Source: Candidatus Poribacteria bacterium
GTDB lineage: Bacteria; Poribacteria; WGA-4E; WGA-3G
Reading direction: 5' to 3'
NCBI GenBank assembly: GCA_958295945.1
Contig: OY282386.1
Span: 2,741,864 to 2,805,863, forward strand
DNA length: 64,000 nucleotides
The position numbers and the translations under genes are program-made. This document shows, in pieces, positions 1 through 64,000 of the stretch. Under the pieces are notes generated by a model, which saw only the letters and a program-made list of their open reading frames with translations, did not search any database and was not told the DNA's origin. Each line of letters begins with the position of its first letter. Within the stretch, counting starts at the first letter, position 1.

Positions 1-1128
1 ATCATAGAATGGTTAACTTCAAATATCGGGGCGATTTTAATATGTATTGCTGTAGTGCTTATAATCATCATTAGTTGGAAGGTCTATTTTCGGGAAAGAT
101 TGTTGAAAACTGCTAACGAACCTGAAGAGATTGAGAATCCATCGATTCTTGACAAACCAAATGTTGTTGTATTCCTACGTCCTCATGCTACGTATGTTCA
201 ATGTCTGATGCTTTGTATAGAAAACATAGGCACAAAGGCAGCCTATAATGTCCGGTTCAGTACAGGAAGTCCACCTTTTTTGAACACGTCCTCCTCTAAT
301 ATTAATAAGGAAAAGTTTCTGAAGAAAAACAACTTCCTTCAGAAAGGAATTAGTTGTTTTGGACCTGGAGAAAAAATAGAACAATTTCTTATAAATCTAA
401 AAGTAAAATTGCCTGAAGAATTAAAGCAATCATTTCAAATCTCTGTTACCTACAATGATTCGATAAATAACACTTATGAGAATAGATATCCTCTTGACTT
501 TGGTGAATTTGAAGGTCTCTTGCAAATGAATTCAATTGAAGACAAAACGACTTCAGATTCGGTCTCTTTACTTCAGACAATGCAAACAGGATTCAGTCAA
601 GTCGTAGAAAGTGTTGAAGGTCTAAGAGAAACGCATATTTCAAAAACCAATGGTGGTGAAACCTCATTTCATCAAGAGGAAAAAACACCACATTCTATCC
701 AAAGTGAAGAAAAACCATTAACACCTGATCTGCAGAAACTCGTCAGTTTTTACAATCAAGATAATCATACTGAATTACAAAAAGTCTTTAATAGTCCTTG
801 TTCAATTCGCGTCACCAATGAAACTGAACTATATCAAGATCCAAATGTTACACCTATTTTTGAAACAAAGACAAATGGGAGTTTTGTCGCTTACGCAATT
901 GACTCAGAAAATGTATATGCAGTTGTTCCGTTTACTGGATGTATTCTACAAAATGAACTTTATAGTTCTGGAGCGTTCGGTAAGGTGTTTGAGTGTCCAG
1001 GATTTGATCCAAAATATAAGTATAGTGTCAAGGTTATTCGCCCCGCGTTTTTTAATCGGGATCCTATAAACGAGAAATGGACGCTTGAAGACCAAGGAAA
1101 ATTAGAATTAACGGAAAAGGACCAGTAG
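1..1128 (+). CDS. Membrane-anchored protein of unknown function, 5' truncated by the window edge
   Basis: The reading frame is open from base 1, so the gene starts upstream of the window; an internal ATG at 55 is probably not the start. Visible are an N-terminal transmembrane helix (about residues 9-26, counted from base 1), a beta-rich domain with an 'IENIGTKAAYNV' motif seen in Ig-like membrane-associated domains (about 50-170), a variable polar linker with a short helical stretch, and a separate C-terminal domain (about 260-375). I do not recognise the family. It lies 84 bp upstream of the ZorA-like channel gene on the same strand, so it is probably the first visible member of that operon. 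It could be a sensor or anchor for the complex; this is inference from position only. Confidence 0.7.
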   Translation: MIEWLTSNIGAILICIAVVLIIIISWKVYFRERLLKTANEPEEIENPSILDKPNVVVFLRPHATYVQCLMLCIENIGTKAAYNVRFSTGSPPFLNTSSSNINKEKFLKKNNFLQKGISCFGPGEKIEQFLINLKVKLPEELKQSFQISVTYNDSINNTYENRYPLDFGEFEGLLQMNSIEDKTTSDSVSLLQTMQTGFSQVVESVEGLRETHISKTNGGETSFHQEEKTPHSIQSEEKPLTPDLQKLVSFYNQDNHTELQKVFNSPCSIRVTNETELYQDPNVTPIFETKTNGSFVAYAIDSENVYAVVPFTGCILQNELYSSGAFGKVFECPGFDPKYKYSVKVIRPAFFNRDPINEKWTLEDQGKLELTEKDQ

Positions 1129-1212
1129 AATCATTTAACCAAATATCACAAAGTAGCAGCTCACATACACAAAAACTATAGAAAACCGAAAATACTTACG
1201 TCTAAATTCTTT

Positions 1213-3348
1213 ATGGACTACCTTTTTCCTGCAAATCCAATCGCTATAAGTATTATCACGTTCTTGATAGGTTTCTTTTCCGTTTGGCTTTTCGGACTCA
1301 TCTGGTATTGGCGTTGGTTGCGGGCGGAACAGAAGCATATTGAAAACAATGAGAATATCCAACCGCTCGTTACTACCCGAGATGAGCAAGATCATGGGCA
1401 CGAAAATAGCGACCAGAAAGCTGATCCTGAAAATGTGTTTAGTGAATTTTGCAAGCAAAGCAGCCTTAATAGCCGTTCTCCGCTAACAAAACATCTCAAA
1501 GCGATTTTCTTGGCGGGTTGGAATGAAACCCGTCTTGAAGTCGGTGAGTTAATTAACCACACCACAGCTGACCTATTTAAATGGAACAACCTTTTTCGTT
1601 CCATGTTGGCAGTTTTTATCGTGATTGGACTATTCGGGACGCTTTTCGGACTCGCTGACAGTATAACAGAACTTACTCCAGCACTGAAGGAGCGCGCAGC
1701 AAACGAAATCTCCACAGAAAATAGCGATTTGGAAGGGGATACAGCAAACAAAATCCCCACAGACAATAACAAAAAGATGACCCAGGCATTGGGAGACCTT
1801 CTTGAAAAAATGAAAGGTGCTCTTGCACCGAGCATTGGTGGGATCTTTTTCACTATTTTGGGCGTTATTCTTTACGGTCTCTATTTGCAATACGCAGTCT
1901 ACCCAGTTAAATCCATTCTGGAGAGATTAACACTCACCGTCTGGGTTCCTCAACTCTATCCGACCACTTCACAAAAACTCATGCAAACACTTCAGAAAAG
2001 TGAAGATCAGATGCAAAGAGGGTTCGAGACAGCAGCACAATTTAGCGAATCAGTCCAAAAAGTCCATGGCAATATAGATGAATTCAACGAAAGTCTAGCA
2101 CAAGTCCGGGAAATTACCCAGCCGCTATCCAATTCAGTTACACAAATCAACAAAGCGGCATCCGACATCAGTACAGCTGCTGATACGCTTAACACAGGTT
2201 TTACGGAAAACCTTCATAAATTTTCAAAAGAATTTACATCCAGTGTTACCCATCTCACGGGTTTTCAAGATGAGATTCGCAATCTCCACGAACAATTTCA
2301 AGATGCAGCGAACCAAAAATTAAATCAGTTTCAAGATGCAGCGAACCAAAAATTAGATCAACAGATTGAAACGTTAAATAAGCAGGATCAAAATCTTACT
2401 ACAATCGTAGAAGTCTTGAAAAATTGTGAGAAACTCTACGTTGAGGCCTGCCAACAAATTGATAACACGCTTCAAAAATTCCTTAATAAGACCGCTGAAG
2501 TAAATGCCAACATAGAAATCAACAACCGTAAGTTTCTTGAGGAAATAAACGATACCAATCGTGAGTGGATTACAGAAATACAAGTTCAGTTGAAAACAGA
2601 GCTTGCAGTTATCCAACCAACATTGGAAAAGAAATTAGGGGCACTTACTAGTCAACTAACTTCGGATCTCAATGGAGTACAAGGAACTCTGGATGAAGGA
2701 CTAAGTAAACTTACCGATCAACTAAAGTTCTTCCAACTGCCTATTGAAAAAACTGCTGATCAAATTGAAGGAACTATTGAGAGTTTTACCAGGATCATGG
2801 AAGGAATCGTAAATGATCTACAATCAGAGTTCCAGAAACAAAATGAAACAATAAAACAACAAAATGAGAGTTATGAAGAACAACTCACCGGAGTCAAAAA
2901 CCTAAATGAGCGTGTAGTAAATCTATTGAACCAATTAGACGAAAGCAGTAAAAATCAGGAAAAGGCAGTTGATTCACTAAGTGGCAATGTCAGTGAACTA
3001 ACTGAAGACATTAAAAATCTCGATACTGCAATTAAAACCTTCACATCAGATTCAGGCGATATCAGCCAGTCAATCGGAGCGATTAAGGGGCATGTTGAAG
3101 TATTAGGCAACGCGTCCCAAGAATTAGTGCAAAAAGCCGATGTTACGCCACTGAACGCGAATATCGGGAGGCTCAATGCAACTATTGAACAGATCTCACA
3201 GAATTCTCAAGTCTTAGCAAATGCTGTTAACCAATTGACGAAACAGATTGATTTATCAAGAACGAGTGAACCCGAGCGAAACAAGAAGGAACGTTCACGT
3301 TTTAGCAAACTCAACCCGTTTTCTCGAAGGAAAAAAAATGGAAGATAA
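1213..3348 (+). CDS. ZorA-like MotA/TolQ/ExbB-family proton-channel protein with long coiled-coil tail
   Basis: 711 residues. Three hydrophobic helices are visible: about 9-33, 130-150 (FIVIGLFGTLFGLADS) and 205-230 (GGIFFTILGVILYGLY). The last two have the Gly/Thr/Ser pattern of the MotA/ExbB/TolQ channel helices. From about residue 255 to 700 the protein is a polar, heptad-like tail, the hallmark of ZorA compared with ExbB or TolQ, which lack it. The next gene is the matching ZorB/MotB-like partner and overlaps it by 11 bp. By family knowledge such proteins form the pentameric stator of an ion-driven 5:2 motor in the inner membrane. An exact 11-residue tandem duplication sits in the tail. 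No zorC, zorD or zorE homologue is visible, so the exact system type is open. Confidence 0.85.
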   Translation: MDYLFPANPIAISIITFLIGFFSVWLFGLIWYWRWLRAEQKHIENNENIQPLVTTRDEQDHGHENSDQKADPENVFSEFCKQSSLNSRSPLTKHLKAIFLAGWNETRLEVGELINHTTADLFKWNNLFRSMLAVFIVIGLFGTLFGLADSITELTPALKERAANEISTENSDLEGDTANKIPTDNNKKMTQALGDLLEKMKGALAPSIGGIFFTILGVILYGLYLQYAVYPVKSILERLTLTVWVPQLYPTTSQKLMQTLQKSEDQMQRGFETAAQFSESVQKVHGNIDEFNESLAQVREITQPLSNSVTQINKAASDISTAADTLNTGFTENLHKFSKEFTSSVTHLTGFQDEIRNLHEQFQDAANQKLNQFQDAANQKLDQQIETLNKQDQNLTTIVEVLKNCEKLYVEACQQIDNTLQKFLNKTAEVNANIEINNRKFLEEINDTNREWITEIQVQLKTELAVIQPTLEKKLGALTSQLTSDLNGVQGTLDEGLSKLTDQLKFFQLPIEKTADQIEGTIESFTRIMEGIVNDLQSEFQKQNETIKQQNESYEEQLTGVKNLNERVVNLLNQLDESSKNQEKAVDSLSGNVSELTEDIKNLDTAIKTFTSDSGDISQSIGAIKGHVEVLGNASQELVQKADVTPLNANIGRLNATIEQISQNSQVLANAVNQLTKQIDLSRTSEPERNKKERSRFSKLNPFSRRKKNGR

Positions 3349-4090
3349 TACATTAGATTTCAACTTTTGGCCATCCTTTTCAGACTTAATGCTGACACTT
3401 GTCTTGATATTAGTTATTGTAGTGTTTGCTGTTATTGTTTCCTTTTCCATAGAACCAGAGGAACCTGATCCCATTGGAACACATGATCTAACAGATGTTA
3501 AAGAAAAACAGATGACTATGATAAACGCAATTGCATCTCAATATGATGTTAAACCGAAAGAGACTAATACTGATTCTTTTGAGATTCCAATCCATCCGGG
3601 AGATGCAGGTGACACAAGAATTCTGATTAAAAATGAACCTACACTGCAACGTTACAGTTTTAGTGACAACATCCTGTTTGAAAAAAATAAGTTTAACCTT
3701 AACGAAGAAGGACAGAGAACACTCCAAATTGTCGGCAGCGAAATAAAAAAACATCTAAACAACATCAGCGAAATACAGATTCAAGGACATGCTGACCCCG
3801 ATAAGCCTAAGTTTAGTCCGCATTTCAATATACATCTCGCAGCAAACCGTGCTATTGAAGTTTTTAAATTTTTACAAAGGAAAATAGGAATAGATCCGGC
3901 AAGACATCTCATGTCAGCCACATCTTTCGGTGAGTATAAACCCGTTCAACGATTAGATGGTGATCAGACATATACAATAGAGAAACTTAAGATTGATAAT
4001 AACACCAAAGTAAAGAAAGCCAAGAATCGTCGTATGGAAATTTTGCTGTTTTATCATGATGAACAGGAAGAAAAACAAAAGGAAAATTAG
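3338..4090 (+). CDS. ZorB-like protein: single TM helix plus OmpA/MotB peptidoglycan-binding domain
   Basis: 250 residues from the ATG at 3338, chosen over an upstream in-frame start because GAAGG lies 7 bp before it and the N-terminus then matches ZorB/MotB: a short cytoplasmic end, FWPSFSDLML with Asp16 at the helix entry (the equivalent Asp carries the ion in MotB-like proteins), and one helix at about 17-37. The C-terminal half is OmpA-like (about 110-245), with QGHADP, the conserved AANRA segment and a final NRRMEILLFY. It overlaps the channel gene by 11 bp, implying translational coupling. The likely role is to anchor the motor to peptidoglycan and complete the ion path. Confidence 0.88.
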   Translation: MEDNTLDFNFWPSFSDLMLTLVLILVIVVFAVIVSFSIEPEEPDPIGTHDLTDVKEKQMTMINAIASQYDVKPKETNTDSFEIPIHPGDAGDTRILIKNEPTLQRYSFSDNILFEKNKFNLNEEGQRTLQIVGSEIKKHLNNISEIQIQGHADPDKPKFSPHFNIHLAANRAIEVFKFLQRKIGIDPARHLMSATSFGEYKPVQRLDGDQTYTIEKLKIDNNTKVKKAKNRRMEILLFYHDEQEEKQKEN

Positions 4091-4092
4091 TT

Positions 4093-5049
4093 ATGTACAT
4101 TAGACTACTTTTTCCGATACTCCTGAGTAGCATTCTTCTTACTGTAAATACAAATGCACAAGATGCGCTCAGTTATGTTCGCATCATAGAAGGCATTGTC
4201 CAACAACGTCCTCCGAATACCCGACAGACAATCGGAAAACGGTATGTTTGGAATTTTAAAGGAAAATCCTATACAGCACTCATGACAATCGACATTGAAA
4301 AATATAATTCTTATGACGGTAAAGAACGCTACGATATTCCACAATTAGTAGAAGAAGGAAGAACAACAATCGGGAACCTGACACGTGAATTTCAGAACAT
4401 CTTCAAACAGCACCGTGAGTGGACAAATCAGGATCGTATCGACTTTGTTCTAAGTTTCGTCCAATCCCTACCATACACGTTTGATGACGTAACCACAGGT
4501 TACGATGAATTTAGACGTTACGCGGTCGAAACCTTGATTGATGGCGGAGGTGATTGTGAAGACACGACAATCTTGGTTGCGGCAATCTTGCGCGGTTTAG
4601 GTGAGAAGACCGCACTCATTTTCACACCTGGACACATAGCACTCGGTGTTAGTGGAAACTTCACTGGCACATCTGTCAACTATAACGGCACAAAATACTA
4701 CTATTGTGAAACCACCGGCACAGGTTGGAAAGTTGGTGTCCTGCCTCCATCCTACAGCACAGCCGTGACCAACATCATCCCTTTAACACCCGATAGGATA
4801 GGTCCCCAACCAGAACCACATAGAATAACGACACCATCACCTACACCTCGCGATAGGACACCAGAAATAACTCCACCAACGCCACCGATAAAAACAACAC
4901 CTGAAACACCGGAACCTGAGACTCAAACAAACAGTGAGTCAAAGAGTCGCCTTGGTACTGCAATTGTTCTAATTTTTATCCTCATCGGTCTCGGCATCTC
5001 TACGGTTTATTTCCTGCACAGATCCTATAAAGAACAAGATGAATTCTAA
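4093..5049 (+). CDS. Secreted transglutaminase-like cysteine protein with C-terminal membrane anchor
   Basis: 318 residues. A signal peptide (1-22, ending TNAQ) is followed by a transglutaminase-like core with Cys155 (GGGDCEDT), His181 (TPGHIALG) and an acidic third position near Glu206 (YYCETTG), the Cys-His-Asp/Glu order of the papain-like transglutaminase fold. Then comes a Pro/Thr-rich linker (about 235-280) and a transmembrane helix (about 287-308). It starts 2 bp after the zorB-like stop codon, so it belongs to the same operon. Placement outside the inner membrane puts the catalytic domain on the same side as the OmpA domain, near peptidoglycan. Substrate unknown; peptidase, amidase or cross-linking activity are all possible. 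Confidence 0.8.
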   Translation: MYIRLLFPILLSSILLTVNTNAQDALSYVRIIEGIVQQRPPNTRQTIGKRYVWNFKGKSYTALMTIDIEKYNSYDGKERYDIPQLVEEGRTTIGNLTREFQNIFKQHREWTNQDRIDFVLSFVQSLPYTFDDVTTGYDEFRRYAVETLIDGGGDCEDTTILVAAILRGLGEKTALIFTPGHIALGVSGNFTGTSVNYNGTKYYYCETTGTGWKVGVLPPSYSTAVTNIIPLTPDRIGPQPEPHRITTPSPTPRDRTPEITPPTPPIKTTPETPEPETQTNSESKSRLGTAIVLIFILIGLGISTVYFLHRSYKEQDEF

Positions 5050-5343
5050 ATTTGTTTTTTAGAATAATCGGGAAACAGAATGCCTCCTACAAACCCAAAC
5101 ACACTTCCAAACGTCAAGAACTCCAAAATGCATCGCGCCACCACAACTCACAACCCATCTCAAGAACCCTACTATGGTGAAGTCCTGAATTAATTAGACA
5201 TTTCACATGTCCGAGCGATCTCCGAATCGCGATGGACCGGACGAACAGTCGGGAATCGGAGTTCCCTCAAACAGTTCTGACATGTCCAATTAACTCTAAA
5301 AACTACCATAAATGATGATTTCACATTGTTTGGATGGAAAAAG
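5050..5343. other. Non-coding spacer with palindromic repeat
   Basis: No gene is visible. It holds one copy of a 21-bp direct repeat (5173-5193) that recurs at 6285-6305, and an imperfect palindromic element at 5190-5293. A weak AT-rich hairpin just after the transglutaminase-like gene (5043-5065) could serve as a terminator. Confidence 0.5.
5190..5293. repeat. Palindromic intergenic repeat, family A copy 1
   Basis: Outer arms TTAATTAGACAT and ATGTCCAATTAA enclose inner arms CGATCTCCGAATCGCGA and TCGGGAATCGGAGTTCCCT. The same inner words recur at 6498-6562, 35765-35829 and 56157-56223. Confidence 0.75.
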
Positions 5344-5372
5344 TTGAAAACTTGCTAAAAATTCATTATACT
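5344..5372 (+). promoter_or_regulatory. Sigma70-type promoter of the toxin-antitoxin pair
   Basis: TTGAAA (5344-5349), a 17-bp spacer and TATACT (5367-5372), with the toxin ATG only 9 bp after the -10 box. Such a short leader fits a nearly leaderless first gene. Prediction from sequence only. Confidence 0.55.
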
Positions 5373-5380
5373 TAATAAAC

Positions 5381-5719
5381 ATGCAAATTCGTCCAAGAGA
5401 GATCCTCCACTATACTACGTCAAGCGGAAACAACCCATATCAGCGATGGTACATGCGGCTTAGAAATCAAAGGGCACAGATAGCAATCTCAAATAGAATT
5501 TCACGATTAAGAACAGGAAGCTTTGGCGATTTCAAGCGATTGAATAAAGATTTATACGAATTGAGAATTCATCACGGTCCTGGGTATCGCGTCTATTTTG
5601 GGATCTTTCAACATGACATTGTGATTTTACTTTGTGGAGGGACTAAAGGGACACAACAACGGGATATTGACAGAGCACAAAACTATTGGAACGACTTCTT
5701 AAAACAAACGAAGGAGTAA
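5381..5719 (+). CDS. RelE/ParE-superfamily toxin (HigB / addiction-module killer type)
   Basis: 112 residues. The pattern LRIHHGPGYRVYFG followed by VILLCGGTKGTQQRDIDRA and an aromatic NYWNDF is typical of the addiction-module killer group of RelE/ParE toxins, which as a superfamily cleave mRNA on ribosomes or poison gyrase. The toxin gene precedes the antitoxin gene, as in HigBA-like pairs, and the antitoxin ATG is 5 bp after this stop. No shuffled or missing segment is visible; the length is normal for the group. Confidence 0.88.
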   Translation: MQIRPREILHYTTSSGNNPYQRWYMRLRNQRAQIAISNRISRLRTGSFGDFKRLNKDLYELRIHHGPGYRVYFGIFQHDIVILLCGGTKGTQQRDIDRAQNYWNDFLKQTKE

Positions 5720-5724
5720 TTACC

Positions 5725-6048
5725 ATGAATATAGATGTTAAACTTCAACAATGCACAGTCCCTTTTAAAGACTTTCTTCTTAAAGATTTGGCACAACCCG
5801 AATTTGCGAAAGGTTATCTTGAAGCTGCACTCCAAGATTTTGATAATGATGGCAACATTGAGGGACTATTACTTGCCATGAAAGATATTGCAGAAGCACA
5901 AGGCGGAATTGAAGAACTAGTCACATGGACAAATCTCAGTCCGAAAACTCTCACCTATCTCCTTAGTCCCGAGCACCCACCGCAATTGGGAAAAGTGCTG
6001 GAGATTATCTCCAGGTTAAAAGACTTAAAGAAAAAGAGAGAAATTTAA
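5725..6048 (+). CDS. HTH antitoxin of the RelE/HigB-type pair
   Basis: 107 residues from the ATG at 5725, which has AAGGAG at 5711-5716. An ATG at 5686 lies inside the toxin gene in another frame and is less likely. The C-terminal half (about 70-107: GGIEELVTWTNLSPKTLTYLLS) reads as the Xre-like helix-turn-helix of addiction-module antidote proteins. It would bind and neutralise the upstream toxin and repress the promoter at 5344-5372. Confidence 0.85.
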   Translation: MNIDVKLQQCTVPFKDFLLKDLAQPEFAKGYLEAALQDFDNDGNIEGLLLAMKDIAEAQGGIEELVTWTNLSPKTLTYLLSPEHPPQLGKVLEIISRLKDLKKKREI

Positions 6049-6284
6049 GTCACATAATCACAATTCAGTTGTTATATGAAACTAAACAAATGCAATCCTA
6101 AGAAAAGATCAATTAAATGAACCCATATAACATAAGCGAAAACGTCCTGCTTGATTTAGAACCTGACGAAAGTTCACACTGTGGAGATATATGAGTTTCT
6201 CCGCATTATGTGAAATTCTTATGAACGATTATATCCCCCTAATTCCTATTCAACATTTCTTCGATAAATCAGAAGGTCGTGTAT

Positions 6285-6305
6285 TATGGTGAAGTCCTGA
6301 ATTAA
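6285..6305 (+). repeat. 21-bp direct repeat (partner at 5173-5193)
   Basis: The segment starting TATGGTGAAGTCC is identical by eye at 5173-5193 and 6285-6305. The two copies flank the toxin-antitoxin genes. Confidence 0.8.
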
Positions 6306-6497
6306 AATGAATTGCGCGAGGACAATGCACTTGGACATAAGAAGTCCCACCTGAAGTCCATTCTTGTCTGTGTTAATGCACCCAATAATTATGCCCCCCA
6401 TTTAGTTTTAGGATTTTGGTTCAATATCATTCACAAAAACGTTTAATTATGGGTTTGTCCCGCTAAATATAGTGGAGCGTCTACCCTAAAATTGTCC

Positions 6498-6562
6498 GTC
6501 GCGATTCGGAGATCGCTCCTGCCGATGGACTGCTTATGGTCCGAGGGAACTCCGATTCCCGG
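6498..6562. repeat. Palindromic intergenic repeat, family A copy 2
   Basis: Arms CGCGATTCGGAGATCGCTCC and GAGGGAACTCCGATTCCC share words with the copies at 5190-5293 and 56157-56223. Confidence 0.75.
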
Positions 6563-6600
6563 ATACTATTATGTCCACCATTTAACACTTGACTTAGCAC

Positions 6601-6623
6601 TATTGACAAAAACTTTACACACC
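6601..6623 (+). repeat. Solo terminal inverted repeat of the ISKra4-like element
   Basis: Matches 22 of 23 bases of the right end of the insertion sequence at 36067-37673 (TGACAAAAACTTTACACACC in both). No transposase is nearby, so it is a relic or internal-deletion scar. Confidence 0.7.
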
Positions 6624-6805
6624 CATTTTTGTCCTTCCCTATAATTAGAAATGGTATCATGATGTATAATTTTCAATTTCAACGTCTGTATTATGTAACA
6701 AATATTATTCATACTTCGTTTAGTTAACAAACAACTACGTACACGATGGTAAGTTACAACAACATATAGATTTATAGGAAAACAATCAAAGGAAATTCTG
6801 AAACT

Positions 6806-7492
6806 ATGGAAACAAAATATTCATCGTTAACCTTAATCGTTAGTATTCTGATTATACTCTTTAGCATAACAGGCTGTTCCGAAGTGCCTTATACAGGTCC
6901 GGTCCTCACTATTAACCACATAGATACATACCTTAATGCAACTGGTGAAGATACCGTTTGCCTACAGGATGGATTTGATGCTGTTTGTGTCAAACTTGAA
7001 CTGGATAAAATAGAGATTGATAGCGCAGATATAGGTTATGTACCTACTGTCCATGTCCATCCAGAAAACGTTTCTTATGTATTCGAGTATCAAGGAAGTC
7101 CTATTTTGCGAGCCAAAAGATCAATGGATACCACAGAACTTGTGCAGAAATTAAAAGATGCGGGTAAAGTTAATTTACCGTCAAACGGAAATAATCTGAA
7201 TGTTGCCCCCATTCCTGAAGGGTGGACTATCCAGATATATTCCACTGCTCCAATGAATGTCAGAGTTGTAGAAGGATTAACCATAGGGACTAACAAGCAA
7301 AAAGACCTTGGGATAACCCAAAAGACACAAATTGATGATGGAGTTCAATTTGCCGTTGAAACGAAGGGCCCGGAAATAACGATACAAGTCAACGGGTTGA
7401 TCCCAGGCAACACAGCAACATTCCATATCAGTGCAGATAGCATTGACTCTGATGATAACACGAATATTCTAAAGTTAAAACCGCTACAATAA
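6806..7492 (+). CDS. Lipoprotein of unknown function (paralogue of the next gene)
   Basis: 228 residues. A hydrophobic signal segment ends in the lipobox SITGC (Cys near residue 24), so the protein should be lipidated and sent to a membrane. The mature part has a pattern shared with the next gene: a 'YL...G.....C......C' stretch, then 'P..HVHPENVSYVFEYQGSPILRA', then 'DT.ELV..L'. I know no family name. A putative RBS AAAGGA lies upstream. Lipidation is supported by sequence; the role is unknown. Confidence 0.8.
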   Translation: METKYSSLTLIVSILIILFSITGCSEVPYTGPVLTINHIDTYLNATGEDTVCLQDGFDAVCVKLELDKIEIDSADIGYVPTVHVHPENVSYVFEYQGSPILRAKRSMDTTELVQKLKDAGKVNLPSNGNNLNVAPIPEGWTIQIYSTAPMNVRVVEGLTIGTNKQKDLGITQKTQIDDGVQFAVETKGPEITIQVNGLIPGNTATFHISADSIDSDDNTNILKLKPLQ

Positions 7493-7520
7493 CCATTAAG
7501 ATTAAGATGAGGAGTAATAA

Positions 7521-8561
7521 GTGGAAAGTTTACATAGTGTCATGCCGAGAATTCAACTATTATTGTTCGGATTCATCAGTCCCATTCTAATTGTCCTTTT
7601 CAGTATAGCGGGATGTTCCGATCCTTCCAATACGGGATCGATTACTTCATATACAGGTTCAATGCTAACACCTGTGAATGTGGACGATTATCTCACCTCC
7701 ATTACTGGTGGGACATACTGCATTTACAATGACACGGGTTCCTCCTGCATTGATCTTGTCCCACTTGTAAATGGCGGGGTAAAGACCAACGGACCTATCA
7801 TCCACATTTATCCAGAGAAAACACGTTATATCTTCTATCATGAAGGCACTCCTATTGCGCGAGTCGAACGAATAGGGGATACCAGCGACTTTGTTGAGAC
7901 ATTGACAGATCCAGATCAAGACCCGCCTAAAAGGGGGACACCTACTCCCGGAAACAATAACAACGGCGATGGCGATGATGATGATACGAACGGTGGTGAT
8001 GGTAACAACGACAACAACGGCGATGACGACAATGACGATGACGATGATGATACGAACGGTGGTGATGGTAACAACGACAACAACGGCGATGACGACAATG
8101 ACGATGATGATGATACGAACGGTGGTGATGGTAACAACGACAACAACGGCGATGACGACAATGACGATGATGATGATGATACGAACGGTGGTGATGATAA
8201 CAACGACAACAACGGCGATGACGACAATGACGATAATCCTGATAATACCGATCCCACTGATAACACCAATGATGGACACGGATGGCTTATCTGGATATAC
8301 TACCCAGAGGGAACAGCACCAATAAATCCTCCAACGCTTAGTGAAAGTAATGTGATAGTTACAATAAATGGTAAACAATTAACGGACGAAGACATAACAG
8401 GCTTTGCACAATTCATTGGACTTGAAGGGGAAAGAGGTATTCAGTTCTTCTATCCAACAGATTCCGCAGAACTTTTAGACTTAAAGGTGCAAATGGGTGG
8501 AATAACCGATCGTGAAGGTAATGTCCGATTCAATATTAACTATTTATGGCATTCAAATTAA
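7521..8561 (+). CDS. Lipoprotein with Asp/Asn/Gly-rich tandem repeats
   Basis: 346 residues from GTG at 7521, favoured by GATGAGGAG just upstream; an ATG at 7542 would also leave a complete signal peptide. Lipobox SIAGC. The N-terminal domain aligns with the preceding lipoprotein (YLTSITGGTYC, IIHIYPEKTRYIFYHEGTPIAR). It is followed by four acidic units of 21-22 residues built on TNGGDGNNDNNGDDDNDDD, then a unique C-terminal beta-rich domain. Such Asp/Asn-rich tracts often bind calcium and act as stiff linkers; that is a family-level expectation, not shown here. Only 28 bp separate it from its paralogue, implying tandem duplication plus repeat expansion. Confidence 0.82.
   Translation: MESLHSVMPRIQLLLFGFISPILIVLFSIAGCSDPSNTGSITSYTGSMLTPVNVDDYLTSITGGTYCIYNDTGSSCIDLVPLVNGGVKTNGPIIHIYPEKTRYIFYHEGTPIARVERIGDTSDFVETLTDPDQDPPKRGTPTPGNNNNGDGDDDDTNGGDGNNDNNGDDDNDDDDDDTNGGDGNNDNNGDDDNDDDDDTNGGDGNNDNNGDDDNDDDDDDTNGGDDNNDNNGDDDNDDNPDNTDPTDNTNDGHGWLIWIYYPEGTAPINPPTLSESNVIVTINGKQLTDEDITGFAQFIGLEGERGIQFFYPTDSAELLDLKVQMGGITDREGNVRFNINYLWHSN
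7965..8240 (+). repeat. In-frame tandem repeat, 63-66-bp units
   Basis: The word ACGAACGGTGGTGAT begins at 7986, 8052, 8115 and 8181, spacings 66, 63 and 66 bp, all multiples of three. The variation lies in the number of GAT/GAC triplets between units, consistent with slippage. Confidence 0.9.
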
Positions 8562-8775
8562 TATTATCGGAGATTGGACAATTTCTCTATGTTTTCTATA
8601 GTGTGGACATAGATGGACCGATTTATATTCAGGTCCTTACTTGCAACGTAACGGACCGAAAAAGAACTTCATCGTCTATATAGGCAGCCCCAGCGGGGCG
8701 ACAGGTGTCCCAACAATTTGGCATTGGTTATGACTAATGCGTTTCTATTCATCAAGACTATTGTCCAAGTACTCA

Positions 8776-8823
8776 AAAAACTGTCCCAACTTTAGTAATA
8801 TTACTAAAGTTGGGACAGTTTTT
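8776..8823. terminator. 48-bp perfect palindrome, possible bidirectional terminator
   Basis: Arms A5-CTGTCCCAACTTTAGTAA and its exact complement around a central TA give a hairpin with A and T tracts on either side, so it could terminate in both directions. Its perfection over 48 bp is more than a terminator needs; a miniature mobile element is the alternative. Confidence 0.65.
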
Positions 8824-9099
8824 GTCTCATGGAAGTTGAGTTTTCAATGGAACGTCCATTTTGGATAAGTTGGACATATCAATGGAAAACAACGAAAACA
8901 CGGCACTCCAGTCATGCCAGAAAAATTGTCCAAACTATAGTCCTTATAAAAGGCAAGGGATTTTTTCACACAAACGATGCACCACTAGGACATCCCAAAA
9001 CTAAAGCATTAGGTCTTGTATTAGAATAGTTCACTTTTATTGAAGTAACGAAAATCCGTTACCACTAATATAACATAGAGACATCAATATCAACTTTTC

Positions 9100-9128
9100 T
9101 TGTAATTGTGCCAAAATTGTGATATTAT
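9100..9128 (+). promoter_or_regulatory. Possible promoter of glyA
   Basis: TTGTAA (9100-9105), a 17-bp spacer and TATTAT (9123-9128), about 50 bp before the glyA start. Confidence 0.4.
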
Positions 9129-9179
9129 TTAACCTTTACAATAAAATAGCATGTCAAGTTACACCCGGTGAGAGAAAAA

Positions 9180-10433
9180 ATGAATAAATTATTGGCAGAG
9201 GTAGACCCACAAATAGTTGAAATTACCGCCAATGACTTGGCACGTCAGCAAAACACGCTGATGCTAATCCCTTCTGAAAACTATGCCAGTCGAGCCGTGA
9301 TGGAAATTCAAGGGAGTATCCTTGGTAATAAATATGCCGAAGGATATCCCGGTGAGCGTTACTATAACGGTTGCGAGTTTATGGATAGTGTGGAATCGCT
9401 TGCGATAGAACGTGCGAAAACACTTTTCAGTGCCGAACACGTTAACGTTCAACCGCATGCGGGGACACAAGCGAATATGGCAGCATACCATGCCTTGCTT
9501 GATCCGGGGGATACGATCTTAGCCATGACTCTCAGTCACGGTGGACATCTGAGCCACGGGGACAAAGTCAACTTTTCTGGACGTTACTACAATGTTGTCG
9601 CTTACGGTGTAGACGCGGAAACGGAATTGATTGACATGGACACCGTAGGTCGCCTTGCCGAAGAACATCAACCGAAACTGATCGTTGTCGGGGCAACTGC
9701 GTATCCTCGACACTTCGACTTTGCTGCATGGCGTGAAGTCGCAGATTCTGTGGACGCATACCTACTCGCAGACATCGCACATATTGCTGGACTTATCGCA
9801 GGCGGTGTTCATCCAGATCCTGTCCCATATAGTGATGTGGTTACAACTACAACACACAAAACCTTACGCGGTCCTCGCGGTGCGATGATAATGTGTAAGG
9901 AAGAATATGCAGCGAAGATTGATAGAGCGGTATTCCCAGGTCTACAAGGCGGTCCTTTCCTCCACACAATCGCTGCCAGAGCGGTCGCTTTCAAAGAAGC
10001 AAGCGAACCAGAGTTCAAAACATATCAAGAACAAATAGTTAAGAATGCAAAAGCTCTTGCTCAAAGGTTAATTGAGAACGGATTCAGGTTAGTCAGTGGA
10101 GGAACAGAAAACCACTTGATGTTAATAGACCTAACTTCAAAATATGAGAAACTAAGCGGTAGGCAAGCAGCAGACCATCTTGAGGATGCGGGAATTATTG
10201 CTAATAAAAACACCATTCCTTTCGACAAGAGGAAACCGAAGACAACAAGTGGAATCCGACTTGGCACACCGATGGTTACAACGCGTGGTATGAAAGAAGA
10301 TGAAATGATACAAATTGCGGATTTTATGACTGAGGCACTTGAAAACAGACTAAAAGCTTCTGTAAAAAAACGTATTCGAGAAAAGGTTAAGGAATTCTGC
10401 GCGCAGTTCCCAATTTATGAATATCTATCGTAA
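9180..10433 (+). CDS. glyA: Serine hydroxymethyltransferase
   Basis: 417 residues from the ATG at 9180; GGTGAG 7 bp upstream favours it over the GTG at 9168. It interconverts serine and glycine with tetrahydrofolate, the main source of one-carbon units. Visible motifs are LIPSENYAS, the [15 protein letters not shown] substrate loop, and the PLP lysine Lys227 in [13 protein letters not shown]. Length is normal for the family. It is followed by folC (folate polyglutamylation), a functionally coherent pair of one-carbon genes. Confidence 0.96.
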
Positions 10434-10470
10434 ACACAATTTCTATACTACAAACGATTATACCTAAAAG

Positions 10471-11853
10471 TTGGACTACAAATCTGCACTCGCCTACATA
10501 GAACAGTTTATTGATTATGAAAGAAGTCCGGACTTCGCACGGCAAGCAAGATTCTACAATCTAAATCGTATTACGCATTTATTAGACTTGCTTGGAAATC
10601 CACAAGAAAGATTAAAAGTCATCCATGTCGCTGGGAGTAAAGGCAAAGGATCAACAGCAGCGATTATTGCATCAGTGCTAACACACGCGGGATATAAAAC
10701 GGGTTTGTATACCTCCCCACATTTGGTAACACCACGGGAACGGTGTCGGATTGACAACGAACTTATATCAGAATCAGAAGTTCCTTGCTACATTGACAAA
10801 CTGAAACCTGCGATTGAAACCGTTTCGTCTTCTGAATTCGGACGCGTTTCATTTTTTGAAATATACACAGCACTTGCCTTTACCTATTTTGCTGATAAAG
10901 CAACAGATTTTGCAGTTATTGAAGTCGGACTTGGAGGACGACTTGACGCAACAAATATCGTTTCTCCGGTAACAACTGTCATGACACCGATTGGTTTAGA
11001 ACACACATCAATATTAGGAAAAACTTATACTGAAATAGCGATTGAAAAAGCGGAGATAATCAAACAAGAGTGTCCGGTTGCAGTTGCCCCGCAACATCCT
11101 GATGCATACACTGTCATAGAAAGGGTAGCAAAAGAACGAAACGCACCAATTGTAAAAGTCAAAAATATAGTAGAAAGAAAATCCGATAATCCCGTTCTTA
11201 ATTCAGACGGTGTAACTATAGCACAACAATTTGATGTAGAAACTGATACAGAGACTTTTAGACAACTCTTACTGCCACTATTAGGACACCATCAGTATGT
11301 CAACGGGACAACTGCCATTGCTGCGATTGCGTGTCTGAAACAGAAAGGATATGAAATCACTAAAGATAGCGTGTATAAAGGTTTCAAGAACGTAACGTGG
11401 CCTGGACGTATCCAGTTAATAAAGTCCTCTCCGCTTGTCGTGCTTGATGGAGCACACTCACCTATTTCTATGGAGGCACTCTGTAGCACTATTCGTAACA
11501 ATTTTCGTTACACTCAGGTGGTTTTCATCGTTAGTATTATGAAAGATAAGGATTTAGCAGCAATTGGCAAAATTGTATCAAAAATAGCGGATTCCGTGAT
11601 TGTAACACAAGTTCCCGATAATCCTCGTGTCCTGTCTGCAGAAACAATACACGATTCATGGTCGGGTTTATTCCAAAATATAAAAATCCATAAAACCCCA
11701 AAAGAAGCAATCACAACGGGATTATCCTCCGCATCGCTTACAGATTTAATTTGTGTGACAGGTTCTCTATACCTTGTCGGAGAAGCACTCAAGTTCTTTA
11801 ATTGGGAATATGAATTTCAAGACTTACACACTAACGGTAGGCGTGCTTTGTAA
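10471..11853 (+). CDS. folC: Folylpolyglutamate synthase / dihydrofolate synthase
   Basis: 460 residues, start taken as TTG at 10471 because the N-terminus (ALAYIEQF) then matches the family; no strong RBS is seen. Mur-ligase fold with the P-loop HVAGSKGKGSTA (Gly58-Lys59-Gly60-Ser61), the YTSPHLVTPRER segment, EVGLGGRLDATN and a C-terminal VLDGAHSP motif. It adds glutamate to folates. The last residues (NGRRAL) and the stop codon are written by a palindromic intergenic repeat (11838-11864), so the original C-terminus may have been replaced. Confidence 0.94.
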   Translation: MDYKSALAYIEQFIDYERSPDFARQARFYNLNRITHLLDLLGNPQERLKVIHVAGSKGKGSTAAIIASVLTHAGYKTGLYTSPHLVTPRERCRIDNELISESEVPCYIDKLKPAIETVSSSEFGRVSFFEIYTALAFTYFADKATDFAVIEVGLGGRLDATNIVSPVTTVMTPIGLEHTSILGKTYTEIAIEKAEIIKQECPVAVAPQHPDAYTVIERVAKERNAPIVKVKNIVERKSDNPVLNSDGVTIAQQFDVETDTETFRQLLLPLLGHHQYVNGTTAIAAIACLKQKGYEITKDSVYKGFKNVTWPGRIQLIKSSPLVVLDGAHSPISMEALCSTIRNNFRYTQVVFIVSIMKDKDLAAIGKIVSKIADSVIVTQVPDNPRVLSAETIHDSWSGLFQNIKIHKTPKEAITTGLSSASLTDLICVTGSLYLVGEALKFFNWEYEFQDLHTNGRRAL

Positions 11854-11864
11854 GCGCGCTGAGA
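11838..11864. repeat. Palindromic repeat, family B, inside the folC 3' end
   Basis: GGTAGGCGTGCTTTGTAAG followed by CGCGCTG. The same sequence with one change recurs at 19600-19625 and is related to 22625-22680. It covers the folC stop codon. Confidence 0.75.
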
Positions 11865-11959
11865 AAATCGGTATACTGGTGAAAATTACACCTTATGGCA
11901 CGATTATTTGAATATGTGTGAACACTATGTAAGTCCTAATAATAAAAGAGAGGTATTTA

Positions 11960-14347
11960 ATGCGTGAAATCATTTGCAAAAGACGGTGGCTAAATTGGAA
12001 GTTAATTCTAATCTGCCTAACTGTATTCTGTTTAGCCACCGTGGCTTTTGCCCAATCAGACACCAATCCGGAGAATCCTCCCGTACCTTTAGTTTGGTGG
12101 ATTGCACCGATCGGTTCACTTATTGCTTTAGGTTTTGCATACCACTTCTATCGTTCAGTAATGAAACAGGACGAAGGAAATGAAACAATGCGTGAAATCG
12201 CACAATCTGTCCGTGAAGGTGCGATGGCATATCTTAGGCAACAATATAAAGTGGTCGGCATCGTCTTTGCTGTCCTGTGTCTCATCTTTATCTTCATGGC
12301 TTTCGTCCTTAAAGCACAGAACCAAGTGGTACCTTTTGCTTTCCTAACAGGCGGTTTTTTTTCTGGTCTCTGCGGTTTCCTCGGTATGAAAACCGCAACC
12401 AATGCATCCGCCCGAACAACAAGTGCAGCGATGAAAGGACTCAACGCTGGCTTAAAGGTTTCATTCCGTGCTGGTGCCGTGATGGGATTGATAGTCGTTG
12501 GCTTTGCACTTCTTGACATCACTGGCTGGTTTCTCATACTCTATTACATCTTCCCAAAGATCTCTTGGATAGGTGAAGAATTTTTAGGTAAAAACCCGCT
12601 CCCCCAAATTACAGTGATTATGCTTAGTTTCGGAATGGGTGCTTCCACACAAGCACTGTTTGCACGCGTTGGCGGTGGAATCTATACCAAAGCAGCGGAT
12701 GTCGGTGCTGACCTCGTTGGCAAAGTAGAGGCAGGCATACCTGAAGATGATCCGCGTAATCCTGCTGTCATCGCTGATAATGTTGGCGATAACGTAGGTG
12801 ATGTTGCGGGTATGGGTGCCGACCTCTACGAATCTTATGCAGGTTCAATCCTTGCTACAGCTGCCCTCGGTGTCGCTGCTGTTGCAGCTAAAGATTATGC
12901 TAACCTTTCCCTTCAACTGAAATACCTCTCTGCTCCCATGATTATCGCTGGTATCGGAGTGATCCTCTCTATTTTGGGTATCTATCTGGTGCGAACAAAA
13001 GAGGGCGCGACAATGAAGCAGTTGATGGGTTCGTTGAACCTTGGTATCAATGGAAGTGCTTTCGGTATCGCTATCGTATCGTTACCCGTTCTTCTGTACC
13101 TTGATCTTCCGAATAAGTGGCAGGTGTGGGGAGCGATAGTTACGGGGCTCATAGCAGGATTGATCATTGGGAAAGTCACAGAAATTTTCACTTCCCACGA
13201 ATATAAACCCACGCGCGCAATTGCGAAGCAAGCACAAACAGGACCGGCAACAGTGATTATTGAAGGTATTGCTGTCGGCATGGAGTCCACTGCAATCCCT
13301 GTCATTACAATTATCGGTGCGGTTGCGATTAGTTACTATCTTCCCGGTGGCGCGTTTGAACCCCTTATGGGTCTTTACGGTGTCGGTATCGCTGCTGTCG
13401 GAATGTTGGCAACACTCGGTATTACACTTGCTACCGATGCTTACGGACCTATTGCAGATAACGCTGGCGGAAACGCCGAGATGGCAAAACTTGACGAAAG
13501 TGTCCGAGAACGTACAGACCAGTTAGATGCACTCGGTAATACAACTGCTGCAACCGGTAAAGGTTTTGCTATAGGTTCTGCAGCACTCACAGCACTTGCC
13601 CTCCTCGCAGCTTACCTTGAAGAAATCCGACACGGTCTATATCACTTGGCAGATAAAAAAACGTTGGACATTGATCGTGAAGGTCCGGATGCCGCGGTTG
13701 ATACGCTGACTGTATCAGTAGATCAATTTATGGAATACTATAACGTCACACTGATGAATCCACAAGTTCTCATCGGTCTGTTTATCGGTGCAGTGATGGC
13801 ATTCTATTTCTGCGCGCTGACGATGAAGGCTGTCGGACGCGCTGCAGGTGCTATGGTAGAAGAAGTTCGCCGTCAATTTCGTGAAAACCCCGGCATTATG
13901 AAAGGTGAGGAAAAACCCGATTACGCACGATGTGTTAGCATTTCTACTGTCGGTGCACAACGTGAGATGATTTTTCCATCGCTCATTGCTATTGTGGTGC
14001 CTGTTGCTGTCGGATTGCTATTTAATGTGGCAGGTGTGCTCGGATTACTCACAGGTGGGTTGGCAACAGGTTTCGTTTTAGCAATTATGATGGCAAACGC
14101 CGGCGGTGCTTGGGACAACGCGAAAAAGTTTATTGAAGAAGGTAAACATAAAGAAGAATACGGTGAAAAAGGGTCAGAACAGCACAAAGCCACTATCGTC
14201 GGTGATACCGTCGGGGATCCGTTTAAAGACACCTCCGGTCCTTCCCTTAACATCTTGATTAAGTTGATGTCTATGGTTTCTGTTGTGTTTGCTGGCCTCA
14301 TCGCAAAATATGGTGGTGTGTTCAGCACTTGGTTAGGGATGCAGTAG
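11960..14347 (+). CDS. hppA: Membrane-bound, probably K+-dependent, ion-pumping pyrophosphatase
   Basis: 795 residues, about 15-17 membrane helices. It hydrolyses pyrophosphate and pumps H+ or Na+ across the inner membrane. Signatures include the DVGADLVGKVEAGIPEDDPR substrate loop and DNVGDNVGDVAGMGADL near Asp273. The GNTTAATGKG segment has Ala530 and Gly533 at the positions that separate K+-dependent (Ala/Gly) from K+-independent (Lys/Thr) enzymes, so this one should be K+-stimulated. Whether it pumps Na+ or H+ I cannot decide. The N-terminus carries an additional signal-peptide-like segment ending VAFAQSD before the conserved first helix. Confidence 0.95.
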   Translation: MREIICKRRWLNWKLILICLTVFCLATVAFAQSDTNPENPPVPLVWWIAPIGSLIALGFAYHFYRSVMKQDEGNETMREIAQSVREGAMAYLRQQYKVVGIVFAVLCLIFIFMAFVLKAQNQVVPFAFLTGGFFSGLCGFLGMKTATNASARTTSAAMKGLNAGLKVSFRAGAVMGLIVVGFALLDITGWFLILYYIFPKISWIGEEFLGKNPLPQITVIMLSFGMGASTQALFARVGGGIYTKAADVGADLVGKVEAGIPEDDPRNPAVIADNVGDNVGDVAGMGADLYESYAGSILATAALGVAAVAAKDYANLSLQLKYLSAPMIIAGIGVILSILGIYLVRTKEGATMKQLMGSLNLGINGSAFGIAIVSLPVLLYLDLPNKWQVWGAIVTGLIAGLIIGKVTEIFTSHEYKPTRAIAKQAQTGPATVIIEGIAVGMESTAIPVITIIGAVAISYYLPGGAFEPLMGLYGVGIAAVGMLATLGITLATDAYGPIADNAGGNAEMAKLDESVRERTDQLDALGNTTAATGKGFAIGSAALTALALLAAYLEEIRHGLYHLADKKTLDIDREGPDAAVDTLTVSVDQFMEYYNVTLMNPQVLIGLFIGAVMAFYFCALTMKAVGRAAGAMVEEVRRQFRENPGIMKGEEKPDYARCVSISTVGAQREMIFPSLIAIVVPVAVGLLFNVAGVLGLLTGGLATGFVLAIMMANAGGAWDNAKKFIEEGKHKEEYGEKGSEQHKATIVGDTVGDPFKDTSGPSLNILIKLMSMVSVVFAGLIAKYGGVFSTWLGMQ

Positions 14348-14393
14348 GATAAACATAAGGATAACATAAGGATTTCATGAGAGTGAGAGATGC

Positions 14394-14560
14394 TCTTTAG
14401 TCCCATAGGGACGAAATGTTTATAGATAAAGATTGTCCTATTTTTCTTGAGTTCCGTAGGAACGATATGTGTATAACAACGAGAAATATATCGTTCCTAC
14501 GGAACTCAAAATGGGTTGTACGCATTTTTTCTATAAACATATCATCCCTACGGGACTGAA
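14394..14560. repeat. Nested inverted repeat element
   Basis: Outer arms at about 14397-14425 and 14531-14560 (AGTCCCATAGGGACGA and its near complement) enclose inner perfect 22-bp arms at 14447-14468 and 14488-14509 (TTGAGTTCCGTAGGAACG). The two arm pairs are themselves related, suggesting one element inserted in another. It forms most of the 14348-14654 spacer. Confidence 0.8.
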
Positions 14561-14654
14561 GAACATGCTTGAAATTACAAAATACCTTAATTTGACACTA
14601 ATAGTATGCCAAAAATCTCAAACCATAATTTACATTCTAAAAAAGGAAACAACC

Positions 14655-15176
14655 ATGAAACACCACATGACCATTGGTATAATCTTAAGTTTGCTCATTC
14701 TGTTAACAATAGGTTGTCAAGGTCTACAGAATCAGATGAAGGCGGAGCCTGATGATACTCCCGTATCCGTTTCCGTTGATGACGTTGATCCGCCTGATAA
14801 TAATTATACAGGAGAAGTTTTTATCGGAGATGCTGGAGACAGATTCGGAACAGACGAATTTGTAGTGAATTCTGCTACCATCACAGACGATACGCTCACT
14901 GTCAGTGTATCTTACGGCGGGGGATGTGAAGCTCATCAATTTACATTAGTCGTTTCGGATTCATTCCTTGAATCATTTCCTGTACAACTCCATGTTTCCT
15001 TAGCGCACAATGCTAACGGGGACACCTGTGAAGCATATCTAACTGAAAAATACCAATTTGATCTAACGCCGATTAAAAACATGTATCAAGAGGATTACCG
15101 ACAGGAAGCAGGTACGATCATTTTGCGTCTCAAAAACGCGCCGGACACAGATCTTGTCTATGAATTCACGATGTAA
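14655..15176 (+). CDS. Small lipoprotein of unknown function
   Basis: 173 residues from ATG 14655, which has AAAAGGA 8 bp upstream; an ATG at 14469 would start inside the inverted repeat element and is rejected. Signal segment with lipobox LLTIGC (Cys21). The mature protein is acidic, with a central 'SVSYGGGCEAHQFTLVVSDSF' type beta sequence containing two Cys (GGGC and GDTC) that could form a disulfide. No family recognised. It is isolated between hppA and ilvD. Confidence 0.75.
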   Translation: MKHHMTIGIILSLLILLTIGCQGLQNQMKAEPDDTPVSVSVDDVDPPDNNYTGEVFIGDAGDRFGTDEFVVNSATITDDTLTVSVSYGGGCEAHQFTLVVSDSFLESFPVQLHVSLAHNANGDTCEAYLTEKYQFDLTPIKNMYQEDYRQEAGTIILRLKNAPDTDLVYEFTM

Positions 15177-15377
15177 TCCTATCAATTAAATCTCGGCATT
15201 CTAAGGAAGTTGGACCATTTCTAATTAAGAACATATCATATAAAGATTCCCTGGTTCGTAGTCGCGCAATTCATTGCGCCTCTTGCATTCTGGTTCAAAA
15301 GGATCATCATTAATAGAATTGGTATTATTTTTGTTTCTGCACATCCTTTCTTTAGCATTCAAAAGGAGAACAAGCCA

Positions 15378-17057
15378 ATGTCCAATAAATTGAAACCCCG
15401 TAGTTATGTGATTACCGATGGTCCTGACCGTGCTGCCGCACGCACCATGCTTATGTTTGGTGATGAAGGACTGACACCAGAAGACCTTGACAAACCGATT
15501 ATCGGGGTGGCAAATACGTGGATTGAGATCGGTCCCTGTAACTTCCACTTGAGACGACTCGGTGCAAAGGTCAAACAAGGTATTCGCGACGCGGGTGGTA
15601 CACCTCTGGAATTCAATACCGTCAGTATTTCCGACGGCATTACAATGGGAACAGAGGGGATGAAGACCTCGCTTATTAGTCGTGAAGTAATTGCCGATTC
15701 AATAGAATTAGTCTCCATTGGTAACATGTTTGATGCAGTTGTTGCACTATGCGGCTGCGACAAAACTGTGCCAGGGACCGTAATGGCATTAGCGCGTTTA
15801 GATATTCCATCCCTCACATTATACGGCGGATCAATTATGCCCGGTAAATTTCAGGGACGGGATGTCACCATTCAAGATGTCTTTGAAGCAGTCGGTCAAC
15901 ATGCGGAAGGCACTATTACAGTAGAGGAATTGGACGATCTGATTAGTAAAGGATGTCCAGGTCCAGGTGCTTGCGGTGGACAATTCACTGCAAATACGAT
16001 GGCAACTGCTGTTGAGATGTTGGGAATCGCACCGATGGGTAGCGGTAGTGTGCCAGCTGCCATAGAAGAAAAGGACGATGAGGCATACAAAGCCGGACAA
16101 CTCGTTATGGATATGCTCGCTGCTGACCGTCGTCCGAGTCAGATTATTACCCGAAAGTCACTTGAAAATGCTATTACATCAGTTGCTGCAACAGGCGGTT
16201 CTACGAACGGTGTTCTACATCTCCTTGCTATTGCACACGAAGCACAAATCCCATTGACACTTGAGGACTTCCATGTCATTAGTCAGAGAACACCCGTTAT
16301 GGCAGACTTAAAACCCGGTGGACAGTTTGTTGCAACCGACTTGTATGAGGCAGGCGGTATTCAGTTCTTAGCAAAACGTCTTGCAGAAGCAGGGTTAATC
16401 CATACCGATGAACTCACCGTTACAGGAAAAACTATCGGTGAAGAAGCAAACACCGCCACCGAAGCCGATGGACAGCAGGTAGTCCGAGCAGTGGATTCAC
16501 CGCTAAAACCGACAGGCGGGTTTGCTATATTGAGAGGCAATCTTGCCCCTGATGGATGTGTTATCAAGTTAGCGGGTCAGCAAAAAACTATCCATCGCGG
16601 TCCGGCACGTATCTTTGAACGTGAAGAGGACACTTTCGCTGCCATAAAAGATGGGAAAATTAAACCTGGTGATGTTGTTGTGATTCGATATGAAGGACCT
16701 ACTGGTGGTCCCGGTATGCGTGAGATGTTAGGTGTAACCGCGGCAATCGTCGGTGCAGGTTTGAGTGAGGATGTTGCGCTCATGACTGATGGTAGATTCT
16801 CTGGAGCAACGCACGGCTTTATGATATGCCATGTGGCACCAGAAGCTGCAAAAGGCGGTCCCATCGCTATTCTCCAAGAAGACGATGAAATCGTGATTGA
16901 TGCTGAAACACGTAGAATTGATGTCACACTCACCGATGTGGAAATTCAAGCACGTTTTGAGAAGTGGACTCCTCCCGAACCACCCTATAAACGCGGCGTG
17001 ATGGCAAAATATGCAAACTCTGTTTCCTCTGCATCAGAAGGGGCAGTAACTGGATAA
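15378..17057 (+). CDS. ilvD: Dihydroxy-acid dehydratase
   Basis: 559 residues, RBS AAGGAG 11 bp upstream. It dehydrates 2,3-dihydroxy-3-methylbutanoate or -pentanoate in valine, isoleucine and leucine synthesis. Iron-sulfur ligands are visible: Cys127 in GCDKTVPG and Cys199 in [17 protein letters not shown]. The C-terminal [12 protein letters not shown] and [14 protein letters not shown]-type motif (here [11 protein letters not shown]) is complete. Length is normal. A monocistronic housekeeping gene here; no other ilv gene is in the window. Confidence 0.96.
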
Positions 17058-17111
17058 ATTCAGTTTATCCCATTCACAAACACAACATACAATTCAATGT
17101 TTTCTATCTGT

Positions 17112-17135
17112 GGGACAGGTCTAAGTGCTTGTCCC
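17112..17135 (+). terminator. Possible terminator after ilvD
   Basis: GGGACAGG and CTTGTCCC form an 8-bp stem with one G-T/G-A weak pair, followed by TTTGTGG. Only a short T run, so the call is weak. Confidence 0.35.
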
Positions 17136-17165
17136 TTTGTGGTTAAGCACTAAATCAGAAAACAC

Positions 17166-17194
17166 TTGCAAGATTCCTTTAAATTTGGTAAAAT
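17166..17194 (+). promoter_or_regulatory. Possible promoter of the HsdR_N-like gene
   Basis: TTGCAA (17166-17171), 17 bp, TAAAAT (17189-17194), within the 17058-17383 spacer, which otherwise shows nothing I recognise. Confidence 0.35.
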
Positions 17195-17383
17195 GCGTTT
17201 ATACAAGGGAAAATTAAAACTTCTAAATTAAACACGTTTATTCATAATTTAATGACTGATCAAGGACAAGTTAAAGTTAGTTATGAACAATCTCTTCACC
17301 GACGACCTGAAAATCTGTGCGAAATGGACACAGAAACATTGACCTGATCTGTGCTAATTCGTCATCTAACAAAGGATATACCT

Positions 17384-18477
17384 ATGGACATTTTGAACGA
17401 ACTCAAAAACCTATCCGACCGTATCGCTGATGATAAGAAAAAGGTAGAAGGCGAACAAGGGACGATAAATACATTTATCCTCCCTTTAATACGTCTGTTA
17501 GGATATGACTATACTAACCCGAGAGAAGTTAAGTATGAATTTCCTGCTGGTTTTGGCACGCAAAAAGGGGAAAAGGTTGACCTTGCAATTCTCAGAGATG
17601 ATAGAGTCATAATGTTAATTGAGTGCAAAGATTGGCGTGTAGTTTTTTCCGAAAAAGACATTAACCAACTTATCCGTTACTTTGCGGCTGTAACTGAAGC
17701 GCGAATCGGTGTATTGACAAACGGTATTATATATAGGTTTTACACAGATTCGGAAAAACCAAATGTGATGGATACAAAACCATTTTTTGAATTCAGCATG
17801 TCTGAGATTAATCCGCTGTTAGCCAATGTGCTAAATAACTTTACCAAGGATAACTTTGATTTGGATAATACTCGTTCCACAGCAATAGATTTAAAGCATC
17901 GAGGAGAGATAAAGCAAATCCTAATTGAACAACTGGAAGTCCTACTAAAGATTTTGTGAGATTTTTCTACAATACAATTAAAACGCAGATAGCAGCAAAG
18001 GATTTTACAGATATCGTTAGGCGCGCATTCAATGAATTTGTAAATGAAATGAACAAGCAAGACCTAAATGAAAGTGATGAACAACAGGACAATGAACTTG
18101 ACAAAGAACCGAATTGGAATGATAAACAAAATGATAAAGAACCGGATGAAAATAGTGGAAAACCTGCAAAATTGAAATTTACAAACATTAGAGTTACTAT
18201 GCCTGACGGGAGTGTAATATATCATGATAATGGAAAACAAACCTATCTTGATGCGCTTGAAAAGTTAGGACTGGAAGAAGTAATGCGTGTTCGTCCAAAC
18301 ATTGTAGCAACAGAGCAGTTTTCCCTTGTAACGAAGGGTGTCAAATGTGGGAGGTTCTGGGTTAGAGGAACGAATGGTTTTAGTACAAAGGATAGAATAG
18401 CGGAACTTAAAAAAATTACCGGTCTACTTGGTATTTCGTTGCTTATAGAACAAGTTGAGAAAAAACCAAAATCCTAA
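17384..18477 (+). pseudogene. HsdR_N-type restriction nuclease-like protein, split by a frameshift
   Basis: The first part (17384-17959, ATG with AAAGGA upstream) is a PD-(D/E)XK-like HSDR_N domain: KKGEKVDLAIL then MLIECKDW, with QLIRYF and GVLTNGIIYRFYTD. The second part (17956-18477) continues the same family with FVRFFYNTIK and a C-terminal domain starting VTMPDGSVIYHDNG. Near 17936-17940 the frames join as GAA-(A)GT-CCT if one A is restored, giving ...EQLESPTKDFVRFF..., the sequence the family would have there. So a single-base deletion, or an assembly error, separates the two frames. Intact, the protein would be about 365 residues, a stand-alone nuclease of unknown role. Confidence 0.8.
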
Positions 18478-18588
18478 TGAAGATTGTGTTCCCATTCCAA
18501 AAAATCAAAGAGATTGTTCTCCACAAGAGACCACCCGCTGGACTCCGCATATCCACCTCCACTGATTAATTCCTATCCACATACAATT

Positions 18589-19569
18589 ATGGATAACGAG
18601 GCACATATCTACCACATCCAAATAGAACACAAAGGTAAACGGTTGGATAGGTTTCTAATCAGTGCGACCGAAGATGTGTCGCGCACCTATCTCCAGAAAC
18701 TGATTCGTGAGGGGGCTGTCACCATAAACGATAAAGTCTCCAAACAACCGAGTCATATACTCCGAGTTGGAGACCAAGTTTGCCTTACCTTTCCCGAATC
18801 CCGCCCTTTGGAAACGGGACAACCTGAAGATATCCCACTTGACATCCTCTATGAAGATAGCCATTTAATTGTGCTGAACAAACCCGCGGGAATGCTTGTT
18901 CATCCTGCAAGTGGTGTCAATTCAGGGACACTTGTTAACGCATTGCTTGCACATTGCAGCGACCTATCTGGCATCGGTGGTGTCCAAAGACCCGGTATTG
19001 TCCATAGGTTGGACAAAGACACATCAGGTGTGCTCGTTGTGGCAAAAACAGATGTCGTGCATCGTGCACTTTCCGTGCAGTTTGAAAAACATACCATTAC
19101 TCGTCAGTACGTTGCTGTAGTATGCGGGATACCATCTGAAGTCACTGGAACGATTGACGCACAAATCGCACGCAGCCGTCGTGATCGACGACGAATGACC
19201 ACAGTAGAGAATAACGGTAGGCATGCTATCACACATTATCAAGTATTAGAAATATACAACAAATTCTCTCTCGTTCAACTCACATTGGAAACAGGACGGT
19301 TACATCAAATACGTGTGCATTTGCAACACATTGGACACCCAGTTGCAGGTGATGCTATCTATGGAGGGGAACAACGCGCTATGAATGACGCGGATACACT
19401 TCCGATAAAACATGCCCTTATTCACCTAAAACGTCAAGCATTGCATGCACGAACACTTCAATTTGAGCATCCTATCTCGCGTGATACTATGATGTTTTCC
19501 GCACCAAAACCATCAGATATGCAACGACTGATTGATGCATTACGAACATTAACACGTGCACATTTATAA
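18589..19569 (+). CDS. rluD: RluA/RluD-family 23S rRNA pseudouridine synthase
   Basis: 326 residues from ATG 18589, chosen because an S4 RNA-binding domain (RLDRFL, SRTYLQKLIREGAVTIN) should begin near the N-terminus; the upstream frame from 18484 is low in protein character. The catalytic Asp142 lies in GIVHRLDKDTSG. LETGRLHQIRVHLQHIGHPVAGD is also present, split here as TGRLHQIRVH and GHPVAGD. It isomerises uridines in 23S rRNA; RluD is the closest match by organisation (S4 plus catalytic domain), but the site is not proven. Confidence 0.92.
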   Translation: MDNEAHIYHIQIEHKGKRLDRFLISATEDVSRTYLQKLIREGAVTINDKVSKQPSHILRVGDQVCLTFPESRPLETGQPEDIPLDILYEDSHLIVLNKPAGMLVHPASGVNSGTLVNALLAHCSDLSGIGGVQRPGIVHRLDKDTSGVLVVAKTDVVHRALSVQFEKHTITRQYVAVVCGIPSEVTGTIDAQIARSRRDRRRMTTVENNGRHAITHYQVLEIYNKFSLVQLTLETGRLHQIRVHLQHIGHPVAGDAIYGGEQRAMNDADTLPIKHALIHLKRQALHARTLQFEHPISRDTMMFSAPKPSDMQRLIDALRTLTRAHL

Positions 19570-19599
19570 CATTTAGAAAATTATCCACACACCACGCCT

Positions 19600-19625
19600 C
19601 GGTAGGCGCGCTTTGTAAGCGCGCT
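19600..19625. repeat. Palindromic repeat, family B
   Basis: CGGTAGGCGCGCTTTGTAAG plus CGCGCTG; near identical to the copy at the folC end. Confidence 0.75.
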
Positions 19626-19658
19626 GTCAATAACATCTAAATCTTGCGTTTAGAAGTA

Positions 19659-19772
19659 ATACCATTTCTAATAGAAAACGCCGCATTTTTGTAGCACAAA
19701 CTGCTAGTTTGTGCCGTCGTTCAAGACATTCTTAACAATTGTTAATGGGATAAACATTTATAGAAATGGTAT
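19659..19772. mobile_element. 114-bp MITE-like element, copy 1
   Basis: Ends ATACCATTTCTA and TAGAAATGGTAT are exact inverted repeats. Inside is a GCACAAACTGCTAGTTTGTGC hairpin. A second copy of the same length lies at 24706-24819 with about nine differences by eye. The right end reads TATAAT with the flanking bases (19770-19775) just upstream of the aldo/keto reductase gene. Confidence 0.85.
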
Positions 19773-19793
19773 AATGTCTATAGGAGATAGATT

Positions 19794-20780
19794 ATGGAAT
19801 ATGTCAATTTTGGTAAAGCAGGGATTAAGGTAAGTCCACTCGCTTTAGGATTAGGGTTAAGAGGGCAAGCTGACGAAAACGCCGCACAACGTTTGATTGA
19901 GCATGCAATTGACAACGGTATCAATCTCATTGATTGTGCAAACATATACGGTCCGATGGATGACCGCGATAATATTGGTCGTTCAGAGATAATTCTCGGT
20001 AAAGCGATTAAAGGGAAGCGGGATGATGTGGTGATTACCTCCAAAGTCTGCAGCCATATTGGACAAGGGCCGAATGACTATGGGTTATCACGATACCACA
20101 TCATGCGGGAGATAGACCGTTCACTGACGCGTATCGGTACTGACCACATTGATGTCTACCTGATTCACGTCACGGACGACACTACACCACAAGAGGAGAC
20201 AATCCGGGCATTAGACGATCTTGTGCGTTCAGGTAAGGTGCGATACCTTGGTTGCTGTAACCATCAGGCATGGCAGGTGTGCAAAGCACTTTGGATTGCG
20301 GATAGTATCAATGCGACACCGTATATGTGTGTTCAGAATATGTATAATCTGCTTAATCGAGATTTGGAAACTGAGATGTTCGGATTGGTTCGTGAGGAAG
20401 GTCTCGGCATTATGTGTTATAGTCCGTTGTCTGTCGGTTTACTGAGTGGTGTCTATTCTCCTGATGAACCGCCACCTGCTGGCACATTGTGGGCAAAGCG
20501 TTACCCAGAAGAATATGACCGCAGAATGCGTGGGGCAACAGGAAAGGTCCTTGCTACCCTCAAACGACTTGCTGAGGCGTTAGGAAAGACACCTGCACAA
20601 CTTGCAGTGGCATGGGTTGTATCACACCCCGAAGTCTCAGTGGCTATCAGTGGCAGCGATACGATCGAACAACTTGACGACACCCTTGGTGGGGTTGGAT
20701 GGGAATTAGATGCGGCTGTTCGTGAGGAATTAGATGAGGTATCGCGGTCGTTTGTGCGTTTGACCGCACCACCTTTTTAA
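19794..20780 (+). CDS. Aldo/keto reductase
   Basis: 328 residues, RBS AGGAG 7 bp before the ATG. NAD(P)H-dependent reductase of the TIM-barrel superfamily. The catalytic tetrad is visible: Asp47 (NLIDCAN), Tyr52 (NIYGP), Lys84 (VITSKV) and His125 (YLIHV). The GRSEIILGKAI segment resembles the group that includes bacterial YghZ-like enzymes, but the substrate is unknown. The MITE ends 21 bp upstream and may supply its -10 box. Confidence 0.9.
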   Translation: MEYVNFGKAGIKVSPLALGLGLRGQADENAAQRLIEHAIDNGINLIDCANIYGPMDDRDNIGRSEIILGKAIKGKRDDVVITSKVCSHIGQGPNDYGLSRYHIMREIDRSLTRIGTDHIDVYLIHVTDDTTPQEETIRALDDLVRSGKVRYLGCCNHQAWQVCKALWIADSINATPYMCVQNMYNLLNRDLETEMFGLVREEGLGIMCYSPLSVGLLSGVYSPDEPPPAGTLWAKRYPEEYDRRMRGATGKVLATLKRLAEALGKTPAQLAVAWVVSHPEVSVAISGSDTIEQLDDTLGGVGWELDAAVREELDEVSRSFVRLTAPPF

Positions 20781-20819
20781 TGAGTGGCAAAATAGTCTTA
20801 ATCGTCCATTCATGTAAGG

Positions 20820-21197
20820 TTATTCTTCATTTTTTTGCCGAATTCTGATTCGGGTTTCTTCAACAACCACTAACGCGCCCTGTGAGAAATCCGTGTCATG
20901 TTCAAAAAGTTGATGACAGACACTTATAATATTTTGTGAGCTCATATTCCTGACTCTTATAAAGATTATACCTACATACCGTTTACCTTCATGAATCGCC
21001 AAAGTTCCAAAATCCGTATCATGTGTAAACATCCATCGGTTGTCTTGATACGCTATTTCAAGCAATTCGTCATCACTTTTACCAAACCATCCTTGTTCCT
21101 TGGTGTCTAACACATCAGTGCCGTGCTTCCTAAGAAAAGTTACAACTTTTGGAGAGATGTTTTCGTCAGTTAGGATTCGTAACTCAACAAATTTCAT
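20820..21197 (-). CDS. DUF5615 PIN-like protein, probable toxin
   Basis: 125 residues. LRILTDENISPKVVTFLR at the start and FTHDTDFG in the middle give the acidic residues (Asp11, Glu12 and the Asp pair near 79-81) of the PIN-like DUF5615 fold. It overlaps the preceding DUF433 gene by 4 bp (ATGA), the standard gene order for this putative toxin-antitoxin pair. An RNase activity is expected from the fold but not established here. Confidence 0.85.
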   Translation of the reverse strand: MKFVELRILTDENISPKVVTFLRKHGTDVLDTKEQGWFGKSDDELLEIAYQDNRWMFTHDTDFGTLAIHEGKRYVGIIFIRVRNMSSQNIISVCHQLFEHDTDFSQGALVVVEETRIRIRQKNEE

Positions 21198-21421
21198 GCT
21201 TCTGATTTTAACTCAATATATATTTCATTTCTATGGCACCGAGCGGCATATCTAAGACAAGCGTTAATATCTGATTTGGTTATATGTTGGTAATCTTCAA
21301 GGATCTCTTCTTCACTCACATTGGAAGCGAGTAGATCAAGGATAAACTCAACCGATATGCGAGTTCCTTTGATAATTGGTTTTCCTCCCAGAATTTTGGG
21401 ATCTACTGTAATTCGTTCCAT
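21194..21421 (-). CDS. DUF433 antitoxin
   Basis: 75 residues from the start at 21421, which has GGAGG 7-12 bases upstream; a longer frame to 21454 is less likely. RITVDPKILGGKPIIKGTRI is the DUF433 signature, here ITVDP followed by GGKPIIKGTRISVEFIL, with a VSEEEILEDY helix. DUF433 proteins are small helix-turn-helix antitoxins paired with DUF5615. Confidence 0.87.
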   Translation of the reverse strand: MERITVDPKILGGKPIIKGTRISVEFILDLLASNVSEEEILEDYQHITKSDINACLRYAARCHRNEIYIELKSEA

Positions 21422-21587
21422 CTTAGTATCCTCCAGGCCATTATTATAGCACACTAAGTAGTATAATTGCTAAGAAATTCTTATCGGAAGATTCAATTTT
21501 AGGTAATTATACAGACCACTTGTATAAGTAACGAGTACCTGATATTGAAGGCAAGAACATCACACCCTTGTCTTCAATAGTGGATTG

Positions 21588-22388
21588 TTATCTTTTGAGT
21601 TTTGCCCAAGTAGTTGCGAGTTTACCAGATGGTGCGACATCAGCGAGTTCATCAAAACCGTTGTCCATGATTTTCTGAATATCTTCTTCACTAAGAACGG
21701 CACCAATGATAGCCACTTCGTCAAGGATACCGATGTATCTTCCTGCATATCCGTGTCCGATGAATAGATTTAGTTCACTGGTTTTGGAATCTCCGCATGG
21801 ATGTGCTCCACATTTATTCCATGTTCCGTTTGCGACAACTTCCCCATCTTTATACATTAGATACTGCCGTTTATCAACATCTCTGACATGAGCGATGTGC
21901 ATCCATTGATCGTCCACGATCGTTCATGCGGGTGGTCTTTGGACCTCTACATAAGGTTCACAATTTCCGCCACAATCACCCCAGTAAAAGCTCATCGTAC
22001 CGTTTACTTCCTGTGTTAAACAACCTTCACCACCGAATGATTTGCAGACGATGTTTTTACGACCCGCAGCAACGTTTTCAGGTTTAGACCAAAAGACAAT
22101 TGTAACACTTCCATCAAATTGAAGCGATTCTGCATTGCCCAAATCAATGTAACCTGACCCATCAAATTCAAGTGCATCCCCATATTTTCCATCCACCCAT
22201 TTCAGGTCATTTACAAATTCTCCGTCATGTTCGTTTTCAGTGGAATCTTTGGCAATGTCACCGTTTCCTTCATCAAATTTCCATACACCTATATATGTTT
22301 CTGGATCTAACTTAGCAGAACTCAAAGAGACTAAAAAGCACGTAACGAATACGGTGATTGTAAGAATACCTGATAATCTAAGTTTCAT
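21588..22388 (-). pseudogene. Secreted LamG-domain protein interrupted by an in-frame TGA
   Basis: Start at 22388: signal peptide (to about residue 25, SLSSAKLD), then a LamG/concanavalin-like fold (GVWKFDEGNGDIAKDST, GKYGDALEFDGSGYIDLG). The frame stops at a TGA at 21924-21926, but continues in the same frame with the rest of the domain (DDQWMHIAHVRD, GILDEVAII) and the lineage-typical end GKLATTWAKLK. It is therefore one 267-codon gene with a nonsense codon. TGA is used as a stop by other genes here, so recoding is unlikely. An intact relative lies at 50941-51738. Confidence 0.82.
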
Positions 22389-22695
22389 CGGTTTTTCTCC
22401 TTATAGTTAATTTTGATGTGTGATTGAAAATAGGTCTGTTGAAAAGATGAGAACCTAAATGGCATTAAGGAATGGAATGATCAATACCAAAAAGACTACT
22501 CAATGAAACTATAGCAATTATTACTATTTTTGTCAACTATTATGTGCAAATGCCGAACTATTTAACGTGGTTTGCTAATAGGTATATGGACTTCATATTG
22601 CATTAAATCTTACTTTCGAAACCCCGGTAGGTGCCGTTTCTTAAACGCATCGTAGGCGCGCTTTGTAAGCATGCCTACGGTTTGCTCAGAAATCC
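22389..22695. other. Non-coding spacer with family B repeats
   Basis: AT-rich; the only structure seen is a double palindromic repeat at 22625-22680 (GGTAGGTGCCGTTTC and GTAGGCGCGCTTTGTAAGC). Confidence 0.55.
22625..22680. repeat. Palindromic repeats, family B, two in tandem
   Basis: CGGTAGGTGCCGTTTCTTAA followed by CGTAGGCGCGCTTTGTAAGC and a closing GCCTACGG. Sits directly beyond the WD40 gene stop. Confidence 0.7.
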
Positions 22696-24585
22696 CTATT
22701 CCTCAATGTCTGACGAGAGTTCCCATAGCAGCACGGTGCCATCCGCATTTCCACTGGCGAGGGTCTTTCCATCCGGACTGAACACGAGGCTGTAAACACG
22801 AGCCATATTTCCTGTCAATGTCAAAAGGTGTGTGCCTGTTTGCACATCCCAAAGACGGATAGTGGTGTCCCAACTTCCACTTGCCAGTATCTTTCCATCC
22901 GGACTAAACGCAACACTCATAACTCTATCAGTATGCTCAGTCATTTTCCGAATAGATGTGCCCGTCTGCACATTCCATAAACGCACGGTATCGTCCCTAC
23001 TCCCACTTGCGATTGTCTTTCCATCCGGACTAAACGCAACACTCGTGACTTTATCAGTATGTTCAGTCAATTCATGCAATGATTCCCCTGTCCGAACATC
23101 CCATAAACGCACCGTCCTGTCCCAACTTCCACTTGCCAGTGTCATTCCATCAGGACTGAAAGCTACACTGGTTACTTTCGATTTATGTCCTGTGAGTGTT
23201 CTAATCGTTGTTCCAGTCTGTATATTCCACAAAAGCAACTTATTTTCTACTCCTTGACTTGCGAGTATTTTTCCATCTGGACTGAATGCTATGCTGCGAT
23301 TACCATCAGTATCCTCTTTGAACTTCTGAATTGATGTGCCTGTCTCAACATCCCATAGAAACACAGTGTCGTCATTGTCCGAATTACTTCCGCTTGCAAG
23401 TGTCTTACCATCAGGACTAAACGCAACACTCCAGATCCAATCGTCATGTCCTATCAACGTGTGAAGTAACTTACCTGTTTGTACATTCCACAAATACACA
23501 GCATTGTCAATACTCCCATCACTCGCCAGTGTAGAACCATCTGAACTAAATGCTACGCTGTTGACCGTACCCGAATGTCCTGTCAGTTCCTGGAGATGTT
23601 CTCCTGTTCTCACATCCCATAGACATACAGTTTCCATATCACTCGCAGTTACGATTGTCTTACCATCAGGACTTAACACAAGGCTGACGGTATTATACAA
23701 CGTATGGAGTGTGAACATCCAAATAGGTGAACCTGTTTCCACATCCCAGAAACGAACTTTTTTGTCCCAAAGTCCCGCACTTGTGACTGTCTTTCCATCC
23801 GGACTGAATACTACACCTATGACTGTACCTTCAGTATGTCCTCTCAATGTTCTGAGAGATGCACCGGTTTCCGTATCCCACAGTCGCACGGTTCTATCCC
23901 AACTCCCGCTGGCAAGTATTTTACCATCCGGACTAAACGCAACAACCGTTAGAGGTTCCTCGTGTCCTGTGAGAGTTCGTAGAGATTTACCAGTCTGCAC
24001 ATCCCATAGCCGCGCTGTATTATCCCCACTGCCACTAGCAAGTGTTTTACCATCAGGACTAAACACAACGTCGTAAACCTTTTCTGTGTGCCCTATAAAA
24101 GTCCGAAGCGTCTTTCCCGTACGCACATCCCATAATCGGATAGTTCCATCGGTACTTCCACTTACAATTGCATTGTCAATCGGACTGAATACTACACTAT
24201 TGACACGAGAACTATGTCCTTTCATTGTCGCAAGACATGTCCCTGTGCGTGCATCCCATAAACGCACGGTTGTGTCCCTGCTACCACTTGCGAGCATAGT
24301 GCCATCCGGACTATACGCTACACAACTGACAGAACCAATATGCCCTATAAGCAAGTCAAGCTCTTTGCTTGTCTTTATGTCATAAATCCAAATACCGATA
24401 CTACCTGCTACTGCCAAACGCTTCCCATCAGGGGAGTACGCTATTTGATTTATAGAGCCTTTACCAAGGCGCGCTTTCGTTCCATCGGGTAACCCCCATT
24501 GTGTGTAGTCTTTAGCAAAGGCACTTGGTGCTAAAAGGGATATTAAAAGCCCAAAAATAAAAACCGAAAACAATAATTTTTTCAC
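22696..24585 (-). CDS. Secreted WD40 protein with 14 repeats
   Basis: 629 residues. Signal peptide 1-24 (LAPSAFA), a shared lineage motif DYTQWGLPDGTKARLGKG, then 14 WD-type repeats of about 42 residues, each closing with LWD/LWN/FWD-like triplets and opening with VAFSPDGK(T/I)LASGS. Fourteen blades fit two seven-bladed beta-propellers. Such proteins are scaffolds for protein binding; partner unknown. DNA of the repeats is similar enough to permit slippage or recombination between blades. The next gene on this strand is a shorter paralogue. Confidence 0.9.
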   Translation of the reverse strand: MKKLLFSVFIFGLLISLLAPSAFAKDYTQWGLPDGTKARLGKGSINQIAYSPDGKRLAVAGSIGIWIYDIKTSKELDLLIGHIGSVSCVAYSPDGTMLASGSRDTTVRLWDARTGTCLATMKGHSSRVNSVVFSPIDNAIVSGSTDGTIRLWDVRTGKTLRTFIGHTEKVYDVVFSPDGKTLASGSGDNTARLWDVQTGKSLRTLTGHEEPLTVVAFSPDGKILASGSWDRTVRLWDTETGASLRTLRGHTEGTVIGVVFSPDGKTVTSAGLWDKKVRFWDVETGSPIWMFTLHTLYNTVSLVLSPDGKTIVTASDMETVCLWDVRTGEHLQELTGHSGTVNSVAFSSDGSTLASDGSIDNAVYLWNVQTGKLLHTLIGHDDWIWSVAFSPDGKTLASGSNSDNDDTVFLWDVETGTSIQKFKEDTDGNRSIAFSPDGKILASQGVENKLLLWNIQTGTTIRTLTGHKSKVTSVAFSPDGMTLASGSWDRTVRLWDVRTGESLHELTEHTDKVTSVAFSPDGKTIASGSRDDTVRLWNVQTGTSIRKMTEHTDRVMSVAFSPDGKILASGSWDTTIRLWDVQTGTHLLTLTGNMARVYSLVFSPDGKTLASGNADGTVLLWELSSDIEE

Positions 24586-24939
24586 TATAAATTTGTCCTT
24601 TTTTATATGTTTTTGCTTGACAGCATTGCCTATTTACTGTTACGCATATTATGGATGCACAAATTGATATGTGGTAAATAATCATTTAGGTTGGTAAGAG
24701 AGGTTATACCATTTCTAATAGAAAACTTCGCATTTTTGTAGCACAAACTTCCAGTTTGTGCTGTCCTTCAAGATATTCTTAACAAATGTTAATGGGATGA
24801 ACATTTATAGAAATGGTATTAGATGTATTTTAGAAGAGCTGGTTATGTGGATTAGGAAGGACAAACTGATATATTGCTGGAGATATTTTTTATAGGTAGG
24901 GAGAAAATGTGCCCGCGTTCCGAATTACTTCAGCAACGC
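24586..24939. other. Non-coding spacer between the two WD40 genes
   Basis: Contains the second 114-bp MITE-like element (24706-24819); the rest is AT-rich without visible genes. Confidence 0.55.
24706..24819. mobile_element. 114-bp MITE-like element, copy 2
   Basis: Same length and same terminal inverted repeats (ATACCATTTCTA / TAGAAATGGTAT) as 19659-19772, with an internal GCACAAACTTCCAGTTTGTGC hairpin. Confidence 0.85.
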
Positions 24940-26061
24940 CTAATCTGCTGAGTCAGATGTAAGATCCCAGAACAACAAGGTCCCGTCACTACTCCCGCTT
25001 ACGAGTGTCTTTCCATCTGGACTGAATACCGCTGTATAAACCAATTTTGCATGCCCTCTTAACGTTTTGAGGTGTGTACCAGTTTGCACATCCCATAAAC
25101 GTATTGTAGTGTTTCTACTTGTACTTGCGAGTGTTTTTCCATCCGGACTAAATGCAAGACTACTCACTTTCCTTGTATGCCCTTTTAGTATCTGATGCAG
25201 TGAACCTATTCGCGCGTTCCATACACGTAGGTCTGTGTCAAAGTCCATGGCAGCACTCACAAGAAATTCACCATCTGGACTAAATAGGACGTTAGTAATC
25301 CTACCCGTATGTCCTGTGATTGTACGAAAAGATTCACCTGTTTCCACATCCCACAAACGAATGGTTTTGTCCATGCTTGAACTTGCAAGTGTCTTTCCAT
25401 CTGGACTAAACGATACCCTACTCACAGCATAAGTATGTTCTGTTAGGACGTGAAGCGATGTACCGGTTGGCACATCCCACAGGCGCGCAGTAGCGTCCCA
25501 ACTTGAACTTGACAATGTAGACTCATCTGGACTGAATGCAACATAATTAACCCTATCCGTATGACCTGTCAGTGTGCGAATGATTTCACTTCTTTGCACA
25601 TCCCACAGACAGATGGCATTGTCATCCCCTGCACTTGCCAATAATGACCCACTTGGACTGAACACGACGTTATTGATACGACAGGCATGCTCTTTCAACG
25701 TATGGACATGTGTTCCGGTTAGCACATTCCAGAAACAGATGGCATTGTCCCCACCTGCACTTGCCAAAACAGACCCATCTGGACTGAAAGATGCAGTAGT
25801 GACATCAGCTGAATGTCCTGTGAGCAGTGAAAGTTCTTTAGCTGTCTGTGCATTGTATATCCAAATCCCAATTGCGCTTACTACCGCTATAAGTTTCCCA
25901 TCAGGAGCGTATGCTATTTCAGGCGGATTTAGGACATCGCTTATCCTACCTTTCCCGAGACGTGCTTTCACGCCTGTCGGTAGACACCATTGTGTGTAAT
26001 CTTGGGAAACGGAATTAGAGTCTAAAGTGTGTAATGCAAGCGAGAGTCGTGTTTTTTTCAT
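24940..26061 (-). CDS. WD40 repeat protein, 8 repeats, degenerate signal peptide
   Basis: 373 residues. It has the DYTQWCLPTGVKARLGKG start motif of its larger neighbour, then eight WD-type repeats ending IWIYN, FWNV, LWDV, LWDV, LWDV, VWNA, LWDV, FWDL. The N-terminus (MKKTRLSLALHTLDSNSVSQ) lacks the hydrophobic core of a signal peptide, although the neighbour has one, so secretion may have been lost. Its 5' 190 bp plus about 95 bp of upstream DNA are duplicated at 35396-35683. Confidence 0.87.
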   Translation of the reverse strand: MKKTRLSLALHTLDSNSVSQDYTQWCLPTGVKARLGKGRISDVLNPPEIAYAPDGKLIAVVSAIGIWIYNAQTAKELSLLTGHSADVTTASFSPDGSVLASAGGDNAICFWNVLTGTHVHTLKEHACRINNVVFSPSGSLLASAGDDNAICLWDVQRSEIIRTLTGHTDRVNYVAFSPDESTLSSSSWDATARLWDVPTGTSLHVLTEHTYAVSRVSFSPDGKTLASSSMDKTIRLWDVETGESFRTITGHTGRITNVLFSPDGEFLVSAAMDFDTDLRVWNARIGSLHQILKGHTRKVSSLAFSPDGKTLASTSRNTTIRLWDVQTGTHLKTLRGHAKLVYTAVFSPDGKTLVSGSSDGTLLFWDLTSDSAD

Positions 26062-26155
26062 TATGCTGTTTGTCCTTTAGTTGTAAATGTTCCTTCCTAT
26101 CTGATATTTTTATGAACATAGATTATCACAGACACTTGGCAGAGTCAAATAAATT
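25868..26155. repeat. Long direct repeat, copy 1 (WD40 gene 5' end and upstream)
   Basis: Aligns without gaps to 35396-35683 at a constant offset of 9528, with very few differences until about 26131 and more after. The two copies are in the same orientation and bracket the Cmr operon. Confidence 0.9.
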
Positions 26156-26171
26156 GGATGCGCTAAAAGAT

Positions 26172-26200
26172 TTGACAAAAAAGTGACGTTTTGGTAATAT
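26172..26200 (+). promoter_or_regulatory. Probable promoter of the Cmr operon
   Basis: TTGACA (26172-26177), 17 bp, TAATAT (26195-26200); a second -10-like TATAAT lies at 26206-26211. The cmr1 ATG is about 50 bp downstream with AAGG before it. Confidence 0.55.
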
Positions 26201-26258
26201 TTGTCTATAATGAATTTGCACATTCGCCCCAAACCACTATAATATTAAGGACAGCACA

Positions 26259-27152
26259 ATGGAAAAGACTGAGTTGAAACTTGAAACCGTGACACCTATG
26301 TTTCTCCGGGGTGCCGATAACAAAACTCCTGAACTTCGTCCGCCAGCATTCAAAGCACTGTTCCGTTATTGGTGGAGGACTGTGCAGGAATGTGATTGGA
26401 GATTGCTTCAGAAGACCGAGGCAGATTTGTTTGGAAGCACAGATGGTAAAGCACCATTTTCAATTCGTATTTCTGGAACAATAGATTTGGGAGATCCTAA
26501 AAAATATAGTCCGTTGCCACATAAGAACACTTTTCAGATGGACGCTTACGATGCGGGTAAATCATTTAATCTACTGCTGATTGCAAAAAATACATCAGAT
26601 GCTTCAAACTACAAACAGATTGCGAAACTCGGTTTTCTGTTGGGTGGTGTTGGCAATCGTTCACGCCGTGGGTTCGGTTCAATTCGTGAAACCAATTGGA
26701 ATTTCTCAGATGTATCCAGTTTGCGAGATGAAGTTTTGAAGACACTCAACGCTTTCTCGGAGAAAGATAGATTTCAGACTAACAACAGTTTCGCAATAAA
26801 CAAGCGAACCGTAGCAATCATTGAATTAAAACCGCACACACCTCATCCTGAGAAATATCCTGTTGTTCGGCGTGTCTTTTTGGGTAAACTAACGAATGAC
26901 GTGAACATACTCTTAAAAAACATCGGTAAGGCTACCTCTGTTGCGAAACGAAACAATAAAGATTGTACCCTCGGTGATGGTATACCGCGCATGGCATCAC
27001 CTGTTATTGTCAGCATCCAGATGGTAGGTAAACAATATTTGCCGGTTGTCACACAACTGTGGTCTCCTTATCCGAACAATCGTCCCCCTCATAATTTCCA
27101 ACAAAAGCAAGAGCAATTCATTGATGCCATCATAGGAAATTTCCATGAATAA
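26259..27152 (+). CDS. cmr1: Type III-B CRISPR RAMP protein Cmr1
   Basis: 297 residues. LETVTPMFLRGADN at the start, RPPAFKALFRYWWRTVQ and the glycine-rich loop GGVGNRSRRGFGSIRE are the typical Cmr1 features (RAMP ferredoxin-like fold). In the Cmr complex it caps the end that binds the 3' part of the crRNA and helps select targets. It opens a tightly packed operon; cas10 begins 8 bp before its stop codon. Length fits a short Cmr1. Confidence 0.93.
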   Translation: MEKTELKLETVTPMFLRGADNKTPELRPPAFKALFRYWWRTVQECDWRLLQKTEADLFGSTDGKAPFSIRISGTIDLGDPKKYSPLPHKNTFQMDAYDAGKSFNLLLIAKNTSDASNYKQIAKLGFLLGGVGNRSRRGFGSIRETNWNFSDVSSLRDEVLKTLNAFSEKDRFQTNNSFAINKRTVAIIELKPHTPHPEKYPVVRRVFLGKLTNDVNILLKNIGKATSVAKRNNKDCTLGDGIPRMASPVIVSIQMVGKQYLPVVTQLWSPYPNNRPPHNFQQKQEQFIDAIIGNFHE

Positions 27153-29022
27153 AAATAAATCGCCACGTCTTATGCTTATGTTTACAATCGGTCCCGTGCA
27201 ATCCTTCATTGAAGCTGCACGGAAGACAGAAGATATGTGGATGGGAAGTTATATTCTGTCTTATCTTATCGCTACGGCAATGGATAACATTCAAGGTGAT
27301 GGTCTTGAAATTATATATCCTGCTATTGGATCTGAATCGCCGTTTGATTTTTGGAGAGAACAAGATCCTACAACTCCATCCTTTCCGAATCTTTTTTTGG
27401 CAATTGGCGATGGCATTGAAGTTTCTCAGGATGATTTAGTCGAGCGTGCCGAAGAAGCAGAAAAAAGTGTAAATACAGAGTTTGATTCAATTGCAAAACG
27501 CGTGCTTGATAAGACATTTAGCGTGTGGCGTAATACTTACGTTGAGGAATTGTATAATCGGCAAATCCCTAATTTTTTTGATATTTATTGGGCTATTACC
27601 GAGGAAGAAACAGATCAAAAATATGGGGATTGGTATGCTCATACTGCAGGCAATCTCGCCGCAGCCAAAAACTGCCGAACATTTATGCAGACACAAGAGG
27701 TGGGTCGGAAATGTTCACTTGATGGCACACGCGAAATTCTCCACTTGCGAGAAGATGACTCTATTAAAGATGCAATGACATGGTGGGATAAATTGTCAAA
27801 AGATACTCCAAAGTATTGTCAACAAAAAGAAGCTCTCTGTGCTATTTCATTGACAAAGCGGATAGGAATGTATTTTCTTGAAAATTACTCTAAATTCAGT
27901 AAAGAATTTATGAACAGCCGTCCGAGGTTTCCATCAACTTCGGAGGTAGCTACGGCAAACTATAAGGAACAAATCTTATGTATACCTGATGCGTTAGAGG
28001 TTTATACAAAATTCTGCCATGCAGTCAGAGGTTTGCGTCAATCAGATGACGAAGATGCTAAAATTCCAACCATTCAACCTTTACCTAAAATCAAATGTCC
28101 ACTTCCGAACAATGTTGATGGTGAATGGCTATACGAAGAGACGTTAGAACCCAACTATCTTGAACGGTATTACAATGTTGATGTATTAGAAGCAGCAGTT
28201 CAAATTGAACAGTGTAAGGAATTGCGAAAAAAACTTGTTCAATTGCTTAAAGACGAACCGGGGAAATATTATGCTGCCATTGCACTTGACGCTGACAATA
28301 TGGGGGAAGTGAATCGGAACGCTGAAAGTCGAGAACAGCATGCTAAAAATAGCAAGCAGCTGATTAATTACGCAAAAACAGCGCGTCGGATTGTCGAGGA
28401 GAAACACCTTGGCAAGTTGACGTATGCCGGTGGTGACGATCTACTTGCACTTGCAAATCTGAAAGACCTTTTGTCTATTTTGAAAAAGTTGCATAGAAAA
28501 TTCCCTGATTTCACAACTATTTCTGCGGGGGTGTGCATTGCCCATAACAAAATGCCTCTTGGTGATGTGCTGCAACATGCACGACGAATGGAAAAGAAAG
28601 CTAAAATTAACAGTGGACGTGATGCGTTTGGAATTGCGTTGTTCAAACGTTCAGGAAATGTCAGTGAGATGGTGACAAAGTGGAACCGTGATGATCTTGA
28701 AGTGCTGGCTGTTGGTCAGAAATTGGCTAAGCTGCTGCAGGATGATGAAATTTCTAAACGTTTTTTATATACCTTTCGTGATGCATTTGCAAAACTAATC
28801 GGAGATGACAGAGATCTTATGATAGAATTACCTTCCGAGCTTGTTGACAAAGAATTTACACGTATCATTGAACGAGCGTATAAAACGAAAGGGCAACAAC
28901 TTGACAAAAGAAGTCAACGAACAGTCAACCAGACCTTAAAAATGTGGGTTAACTTCAACACTTTCACTGAATATATCAATTTTCTGGAAATTATTACTTT
29001 TATCTCAAGGGAGTCAAAGTGA
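27145..29022 (+). CDS. cas10: Type III-B Cas10 (Cmr2), GGDD intact, no HD domain
   Basis: 625 residues. It starts directly with the first palm-like domain (FTIGPVQSFIEAARKTEDMW, residue about 12 on), so the N-terminal HD nuclease domain of longer Cmr2 proteins is absent. The catalytic palm has LDADNMGE (Asp382, Asp384) and AGGDD (Gly429-Asp432), the active site that makes cyclic oligoadenylates on target RNA binding. A Cys-containing middle region (about 180-300) may hold the usual zinc site. With GGDD but no HD, this Cas10 should signal rather than cut DNA. It overlaps cmr3 by 4 bp. Confidence 0.94.
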   Translation: MNKNKSPRLMLMFTIGPVQSFIEAARKTEDMWMGSYILSYLIATAMDNIQGDGLEIIYPAIGSESPFDFWREQDPTTPSFPNLFLAIGDGIEVSQDDLVERAEEAEKSVNTEFDSIAKRVLDKTFSVWRNTYVEELYNRQIPNFFDIYWAITEEETDQKYGDWYAHTAGNLAAAKNCRTFMQTQEVGRKCSLDGTREILHLREDDSIKDAMTWWDKLSKDTPKYCQQKEALCAISLTKRIGMYFLENYSKFSKEFMNSRPRFPSTSEVATANYKEQILCIPDALEVYTKFCHAVRGLRQSDDEDAKIPTIQPLPKIKCPLPNNVDGEWLYEETLEPNYLERYYNVDVLEAAVQIEQCKELRKKLVQLLKDEPGKYYAAIALDADNMGEVNRNAESREQHAKNSKQLINYAKTARRIVEEKHLGKLTYAGGDDLLALANLKDLLSILKKLHRKFPDFTTISAGVCIAHNKMPLGDVLQHARRMEKKAKINSGRDAFGIALFKRSGNVSEMVTKWNRDDLEVLAVGQKLAKLLQDDEISKRFLYTFRDAFAKLIGDDRDLMIELPSELVDKEFTRIIERAYKTKGQQLDKRSQRTVNQTLKMWVNFNTFTEYINFLEIITFISRESK

Positions 29023-30182
29023 GACTATTTCTACAAGCGAATGATACCTTCTTTTTTCGTGATGGTCGCCCCTTTACAAAAGGCGATCAATCAGAAGGAT
29101 ATTCTATTTTTCCTCCCTTACCTTCAACAATACTTGGAGCGTTAAGAACTGCATATATTGCTGAACATGGTGATTTATCTGCTTTTTATGCAGGAAAAAT
29201 GGCAATGACTATAGGGACACCTGACTCACTGGGTTCTATAAGTCTCAATGGCGTTTTTCTTGCTGACAGAAATTCCACAATCTATTATCCAATTCCACTT
29301 GACCTTGTAGTAAAAAAGAAGGAAACAGATAACAGATTATACCTTCTTAAGGTAGGAACAGAATCATCTAACCTCAGTTCAAATGCTTCACTCACATACC
29401 TGTTGAAATGGTTCGGTGCTGAGGATGTTGAGTCAGAGACGAATGGGAGATTAGAAGGTATAGTTATGGCAGAGTATCTCTTGGGTGGACAGACAGAGTT
29501 TGGATTCAGACCAATTGAGGATTTTATTCGATTTGAACCCAAAATCGGTATTGAACGCGATTACCGGACATCGTCAGCTAAGGACAACATGCTGTATAGG
29601 ATTAATATGTCGCGTTTTCAATCCCAATTCCTCAAAAAAAATGAACGCAAGGCATTGTCAGATTTAGGATTTGTCGTAGATTACCAGTGCAAGATAGAAC
29701 TACCTGAAAATGGGATGCTAAAACTCGGCGGAGAAGGAAAAAGTTTCACTTATAAACAGAGTTGCTACCACACAGATCCGCTTGCTGCAGAAGAAGATAT
29801 GACAGCTCTCAAAGAAGTTATCCATTCATCAGGTTTTTTCAAACTCTATTTTGCGACGCCTGCAATCTTCGATCACGGATGGTTGCCGAAATGGATTGAC
29901 AAGACCACATACAACGCCCAATATGAATCATTGTCATTTGAGTTGATTACAGCAGCAGTTGGCAAACCGATTGCTATTGGTGGTTGGGATATGAAAAAAA
30001 ATATGCCAAAACCGACGCGTCAGGCAGTTCCTGCTGGTAGTGTCTACTATTTTAAGCTACCTGATGAAAGCTGCGTAGACGCTATCGTTGACACTTTTCA
30101 CTATAAAAACATCAGCGACTGTCAAGCAGCGGAAGGATTTGGACTCTGCTTTGTCGGTGTTTCTGAAGGAAATAGAACATGA
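29019..30182 (+). CDS. cmr3: Type III-B CRISPR RAMP protein Cmr3
   Basis: 387 residues. The N-terminus DTFFFRDGRPFTKGDQ and PPLPSTILGALRTAY are Cmr3 signatures; the C-terminus ends with a Gly-rich FGLCFVGV strand. Cmr3 sits beside Cas10 and binds the 5' tag of the crRNA. ATGA overlaps at both ends (with cas10 and with the CARF gene) show strong translational coupling. Confidence 0.93.
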   Translation: MRLFLQANDTFFFRDGRPFTKGDQSEGYSIFPPLPSTILGALRTAYIAEHGDLSAFYAGKMAMTIGTPDSLGSISLNGVFLADRNSTIYYPIPLDLVVKKKETDNRLYLLKVGTESSNLSSNASLTYLLKWFGAEDVESETNGRLEGIVMAEYLLGGQTEFGFRPIEDFIRFEPKIGIERDYRTSSAKDNMLYRINMSRFQSQFLKKNERKALSDLGFVVDYQCKIELPENGMLKLGGEGKSFTYKQSCYHTDPLAAEEDMTALKEVIHSSGFFKLYFATPAIFDHGWLPKWIDKTTYNAQYESLSFELITAAVGKPIAIGGWDMKKNMPKPTRQAVPAGSVYYFKLPDESCVDAIVDTFHYKNISDCQAAEGFGLCFVGVSEGNRT

Positions 30183-31393
30183 CAGTTGTAATCACACCAG
30201 TTGGTACATCACTTTTTACAAACGGGTCGGAAACTAATAATCAAATCCAGACTGGTTTTAGTCGTATTGAAGATAAGCCAATGTCTGAATGGGATAGCAA
30301 TACTCGATATATAAACCAGCTCAAAATTGAAAGTGAAAAATTTATTAGAGAGCAGGGCATATCTGCCTCAGCTGAACTTCAGAGTACTGCCGTAATTCGA
30401 GATAAAACTGAGGATAATATAATAGTTTATCTCCTTGCTTCAGATACGATTACCTCCCGATTAGCGGCAGAAATCTTAAGGGATCAACTTAATGATCCCA
30501 ATCATGTTTTAGGTAAAAATGTAACAGCTCACTTTGATCCTGATAACGATGTGATTGATTCTTTACAGGTTAATAACACTGTAAGTTTCTCAAGAGAAGG
30601 TATGCCAAAACTATTTCAAAGGATTAACTACATCAAAGAATGGGAAGCTGGAGGGAGTCAGAATCTTGCAATCAACATCACTGGTGGATACGGCGCAACC
30701 TTACCCTATCTGACGATTTTCGCACAACTTGAAGGTGTTCCACTTTACTATAATTTTGAAAATCAAGAAGAACTTATCACAATACCCCAGGTTCCCTTGG
30801 TAATTGACTCAAGCTTAATTGAGACTCATGCAGGCGTACTTGCAAAAATAGCCGATCACATGGATGATCCTACACGTTGGCGAGCCTTTAAAAATCAGAA
30901 TGAACAAGCCGTAAGAAAGTTGAATGCTTTTATTTGGGAAAACGACGATCTCGGTGCAGAGTTGTCACCGATGGGTAATATATTCTGGAACGACTATCTT
31001 AAAAGTCACTTCATTGTTAAGTTGCCTTCTTCCATGAACCGAGTGGCAATTGACGAGGTTATTAGAGAACTTTATGGAAGGTTAAATAATGCTTTACGTC
31101 CAAATTATCTTACCCCTGTCTCTTGCTATGAAAGGCTTAGAGTGTTAGGACACAATGACGACTTGAACCACACCGGGCAAGTTAGTGGTCAGGATATTTT
31201 CATTTTTAAATCAACTGACCACGGTCAGGTGCGATTGATGTATTCTTTCGTGGTTAATGGACAAACAATCACCCAGCTCACGATATTTGACAGCCACGGG
31301 CATATGGATAAAGAAGGGTATCGCGTTTGGAAACAAAAATTTGAAATACCACCTGAAATTAATTTTGAGACATACACGTATGATATTTCATAG
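30179..31393 (+). CDS. CARF-domain effector, C-terminus possibly RelE-like
   Basis: 404 residues. The N-terminal Rossmann-like CARF domain shows TPVGTSLFTN (residues 6-15) and the second ligand motif NITGGYGATLPYL (Asn166-Gly170), like Csx1/Csm6 and APE2256-type proteins. So it should bind a cyclic oligoadenylate made by Cas10. The usual HEPN R-x4-6-H motif is not obvious. The last 100 residues (YERLRVLGHN, DIFIFKSTDHGQVRLMYSFV around Arg352, ITQLTIFDSHGHMD) resemble the sheet and closing helix of RelE-type ribonucleases, which would make it a CARF-RelE mRNA interferase like Cami1. This second half is my inference. It lies inside the cmr operon between cmr3 and cmr4, overlapping cmr3 by 4 bp. 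Confidence 0.8.
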   Translation: MTVVITPVGTSLFTNGSETNNQIQTGFSRIEDKPMSEWDSNTRYINQLKIESEKFIREQGISASAELQSTAVIRDKTEDNIIVYLLASDTITSRLAAEILRDQLNDPNHVLGKNVTAHFDPDNDVIDSLQVNNTVSFSREGMPKLFQRINYIKEWEAGGSQNLAINITGGYGATLPYLTIFAQLEGVPLYYNFENQEELITIPQVPLVIDSSLIETHAGVLAKIADHMDDPTRWRAFKNQNEQAVRKLNAFIWENDDLGAELSPMGNIFWNDYLKSHFIVKLPSSMNRVAIDEVIRELYGRLNNALRPNYLTPVSCYERLRVLGHNDDLNHTGQVSGQDIFIFKSTDHGQVRLMYSFVVNGQTITQLTIFDSHGHMDKEGYRVWKQKFEIPPEINFETYTYDIS

Positions 31394-31422
31394 TAGAGAA
31401 TTATAACAAGGATAGAACCAAA

Positions 31423-32427
31423 ATGTTCAAACAAGCAAAACCTCTGTTTTTAATCGTAGAAACGCCGCTACATGCTGGCAGTGGAAGTGATCTCGGCATT
31501 GTTGATCTGCCGATACAACGTGAAAAACACACGGACTACCCTAAGATTGAAGCATCCGGATTGAAAGGCAGTATCCGTGAAATTTTTGATGCACAAGCAA
31601 AAAATGGAAAAGTAAAGAATGATGAAGTTTTACTCACTTTCGGTCCCGAAACGGGAGATCTCCATGCGGGTGCACTTGGATTCACCGATGCCCGTCTTTT
31701 GCTTTTCCCTGTCAAATCTGTCAAAGGTGTGTTTGCATGGGTGACATGTCCAGCAGTGTTAGAACGTTTCAAACACGACCTTTCCATATGTCAACCAACC
31801 ATTAATTTTGTTAAAAATATTCCTGATGCCAATACGGTATCGAACAATAGTGAACTCATTGTGCAAAACGAAGGAGATACTAAGAAAATTGTCCTTGAAG
31901 AATATACATTTACAGTTACACCTGACAACGAATGCGAAACTGTTGCGAAATGGATTAGCGACAATGTTTTGCCAGCCAACGTGCCAAGCTACGGTTATTG
32001 GAGAAAGAAAATGAAGAAGGACATCGTTGTGTTGAGCGATGACGATTTCCGAGATTTCGTTATGCTCTCAACCGAGGTTATCGCACGAACCAAAATCGAC
32101 AGTAACAAAGGCACCGTAGCAACAGGCGCGCTGTGGTATGAGGAATATCTTCCGACCGATTCTATTCTCTACTCGCTTGCATTGACAACACCGCTGTTTG
32201 TGGATGACACGAAGAAAAAAGGAACATGTTTTGAAATCCACAGTCCAGTATCTGACAAGAATCTTAAGGAAGCCGAAAAGGTGATGACATTCTTGGCAGA
32301 TTATTTGCCAAGTATCATTCAAATTGGAGGTAATGCTACTATCGGTAAAGGGATAGTCCGGCGACACATTTGTCAAAACGGAGGGATAAACAATGGCACA
32401 GGAACTGACGACACTCAAAACAATTGA
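31423..32427 (+). CDS. cmr4: Type III-B CRISPR RAMP protein Cmr4 (backbone, target RNA cleavage)
   Basis: 334 residues. ETPLHAGSGSDLGIVDLPIQ at the start, with Asp28 at the position of the catalytic Asp that cuts bound target RNA every 6 nt, then EASGLKGSIREIF and a C-terminal GGNATIGKGIVR loop. It polymerises along the crRNA as the Cas7-type backbone. A 29-bp gap and its own AAGGA-like RBS follow the CARF gene. It overlaps cmr5 by 35 bp. Confidence 0.94.
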   Translation: MFKQAKPLFLIVETPLHAGSGSDLGIVDLPIQREKHTDYPKIEASGLKGSIREIFDAQAKNGKVKNDEVLLTFGPETGDLHAGALGFTDARLLLFPVKSVKGVFAWVTCPAVLERFKHDLSICQPTINFVKNIPDANTVSNNSELIVQNEGDTKKIVLEEYTFTVTPDNECETVAKWISDNVLPANVPSYGYWRKKMKKDIVVLSDDDFRDFVMLSTEVIARTKIDSNKGTVATGALWYEEYLPTDSILYSLALTTPLFVDDTKKKGTCFEIHSPVSDKNLKEAEKVMTFLADYLPSIIQIGGNATIGKGIVRRHICQNGGINNGTGTDDTQNN

Positions 32428-32833
32428 GCAAGGGCGCGCCAAATACGCCTTTGAAAAGGTTAAGGGAATTAGCGGTAACAGTGAAAATGGATCGAAAAAA
32501 CTGAAAGAAAATTATAAATCCACGGCGAAGAAACTTCCCGTTCTAATAAAAACGAATGGACTGGGACAAACTTTGGCTTTTCTGAAAAGCAAAGGTGGTA
32601 AAAATACAATCAACGCCCACGACAAGTTGTATGAACATATTGGTTCCTGGCTTCAAACCGAGGATACCAAACGTTTGGTTAAGAAAGGTGAACTTGTTGA
32701 ACAGGTTATCAACCTTGAATCACAAGACTATCGACAAGTTACCGTTGAAACACTTGCACTACTCAATTGGGTGCGTCGTTTTGTTGACGGACTTATGAAA
32801 GACGTGGAAGAGACGGAGGATAATGATGCCTAA
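32393..32833 (+). CDS. cmr5: Type III-B small subunit Cmr5
   Basis: 146 residues, mainly helical. QGRAKYAFEKVKGI at the start, an AKKLPVLIKTNGLGQTLAFL core and LNWVRRFVDGLM at the end match Cmr5 (Cas11-type), which lines the target-RNA groove. Start ATG lies inside cmr4 with a GGAGG upstream; the stop overlaps cmr6 by 11 bp. Confidence 0.92.
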   Translation: MAQELTTLKTIEQGRAKYAFEKVKGISGNSENGSKKLKENYKSTAKKLPVLIKTNGLGQTLAFLKSKGGKNTINAHDKLYEHIGSWLQTEDTKRLVKKGELVEQVINLESQDYRQVTVETLALLNWVRRFVDGLMKDVEETEDNDA

Positions 32834-33920
32834 CTACCATCCTTCTGATACAAGGCAGCTTATTCGCAGCAATAATCAAATTGATAATTTTGCTTTAGGT
32901 TACCGACATTTTTTGCAGGAAGACTCAAAATCAAAGTACAAACTTAACCTGCAACGTTCTTCCTATAAACTGGAAGACTCGTCTAAGGAATTGATAAAAA
33001 TGTTGATAGACCGACAAGTAGAACAACTCTTGCAATTTGCTAAGCAAGACATCAAACTTTACAGCGTTGATGCAACGGTTGATTGGCGACTGGTCGTAGG
33101 ACTTGGCAGTGAGCATGTGCAAGAGACAAATATGACACTCCATCACATCTACGGTATTCCTTACATCCCCGGTAGTGCTGTCAAAGGTGTAGTGCGTCAT
33201 TGGTGGTTACATGAAAATGAAGATTTTATTGACAACAAAGGCAAAATTGACGAAGATAAAGCCATTAAGAATCCAGATTTTCTCGCTGTGTTTGGCAGCC
33301 AAGAACAACGCGGGAAAGTGCGATTCCTTGATGCATTTCCTCAAGATGTCAATTTTGCAACCGATATAATGAATCCCCACTATCCAGACTATTACAGTGG
33401 TAGCAAACCACCAACAGACCATCAAAATCCAATACCGATCAATTTTCTAACAATTGAAGAGACTACTTTCCGATTTGCTTTCTTAGCGAAAGATCAGAAA
33501 GCTCTTGATGAACTCAAGAATCGGTTTCATGACGTATTGGAAATGAAAGGCGTTGGTGCAAAAACATCTGTCGGATACGGGTATTTCCGAGATTTCAAAG
33601 ATCAGACTAAGGTCATCACGAATGAACTTAAACGGCAACAAGAGGCAGTTGAAGAAGAACGTGAAGCGAAACGTATAGCAAACCTTTCTCCTACAGAACA
33701 ACTTGCTGAAGAATTGAATCGTCTTAGTGAAAAACAAGTAGACGAACAACGTGCTGTCCAAATATTCAACGATGAACTTCCATCACTTGACGGTGATGAA
33801 GAACAGATGATTGCACAGTCGTTGAAGGATTATTGGCAGCGTATTAACAAATGGGATGGTGGCTCTGACAAACAGAGACAAAAAGTGATGAAAGTTAAGT
33901 CAATTTTAGGTGATCGTTGA
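32823..33920 (+). CDS. cmr6: Type III-B CRISPR RAMP protein Cmr6
   Basis: 365 residues. VGLGSEHVQETNMTLHH, then IPYIPGSAVKGVVRHWW and the Gly-rich loop GVGAKTSVGYGYF are Cmr6 hallmarks. The C-terminal tail (about 255-365) is a charged helical extension, longer than in short Cmr6 proteins. It ends the Cmr operon; the intact effector set Cmr1-6 is therefore present, but no cas1, cas2 or functional cas6 follows. ATG could be 32823 or 32826. Confidence 0.93.
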   Translation: MMPNYHPSDTRQLIRSNNQIDNFALGYRHFLQEDSKSKYKLNLQRSSYKLEDSSKELIKMLIDRQVEQLLQFAKQDIKLYSVDATVDWRLVVGLGSEHVQETNMTLHHIYGIPYIPGSAVKGVVRHWWLHENEDFIDNKGKIDEDKAIKNPDFLAVFGSQEQRGKVRFLDAFPQDVNFATDIMNPHYPDYYSGSKPPTDHQNPIPINFLTIEETTFRFAFLAKDQKALDELKNRFHDVLEMKGVGAKTSVGYGYFRDFKDQTKVITNELKRQQEAVEEEREAKRIANLSPTEQLAEELNRLSEKQVDEQRAVQIFNDELPSLDGDEEQMIAQSLKDYWQRINKWDGGSDKQRQKVMKVKSILGDR

Positions 33921-33942
33921 AAACCGAGAAAACCCTATCCCA

Positions 33943-34020
33943 TGCTCCAAAACTTCCGCTTCGCACGTGACCGCTTCACCTACACCGTCCAAGAATCGCT
34001 GAAGATGCCAACCTTCAAAA
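33943..34020 (+). pseudogene. cas6: Truncated cas6 start, copy 1
   Basis: ATG CTC CAA AAC begins the peptide MLQNFRFARDRFTYTVQES, LKMPTFK, which matches the start of the second fragment at 35192 nearly residue for residue. After Lys26 the frame runs into unrelated DNA carrying the Uma2 promoter and stops at 34074. It starts 23 bp after cmr6, so it marks the original position of cas6 in this operon. Confidence 0.75.
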
Positions 34021-34033
34021 ACAGAAAAGACTC

Positions 34034-34061
34034 TTGACAACAATTTCAAAAATAATATACA
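34034..34061 (+). promoter_or_regulatory. Promoter-like segment upstream of the Uma2 gene (direct-repeat copy 1)
   Basis: TTGACA (34034-34039), 16 bp, TATACA (34056-34061). The segment TTGACAACAATTTCAAAAAT recurs at 34980-34999, directly after the Uma2 gene. Confidence 0.6.
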
Positions 34062-34109
34062 CTACTACCAATGATATTGTGTGAATTGGGATATAAGAAT
34101 CCAATACTT

Positions 34110-34146
34110 GTTGCAAGTGAGGCTTCTCGTTTGAAGGGAATTGATG
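34110..34146 (+). repeat. Possible degenerate CRISPR repeat, copy 1
   Basis: GTTGCAAGTGAGGCTTCTCG followed by TTTGAAGGGAATTGATG. It aligns to 35114-35148. The CTTCCCGTTTGAAGGGAA hairpin word and GGAATTGA end resemble CRISPR repeats. Single units without spacers, so a relic at best. Confidence 0.4.
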
Positions 34147-34150
34147 TGCT

Positions 34151-34924
34151 ATGGAGAAAACAATGGACTACGTCAACGACTTTGAATACAGACGAAATAA
34201 ATATCTGCCCATCTTCCCCAAAGCAACTGGGCAACCGACCGTTTATATTGAAGGCTATCCATTTGAGGATGATGAACCTATGGCAGCGACCTTGTATCAC
34301 GCTGAACAGATTTCAACCTTTCATGAACAACTCAAACGTTATTTTATTTCGGCACCTTTCATCTTTATAGGTCTTGACTGTTTTATCTACTATAGTGAAG
34401 GTGATCTGAAAAAATGTGTTGCCCCTGATATATTTGTGGTGTTGGGTACAAAGAAATATCCACTGAGACGAAGTTTTTATACGTGGGCTGAAGGTGCTGT
34501 GCCCGATACTATATTTGAGTTTCTATCGGATAGCACGATAAATGAGGATAGGGATAGAAAAGTTCAGTTATATTTAGGTGAGATGGGGGCAAAAGAATAC
34601 TTTATACATCAACCTGATTTGGATAGAGCTGCGGAGTTTAGAGGCTGGTATCGTGACACTTCCGGCGAAATCGTTGAGATGTTAACAGAAACACCAAGAA
34701 CATTGTTTAGTGAGAGATTAAATCTATTGTTCAAATGGCAGGAAGAAGGGGATTTGAAAGTCCGTCTGCTCCGTCCATACCTACCGGATGGAACACCAAT
34801 AACGACATCTATAGAAGAAAAGAACCTACGCGAAATTGCTGAAGCAAAGGTTGAAGAACAAGCAGAAAAGATTAAAGAACAGGAAGCGGAATTAGAAAGA
34901 CTACGTCAACAACTTGCTAAATGA
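34151..34924 (+). CDS. Uma2-family (DUF820) putative endonuclease
   Basis: 257 residues from ATG 34151 (34163 also possible). PD-(D/E)XK-like core: VAPDIFVVLG, PDTIFEFLSDST and DRDRKVQLYLGEMGAKEYF, the standard Uma2 arrangement. The C-terminal 50 residues (EAKVEEQAEKIKEQEAELER) form a coiled coil. Uma2 proteins are abundant in cyanobacteria and some other phyla; their function is unsettled, though a nuclease fold is clear. It sits between two identical promoter-bearing segments inside the broken cas6 region, suggesting it arrived by insertion or duplication. Confidence 0.87.
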   Translation: MEKTMDYVNDFEYRRNKYLPIFPKATGQPTVYIEGYPFEDDEPMAATLYHAEQISTFHEQLKRYFISAPFIFIGLDCFIYYSEGDLKKCVAPDIFVVLGTKKYPLRRSFYTWAEGAVPDTIFEFLSDSTINEDRDRKVQLYLGEMGAKEYFIHQPDLDRAAEFRGWYRDTSGEIVEMLTETPRTLFSERLNLLFKWQEEGDLKVRLLRPYLPDGTPITTSIEEKNLREIAEAKVEEQAEKIKEQEAELERLRQQLAK

Positions 34925-35191
34925 TTACCAACGAAATCTTTGGCAACCGCGATCCAAGCAGAAACCACAGAAAAACTTATTGACAACAATTTCAAAAATA
35001 ATATATACTAACCAAAGTTGCTACCTTAAATCGGGGTTTCAAACCCCTCTAACAATGATCAGTATATTTTTATGCAATTTATCCCTTACTGTGACTGGCT
35101 TCGCAAGGGGTGCGTTCGAATGAGACTTCCCGTTTGAAGGGAATTCACGACTATAGGGTTGGGAGACCCAACCCCTACGATACGTTTGATA
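34925..35191. other. Non-coding region with duplicated promoter and small palindromes
   Basis: Holds the second TTGACAACAATTTCAAAAAT copy (34980-34999), a CGGGGTTTCAAACCCCTC palindrome (35031-35049), the second CRISPR-repeat-like unit (35114-35148) and a GGGTTGGGAGACCCAACCCC palindrome (35156-35175). Confidence 0.6.
35114..35148 (+). repeat. Possible degenerate CRISPR repeat, copy 2
   Basis: GTTCGAATGAGACTTCCCG followed by TTTGAAGGGAATTCAC. The stem TTCCC/GGGAA with a 7-base loop is like that of many CRISPR repeats. The partner is 34110-34146. Confidence 0.4.
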
Positions 35192-35395
35192 ATGCTCCAA
35201 AACTTCCGCTTCACCCGCTACCGCCTCACCTACACCGTTCAAGAACCGCTAAAGATGCCATCTTACAAAGGCAACATCTTCCGCGGACGATTCGGATACC
35301 TGCTCCGCCACATCGCCTGCATCGGTGAAGCAGGACAGTGTGAAAAAAAGTGTCAATACCCCGACCGATGCGTCTACTCTAAGTGCTTTGAAACA
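35192..35395 (+). pseudogene. cas6: Truncated cas6 (type III-associated), copy 2
   Basis: From ATG 35192: MLQNFRFTRYRLTYTVQEPL, then KMPSYKGNIFRGRFGYLLRH, a Cys-rich segment with four Cys (CIGEAGQCEKKCQYPDRC) and KCFETP. This is the N-terminal 68 residues of the Cas6 family that processes pre-crRNA in type III systems (PxxKGxxxRGxFGxxLR, C...C...C, FETP). At 35396 the frame passes into antisense WD40-gene sequence and stops at 35527, so the catalytic C-terminal half is lost. Confidence 0.85.
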
Positions 35396-35683
35396 CCAAT
35401 TGCGCTTACTACTGCTATAAGTTTTCCATCAGGGGAGTATGCTATTTCAGGCGGATTTAGGACATCGCTTATCCTACCTTTCCCGAGACGTGCTTTCACG
35501 CCTGTCGGTAGACACCATTGTGTGTAATCTTGGGAAACGGGATTAGAGTCTAAAGTGTGTAATGCAAGCGAGAGTCGTGTTTTTTTCATTATGCTGTTTG
35601 TCCTTTAGTTGTAAATGTTCCTTCCTATCTGATATTTTTATGAACATAGATTATCACAGGAGCTTGGTGGTGTCAAATGAATT
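35396..35683. repeat. Long direct repeat, copy 2 (WD40 gene 5' fragment)
   Basis: Duplicate of 25868-26155. On the minus strand it encodes the first 62 or so residues of the shorter WD40 protein (35589 downward) before running into cas6 sequence. The DNA between 35684 and 35905 has a family A palindrome and no gene. Confidence 0.9.
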
Positions 35684-35764
35684 GAAACCCAAATTTAAGT
35701 TGACTGATTACTCAAATTATGGTGTGATTATAGTAGATTTTAGAATTACTTGGCCACATTTGAT

Positions 35765-35829
35765 CTGTAGGGGACCTCCGATCCTGACCGTTCCGGAGGT
35801 CCATCGAAATTCGGAGATCGATCCTACAG
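35765..35829. repeat. Palindromic intergenic repeat, family A copy 3
   Basis: CTGTAGGGGACCTCCGATC and ATTCGGAGATCGATCCTACAG arms; relates to 5190, 6498 and 56157 copies. Confidence 0.7.
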
Positions 35830-35905
35830 TGGCGTATCCAAGTATTTTCATATTTCACCACAAATATCAAATTGGAAAATCAAGATTTATCATAGGACTT
35901 ACACA

Positions 35906-36066
35906 ATGATTAACCCCGTTCTTAAATGGGCATTACAAATTTTACAAAATCCCGAAGAAATACCTACAAACGACTTGATATCCGATAAAATAAAAGAAGC
36001 ACTAAAACTTGCAGGTATTGAATATAATCAGATTCAAGTAAATTGTCAACCCCTTGAATCCATCTG
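35906..36066 (+). pseudogene. Start of a small unknown gene interrupted by the insertion sequence
   Basis: From ATG 35906 the frame reads MINPVLKWALQILQNPEEIP and a KIKEALKLAGIEYN helix, plausible protein sequence of unknown family. At 36067 it enters the terminal repeat of the insertion sequence; the frame's last 32 codons are element DNA. No clear continuation is seen beyond 37674. Whether it was ever expressed is uncertain. Confidence 0.35.
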
Positions 36067-36102
36067 GGTGTGTAAAGTTTTTGTCACTAAAACATCATGC
36101 GG

Positions 36103-37630
36103 CTATTGTGTCTGGATACCAGTATTTTCCCAAGTTTTGTTCTTTATCGGACATCTCAACTGAAGGATAGCATTAAGCCCTTCATCTGTCCATCTCATAG
36201 ATGCGCGTCTACACCTTTGTGCCACAACCTGTTGGCAGGGCACTCTCAATCACGCTACTGGTAATCTGATACCCTTTTTCTCTAAATGTTTTGGACTGCG
36301 GACGCTTGGCATGTTTTTGAAAATAGTCTGCTTCTCTTTCAAAGTTTTTTCTCTCTTCAGGATTTTCTGTCTCAAGCGCGCGGATGTGCGATACCACTTC
36401 AGGGATCCTCCCCTCAAAAAGAAGCGGTTCCACCTTTTGTGTCCACGCCTCTACCTTTTCAGTCGCAGGCTCTCCAAATGCATATTTTGCAGCAGCGTCC
36501 AGATGCGATTTTGCGTGCATATAATCCACAATCTCAACCGCATTCGGAAAGGACTCATCCGAGTTGTTCCATATCCATGGAGCACCATCACCGATAGACA
36601 CAACTTCTTGCTTCATAATATCTTCTTGATAGATACCGCTACGGGTCGCTAACGCATATAAATCCTTCCCAGATTGAGCGGCATTCTGACGATTGGCAGT
36701 CCAACGAGGACTTTCAGGACGCGCTCTGGAAGGACTATTCGGTCCCAGTTGTGGATAATCTCTATAAGGACAACTGACTTTTGTTTCCTTCCACCCCTCT
36801 GGTGAGTTCGTCCGACATCCATCTGTGCTCACATACCACCGCTCATTGGCACCAAGGGTTTGACATTCCACTCGTTCCAACACACGCAAATCTTTTGACC
36901 ATTCACGCACTTTCTTATGAACGGTCTTGTGGCTCACTATAACTCCCTGACGAGATAACTCCTCAGCGGCACTCCTAAAGTCAAAGTGCGCCGCAAAACG
37001 ACACATCATTTCCGCAACACGATGCGTGTATTTACCTTTCAACTGCTGCTTCGTATCCCACCAAGGTCTATGGTAGTGTTTCGCATCACAATGATACACC
37101 CAACGCCGCAACACGAATAACACCACAGAGAGTCGTCCTCTGTCGTTCTCTCGGACGCCACGAACGCCACGCTTTTTCACACTTTGGACACGACACCGGT
37201 TCCGTCTCTTTTGCCGAAGCTTGCTCGGACGCATGCAACTCTAACAACTTTTGTCCTAAGGCACAATGAAGATTAAGAAATAAATTGGGTAATTTGATTT
37301 CAAAGCCCAGCGCGCTTACAAAGCACCAAATCAACGGTATGAATACCTTTTGGCATTCCCCGCCTACGGGGTTTGAGGTGATTAAGATTACCCGTTTAAT
37401 AAATTAATCTTCATAGTGCCTTCTAAAATATGTTGTTCTGCTTCAGAAAACGACAGAGAAGAATCACTGCCAAGATCTCCAACTAAATCGTGCATCTCGT
37501 CCACTAAGTTCTGTGCTGCTTCCGGATTTTCTTTGACTTCACAACTTGATAATGATATACTAAACATTGGTATCCTCTCTGATAAAAAAGGTATTTTAAG
37601 AAGGATACCATTTTTCTTAATACCAAGCAA
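36103..37630 (-). pseudogene. ISKra4-family transposase, frameshifted and interrupted
   Basis: Read from 37630 down: an N-terminal part (EAEQHILEG), broken by the nested MITE, resumes as ALGQKLLELHASEQ and a zinc-finger-like CPKCEKAW, then shifts frame near 37104-37115 (GVIRV / RRWVYHC). The main part (36209-37234 frame) has STDGCRTNSPEGWKE, VSIGDGAPWIWN, DYMHAKSHLD and SVIESA. A second frameshift from an extra G in a run at 36238-36240 separates it from QQVVAQRCRRASMRWTDEGL, the family's usual end, closing at 36103. Three independent lesions, so it is dead. The family call rests on the IGDGAPWIW, H-SHL and RWT-EG motifs. Confidence 0.85.
37258..37422. mobile_element. 165-bp MITE nested in the transposase gene
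   Basis: Terminal inverted repeats AAGGCACAATGAAGATTAA and TTAATCTTCATAGTGCCTT; the arms continue imperfectly to GGGTAAT/ATTACCC. The interior has CAGCGCGCTTACAAAGCACC and the hairpin word ACCTTTTGGCATTCCCC. TAA on both outer sides may be a target duplication. The interior recurs at 51981-52088. Confidence 0.8.
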
Positions 37631-37945
37631 GATCTGTATTCAGTTCATTATAGTGACAAAAACTTTACACACCTTGAGATGTTTTCTGACTTGTAGAAAA
37701 ATCTGTACTGTGCTAATATATTAATGTATAAGTTGGTTGGTGCATATATCCAATTGTACTGATCAACAAATGATAGGTTATTGGACAATCGGGAATCCAA
37801 TATTTTATTACATTCTTAATTAATTAGGGTATCAGTGTTAATTTTGCACTTTTGCACAATTAGCAGTGAAGGGGTGTATCGGAATGCCCTACTGATTACT
37901 GTGAATCGGATTGCGTCAATCGCGATTTGCATGGTGTGATTATAT

Positions 37946-40900
37946 ATGAATATGTTAGAAGATATTATTCGGCTCTGCCATGAACGGCATGGGGAAAGAG
38001 AGTCGTTACGTCAACGTAAAACGGTGGTGACTCCTGCCTTGTTTAAACGTCCCCCGTTTCACATCAAGGTGCATTGTTCGCGTGCGAATGCCTTAACGCT
38101 TGATGCGCTTGAGAGTGCGGATATTTCCTTTATGCCGATAGGACATGCATCTGAAAATGATCAAGTGCCGCTGGATTGTGGGGGAGAACGGTTTTTAAAG
38201 CGTCAGCGAGGGAGAAGCTGGCGAATGAGACAGTGGAATGACTCTTGGGGTATTCAGATATATACCGGCATTCCATCTGGGCGGGATGGTGCGCATTGGC
38301 ACGACATAGAGTTTAAATATGATGCGATCTGTAGTGCGCCTGATGCTGTTTCTTCCTGTTTAGAAACGCTTCTGAACGCTCATGCTAATCCCTTGTTGAC
38401 GTTGACAAAATCAGGTGGACTTCGCTTCTCTTGTCGTGTTCAGGAATATTTACATTCCAATACTGATGAGGATCGATTTTTTATTTTTAAGGACCAACCA
38501 ACGGAAGATGCCCCTAACCGTCGTGTTGTCTACTTGGAAGTTCTTGGTGAGGAAGGTTATAGTCAATGGGATTTGCGGTATGAGATTCTGCTGGGTAATT
38601 TGTTGGAACCGCCTGTTATTTCCAAAGAAGTACTATTTGTCTCCATACATCAACTCCGTGAGGCATTTGACGAAATTGAGTTACGCCAAGCAGAGATTTC
38701 AGAAACTGAGGATGTGGTTCTGCCCTCTTTTGGTTCAACACATCTTGATCTTGCCAAAGCAGCGTTTTTGAAGCGCGGTTATTCTTATCTGCGGGTAGAT
38801 GATGGTTGTCATCATTGGAAACTTCATGATGAAAACGGTACTGTCAAGTACGTATCGTTATGGGAGGATCAGGGGATTGTATGGGTACGCGCAACAACAC
38901 TACATACAGATATACCTACGCGTGCTGTTGCGATAACAGATATATGGGACGATACAGGCATTTCACCCCCGAATCTTGTAAGCAAAAAAGTATTGTTAAT
39001 TCGTAAGGGTGATTTAAGTCCGTTGACAATAAAACGTCCAACACCAAAACTGTACAAACAGCAGACAGTCTCCAAGCACTATAAATCAATTCAGGAACAG
39101 ACATCGGTGTTGAAAGAGGTCTTGACACGCGATACGCGCATTCTTGCACTCATAACTACCGAAGATGGTATCTTCAGGAACACCGAAGCAGAAACACATT
39201 TGTTAAATAACCGTGCGACATTTTTGAATATAGCCAGTCGTGTATATGCGGATGCGGCAGCAGAACGATATGCGACAAAGAATCTGTCCTCCGTGGCGCG
39301 TTGGCGATCCATATTTTACCGTTGGGACCAGGTTAAAGATATACCGATAGAAGACCGCATGGCAAACCCCTTCCAACACGGTAATGTGTGTGAGGACACT
39401 GAACGAATCATGGCATTTATGAACAAGGGTGGTAATCCGAGGGAATCTATCTGTCCAAGTTGTCCCGTTTATACGGCATGCCAAGAACGGGGGTATTTAT
39501 CACAACCGCAAGCGATGAAAAGTGCCAACGCACAGATATCACCAGTTAGTAAACTGTTTTTTGAGCCGAGACATGCCCACTTGATACAACACATATTAGA
39601 AAATGTAGATGAAGAACGTATCTGTATCATTGATGAACATAGATCAAAGATTGCAGACCTGTTTTTTGAATGTGTATTAACCAAAGAAGTTTTAGAGCAA
39701 TGGATTGCCACCTGGAAGGGATATGCCTTGGGTAACTTTGCAGTTGCCATTATGAATGCCCTTGAAACGCAAGTGGTTCCCTCGAGAAATCCTATCAGAC
39801 AGGTTCGATCTGCCGTTGAAGCCTTCAAACAATACGCAGATCAGATAATTGAGCAGATGTGTTACATTAATGTACAGGGTCGAGTGGTGGCGCATAAAAC
39901 AGTTGATCCCGATACAGGATCAGAATTGTCCCGCTTGGCAATTGCCATAAAAAATATTGATGGTCAAAATGCCTCGACTGCGTACATTCCGTTGGATGCA
40001 GATGCAAAGGATAGACTGCACGCCATCGGGTTGCCTACTATATCCCCACAAGACTATACGACAAACGAGGATATTTCTATACCGATGCAGATGACGGAAG
40101 CGGTTAGAATAGGTGTACTTGATGTCCGGACTATAGAAAGCATCGCGTTATTTCCCACCGTCTGTTCGGATCCTGAGTGGACGTATTGGCATCAGTTGAC
40201 ACGTTTTTTTGAACATTACCCGCGCGATGCTGATGCCCCGATGCGGTGGAATGATAGATTTCTGAAGTTTTGGTTGCCACCGAGGCTTCATCCGGGCATC
40301 AAACGTCTGCTGATAATTTCACCATTCCTTACCGAGGGGCAACTTCGCCGTGCGTTCCCGTCCGAAGATATGGATGTTATTCGTGTTGAACCGACAACGT
40401 GGCTGCCTGACAACAGAGTCTTTCAAATCCGTTCAAGTAGCAGAACTCTCAATGAAATAATAAACAACAATAGTCATACAAACAGAGTGGAGTTGTCTAA
40501 AATAGGAGAACGTTATATTCGGGGTATCCGTGCAGAAATTGAAAGAGACCTCAGTATAAGACATGCGATTTTTGCAAATTACCAAACTGTCGATAAATTA
40601 TTGGATATGACAGAAATGCCAAATGTCCATTTTATCCGGAGTTTCAAATCATTGTTCTATAACGATATAGATATTGATTCAGTCCAGGTGTTTTGGATAG
40701 TCGGTACACCGAAATGGAGACAAGGCGCCATTTGGCAACAAGCTCAAATGTTGTTCGGGAACGACGTTAAACCGCTTGAATATGGTGAAGATATGTGGGT
40801 GGATGACAGTGAAGATGAACGGATACAAGAGGTCTATCATCAAAATATCTCAGGCTTACTGACACTGATTGTTGGACGCGTAGGTATGAACAGATGCAGT

Positions 40901-41362
40901 GGTAAGACGGTGGTATTGTTGAATAGCTTTGACCTACCGGACATAACTGATAGACCGGAAACGTTGCTTTTTGACTGGGAAGATTTTGAGATTGCAGGTG
41001 GATTAGATAAACTTGAGGAGACGATTCGGATACGCGAACGTTTTGAAGCAGAACGTGAAAATCTCAATGCAGACACCCCGCGAAAAGAGGTGGAACGCGT
41101 TTTAGGATGTTCTACAAGGCAAGCGAATCGTGTGTTGAATAAACTGCGTGGCGGCAACATCCCACGGGTCAGTTTCAGAGAACAGATTCTGTTTTTGTTA
41201 TCTTCTGGACCCGAGAAAACAACAGCATCGTTGGTTGCTGCAATTGACAGCAGTCCTCAAGCGATAGGCAATGAGTTGAAACGTCTTTTGGATGCGGGGG
41301 AAATTGTTCGCGTGCGGCGCGGGGTTTATACCCTTCCACCAGATAATCACCAGGCCCGGTAG
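37946..41362 (+). CDS. Large protein of unknown function with Cys quartet and C-terminal winged helices
   Basis: 1138 residues; I do not recognise it. Visible are a TKSGGLRFSC segment (Thr154 on) reminiscent of the 'SGG' substrate loop in some primase-polymerases; four Cys as C482-x20-C503-x2-C506-x5-C512, a spacing like the [4Fe-4S] site of AddB/Cas4-type proteins and some helicases; a hydrophobic strand ending IIDEH (Asp563-His565) like a DExH box; and two winged-helix-like units at about 1040-1130 (ERVLGCSTRQANRVLNKL and AIGNELKRLLDAGEIVRVRR). No convincing Walker A is present. It stands alone next to the IS and the CRISPR locus. A DNA or RNA-processing role is a guess. Confidence 0.75.
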   Translation: MNMLEDIIRLCHERHGERESLRQRKTVVTPALFKRPPFHIKVHCSRANALTLDALESADISFMPIGHASENDQVPLDCGGERFLKRQRGRSWRMRQWNDSWGIQIYTGIPSGRDGAHWHDIEFKYDAICSAPDAVSSCLETLLNAHANPLLTLTKSGGLRFSCRVQEYLHSNTDEDRFFIFKDQPTEDAPNRRVVYLEVLGEEGYSQWDLRYEILLGNLLEPPVISKEVLFVSIHQLREAFDEIELRQAEISETEDVVLPSFGSTHLDLAKAAFLKRGYSYLRVDDGCHHWKLHDENGTVKYVSLWEDQGIVWVRATTLHTDIPTRAVAITDIWDDTGISPPNLVSKKVLLIRKGDLSPLTIKRPTPKLYKQQTVSKHYKSIQEQTSVLKEVLTRDTRILALITTEDGIFRNTEAETHLLNNRATFLNIASRVYADAAAERYATKNLSSVARWRSIFYRWDQVKDIPIEDRMANPFQHGNVCEDTERIMAFMNKGGNPRESICPSCPVYTACQERGYLSQPQAMKSANAQISPVSKLFFEPRHAHLIQHILENVDEERICIIDEHRSKIADLFFECVLTKEVLEQWIATWKGYALGNFAVAIMNALETQVVPSRNPIRQVRSAVEAFKQYADQIIEQMCYINVQGRVVAHKTVDPDTGSELSRLAIAIKNIDGQNASTAYIPLDADAKDRLHAIGLPTISPQDYTTNEDISIPMQMTEAVRIGVLDVRTIESIALFPTVCSDPEWTYWHQLTRFFEHYPRDADAPMRWNDRFLKFWLPPRLHPGIKRLLIISPFLTEGQLRRAFPSEDMDVIRVEPTTWLPDNRVFQIRSSSRTLNEIINNNSHTNRVELSKIGERYIRGIRAEIERDLSIRHAIFANYQTVDKLLDMTEMPNVHFIRSFKSLFYNDIDIDSVQVFWIVGTPKWRQGAIWQQAQMLFGNDVKPLEYGEDMWVDDSEDERIQEVYHQNISGLLTLIVGRVGMNRCSGKTVVLLNSFDLPDITDRPETLLFDWEDFEIAGGLDKLEETIRIRERFEAERENLNADTPRKEVERVLGCSTRQANRVLNKLRGGNIPRVSFREQILFLLSSGPEKTTASLVAAIDSSPQAIGNELKRLLDAGEIVRVRRGVYTLPPDNHQAR

Positions 41363-41440
41363 GTTCGGTTTCCTAACCGAACTGGATTCACCCCCGTGTC
41401 GGTAGGTTCGGTTAGGAAACTGCACTTACAGGTTGGGAAA
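41357..41440. repeat. Palindromic repeats, family B
   Basis: CGGTAGGTTCGGTTTCCTAA plus CCGAAC, then a second inverted half GGTAGGTTCGGTTAGGAAAC. It fills the gap between two convergent genes and overlaps the last codons of the upstream one. Confidence 0.75.
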
Positions 41441-41459
41441 CACTGGATAATATATAGAA

Positions 41460-43964
41460 TTACCTAATCACAGCCAAACGGTGGATACTTTCAACCTTCT
41501 TATCATCGTGAACAGCACGTATTTTGTAGAAATAAACACCATTTGCAAGCGGTCTACCATCAGCGTCTTGTGCGTTCCATGTGGTTTCGTTGTATCCCTC
41601 TTTCGCGGCAACATCTTTTAACGTTTGAATACGTCTTCCTGCAGAGGTATAAATCGTAATTTGCACCGCATCCGCATCAAGCGTCAAGATGTAAGTAAAT
41701 GTGGTTTTACGTTTGAGAGGATTAGGATAGTTATGCACATCGGAGATACGGAATTCGGTTTCCTCTGGTGTCCAAGTTTCGTCATGCTTTTGTAGCGAGC
41801 GATAGTCAAATCGGGAAAGCCAAGCTGCCTCGTCTATTAATGTATTCGTCAGTTCGACCTCATTCGTCTGATGTGAATACCCGAAAAGTGGTCCAAATTC
41901 GTGAAATTCCTTCATCAACGGTTGCATTGCTTTTGAGAACTCAGTTGCACTTGTGAGTTTTGCATTGATAGCACTCCCTGTGTTTCTTTCATAACCGAGT
42001 GCGATTGCTTCCACCAGTTTTTCTCTGCTTTGAAAGAGCAACATCCATAGCTGCATCAGATGCACGGCATCGGTTAGGTCTTGTGATGCTTCGGGGTCTA
42101 TCGGTTGAGCGAGTTCGCGTGCCTGCCACATTTCGTTTGCTGCGCGTAGTTGTGGTGGTAGAAGTGCTGTGAATCGGTTGACTGATGTTTGTGCTATCTT
42201 TAGTTCTGGTATTAACAAGGTGTTCTCAACTGCTTTGCTACCGATTAGGTTCCAAAACCGTGTTGCTAACCCGGCAGATCCAGTGCCGTAACTCCCACCG
42301 ATGGATATGGAACTTGCATAATCGGAGAAATAACTGGCTAAGGTGAAACCGTTGATGCGTAACGCACTGACGATTAACTCAACCGCCTGTTTGTCTCTGT
42401 AATTTGCCATCAATTCATTACGTATTAATTGTAGGTGGTCTATTTTAATATCCCAATTTATGCGAGCACTCACGAGTCGGTCAAGGTAACCTAAACCTTC
42501 TGATGCCCCTTGGACAGTGAATCCGCTTAATCCGATTGCTTCAGGAGAGTTTGCAAGTTGACGGACACCTTGTACAAAGATATCGCTTTCAATCATCCAA
42601 AACGGCATCACCTCTTCAACGTCATGTGAGAGAACAATAAATCGGTGTCCCATCTCTCCAAGAGCGTTCATCTGTGCAAAAGAGATATTTGGATCGACGA
42701 CTGGTTCACCGTCTGCACCCCATTTTTGTGAGAAGATAGTGCCTTTTGGCAATTGACGTGCATAAGTGCCATCTGGATCTTGCAGCCAACTTCTGTTATA
42801 TCCCGATAGATAGAATTTGAAATCGGGTCTTACGTCTTGTGCAGCCTTGATAATAGTGAAGTAGACATCCCAGAGTTTTGCTTGTCCTTGCGGAGATCGG
42901 TCACCGCAATCGGGACAGTTGCATGCCCGCGTTTCATGCCCCCAAGAACGTAGATGGAATCCAGCAAGTGCAGGATATGTTTTGACTATTTCCTGTGTTA
43001 ATTGACGTGCAAGTGTGTGGAATTCAGGATTTGTCCAACAGAAAGGTCTATAGGATACTTCGTTTCTTGATGCCCCATACAACACTTCTGGACCCAATAG
43101 GTCTGGTCGTGCTTTTATGAGTGCCTCAGTCGGTTCGCCTGTCAGATACATAAATAGATATGCGTCAATGCCGCGTTTATTTAGTGCGGAGAATCGGCTT
43201 TGCAGTATTTCAATTCTTTTCAAGCGTTGTGTGCGGGGTTCATCTTGGAAAGAAGAGAATGCAGGTGTGTCTACATATTTGAAAGCAGTTCCGAAACCAT
43301 CTTCAATGCCTGTGCCTGTCCATATACCTTCACCCCCACTCATATTGACGCGTTGCCTTGCAAGCCAATCGGGGTCGTCTATTTCAAGGACAGCACGGAC
43401 CGGGTAAAATGGACGTGAAGTTTCGTCAAGTGAGGGTATTCGTAACGTTGGTGTTCGTTCTACCGCAATATTGGGATGGACAGGATTGAGACCTGTCAAT
43501 GCGGTAATGCATGCTTCGATGAAGCCGTAAGTCCCATAGATTACACCGCGTGGTGTGTGTGCACTTATAATAATGATGATTTCAGAACCGAGATCAGCAG
43601 ATTTTATCTGGTACCCTTCATTGCCAATATTTTCGGGTAAATCTAATCCAACCTCCGTTTGTAGTGAACGGATTGTAGGGTTGGAAGTAAACGTGCCTAA
43701 TATGATAACTGTACGGGTTGTGGTCGATTGCTGGTTGGTAAGTAGTTGAAGTTTCGCACTTGTCCATTTCTCAATGAATGTCTGGATTTCTTCTGCGGCA
43801 AATTGTTCTTGGATTGACGCGTTTGCACCGATTTGAATAGTCGCTCGAGGCACACCTGACACAACGATTGGAATATCTGCTGCATGTGCTTGCATCACTG
43901 AAATATAGAAACAGAAGACTGTTATCAGTATAGTAGATTTTGAAATCACTTGAACACTCTGCAT
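41460..43964 (-). CDS. Secreted glycoside-hydrolase-like protein with C-terminal FlgD/sorting-type domain
   Basis: 834 residues. Signal peptide to about residue 28 (VMQAHAAD). An N-terminal domain (IPIVVSGVP, FAAEEIQTFIEKWTSA, EGYQIKSADLG, TPRGVIYGTYGFIEA) resembles the non-catalytic domain of alpha-glucuronidase and GH20-type enzymes. Then comes a barrel-like part (YPVRAVLEIDD, GFHLRSWGHETRACNCPDCG) that suggests a family related to GH67/GH115, with no firm catalytic residues assigned. The last 90 residues (NYPNPLKRKTTF, IYTSAGRRIQTL, GRPLANGVYFYKI) are a FlgD-like or type-IX-sorting-like Ig domain. It probably acts on external polysaccharide. Confidence 0.78.
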   Translation of the reverse strand: MQSVQVISKSTILITVFCFYISVMQAHAADIPIVVSGVPRATIQIGANASIQEQFAAEEIQTFIEKWTSAKLQLLTNQQSTTTRTVIILGTFTSNPTIRSLQTEVGLDLPENIGNEGYQIKSADLGSEIIIIISAHTPRGVIYGTYGFIEACITALTGLNPVHPNIAVERTPTLRIPSLDETSRPFYPVRAVLEIDDPDWLARQRVNMSGGEGIWTGTGIEDGFGTAFKYVDTPAFSSFQDEPRTQRLKRIEILQSRFSALNKRGIDAYLFMYLTGEPTEALIKARPDLLGPEVLYGASRNEVSYRPFCWTNPEFHTLARQLTQEIVKTYPALAGFHLRSWGHETRACNCPDCGDRSPQGQAKLWDVYFTIIKAAQDVRPDFKFYLSGYNRSWLQDPDGTYARQLPKGTIFSQKWGADGEPVVDPNISFAQMNALGEMGHRFIVLSHDVEEVMPFWMIESDIFVQGVRQLANSPEAIGLSGFTVQGASEGLGYLDRLVSARINWDIKIDHLQLIRNELMANYRDKQAVELIVSALRINGFTLASYFSDYASSISIGGSYGTGSAGLATRFWNLIGSKAVENTLLIPELKIAQTSVNRFTALLPPQLRAANEMWQARELAQPIDPEASQDLTDAVHLMQLWMLLFQSREKLVEAIALGYERNTGSAINAKLTSATEFSKAMQPLMKEFHEFGPLFGYSHQTNEVELTNTLIDEAAWLSRFDYRSLQKHDETWTPEETEFRISDVHNYPNPLKRKTTFTYILTLDADAVQITIYTSAGRRIQTLKDVAAKEGYNETTWNAQDADGRPLANGVYFYKIRAVHDDKKVESIHRLAVIR

Positions 43965-43994
43965 CAGCGAGGTTAGGAAACCTCTCGCCTACCG
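43941..43994. repeat. Repeat with family B palindrome, copy 1
   Basis: GAAATCACTTGAACACTCTG then GCGAGGTTAGGAAACCTC. It closely matches 56876-56922, upstream of the second larA gene. Here it lies at the 5' end of the glycosidase-like gene and overlaps its first codons. Confidence 0.7.
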
Positions 43995-44072
43995 TGGGTC
44001 AAAAGTGTCAACTTATATTTATAATTCACTATATAAGTACTTTTGCATATCCAAGGTTGTCTGGTAGAATTA

Positions 44073-44843
44073 TCAGTGTGCATGGTCATGCTCTAAACCC
44101 GGAATGAAATAAAATGCACATAGCGTTATAATCAATCCAATAACGAATGCTATTTTGGTTGTCCTACTCATCTTTTCTTCTGAAGCCACACAACCACCCT
44201 TCATACCATCCATCACAACGTGCAATAATGTCCCCACAGCGAATGCGAATAGATAATCAACGAACTCTTCAAAGACTCCATCCAGTAACTGTTTTCCCAT
44301 AAATGCTCCGATAAATGGGGCGATTATAAACGGAGCAAGCCATATTGCTGTGTATCCAACTCCATAAACTCGGTGTAAGGCTGTTGTAATAACTGTAGCG
44401 ACTGGCAATCGGTGAAGTAGAACTCCGAGTGCAAGTGCGATACCCAATGTTCCTTTTCCTGCGGCACTACTGAGATTGAATCCATCAGCGATTGAGTGGA
44501 TGGATAAACCGATCAGTGTGATGTTGACTCCCCAGATATTTTGCTTGTGTGTATCTACATTCGTATTTATCTGTTTGCGTATCCGATGTGTAAGATACTC
44601 TAACAACCATATAAAAAGAAAACCACCACCTATCATAATAATTTGAAATAAAGATGTTATAGAGTCTTCATCTAAGTAAGTTCGTAACCAACGGTACATC
44701 AATGTTAGCACAAAACCGAGGACAGCACCGGCAGTAAAACCGAATATAATACGAAATTCGACTTGTTTGTCCTGAAAAATGATTGCAATTCCAGCACCGA
44801 ACACCACTGTTACCAATGCAATCACTAAATATAATATTAGCAT
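44073..44843 (-). CDS. ZIP-family metal transporter
   Basis: 256 residues, about eight membrane helices. The metal-binding helices show LSIHSIADGFNLSSA and LGVLLHRLPVATVITTAL, the H-x3-DG/N and H-x-hydrophobic signature of ZIP (zinc/iron permease) proteins. A VMDGMKGGC segment and a His-rich tail (EHDHAH) follow. It would import Zn2+ or another divalent cation into the cytoplasm. It is monocistronic, between the glycosidase-like gene and the divergent TonB receptor gene. Confidence 0.88.
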   Translation of the reverse strand: MLILYLVIALVTVVFGAGIAIIFQDKQVEFRIIFGFTAGAVLGFVLTLMYRWLRTYLDEDSITSLFQIIMIGGGFLFIWLLEYLTHRIRKQINTNVDTHKQNIWGVNITLIGLSIHSIADGFNLSSAAGKGTLGIALALGVLLHRLPVATVITTALHRVYGVGYTAIWLAPFIIAPFIGAFMGKQLLDGVFEEFVDYLFAFAVGTLLHVVMDGMKGGCVASEEKMSRTTKIAFVIGLIITLCAFYFIPGLEHDHAH

Positions 44844-45041
44844 AAAATTACTATAACAATAATTTCTTTTGAATTCAAGTGAATATTGTATTATAATATA
44901 TTAATGTAGACATTATCGTGTCCTTTGCATATTGGTCTTTCGTAAAACCTTTCTTATCAATATTGAGTCTTAACCTGAAGTATTATCCATTTTTCAACAG
45001 ATAAGTACTTCAAAACAAGAACACTTAAGGAGTTTAAATTT

Positions 45042-47810
45042 ATGTATATGACAATGATTAGTAAGCATATTCTGTTTGGAATACTTTTAGTATTAGCAGT
45101 CGGTATGGTTTCTATGCCTATCTCTGTAGCACAAGAAGAAGAAAGTTCAGATGAAGCTGAAACAACTGAGACTACCGCAGAAGCAGATGTAGCTGAACTT
45201 AAAAGTGTAGTGGTCGTAGGTACTCGGGCAAGACCGCGTTCTGTCTTGGATTCAGCAGTCCCGATTGATGTTGTGTCAAACAAATCATTTGAAAAGCAAG
45301 GCGGCGCAGATCTACCGGATTTGCTAAGAACTTTGGTGCCATCTTACAACATCAATACACAACCGATTAGTGATGCGTCAACGGTCGTGCGTCCGGCGAA
45401 TTTACGGGGGCTTGCCCCAGATCATACGCTGGTACTGGTCAATAACAAGCGGCGACACCGCGCCTCAGTGATTCACTGGCTTGGAAACGGTTTATCTGAT
45501 GGTTCACAGGGGCCTGATCTGTCGGCTATTCCAGCAATCGCGCTGAGACAGGTTGAGGTGTTACGAGATGGAGCATCCGCACAATACGGTTCTGATGCCA
45601 TTGCTGGGGTGATGAATTTTCAATTGAAAGACAACTACGAAGGCGGTTCGTTTGAATTTAAACCCGGTATCTACCAGTACGGCGACGGTCGGCAATTTGC
45701 GCTCGCTGGCAACATCGGTTTAGGGAGTCCAGATGCATGGACGAATCTCAGTTTTGAATACGGGGGCGCAGATCCGACTGTCCGGTCTGTCCAACGTAAT
45801 GATGCCATAAACTTGATTAACGCAGGCAATTTCAGTGTGAAAGACCCCGCGCAAATTTGGGGACAGCCGATTATAGAGGGTGACACCAAATTGTTTGCGA
45901 ACTACGGTGCTACCCTCACAGATACCATCGATTTCTATGGGCATGCCAACTACGCCCGCAAGCGGGTTGAAGGTGGATTCTATTTCCGAAATCCAAACAC
46001 TCGCAATGGCGTGTTTAGCAAAGCCGATAGTGATATATTGCTCGTTGGGGATTTGCGAGGTTTGACAGCCGAGATGGAGGCTTGGGAAACCCGAAAGGCG
46101 GAGTGGGAAGCCGAAAATGCGGCAGCAGTGGAGGCCGGAGAGACGTTTCCCGAACTGTCACCTCACGATGCTGACGATATCCCGATAACCGACAACGTTC
46201 CTGATCCCGAACGGTTGCAAGCCGTTAAGAATGACCCGAATCTATTCACATTCCAAGAGATGTTTCCAGGCGGATTCACACCCAGATTTGGCGCGTTCGC
46301 TTGGGATAGTTCCGTCGTCGTTGGCGTTAAGGGCACTGCTCTGGAAGAAACATTAGGCAATCCACTCACTTGGGATGTTAGTGGTTCTTTTGGACGGCAC
46401 CATTCCGATTTCTTTATCTTCAATACCGTCAATGCTTCCCTCGGCCCAGATACACCGACACATTTTGATCCGGGCGATTATATCCAGACAGATTACAACC
46501 TCAACTTTGATGTAACTTATCCGTTGAGCGACATGGTATTCCTCGCTTCTGGTTTGGAATATCGGGACGAAGGATTTGAAATCATAGAGGGCGAACGCGA
46601 GTCGCATCAGATCGGGCCCCTCGCAGCGCAAGGTTTCACTGCTGCCTCCAACGGATTTTCGGGGTTCAGCCCAGTTGCGGCAGGCAAGTGGCACCGTTAC
46701 AACGTTGCCGCCTATCTGGAAACTGAAATCAGACCGATTGATCCGCTGCTGATCGCGCTGGCTGTGCGCGGTGAACAATTTGAGATTTTCGGTGGCACAC
46801 TGAACTACAAAGCCGCTGCAAACTACAAGGTTACGGAAACGATGCGGTTGCGGGGAAGTTATAGTACTGGGTTCCGCGCACCGACACCCGGGCAGCAAAA
46901 TACGTTCAACATTACCACTGAATACGATTTTGAGAAGGGTGATCTCGTTAATAAAGGAACAATTCCTTCCACCAACCCTGCTGTCGGTGTTGTGACAGGT
47001 AAGGAAGATAACTCGCTTGATCCGGAAACATCAAATAACTTCACAGGTGGATTTACCGTCGATATTTTAGGCGTAAATTTCACGATGGACTTTTTTGATA
47101 TTCGGCTGAAAAACCGGTTATCGGTGTCACAACACTTTAAATTGACTGACGAGCAGAAGGCGCAGCTCATCGCCGAAGGTGTAACCAGTGCAGCGAATCT
47201 GGAAACATTCCAGTTCTTTACCAATGACTTCAATAGCACAACCAATGGTATTGACTTTGTCGTTGCAGCACCAATACCCAACGGAAACCTCATCGCCGTG
47301 TATAACTTCACGTCAACTAAAGTTACCCATATCGTAGCCGATGGAGAACTCACCGAATTACCTTCTGATTTCGATCCTGCTGTAAAATTAACTCCTGAAC
47401 TTAAAGCTTTCTTCGATTCTGCCACACTGAACGCTGATCGAATCCGGGAACTGCAAGAGAATTTACCTAAACACCGCGGAAGCCTGACTGTCGGTCAATC
47501 CATAACGGATGCGTGGGGAGTGCTCGGGCGCGCCAGTTATTTCAGCGGTTGGTTCGATTCTGAAGATTACTTACAGAATCCAGATGTGGAAGGAACTGGA
47601 AAATACACGGGAAGGGTAATTATCGACTTAGAAACCACTTACACCGTGGAGTCCGGATTGTCTCTCACTCTCGGTGGAAGAAATATTCTTAATACCTATC
47701 CCGACGAAAATCCAAATGCTGCTGATTCTGTTGGTAACAAATACGGACAATTCAGTCCGTTTGGGTTTGATGGCGCATACTGGTATGCTAAAGTTGGTTA
47801 TAGTTTCTAA
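45042..47810 (+). CDS. TonB-dependent outer-membrane receptor
   Basis: 922 residues, RBS AAGGAG 9 bp upstream. Signal peptide (to VAQEEE), an acidic linker, a TonB-box-like SVVVVGTR, and the plug domain (DLPDLLRTLVPSYNIN, NLRGLAPDHTLVLVNNKRRH, IERVEVLRDGASAQYG in the form RQVEVLRDGASAQYGSDAIAG). A 22-strand-type barrel follows, ending in YWYAKVGYSF with the terminal Phe. Substrate unknown (iron chelates, vitamin B12 or glycans). The gene is visibly richer in G+C than its neighbours, which may mean transfer. The upstream spacer (44844-45041) is divergent with zip. Confidence 0.94.
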   Translation: MYMTMISKHILFGILLVLAVGMVSMPISVAQEEESSDEAETTETTAEADVAELKSVVVVGTRARPRSVLDSAVPIDVVSNKSFEKQGGADLPDLLRTLVPSYNINTQPISDASTVVRPANLRGLAPDHTLVLVNNKRRHRASVIHWLGNGLSDGSQGPDLSAIPAIALRQVEVLRDGASAQYGSDAIAGVMNFQLKDNYEGGSFEFKPGIYQYGDGRQFALAGNIGLGSPDAWTNLSFEYGGADPTVRSVQRNDAINLINAGNFSVKDPAQIWGQPIIEGDTKLFANYGATLTDTIDFYGHANYARKRVEGGFYFRNPNTRNGVFSKADSDILLVGDLRGLTAEMEAWETRKAEWEAENAAAVEAGETFPELSPHDADDIPITDNVPDPERLQAVKNDPNLFTFQEMFPGGFTPRFGAFAWDSSVVVGVKGTALEETLGNPLTWDVSGSFGRHHSDFFIFNTVNASLGPDTPTHFDPGDYIQTDYNLNFDVTYPLSDMVFLASGLEYRDEGFEIIEGERESHQIGPLAAQGFTAASNGFSGFSPVAAGKWHRYNVAAYLETEIRPIDPLLIALAVRGEQFEIFGGTLNYKAAANYKVTETMRLRGSYSTGFRAPTPGQQNTFNITTEYDFEKGDLVNKGTIPSTNPAVGVVTGKEDNSLDPETSNNFTGGFTVDILGVNFTMDFFDIRLKNRLSVSQHFKLTDEQKAQLIAEGVTSAANLETFQFFTNDFNSTTNGIDFVVAAPIPNGNLIAVYNFTSTKVTHIVADGELTELPSDFDPAVKLTPELKAFFDSATLNADRIRELQENLPKHRGSLTVGQSITDAWGVLGRASYFSGWFDSEDYLQNPDVEGTGKYTGRVIIDLETTYTVESGLSLTLGGRNILNTYPDENPNAADSVGNKYGQFSPFGFDGAYWYAKVGYSF

Positions 47811-47825
47811 CAGACTTTAACTTCA

Positions 47826-47858
47826 TGTTAGGGAGTATCTTAAAACTGCTCCCTAACA
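47826..47858 (+). terminator. Probable terminator after the TonB receptor
   Basis: TGTTAGGGAG and CTCCCTAACA form a perfect 10-bp stem with a 13-base loop, 16 bp after the stop codon. The following bases are A-rich, not T-rich, so intrinsic activity is uncertain. Confidence 0.45.
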
Positions 47859-47946
47859 CAAAACTATTACATATAGAAATCGTTATTCTAACTGTAATGT
47901 GAGGTCTTTGGACCTCGCATTCTTTTGAAAGGGGAGGTTATTTGCT

Positions 47947-48783
47947 ATGAACAATCAAAGCAGAGATGCAGAGTATACAATGGGTAGGAGTGAATCAGAA
48001 ACGGATCGATTGATTGAGCAATCTCAACTCTACGATAATGTTACCCGCCGATTTCTCCTCAGAAGTGGAATATCAAATGGTATGAAAGTACTTGATGTCG
48101 GTAGTGGTGCCGGCGATGTTGCACTCACACTTGCTGAGTTTGTTGGCTCTGATGGTACTGTGGTTGGTGTGGATGTCAACGCGGAAATACTTGAAACAGC
48201 AAAAGCACGTGCAGACGCAGCAGGTTACACAAACATTGAATTCATTGCGGGAGATACACGAACTCTTGAACTTCCGAGCGATTTTGATGCCGTAGTCGGT
48301 AGACTCGTCTTGATGTATATGGCAGACCCTGGAGATGCCCTCAAACATTTAGCAATCCATTTACGACCCGGTGGAATTGCGGCATTTCAGGAAGTAGATT
48401 TTTCACCATATAGTGTTGCTGTCCATCCGGATACACCTTTGATAAACGATTTAATAAAATGGGGACGTACAGCCTTTGAACGTTCAGGTGCACATGTTGA
48501 AATGGGGATGGAACTTTATAAAGCCTTTGTTGATGCTGGTTTGCCAGAACCCTCTTTGCATTTTGAAGCACCCATGGGTGGTCCCGAAGATTGGCCTGGT
48601 TTTGAATACCTTGCGAACAGTTTCCGGAGTATTTTGCCATTAATTGAGGCTTACGAGATCGCTACTGCTGAAGAGGTAGATGTAGACACTTTAGCCTCCC
48701 GAATACAAGCAGAGGTCGCTGCATCAAAACGTCCCATCATGTTACCGCCGCATATCACAGCACATGCAACCCTACCAAGTTAA
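47947..48783 (+). CDS. Class I SAM-dependent methyltransferase, tandem copy 1
   Basis: 278 residues, RBS GGGGAGG 9 bp upstream. SAM-binding motif I is VLDVGSGAGDVALTLAEFVG, with the acidic end of strand 2 in VVGVDVNAEILETA and motif GDTRTLELP, then FDAVVGRLVLMYMADP and RPGGIAAFQE. Substrate unknown; the group resembles UbiE/arsenite-type small-molecule methylases. A short GAGGTCTTTGGACCTC palindrome (47901-47916) lies in its leader. The next gene, 11 bp on, is a close paralogue. Confidence 0.88.
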   Translation: MNNQSRDAEYTMGRSESETDRLIEQSQLYDNVTRRFLLRSGISNGMKVLDVGSGAGDVALTLAEFVGSDGTVVGVDVNAEILETAKARADAAGYTNIEFIAGDTRTLELPSDFDAVVGRLVLMYMADPGDALKHLAIHLRPGGIAAFQEVDFSPYSVAVHPDTPLINDLIKWGRTAFERSGAHVEMGMELYKAFVDAGLPEPSLHFEAPMGGPEDWPGFEYLANSFRSILPLIEAYEIATAEEVDVDTLASRIQAEVAASKRPIMLPPHITAHATLPS

Positions 48784-48794
48784 TACATTCAAGC

Positions 48795-49655
48795 ATGATG
48801 AGAAATAGTTCAGATAATATGCGTCCCTTAAATAGCGATACAAACTATGCTTTGGGACGCACCTCTCACGAAACGACTCGGCTCATTGAGCAGTCAAAGA
48901 TTTATGGTAAAGCAACGCTTCGTCTTTGTGAGCGCGCTGGAATTTCGACAGGGATGCGCGTGCTTGATATCGGAAGCGGTGCTGGAGATGTTGCGCTCAC
49001 AGTCGCAGAACTGGTCGGTAAATCGGGGCAAGTTGTGGGAGTAGATGTCAATCCTGCAATACTTGAAACGGCGCGTCAAAGAGCTGCTGATACAGGCAAA
49101 TCAAATGTAGAATTCATCGCAGGTGATGCACGAACGATCAATTTTGATGAGAAATTTGACGCGCTTGTTGGTCGGTTTGTATTGATGTATATGTCTGATC
49201 CAGTAGCAGCGTTGACGAAACTTATTCCCCATCTAAAACCGGGTGGAATCGTCGCGTTTCAGGAACCAGAATATACACTCTATCCCGCGTATCAGCATCC
49301 AGATACACCCCTTATGAATCAACTTTATCAGTGGATTATAGAAGTATTTGAACATTCAGGAGCACATCTTGACCAAGGCATGGGTATGTATCGGACATTT
49401 ATAGACGCGGGACTGCCGGCACCGCAGATGCATCTTCAGTCTCCGATAGGGGCGGAAGAAAAATGGCGTGGATACCGATATATGGCAACTATCTTTCAAA
49501 GTCTGCTGCCACTCATTGAGAAATATGAGATTGCCACACCGGAAGAGGTAGGTGTAGAAACATTATCGGAAAGGCTTCGTGCAGAGGTGCTATTATCAAA
49601 GAAACCGTTTTTCCTACCACTTCATGTGACCGCTCATGCATGTTTGACAGATTAA
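48795..49655 (+). CDS. Class I SAM-dependent methyltransferase, tandem copy 2
   Basis: 286 residues. Same architecture as the previous gene: VLDIGSGAGDVALTVAELVG, VVGVDVNPAILETARQRA, GDARTINF, FDALVGRFVLMYMSDP and KPGGIVAFQEPEY, and a similar C-terminal helical cap. Start ATG 48795 or 48798. The tandem pair shows a local duplication with divergence, so the substrates may differ. Its stop overlaps the convergent TolB-like gene by 4 bp. Confidence 0.88.
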   Translation: MMRNSSDNMRPLNSDTNYALGRTSHETTRLIEQSKIYGKATLRLCERAGISTGMRVLDIGSGAGDVALTVAELVGKSGQVVGVDVNPAILETARQRAADTGKSNVEFIAGDARTINFDEKFDALVGRFVLMYMSDPVAALTKLIPHLKPGGIVAFQEPEYTLYPAYQHPDTPLMNQLYQWIIEVFEHSGAHLDQGMGMYRTFIDAGLPAPQMHLQSPIGAEEKWRGYRYMATIFQSLLPLIEKYEIATPEEVGVETLSERLRAEVLLSKKPFFLPLHVTAHACLTD

Positions 49656-50695
49656 TGTGTTTGCTTGAGTAATCCCCACTGAAGCGTGAGTTTTCCCTTA
49701 GGTGATACAAGATAAGGACTATCCGGCACCCAATCCACAGCATAATCATGCCCGGGACGATCCAACAAGGGTGTAATTACCTTGGTATCAATATGATACC
49801 TATATATGTTGCTCAAGGATGCATCCTTTGGTGGTTGCTCATTTAACTTTACCTGTTGTGCACTGAAAACAACCGACTTACCGTTCTCTATCCAGTCAAT
49901 GCTTCCAGGCTTCCAGTGGATCGGTATATCCAACTGATTGACAGTTTCACCATTCAGATCACATATAAAATACCGAAATGCCTTTGGAATTTGCGTTGTA
50001 GGCTTTGCATCTCTTTTCTCCAAAGTAAACTCCCTTTGTGTATAGAGTATCTGTTTACCGTTCGGGGACCATCGTGGATTGTACCGTTCTATAGCCAATT
50101 CACCTTGTGGGGCTTCTGGGACCAATCTAAGTTTATTACCTCCATCGGAATCCATGATATAAAGATTTCCACCTGTACCGATAAAAGGCACATCATGTAT
50201 TAGGTATACAATCTGTTTTCCATTCGGTGACCAATCCGGAGATATGATGAATTGATCGGATATTTTTTCCTGATTACCATTCCTAATATTCAGCACGATA
50301 CCACTACTTATCGTATTCTTACCTATTATCTCTGACCGAACATATAGAATCTTTTGTCCATCAGGTGAGAAAACTGGGTTGTCATCAAACATTGTCTTTT
50401 CTTGTGGGTGGGTGATGTGTTGGATATCCGTTCTGTCTGAATTTATTATGTGTATTGCAGAGTGATCACGATATACAATTTGTTTTCGATCAGACGACCA
50501 GCGTGGATGTGCAGCTTCACGAGTTGATGTGATTGATGTCAAATTGCTGCCATCATCATCCATCGTGTATATATCTATGAAAGCATCTATTCCAAAATGG
50601 TTACCACGTTTTGATAAGAAAACGATTTTAGCATTTGCTACGGTTGAGAAAAGTATGAACAGAAGACAAAAGGCTATAGGTTTCCGAATACGCAT
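49652..50695 (-). CDS. Secreted TolB-like beta-propeller protein
   Basis: 347 residues. Signal peptide to about 23 (FSTVANA). Repeats of the PD40/TolB type: IYTMDDDGSNLTSITS, AHPRWSSDRKQIVYR, NPVFSPDGQKILYVRS, SPDWSPNGKQIVYL and NPRWSPNGKQILYTQ, giving a six-bladed propeller. It is much shorter than TolB and lacks its N-terminal domain and any pal or tolA neighbour, so a periplasmic binding or sensing role is more likely than the Tol system itself. Confidence 0.83.
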   Translation of the reverse strand: MRIRKPIAFCLLFILFSTVANAKIVFLSKRGNHFGIDAFIDIYTMDDDGSNLTSITSTREAAHPRWSSDRKQIVYRDHSAIHIINSDRTDIQHITHPQEKTMFDDNPVFSPDGQKILYVRSEIIGKNTISSGIVLNIRNGNQEKISDQFIISPDWSPNGKQIVYLIHDVPFIGTGGNLYIMDSDGGNKLRLVPEAPQGELAIERYNPRWSPNGKQILYTQREFTLEKRDAKPTTQIPKAFRYFICDLNGETVNQLDIPIHWKPGSIDWIENGKSVVFSAQQVKLNEQPPKDASLSNIYRYHIDTKVITPLLDRPGHDYAVDWVPDSPYLVSPKGKLTLQWGLLKQTH

Positions 50696-50940
50696 TGTTC
50701 ACCTTAATTGAAGTTTATATCATAAAAACGCGTCTATAACGTGAGTTACATAAATAAAGTCGTTGGAAACTCATCGCATATATTCTTAAGATTTAGTAGG
50801 ATTTTTGTAGCACAATCTGTTAGATTGAAACTCATTATGTGCAAACTAACAGTTTGTGCTACAATTATGGAACTCACGTTGTCTATAGGTCGTGCAGAGT
50901 GTAGCAACACTGACCTACAGAAATACATTTGACAATAAAA
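50696..50940. other. Spacer with GTAGCACAA hairpin repeat
   Basis: At 50806-50862, TTTTTGTAGCACAATCTG and CTAACAGTTTGTGCTAC match the core of the 114-bp MITE without its ends. No gene seen. Confidence 0.6.
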
Positions 50941-51738
50941 CTACTGCTTTGCAGATTTCAGTTTGCCCCATGTGGTAGCCAATTTTCCGCGTGCCTCAAC
51001 ACCTAAGAGTTCACTGACACCATCATTCATAATAGAAAGGACTTCATCTTCTGTTAACCCACGCTTCCATACGTTGAGGTCGTCCATGAGTCCGTTGAAG
51101 GGACGATTATTGTCGATGTTGTAACCGACTCGTGCACCTTGGCCCCAATCACCTGCTATCTTGTCTGGCAATCGTGCTTTTTCTTCACCTACCTTTTTGC
51201 CATTGATATATAGGTAAGCCATTCCTTCTTCCTGACTGAATGTGCCTGCATAATGCACCCATTCCTTTGCTTTGTTTACACCTGCCTTGATATCGAAGAG
51301 CGTTTTATTTGGATTATGTCCTCTATTGAGCCACCGATAATTGCCATCCCCACGTGCCTCTGGGTGTACAAGCCAGGTACCATCTCCTGCGCGGGCATTG
51401 AAAATTGCCATATCTGCGATTGATTCAACGTTGATCCACGCAACAACACTCATCCCTTCAGTCGGAATATGTTCAGGATCAACATTTGGACCATCCAAAT
51501 CAAGATAACTACCCGTTACAAACTGTGCTGCTTTTCCAAATTTACCATCGTTAGATTGTGTTACTTTTTGAACAATTTTTCCATCGTACCCATGTCCGGA
51601 TTTTTCAACAACATGTGTCGCCGTGAACTCTTCAAAATCGAAATAAAGGACTAAGTCCGGATCTATCACATCAGCTGCGTAACTACCTATTTGAGATGTC
51701 AATAATAGACATACAAGAACAACTATACTGCGTTTCAT
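50941..51738 (-). CDS. Secreted LamG-domain protein (intact)
   Basis: 265 residues. Signal peptide to about 22 (IGSYAADV). Laminin-G/concanavalin-type sandwich: LVLYFDFEEF, GHGYDGKIV, GKFGKAAQFVTGSYLDL, MSVVAWINVES, WVHYAGTFSQEEGMAYLYING and FNGLMDDLNVWKRGLTEDEV, ending GKLATTWGKLKSAKQ, the lineage-typical tail. Such domains bind glycans or surface proteins. It is the intact counterpart of the broken gene at 21588-22388. Confidence 0.88.
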   Translation of the reverse strand: MKRSIVVLVCLLLTSQIGSYAADVIDPDLVLYFDFEEFTATHVVEKSGHGYDGKIVQKVTQSNDGKFGKAAQFVTGSYLDLDGPNVDPEHIPTEGMSVVAWINVESIADMAIFNARAGDGTWLVHPEARGDGNYRWLNRGHNPNKTLFDIKAGVNKAKEWVHYAGTFSQEEGMAYLYINGKKVGEEKARLPDKIAGDWGQGARVGYNIDNNRPFNGLMDDLNVWKRGLTEDEVLSIMNDGVSELLGVEARGKLATTWGKLKSAKQ

Positions 51739-51980
51739 TTTGATGGCTCCTTATTTTGTTTAGATTTTATTTGTCTCCTCTCATCCATTTAAATTATGTA
51801 AAGTATACCATTTTTTTGTTTTTAAATCAATTTAATTCATTGCTGGTCAGGAATATTAAGTTTTAATAAAGTATCAACATTAGGATTTACTGAGAGTTAA
51901 TATCCAAAGTGGTAGGTGCAGTTTCCTAACCGCATCATAGACGTCAATTTAGTCTCTTTGCCTCTTATCACAGATATGTC

Positions 51981-52088
51981 CAGCGCGCTTACAAAGTGCC
52001 AAATCAACGGTATGAATGCCTTTTGGCATTCCCCACCTACAGGGTTTGTGAAATTTATAGTTACCGGTTGAATAAGTTAATATTCATA
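51981..52088. mobile_element. Partial copy of the MITE nested in the IS
   Basis: CAGCGCGCTTACAAAGTGCC through ATGCCTTTTGGCATTCCCC to an end ...AGTTAATATTCATA matches 37309-37415 with changes. The left terminal repeat is absent. Confidence 0.7.
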
Positions 52089-52158
52089 CAGGACTATCGG
52101 GGTTGAAAACCCCTCCTACAAGAGCGAGGTTAGGAAACCTCGCCTACAAGTTTGGGCG

Positions 52159-52198
52159 TGATTAAAATTACCCGTTTAATAAATTTAGTCTTCATTCG
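52159..52198. mobile_element. Right-end fragment of the same MITE family
   Basis: TGATTAAAATTACCCGTTTA and ATAAATTTAGTCTTCATT match 37379-37414 of the nested MITE almost base for base. Confidence 0.65.
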
Positions 52199-52507
52199 CA
52201 ACTAAAATATAGGACAATCCTAATAAAAATGCGGATTGAGAGAAATTCATAATAATGTTGATTTCTTCTTAAGTTGACACCGATGGGTAATTCTCATTTT
52301 CCCTACCGTTTTCGGCATATAGTCGGAGTTAAGAAAACCCTAAAACTAAATAAACCTGATTGCTGTTTTCTCTTGATTATTATGATAGATTAAGATAAAT
52401 TAGATTGAACACAATTCAAAAGACTATAGGATTTTAACCCAGAGAAATATAATTCAGATTGGAGCTGTTGTGTATTCAACCATTCCACATAAAGAGAGAA
52501 ACTGCCT

Positions 52508-53263
52508 TTGATAAATATAGGAATTATCCCAGCACGGTATGCCTCAAGTCGTTTTGAAGGTAAGGTGTTAGCAGACATCCTGGGAAAGCCAATGGTGCAG
52601 CATGTATATGAACGTGCAAGGTGCTCAAAGATGCTCAATCAAGTTATCGTTGCCACAGATGATAAACGGATATATGATGCTGTTAGAGGTTTCGGTGGGA
52701 ACGTGCAGATGACAGGTGAATGTGCTACTGGTACTGACCGAGTGGCAATCGTGGCTGAACAGATAAATTGTGATGTTGTGGTTGACATTCAAGGTGATGA
52801 ACCATTGATTGAACCGAAACAGATAGATCTTATGCTTCAACCTTTTGTGGATAGACCGTCTGTCCAAGTTTGCACGCTGAAAGAACGTATTCACACTGTT
52901 GAAGATTTTCTTGATAGGAACGTTGTTAAAGTTGTTACGAATAATCAAGGGGATGCGTTGTACTTTTCAAGGGGTTCTATTCCCAGTACTCCGATAAACA
53001 AAGAACACACTTTTGATGAAAGGACACTGGTCTACAGGCATATCGGTTTATATGCGTTCCGAAAGGAACAACTTCTTACCTTCACATCTTGGAAACGCAC
53101 CCCGTATGAGATTACTGAGGGTTTGGAACAGTTGCGTTTTTTGGAACACGGCATCCCCATCCACGTCGTTGAAACCGACACCACCCTAATTGGCGTAGAT
53201 GTTCCTGAAGACTTAGAAAAGGTAAAACAGATATTTGAAAAGAGAGGCATTGGAAGAAAATGA
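52508..53263 (+). CDS. kdsB: CMP-KDO synthetase (3-deoxy-manno-octulosonate cytidylyltransferase)
   Basis: 251 residues from TTG 52508; the next residues INIGIIPARYASSRFEGK are the family's N-terminus, so no later start is possible. It activates KDO with CTP for lipopolysaccharide core synthesis. Other motifs are VATDDKRIYDAV, GTDRVA and VVDIQGDEPLIEP. Length is normal. The stop overlaps pyrG by 4 bp (ATGA), tying CTP supply to CTP use. Its presence shows a diderm organism with KDO-type LPS. Confidence 0.94.
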   Translation: MINIGIIPARYASSRFEGKVLADILGKPMVQHVYERARCSKMLNQVIVATDDKRIYDAVRGFGGNVQMTGECATGTDRVAIVAEQINCDVVVDIQGDEPLIEPKQIDLMLQPFVDRPSVQVCTLKERIHTVEDFLDRNVVKVVTNNQGDALYFSRGSIPSTPINKEHTFDERTLVYRHIGLYAFRKEQLLTFTSWKRTPYEITEGLEQLRFLEHGIPIHVVETDTTLIGVDVPEDLEKVKQIFEKRGIGRK

Positions 53264-54885
53264 CAAAATATATATTTGTAACAGGCGGCGTCATCTCTGG
53301 TATTGGCAAAGGAATAACAACAGCATCGTTAGGAAGATTGCTCATAAATCGTGGATTTAATGTCAACCTCGTAAAAATTGATCCATATATAAATGTTGAT
53401 GCTGGAGTGATGAATCCATTTCAACACGGAGAGGTATTTGTGACGCACGACGGTGCTGAAACAGACTTAGACTTAGGAAACTATGAAAGATTTCTCGGTG
53501 TTGATTTAAATCAACATTCAAACTTTACAACAGGTTCTGTCTATAAGGAAGTGATTGAAAAAGAAAGGCGCGGCGATTATCTTGGTCAAACGGTTCAGTT
53601 GATTCCACATATTACAGATGAAATCAAACGACGTATCTATCAGATTGGTAAAGACAGTGATATTGATGTGGTCATCACTGAGATTGGTGGCACAATAGGT
53701 GATTTTGAAATGCCTCCGTTTGTTGAAGCTATACGGGAATTAGCCGTGGAGGTGGGTCGCGAAAACACTTTGTTCCTCCATGTTTCACTCATTTACACTT
53801 TGGCTAACGGAGAGAGCAAGAGTAAACCTACACAACATAGCATTCGGAAACTCCAAGAATTTGGAATTCAACCTGACCTGTTGTTATGTCGTACGAGTCA
53901 ACATCTTGATGATAGTATTCGTAGAAAGATTGCCCTCCTTTGTGGTATCAGTGAAGACTTTATTATTGAAGGTTTAGATACGAAATGTGTAGATGAAATT
54001 CCGTTGAATTTTGAAGAACAGGGTATGGGACATCTCGTTTCAAAGAAGCTTGGACTTGAAAGGCGCGCGACTCTGGATGCCGAATGGGTTGCCATGGTAG
54101 ATAAACTAAAGAATCCTAAGCATTCCACAAAAATTGCTATTGTCGGTAAATATACTACTGGAAGCGATGCATATATTAGTGTTCAAGAAGCGATCAAACA
54201 TGGTGGTATTGCTAATGAAGCCGAAGTTTGTATCGAATGGATAGAAGCTGAATCGTTAACAGAGAATATGGATCTTGATGGATTGTTTGAAAATATAGAC
54301 GGTATTTTGGTCCCCGGTGGATTTGGGGATCGTGGCATTGAGGGCATGATAACCGCTGTAAAATATGCTCGTGAGAAGCGTATACCTTATTTGGGTTTAT
54401 GTCTCGGAATGCAGTGCCTTGTAATTGAATATGCTCGGAACGTTGCAAACATGATAGATGCAAACAGCACTGAAGTTGATGAAAAAACATCTTATCCTGT
54501 AATTGATTTGATGTTGGAACAACGTGCAATTGCAGACAAAGGGGCAACGATGCGCCTTGGACATTACCCGTGTGTCCTCAAGGAAAACACAAAAAGTTAC
54601 GAAGCGTTTCAACAACCGATTATATTGGAACGACATCGACATCGTTATGAACTAAATAATGACTACCGTTCAAGATTAGAAGATGCGGGACTATGTTTTA
54701 GCGGTGTATCTCCCGATGAAAGCTTGGTGGAAATAGCTGAGGTACCGGATCATCCGTGGATGGTCGGTTCGCAATTCCATCCTGAGTTTCAATCAAAACC
54801 GCTTACACCACACCCTTTATTCCGCGACTTTATTGCATCTGTCCTATGTTATCAACAGGAAAGAACTGAATTAGGAGATAAATAA
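53260..54885 (+). CDS. pyrG: CTP synthase
   Basis: 541 residues. Converts UTP, ATP and glutamine to CTP. Amidoligase domain: KYIFVTGGVISGIGKGITTAS (split as FVTGGVISGIGKG), KIDPYINVDAGVMNPFQHGE and TDLDLGNYERF. The class I glutaminase domain follows, with nucleophile Cys381 in GLCLGMQ and His/Glu in the C-terminal GSQFHPEFQSKP. SGIGKG instead of the more common SGLGKG is a conservative change. It overlaps kdsB by 4 bp and the larA gene by 1 bp. Confidence 0.97.
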   Translation: MTKYIFVTGGVISGIGKGITTASLGRLLINRGFNVNLVKIDPYINVDAGVMNPFQHGEVFVTHDGAETDLDLGNYERFLGVDLNQHSNFTTGSVYKEVIEKERRGDYLGQTVQLIPHITDEIKRRIYQIGKDSDIDVVITEIGGTIGDFEMPPFVEAIRELAVEVGRENTLFLHVSLIYTLANGESKSKPTQHSIRKLQEFGIQPDLLLCRTSQHLDDSIRRKIALLCGISEDFIIEGLDTKCVDEIPLNFEEQGMGHLVSKKLGLERRATLDAEWVAMVDKLKNPKHSTKIAIVGKYTTGSDAYISVQEAIKHGGIANEAEVCIEWIEAESLTENMDLDGLFENIDGILVPGGFGDRGIEGMITAVKYAREKRIPYLGLCLGMQCLVIEYARNVANMIDANSTEVDEKTSYPVIDLMLEQRAIADKGATMRLGHYPCVLKENTKSYEAFQQPIILERHRHRYELNNDYRSRLEDAGLCFSGVSPDESLVEIAEVPDHPWMVGSQFHPEFQSKPLTPHPLFRDFIASVLCYQQERTELGDK

Positions 54886-56144
54886 TGTCTAACACTGCTA
54901 CGGTCCGCTCAGGTGCTTGGTATGGAGATAGAGAAATTACACTGCGTTTCCCATCGGATTGGGAAGTGGAAATGCTGAACCAGAAGGATGCTCCCGCACT
55001 ATCTGATGCACAGATTGAACAAGCATTTGTCGAACCTATAGGCACAAAACGTATATCAGAACTTGCTAAAGGCAAAAAGAGTACTGTAATTATCGTTGAT
55101 GATCTGAGTAGACCGACTCCAGCATATCAAGTTATCCCTTTTATATTACGTGAACTTTCTGCTGCTGGTGTTCCTAAATCTGAAATACGATTTGTTGTGG
55201 GTGTTGGTGGACACCGTCCAATTTCCGAGGAAGAGATGGTTAAGAAAGTTGGGGCGGACATCGCAGCAGAATATGAGGTAACCAATCATGATTTTTTAAG
55301 CAATGATTTACGGGCGTTAGGCAAACTTGAGAATGGCACACCTGTGTATATCAATCGGACGGTTGCAGATTCGGATTTCAAAATGACTATTGGTGGAATA
55401 TATCCACATAGTTCAGTAGGATTTACTGGGGGTGCGAAACTAATTGTGCCTGGGACCGCAGGTTTTGCTACAATGTACTATTTCCATTCTTTTCCACAAG
55501 GACGTGGTCCGGCAGTGATTGAAGGAGATAGTGAAGAACCTGATCGGCGCGATACCATTGAGATGGCAGCGGGGTTGCTTGGATTGGATGCTATTGCCAA
55601 TGTTGTGCTCAATAGTCGGCGTGAAATCTGCGGATTGTTTGTTGGAGACTTCGTCAAGGCACATCGTAAAGGTGCACATTTTGCATTGGAGACCTACACG
55701 ACAAAGATATCTGAGGAGACTCGGACAGAAAGCGATCTTGTTGTGATTAACTGTTATCCGCTTGATGCTGATGCAATTCAACTTGATAAGGCACTCGCGG
55801 CATTTTCCTATTTTGAAAACGCCTATACAATTGCCCTTTATCCTGCTACTGACGGTTCCTGTTTCCACGGGTTGTTTGACCGACTTGATTACAAACGTTA
55901 TATGCAACAGAAAATTGAACGTTTGCCTACGGTCCCAACACCTGAACCGAAAATTGGGAAACCGACTCAACTCCATGTTTGGTCTGAGCATTTTGATAGA
56001 GATGATTTCTACAAAGAATATCCTTCATCTCTCCTTTACCGTGACTTAGATCAACTGATTGAACTCATGACAGAGAAACTTCCAGCACGTGCCAAAGTTG
56101 CAATTTTACCTGTTGCTGGCACTCAAATATTGACACCGAGCTAA
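54885..56144 (+). CDS. larA: LarA-family nickel-pincer racemase/epimerase, copy 1
   Basis: 419 residues. Motifs match nickel-pincer LarA enzymes: VDDLSRPTP (Asp73, Arg76), GGHRP (His110), and YPHSSVGFTGGAKLIVPG with His175 and Lys185, then His201 in YYFHSF. These sit at the spacing of the LarA residues that bind the pincer cofactor. The family racemises lactate, malate or related 2-hydroxy acids, so the substrate is not certain. Cofactor genes larB, larC and larE are not in the window. TAATG overlap with pyrG puts it at the end of the kdsB operon. Confidence 0.88.
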   Translation: MSNTATVRSGAWYGDREITLRFPSDWEVEMLNQKDAPALSDAQIEQAFVEPIGTKRISELAKGKKSTVIIVDDLSRPTPAYQVIPFILRELSAAGVPKSEIRFVVGVGGHRPISEEEMVKKVGADIAAEYEVTNHDFLSNDLRALGKLENGTPVYINRTVADSDFKMTIGGIYPHSSVGFTGGAKLIVPGTAGFATMYYFHSFPQGRGPAVIEGDSEEPDRRDTIEMAAGLLGLDAIANVVLNSRREICGLFVGDFVKAHRKGAHFALETYTTKISEETRTESDLVVINCYPLDADAIQLDKALAAFSYFENAYTIALYPATDGSCFHGLFDRLDYKRYMQQKIERLPTVPTPEPKIGKPTQLHVWSEHFDRDDFYKEYPSSLLYRDLDQLIELMTEKLPARAKVAILPVAGTQILTPS

Positions 56145-56156
56145 CTTCAAGAGCTG

Positions 56157-56223
56157 TGTAGGAGGGAACTCCGATTCCCGATTATCACTGGGTTAATTCG
56201 CGATTCGGAGATCGCTCCTACAG
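56157..56223. repeat. Palindromic intergenic repeat, family A copy 4
   Basis: GTAGGAGGGAACTCCGATTC and CGCGATTCGGAGATCGCTCC followed by TACAG; the most complete copy of the family. Confidence 0.75.
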
Positions 56224-56329
56224 GTATTGTGATCATATTTTCTCAAAAACTTACATACCCCTCAATTCAGGGTTATTTAGTTTTCCGTTTTTCTTGTATT
56301 TTCTTTCACAAATGCTAAATTCTCCAAGA

Positions 56330-56430
56330 CGGTAGGTGCGGTTTCCTAACCGCACCGGATTTGTGTCAGACACCTTTCATAATAGGTCTTATCACAGGTT
56401 TCAGTACGGTTAGGAAACCGCATCTACCGC
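56330..56430. repeat. Inverted pair of family B palindromes
   Basis: Each arm is itself palindromic (GCGGTTTCCTAACCGC and ACGGTTAGGAAACCG), and the two arms face each other across about 46 bp. Confidence 0.7.
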
Positions 56431-56575
56431 TTTGAGTATTAACTTTCAGTAAATCCTGATGTTGATAATTTATTTAGACTAAAAAGTCCTGTCCTCAATT
56501 CACAACGGTTGACATCTTCAACTAATTCATGTTATCCTATGCTACAGAAAAGATACGGAGGTCGAAAGTTTAATT

Positions 56576-56809
56576 ATGACTGGCGCAGAAGCTCTTATAC
56601 AACAAGGTCTTGAACAAGGGAGAATAGACGAGAAACAGGAAGCAGTTCTTAGACTGATGCAGCTTCGTTTTACGGAAGTTTCAGATGCGGTTGTCAATGA
56701 AATAAATGGTATAGAGGACCTTACGCTTCTTGACGCACTTTTTGAAGAAGTTTTCAATGCTGAAACTTTTGAGGATATTGTTTTGCCAAACAAAAATAAC
56801 GGTGCATAA
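56576..56809 (+). CDS. Small protein like the C-terminus of DUF4351/Rpn-type nucleases
   Basis: 77 residues: EALIQQGLEQGRIDEKQEAV, LRLMQLRFTEV, then IEDLTLLDALFEEVFNAETF. This is the C-terminal segment common to Rpn/PD-(D/E)XK 'putative transposase' and DUF4351 proteins, without their nuclease part. It is either a small stand-alone domain or a remnant. An upstream GGAGG is 14 bp from the ATG, rather far. It separates the two larA genes. Confidence 0.5.
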   Translation: MTGAEALIQQGLEQGRIDEKQEAVLRLMQLRFTEVSDAVVNEINGIEDLTLLDALFEEVFNAETFEDIVLPNKNNGA

Positions 56810-56875
56810 AAATAATAGTTCGTTAGAAGCATTGCGATCCCTTTGTCTGAAGTGCATTAGTTATATTAGAATTTG

Positions 56876-56922
56876 AAATCATTGAACACTCTGCATCGGC
56901 GAAGTTAGGACACCTCGCCTAC
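56876..56922. repeat. Repeat with family B palindrome, copy 2
   Basis: GAAATCATTGAACACTCTGC then GGCGAAGTTAGGACACCTCG; matches 43941-43994. Confidence 0.7.
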
Positions 56923-56991
56923 CTGTGAATGTAAGAGGTGTAATGAAGAGCGCAACTACGAAGTCAGTTGCTTCATTGAAGGAAAACCGAT

Positions 56992-58251
56992 ATGAAGAAC
57001 ATAGCCACAGTCCACTCACATGCTTGGTATGGTGATATTGAACTTACTCTGGATTTCCCTTCTGGATGGGAAGTGGAGGTTTTGGGTCCAAAGGATGCCC
57101 CTGCGCTATCTGATTCACAGATTGAGCAGGCATTTGCAGCACCTATTGGCACACAACGTATATCAGAACTCGCGACAGGTAAAAAGAGTGCTGTTATTGT
57201 TGTAGATGACTTGAGTCGTCCGACCCCTGCTGCAGAAGTAATCCCTTTCCTATTGCGCGAACTTACCATTGCTAGTGTTCCAAAATCTGAAATCCGATTT
57301 GTAGTGGGTGGTGGATCTCACCGTCCCCTATTAGACGAAGAGATTGAGAAGAAAGTCGGTGCCGAAGTCGCTGCCGAATATGAGGTAACAAGTCATGACT
57401 TTATGGGTGGTGACTTGCGTGGATATGGCAGCCTTCAAAATGGGATGCCGATCTATATCAACAGTGTTGTCGCAGATGCGGATTTCAAAATCTGCTTGGG
57501 TGGTATCTATCCGCACGGTGCGGTTGGATTCGGAGGTGGCGCGAAGTTGGTTGTTCCCGGTATTGCCGGGTTTGCGACGATGTTCTATTTCCATACCTTC
57601 TCACCAGGTCGTGGACACGCAGTAATAGAAAGAAAAAGCGACACACCAGACCATCGTGATTTTGCTGAGGAAGTTGCGAATGTTATCGGTCTTGATGTAA
57701 TTGCGAATGTTGTGCTTAATTCACGTAGAGAAATTTGCGGTTTGTTTGTTGGAGATTATGTGCAGGCACATCGTGCTGGGGCACATTTTGCGTTAGAAAC
57801 TTATGGAACAGAAATACCGATGCAATCACGAAAAGAGACCGACTTGATCGTACTGAATTGTTATCCGCTTGATAGCGATCCGATCCAAACAGGAAAAGCA
57901 TTATGGGCAGCAGGATACTTTGAGAAGGCGTATAAGATGCTACTCAATCCTGCAAGCGATGGTGTATGTTATCACGGTCTGTTTGATCAGATTGATTATA
58001 CCCGATATTTGCAGCAGAGGATGGAAAATATTCCGCCTGAACTGCCCGAACCAAAACTTGGAAACCGAGACCAACTGCACGTTTGGTCTGAGTACTTTTT
58101 GGTTGACGATTTCTATAAAAAGCATTCCAACGGGATACTCTTTCGTAAACTTGAACAACTAATTCAACTGTTTGCTGAAGAACTACCTGATAATGCGAAA
58201 GTTGCTGTTTTCCCCTCAGCAGGTATTCAGGTGTTAGCGGAGAACAAATAA
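56992..58251 (+). CDS. larA: LarA-family nickel-pincer racemase/epimerase, copy 2
   Basis: 419 residues, same length as copy 1 and clearly paralogous throughout. The key positions are kept: VDDLSRPTP, GGSHRP (one Gly replaced by Ser before His), His175 and Lys185 in YPHGAVGFGGGAKLVVPG, His201 in FYFHTF. GAAGGA lies 8 bp upstream. It is followed within 10 bp by TRAP-transporter genes, suggesting that it acts on an imported hydroxy or dicarboxylic acid. Confidence 0.88.
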   Translation: MKNIATVHSHAWYGDIELTLDFPSGWEVEVLGPKDAPALSDSQIEQAFAAPIGTQRISELATGKKSAVIVVDDLSRPTPAAEVIPFLLRELTIASVPKSEIRFVVGGGSHRPLLDEEIEKKVGAEVAAEYEVTSHDFMGGDLRGYGSLQNGMPIYINSVVADADFKICLGGIYPHGAVGFGGGAKLVVPGIAGFATMFYFHTFSPGRGHAVIERKSDTPDHRDFAEEVANVIGLDVIANVVLNSRREICGLFVGDYVQAHRAGAHFALETYGTEIPMQSRKETDLIVLNCYPLDSDPIQTGKALWAAGYFEKAYKMLLNPASDGVCYHGLFDQIDYTRYLQQRMENIPPELPEPKLGNRDQLHVWSEYFLVDDFYKKHSNGILFRKLEQLIQLFAEELPDNAKVAVFPSAGIQVLAENK

Positions 58252-58260
58252 CATAAATCA

Positions 58261-58785
58261 ATGGAATCTTCTCATAAGAACTCCTTCCAACGAATTAATT
58301 CCTACCTCGGAAAAATTGAAAACGGTTTATTGTGCGTGATTATTGCGACGATGATTGGACTTGCAGTCCTTGAAATTGTGTTACGATACGGATTTAAAAC
58401 GAGTTTGTTGTGGAAACACCTTCTGCTTCAAAACTTGACTCTCTGGATGTGCTTTCTTGGTGCTGCCCTCGCTTCCTCTGAAAGACGACACATTAGCATT
58501 GATGCACTGAACAGGATATTACCCACCAACGTTACCCGATATACTAGCTATATTATTGATGTTCTGAGTCTGATTGTTATAGGCATTTTGGCTTACTTCG
58601 GTTTTGAGTTTCTGATGGAACAACAAAAGAGTCCTGCGACTATAGGCATTATACCGATGTGGTGGGCAAAGACTATTATACCTTTTGGTTTTGTCCTCAT
58701 GGGAATTCACTTGATACTACAGATATGTATCAATTTAACTGATAAAGAACAGTTGAAAGAAGATGTCGAAGGAGACCAAGAGTAA
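58261..58785 (+). CDS. dctQ: TRAP transporter small permease (DctQ type)
   Basis: 174 residues, four membrane helices at about 20-42, 55-77, 95-117 and 135-157. LWKHLLLQNLTLWMCFLGAA and SSERRHISID are the DctQ signature region. With DctM it forms the membrane part of a tripartite, ion-driven uptake system for organic acids. Its stop overlaps the dctM ATG by 1 bp. Confidence 0.9.
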   Translation: MESSHKNSFQRINSYLGKIENGLLCVIIATMIGLAVLEIVLRYGFKTSLLWKHLLLQNLTLWMCFLGAALASSERRHISIDALNRILPTNVTRYTSYIIDVLSLIVIGILAYFGFEFLMEQQKSPATIGIIPMWWAKTIIPFGFVLMGIHLILQICINLTDKEQLKEDVEGDQE

Positions 58786-60071
58786 TGGGATATATTATCG
58801 GCATCGGATTAGTCGGTTTTGCTCTGTTGGGTGGTGCGCTCTTTGTTCTACTTGGTGGTGCTGCGATTGTCGGTTATGCCATGGCAGGTGAACCGATTTC
58901 TACGATCTTGATTGATATCAATAGGCTGACAAAGAATTCCACAATACTGATTATTCCGCTATTTACATTCGCTGGTTATATTATTGCTGAGGGGAAAGCA
59001 CCGCAAAGGTTAGTTGCGTTTGCCCGTGCCAGTGTCGGTTGGTTGCCGGGTGGGATAGCGGTTGTTGTTCTTATCACTTGTGCTTTCTTTACCACATTTA
59101 CTGGTGCCTCTGGTGTAACCATTATTGCCCTCGGTGGTTTAGTTTATCCTATTCTGCGACAAACCTATAGTGAAAAGTTTTCGCTTGGATTGATAACTGC
59201 GTCAGGTAGTATCGGTCTTCTTTTCCCGCCAAGTATTCCTCTTATTCTCTATGCTATTATCGCTCAAGTGCCGATTGATAGTATGTTCTTTGCAGGGATC
59301 ATTCCGGGGATAATCATTCTTGGCATCCTAAGTTTCTACTGTAGCGGATGGAGTGTTCTTAAACGAACAGAAACGACCCCATTTGACTTTTTTGTTTTCT
59401 TACGAACCTTTTGGGATGCTAAATGGGAACTGATATTACCATTTCTCGTGTTAGGCGGAATCCTTACAGGAGTCGTTACCCTTGATGAAATTGCTGCATT
59501 GACAGTCATATATGTCTGTGTCGTAGAGATATGTATCCACCGATCCATATCTATAAAAACCCTACCACGTATAGTCAAAGATAGTATGGTTCTTGTTGGG
59601 GCAATTCTAATTATTCTCGGTATTGCTTTGGCATTGACCAATTATCTCATTACACTTGATGTGCCAACAATCGTGCTTGATTGGATAGAGTCAATGACAG
59701 ATAGTCGGGTCGTTACGTTGATCGGACTCAATATCTTCCTGCTAATCGTTGGGTGTATGATGGATATTTTTTCTGCGATTATCATCGTGGTTCCGTTACT
59801 GTTACCCATCGCTGACCAATTTGGTATTGACAAGGTTCATCTCGGTATCATTGTCCTAACTAACCTTGAAATCGGTTATCTCACACCTCCTGTTGGAATG
59901 AATTTGTTTATTTCAAGTATGAAGTTTGATAGATCTGTGGTGCTACTCTATCGGTCTGTTATACTGTTTATCGGCTTGTTGCTTATTGCCCTAATCCTGG
60001 TGACATATATTCCGGATTTAAGTCTCTGGCTGCCGCGTGTGCTTGGGAAAATATCTGAACCGTTGTTGTGA
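58785..60071 (+). CDS. dctM: TRAP transporter large permease (DctM type)
   Basis: 428 residues, about twelve membrane helices. LLIIPLFTFAGYIIAEGKAP (here ILIIPLFTFAGY), TFTGASGVTIIALGGL and GLLFPPSIPLILYA followed by a C-terminal GYLTPPVGMNLF are characteristic of DctM. It carries out the transport step. The periplasmic binding protein DctP, usually adjacent, is missing from this cluster. Confidence 0.94.
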   Translation: MGYIIGIGLVGFALLGGALFVLLGGAAIVGYAMAGEPISTILIDINRLTKNSTILIIPLFTFAGYIIAEGKAPQRLVAFARASVGWLPGGIAVVVLITCAFFTTFTGASGVTIIALGGLVYPILRQTYSEKFSLGLITASGSIGLLFPPSIPLILYAIIAQVPIDSMFFAGIIPGIIILGILSFYCSGWSVLKRTETTPFDFFVFLRTFWDAKWELILPFLVLGGILTGVVTLDEIAALTVIYVCVVEICIHRSISIKTLPRIVKDSMVLVGAILIILGIALALTNYLITLDVPTIVLDWIESMTDSRVVTLIGLNIFLLIVGCMMDIFSAIIIVVPLLLPIADQFGIDKVHLGIIVLTNLEIGYLTPPVGMNLFISSMKFDRSVVLLYRSVILFIGLLLIALILVTYIPDLSLWLPRVLGKISEPLL

Positions 60072-60182
60072 ACTGCCTCTGCGATTCTATCCAACTGTCT
60101 TAGACAGTGATTCTCCTATTCCGCTGGTACGCTCTCTCCTTTCCTATTGTGGAATTGTCCTTCATTGGAGTAGCATTTCCTA

Positions 60183-60210
60183 TTGACCAATACAGAATTT
60201 ATGATATACT
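60183..60210 (+). promoter_or_regulatory. Promoter of the hsdMS genes
   Basis: TTGACC (60183-60188), 16 bp, TATACT (60205-60210), 33 bp before the hsdM ATG, which has AAAGGAAG. Confidence 0.55.
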
Positions 60211-60243
60211 ATTCTAATCCCAACACATAAAGGAAGTAAATAT

Positions 60244-62703
60244 ATGGCATTAAAAAAATCACAACTCTACGCATCCCTATGGCAAAGCTGCGACCAACTA
60301 CGCGGCGGAATGGACGCATCACAATACAAAGATTACATCCTCACACTACTATTCATGAAATATGTCTCTGACAAGGCAGCCAATAACCCTGACGAAGGAA
60401 TTGATATCCCTGAAGGTGCAAGCTTCAGGGATATGGTCGCATTAAGAAACGACATAGAGATCGGTGACAAAATGAATAAAATCATTGATGCACTCGCAGA
60501 GGCAAACGAACCACTCAAAGGTGTTATAGATCAGGTAGATTTCAATGACGATACCAAACTTGGCAGTGACGAAGATAAACAAAATACTTTGTCAAATCTA
60601 ATCGGTATTTTCAATGACCTTGACTTAAGTAGTAACAGAGTTGAGGGAGATGACTTACTCGGTGATGCTTATGAATATCTTATGCGTCATTTTGCTACAG
60701 AGTCTGGCAAAAGTAAAGGTCAGTTCTACACACCCGCCGAAGTCTCTCGCATTATGGCAAAAGTGATAGGTATCAATGCTAACACTACAGGACAACATAC
60801 CATCTACGACCCAACATGTGGTTCAGGGTCACTACTTCTTAAAGCAGCAGACGCAGCACCGAATGGCTTATCCATCTATGGACAGGAGAAAGACAATGCT
60901 ACCTACGCACTGGCATGGATGAATATGATACTTCACGACAATGAGACTGCAATACTGAGTCGTGGTAACACTCTTGCATCCCCCAATTTCACAGACGACA
61001 ATGGCAACCTTACGAGATTCGACTTTGCTGTGGCAAATCCGCCTTTCTCCGATAAAGGTTGGATAAGTGGACTGAATCTTGAAAACGATCCATACCACCG
61101 TTTTGATGGATATGGCATTCCACCCGCTAAAAATGGTGATTATGCTTACCTACTTCACTTCATCGCATCCCTCAAAAGCACAGGCAAAGGTGCAATCATC
61201 CTGCCACACGGCGTGCTGTTCCGCGGCAACAAAGAGGCAGACATCCGCAGAAACCTCATCAAACATAAGTTTATCAAAGGTATCATCGGCTTACCCGCCA
61301 ATCTGTTCTACGGCACTGGTATCCCCGCCTGTATCATCGTGATTGACAAGGAGAACGCAAAACACCGCACCGGCATCTTTATGATTGATGCGAGCAAAAG
61401 TTTCCTCAAAGATGGCAACAAAAACCGACTCCGTGCACAGGACATTCATAAAATCGTATCCGTTTTCAATAAACAGACAGAAATCGATGGGTATTCCCGA
61501 ATGGTGCCGACCTCCGAAATAGCAGACACAGCAAACGACTATAACCTCAATATCCCACGCTATATCGATTCCAGCGACCCTGAAGACTTGCACGACCTTG
61601 ACGCACATCTCAACGGTGGTATCCCCGACACCGATATTGATGAACTAAAGCCGTATTGGGAGGTGTTCCCCACGCTCCGACAAGAGTTGTTCAGCGAAAA
61701 CGGCAGACCCGGTTATTCCGACCCACAGGTGGAAACGCAACAGGTGAAAACAACCATCCTCTCACATCACGAGTTCGCAGAGTATCAGCATCGGGTAACG
61801 TCTATCTTTGAGACGTGGCGTGCGACACACGAACCTCTGCTGGGTGGTATCAATGAGAATACCAAGCCGAGAGATGTTATTGACGCGCTGTCGGAAGACC
61901 TATTAACACAATTCAACGACCTACCACTGCTTGACCCTTACGATGTCTACCAAAAACTGATGGACTACTGGGACGATGTGATGCAGGATGATGTGTATCT
62001 CATTGTTGCGGCTGGGTGGGTTGATGCAGCAAAACCACGCGAACCTAATCAAGATAAAAAGGTGAAGGAAACCCCCGACCTCACTATCAAAAAAAAGAAA
62101 TATAAGATGGATTTAATCCCTCCAGCGTTGATTGTTAATCGTTATTTTGCCGATGAACAAGCGGAAATTGACGAACTGCAATCTACATTAGAGACTGCTG
62201 AAAATGCACTTGAGGAATATATTGAAGAACACACGGGTGACGAGGGATTGCTTGCAGATGCTACCAACGAAAGTGAGAACGTTACAAAGACCAGTGTGAA
62301 CGCTCGACTGAAAGAACTCACACCGGATCTGTTGACGCACAACGATGGACAAGGCAACGATGCGGAACGCGATGCACTTAAACACTGCCTATCTCTAATT
62401 GATGTGAAGTCAAAAGCGGATAAGGCGGTGAAGGATGCACAACTCGCACTGGATGAACAGGTGCTGGCATGTTACGATATGCTCACCGAAACGGAAATCA
62501 AGCAACTCGTGATAGACGATAAATGGTTCGGCACAATCCAAGACGAGATTATGGGTGAAGTGCAAAGGTTGACGCAAAACCTCACCGAACGCGTGAAAGA
62601 ATTAGAGGAACGTTACGCACAACCGTTGCTGTCTCTGGTGCAGGATGTGCAGGAATTTAGCATGAAAGTTAATAAGCATCTGTTGAATATGGGAGTAGGG
62701 TAG
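60244..62703 (+). CDS. hsdM: Type I restriction-modification methyltransferase subunit
   Basis: 819 residues. N-terminal HsdM_N helical domain (LWQSCDQLRGGMDASQYKDY), then the N6-adenine methylase core: GQFYTPAEVSRIMAKVI (from Gly159), motif I DPTCGSGSLLLKAA (Asp189), motif IV NPPF (Asn265-Phe268). After about residue 520 a long C-terminal extension with coiled-coil segments (EQAEIDELQSTLETAENALE) makes it longer than the usual 500-550. Such extensions occur in a subset of type I M subunits. It methylates host DNA with HsdS; hsdR is not in the window. Confidence 0.95.
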   Translation: MALKKSQLYASLWQSCDQLRGGMDASQYKDYILTLLFMKYVSDKAANNPDEGIDIPEGASFRDMVALRNDIEIGDKMNKIIDALAEANEPLKGVIDQVDFNDDTKLGSDEDKQNTLSNLIGIFNDLDLSSNRVEGDDLLGDAYEYLMRHFATESGKSKGQFYTPAEVSRIMAKVIGINANTTGQHTIYDPTCGSGSLLLKAADAAPNGLSIYGQEKDNATYALAWMNMILHDNETAILSRGNTLASPNFTDDNGNLTRFDFAVANPPFSDKGWISGLNLENDPYHRFDGYGIPPAKNGDYAYLLHFIASLKSTGKGAIILPHGVLFRGNKEADIRRNLIKHKFIKGIIGLPANLFYGTGIPACIIVIDKENAKHRTGIFMIDASKSFLKDGNKNRLRAQDIHKIVSVFNKQTEIDGYSRMVPTSEIADTANDYNLNIPRYIDSSDPEDLHDLDAHLNGGIPDTDIDELKPYWEVFPTLRQELFSENGRPGYSDPQVETQQVKTTILSHHEFAEYQHRVTSIFETWRATHEPLLGGINENTKPRDVIDALSEDLLTQFNDLPLLDPYDVYQKLMDYWDDVMQDDVYLIVAAGWVDAAKPREPNQDKKVKETPDLTIKKKKYKMDLIPPALIVNRYFADEQAEIDELQSTLETAENALEEYIEEHTGDEGLLADATNESENVTKTSVNARLKELTPDLLTHNDGQGNDAERDALKHCLSLIDVKSKADKAVKDAQLALDEQVLACYDMLTETEIKQLVIDDKWFGTIQDEIMGEVQRLTQNLTERVKELEERYAQPLLSLVQDVQEFSMKVNKHLLNMGVG

Positions 62704-62704
62704 C

Positions 62705-63919
62705 GTGAGTAATAAGCAAAGGTTTAGCGGTGAGTGGGAAACAAAGCGGTTAAAGGAAATTGGTTCGTTTTCCAAAGGTCGCGGTATAAAGCGCGATGAT
62801 GTCTCTGATGATGGAGTGCCATGTATTCGCTATGGAGAACTGTATACACAATACCAAGACTACATTTTAAAGGTAGTATCACGGATACCGTCAGATGTCG
62901 CTGAAACAGCACTACCAATTAAGACCGGAGATCTTTTATTTGCTGGATCGGGTGAAACTGCGGAGGAAATTGGTCGGTGTGCGGCATATTTTGGTAAAGA
63001 ACAAGCATACGTTGGTGGAGATGTTATTGTGTTGACACCATCAGGACAAAACCCTATTTTTCTCGGTCATTTGATGAATTCACCGATAGTGGCAGCACAG
63101 AAGGCTCGTTTGGGTCAAGGTGATGCAGTTGTTCATATCTATATCAATAATTTGGCACAAGTTCAGATAGAACTTCCGCCGATCGCAGAACAAAACGCCA
63201 TCGCCGAAGTCCTGTCAGATGTGGATGGACTCATCAACGCATTGGACGCACTCATCGCTAAGAAACGTGCTATCAAGCAAGCCACCATGCAGCAACTCCT
63301 CACCGGCAAGACGCGCCTACCCGGCTTCAGTGGGGCATGGGAGACAAAAAAGGTGTCCGAATTTGGTAATATAGTCACAGGAGCAACACCAAGTACTAAA
63401 GTTAACACCTTTTGGGATGGATCATACCCTTGGATTACACCTACTGACATTACTTCTGATCGGGACATGCATGTTTCCGAGAGAATGATTACACAAGAGG
63501 GATTAGACGCAATAAGAACATTACCACCAAATACCGTGTTAGTTACTTGTATAGCAAGTATTGGAAAAAATGCTATTCTTAGAGCCATAGGTAGTTGCAA
63601 CCAACAAATCAACGCAGTAATTCCAAACTCTACACATAATTCAGAATTTTTATATTATCTTTTTGAATTCAATTCAAACTTTCTTTTAGCAAATGCAGGC
63701 ATTACTGCAACAAACATTGTCTCAAAAGCGGCTTTCAGCAATTTAGTTTTTGAAGTTCCCACACTTGAAGAACAGCGCGCCATAGCCACCGTCCTCTCCG
63801 ATATGGATGCCGAGATCGCCGCATTGGAACAACGGCGAGACAAAACTATCGCCATCAAACAGGGCATGATGCAGCAGTTGCTTACGGGTAAGGTGCGGTT
63901 GTTGAAATCAAATGTGTAG
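62705..63919 (+). CDS. hsdS: Type I restriction-modification specificity subunit
   Basis: 404 residues from GTG 62705, one base after the hsdM stop. Two target-recognition domains, each starting WETK (GEWETKRLKEIGSFSKGRG and GAWETKKVSEFGNIVTG), and each followed by a conserved helical spacer ending QQLLTGK (EQNAIAEVLSDVDGLI and EQRAIATVLSDMDAEI). The two halves recognise the two parts of a bipartite DNA site. The second recognition domain is visibly more AT-rich than the spacers, as expected for shuffled cassettes. Confidence 0.95.
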   Translation: MSNKQRFSGEWETKRLKEIGSFSKGRGIKRDDVSDDGVPCIRYGELYTQYQDYILKVVSRIPSDVAETALPIKTGDLLFAGSGETAEEIGRCAAYFGKEQAYVGGDVIVLTPSGQNPIFLGHLMNSPIVAAQKARLGQGDAVVHIYINNLAQVQIELPPIAEQNAIAEVLSDVDGLINALDALIAKKRAIKQATMQQLLTGKTRLPGFSGAWETKKVSEFGNIVTGATPSTKVNTFWDGSYPWITPTDITSDRDMHVSERMITQEGLDAIRTLPPNTVLVTCIASIGKNAILRAIGSCNQQINAVIPNSTHNSEFLYYLFEFNSNFLLANAGITATNIVSKAAFSNLVFEVPTLEEQRAIATVLSDMDAEIAALEQRRDKTIAIKQGMMQQLLTGKVRLLKSNV

Positions 63920-63967
63920 ACATCAGAATTTGCGAAATATACACAACATAGAGAAAGGCATAGATAT

Positions 63968-64000
63968 ATGAGATTCTATATTGGAACTATATCAGGCAGA
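63968..64000 (+). CDS. Start of an unidentified gene, cut by the window end
   Basis: ATG at 63968 with GAAAGG about 10 bp upstream; reads MRFYIGTISGR to the edge. Too short to identify. It could be another restriction-modification accessory gene. Confidence 0.4.
   Translation, partial: MRFYIGTISGR

Follow-up and report, generated by a model that had tools for sequence, protein, structure and literature searches.

A Poribacteria-specific, multi-copy protein family of likely mobile-element primase-helicase origin with a mostly lost motor site

The 1138-residue protein encoded in the window (the whole 64,000-nucleotide stretch of Poribacteria DNA analysed here) very likely belongs to a Poribacteria-specific, multi-copy family that originated from a mobile-element archaeo-eukaryotic primase (AEP) combined with a P-loop helicase carrying a four-cysteine cluster and with helix-turn-helix (HTH) domains. 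The complete explanation, in which the protein is a domesticated and mostly motor-dead primase-helicase that still binds DNA and acts on the replication of mobile DNA, is considered probable. If true, a long-lived family whose primase and helicase sites were repeatedly lost under strong selection would give prokaryotes a clear example of pseudoenzymes recruited from the replication machinery. No description of the family was found in the literature searched, which was a limited library. The gene is an uninterrupted open reading frame (ORF) with an ATG start and 1138 codons; its features and surroundings are listed in Table 1.

Table 1. Positions, in window coordinates, of the gene, its domains and motifs, and neighbouring features
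Feature	Position	Strand	Basis or remark
1138-aa gene: degenerate AEP primase + P-loop helicase + HTH/winged HTH (predicted)	37946..41362	+	sequence/profile comparison
AEP primase-polymerase domain, aa ~25-243 (predicted)	38018..38674	+	AF2 model, Foldseek 1ro0, VIA 1rni, BFVD
AEP motif I, W118-H119-D120-I-E122 (DhE)	38297..38311	+	D120 in 65/67 copies; E/D at 122 in 38/67
AEP motif II TKSGGLRF, aa 154-161; R160 at the canonical His position	38405..38428	+	R160 and F161 in 67/67
AEP motif III acid E198	38537..38539	+	E in 56/67; assigned by sequence and strand order only
Erased Walker A, aa 399-415, ILALITTEDGIFRNTEA	39140..39190	+	GxGK[ST] in 15/67 copies; intact in P0001-P0004
Cys cluster C482, C503, C506, C512	39389..39481	+	61/61 copies with the segment
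Helicase motif II remnant CIIDEH, aa 560-565	39623..39640	+	aligns with DEPN/DEVN/DEAD of intact relatives; DE in 25/67
Second RecA-like helicase region, aa 746-1040	40181..41065	+	motif-VI-like GRVGMNR and family signature FDWEDFEIAGGLDKL
HTH aa 1041-1075 and winged HTH aa 1076-1132	41066..41341	+	Pfam, fold match
Type III-B cmr operon: three RAMP proteins, Cas10/Cmr2, Cmr3, Cmr5, Cas_APE2256 protein	26259..33920		upstream of the gene
Degenerate insertion sequence (IS), 26-nt inverted ends, 272 bp upstream of the gene	36067..37673	-	context, outside the system
REP-like palindromic repeat GGTAGGTTCGGTTTCCTAACCGAAC	41358..41432 (41358-41382, 41406-41432)	.	first bases are the stop codon of the window copy

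The N-terminal 259 residues were modelled together with 44 relatives (AF2; pLDDT 81.5, pTM 0.81), and the model shows that the first ~240 residues are predicted to fold as an AEP primase-polymerase. The pRN1 ORF904 primase-polymerase was the best PDB match by Foldseek (1ro0, E 5e-4) and was also matched by VIA (1rni, Z 9.6, 169 aligned residues, 3.4 Å); it was followed in the PDB ranking by the primase-polymerase of phage NrS-1 and then mainly by other AEP enzymes, and phage primase-polymerases in BFVD also matched the domain (E 4e-8). The original prediction had proposed structure prediction as a check, and for this part of the protein it thus yields a recognisable fold. A fold search with the full-length model returned the winged HTH (wHTH) only (residues 1075-1131, Z ~10), which, with the Pfam AbiEi_4 match (25.5 bits, cut-off 25), bears out the winged helices predicted at the C-terminus. 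Pfam, NCBIfam and PHROG gave no match outside the HTH parts, and nothing matched in a sequence search of the PDB.

AEP enzymes are characterised by the motifs hhhDhD/E, sxH and hD/E, the first and third of which accept D or E (PMC5862659). The corresponding motifs of the family are W-H-D-h-[D/E/H/N...], SGGLR and L-E198. The TKSGG sequence, which had been singled out as a loop and lies at residues 154-158, is accordingly AEP motif II, in which Arg has replaced His. In the window copy, motif I (D120-I-E122) and motif III (L-E198, by sequence and strand order only) conform to the pattern, whereas sxH is absent, Arg being at the His position in 67/67 copies. The Arg is common to the intact relatives described below, P0002 included, and motif II varies among AEP families (PMC5862659); therefore, the substitution argues against ordinary catalysis more than against AEP ancestry. 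The pRN1 ORF904 enzyme, from the Prim-Pol clade of AEP, has a similar N-terminal fold and a motif I of the same D-x-E kind; however, no sequence match to it was found, it has the motif II His that the family has replaced, and its helicase is of the SF3 type (PMC8718748), while the window family has a different P-loop motor type.

The full triad of AEP acids is kept in 28/67 copies, including the window copy (D120, E122, E198), so that catalysis may matter and the window copy might still make or extend short primers. The 67 long ORFs include close orthologues and their membership was set by what the searches fetched; the counts therefore describe this sample. One alternative is that the protein is an active primase-polymerase with a dead helicase half, which would act on single-stranded DNA, by priming or extension, in repair, in damage tolerance, or in interference with incoming DNA. 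The intact triad of the window copy is consistent with this, as are the tolerance of motifs I and III for D or E (PMC5862659), the use of one Glu and two Asp by the pRN1 enzyme (PMC4434180), and the Ppol of the Thermus thermophilus element ICETh2, a mobile-element primase-polymerase that limits the uptake of environmental DNA (PMC7693054). However, the triad is incomplete in most copies, and many well-selected ones have H, N, Y, V, Q or A at position 122; such losses suggest that activity is not what the whole family is kept for. The motif II Arg also speaks against activity, although the intact relatives have it as well. Overall, this alternative appears rather unlikely.

The ancestry of the rest of the protein was revealed by a family-profile search, which found P0001 (918 aa, genome G040); P0001 then led to P0002, P0003 and P0004. 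These four proteins, encoded within the Poribacteria family to which the window's relatives belong, have a Walker A motif (PAQTGKT, GAGGGKS or AAGTGKT), the Cys cluster, a motif II (DEPN, DEVN or DEAD) and a Q-x3-R motif VI. The family profile aligns with them over 794 columns (Prob 100, E 1.2e-41), and this comparison shows the remainder of the window protein to descend from a P-loop helicase of the intact primase-helicase type. P0001 has a BT4734-like AEP domain. Three loci of the intact set resemble integrated mobile elements, with neighbours named by eye: a tyrosine recombinase (G003:C33), ParA, a recombinase and a Rep-like protein (G040:C61), and a Rep-like initiator (G033:C56). None of the four intact proteins was found in the window's genome. 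In a separate observation, locus L105 (1-3117, G070:C37) encodes a Toprim/DUF3854-type protein with a like motor plan (Walker A, Cys, DEPN) beside a tyrosine integrase; here another primase type is joined to a similar helicase.

Compared with a working motor, the window copy lacks Walker A, as the original prediction had observed; the motif is erased, with ILALITTEDGIFRNTEA at the cognate position, and motif II is reduced to DEH. The predicted 'DEH box' is thus present at residues 563-565; however, it does not hold as a box, since DE survives in only 25/67 copies, and it is what remains of helicase motif II. The inferred role in nucleic-acid processing agrees with an ancestry in nucleic-acid enzymes, and this ancestry, AEP primase plus P-loop helicase, is recognisable although no known family had been thought visible. 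Mobile primases of the PrimPol-PV1 supergroup, All3500 and others, likewise combine primase, helicase and a C-terminal winged helix and are of mobile-element origin, and one group of mobile-element AEP primases has remote SF2-like helicases, a likeness to the window family (PMC5862659). In contrast to these, the Poribacteria genes are chromosomal, multi-copy and lone, and have mostly lost the ATPase site.

The Cys spacing C-x20-C-x2-C-x5-C is exactly as predicted, and the quartet, whose lack of conservation was to count against the prediction, is invariant in the 61 copies that hold the segment. The family has five Cys, the second of which is I488 in the window clade; its loss there fits C482, C503, C506 and C512 as ligands. 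As in the XPD/DinG Fe-S helicases, the cluster lies between Walker A and motif II and ends in CPxYxxC, the motif order agrees, and the intact relatives have a Q-x3-R motif VI; hhalign against a DinG of the same phylum was not significant (Prob <1%). Its position and spacing make an Fe-S cluster plausible, although at the sequence level this would be indistinguishable from a Zn site.

Among the 67 long ORFs, Walker A is GxGK[ST] in 15, GK alone in 8 and lost in 40, and the segment is absent from 4. At least four to five changes of Walker A state are forced on the tree, so that the site appears to have been lost more than once. Pairwise identity has a median of 63% in the AEP domain, 76% in the Cys segment and 62-66% in the HTH domains vs 38% in RecA1. 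That the DNA-binding and Cys parts were kept while the motor site decayed suggests recruitment to a new job. One could suppose that the job is transcription regulation, for which only the C-terminal HTH domains would matter and the rest would act as a sensor, possibly of redox state through the Cys cluster. The conservation of the HTH, the AbiEi/ArsR-like wHTH and the retention of the Cys cluster without a motor would suit such a regulator, but the AEP domain is conserved to the same degree as the HTH, and one relative (L046, 905 aa) is entirely without the HTH part; this role is therefore improbable.

The relatives are under purifying selection. For related pairs, dN/dS is at most 0.35, with a median of 0.17; the median is also 0.17 in the 58 pairs whose members share neither a full AEP triad nor a full Walker A, values that are not independent because pairs of one orthologous group are counted many times. 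A decaying remnant of integrated mobile elements, without present function, would account for the erased motor site, for the in-frame stop in about one tenth of the copies listed, and for the fact that the other family copies of the host genome are IS-broken fragments. It is nevertheless very improbable, since all 1138 codons of the window copy are open, the four Cys are invariant, dN is 0.24 vs a near-saturated dS of 1.38 against the relative L004, and dN/dS stays within the above limit across related pairs.

The protein had been called an orphan; however, a search with the protein gave relatives in 48 of 97 genomes, many of those compared being draft metagenome-assembled genomes, and all lie in two genera (g1, g2) of one Poribacteria family (f1). 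The 43 loci found in GTDB contigs were all from Poribacteria, and in a phylum-wide profile search every strong match was in the same family, with at most 16 per genome among the matches listed. Genomes often have 5-16 matches, copy numbers that are approximate because split genes yield several matches each. No family match was found in the phages, plasmids and viral contigs searched. A genome of another family (G068) gave a short, wHTH-only match inside a different, phage-like protein.

The genes occur singly and in tandem (L009 and L042 are tandem groups), and copies within one genome are ~50% identical. Several orthologous groups occupy fixed chromosomal sites as lone genes amid ordinary genes in several genomes. 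At one site, in four genomes (G014, G009, G002, G010), the neighbours of the gene resemble an oxygenase (268 aa) on one side and an acyl-CoA synthetase on the other (names by eye), except that G002 has a different right-hand neighbour; in the window's genome and in G016 this site is empty, the gene being absent from a gap of ~95 bp. A selfish element made up of one gene and spreading itself from site to site would be in keeping with the many copies per genome, the tandem groups and the empty sites, but it is hardly credible, as the flanks of unrelated sites share no terminal repeat, the copies are old and inherited at fixed sites, and no nuclease or integrase domain was recognised.

Under the preferred reading, that of a domesticated primase-helicase, the host-recruited protein would now bind DNA without translocating. 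The wHTH would set it at particular duplex sites, with the AEP groove and the Cys domain gripping single-stranded or primed DNA; the bound protein would then block or tune how related mobile replicons, or the chromosome at the bound sites, are replicated. This mechanism is put forward tentatively. By analogy with the Thermus Ppol mentioned above, the likeliest use would be to regulate mobile replicons or to interfere with them. It is rather doubtful that the motor-dead paralogues of these sponge-symbiont Poribacteria, with up to about 16 matches per genome, form a large repertoire that either regulates the replication of related mobile DNA or serves as an innate layer against it, the Cys cluster and primase groove being reused purely as a DNA grip. 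The HTH region evolves slowly (dN/dS 0.11), without the diversification that an arms-race binder might show, which speaks against a role in blocking mobile DNA. The proposal makes two questions testable: whether mobile DNA is regulated or blocked by domesticated primase-helicases of this kind, and whether a helicase Cys cluster has a motor-independent role.

The gene had been predicted to adjoin a CRISPR locus and an IS in an accessory setting. The cmr operon and the IS do lie upstream, but no CRISPR array was seen in window positions 19500-36500, and small ORFs lie between the cmr operon or the IS and the gene. Nor is the setting a family trait: the neighbourhood of homologues, a further check proposed with the prediction, showed cmr genes at none of the other loci compared, neighbours unrelated between groups, and no gene family recurring beside all copies. 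A CRISPR partnership was therefore rejected. CRISPR-associated Prim-Pols (CAPP; PMC8211822) belong to the same AEP superfamily, and P0001, which is related in its helicase part, matches the CRISPR-associated PrimPol model and BT4734-like_N; unlike CAPP, the Poribacteria family has no tie to cas genes. An AbiEi antitoxin of an AbiE system was likewise rejected, only 23-44 generic wHTH residues being matched and a constant neighbour, such as an AbiEii partner would be, being absent.

Five near-identical copies of the IS are present in the host genome (loci concerned: window 36067-37673 and, on G000:C1, 4423882-4424866, 5079910-5081064, 2334456-2335908 and 3174154-3175991). Broken family genes enclose two of the five, and a third precedes the intact copy by 272 bp. 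Recombination between IS copies may have split one gene into the two broken pieces. Related copies of the REP-like repeat occur at window positions 56331-56428 and, in another genome (L044), right after the stop codon of a relative. Downstream of the cmr operon, a Uma2 gene is flanked by short duplicated segments (33942-34064 and 34954-35269; 86% over 78 nt and 81% over 57 nt), and upstream of the operon, two WD40-repeat proteins with 126-nt periodic repeats are encoded at 22696-26061.
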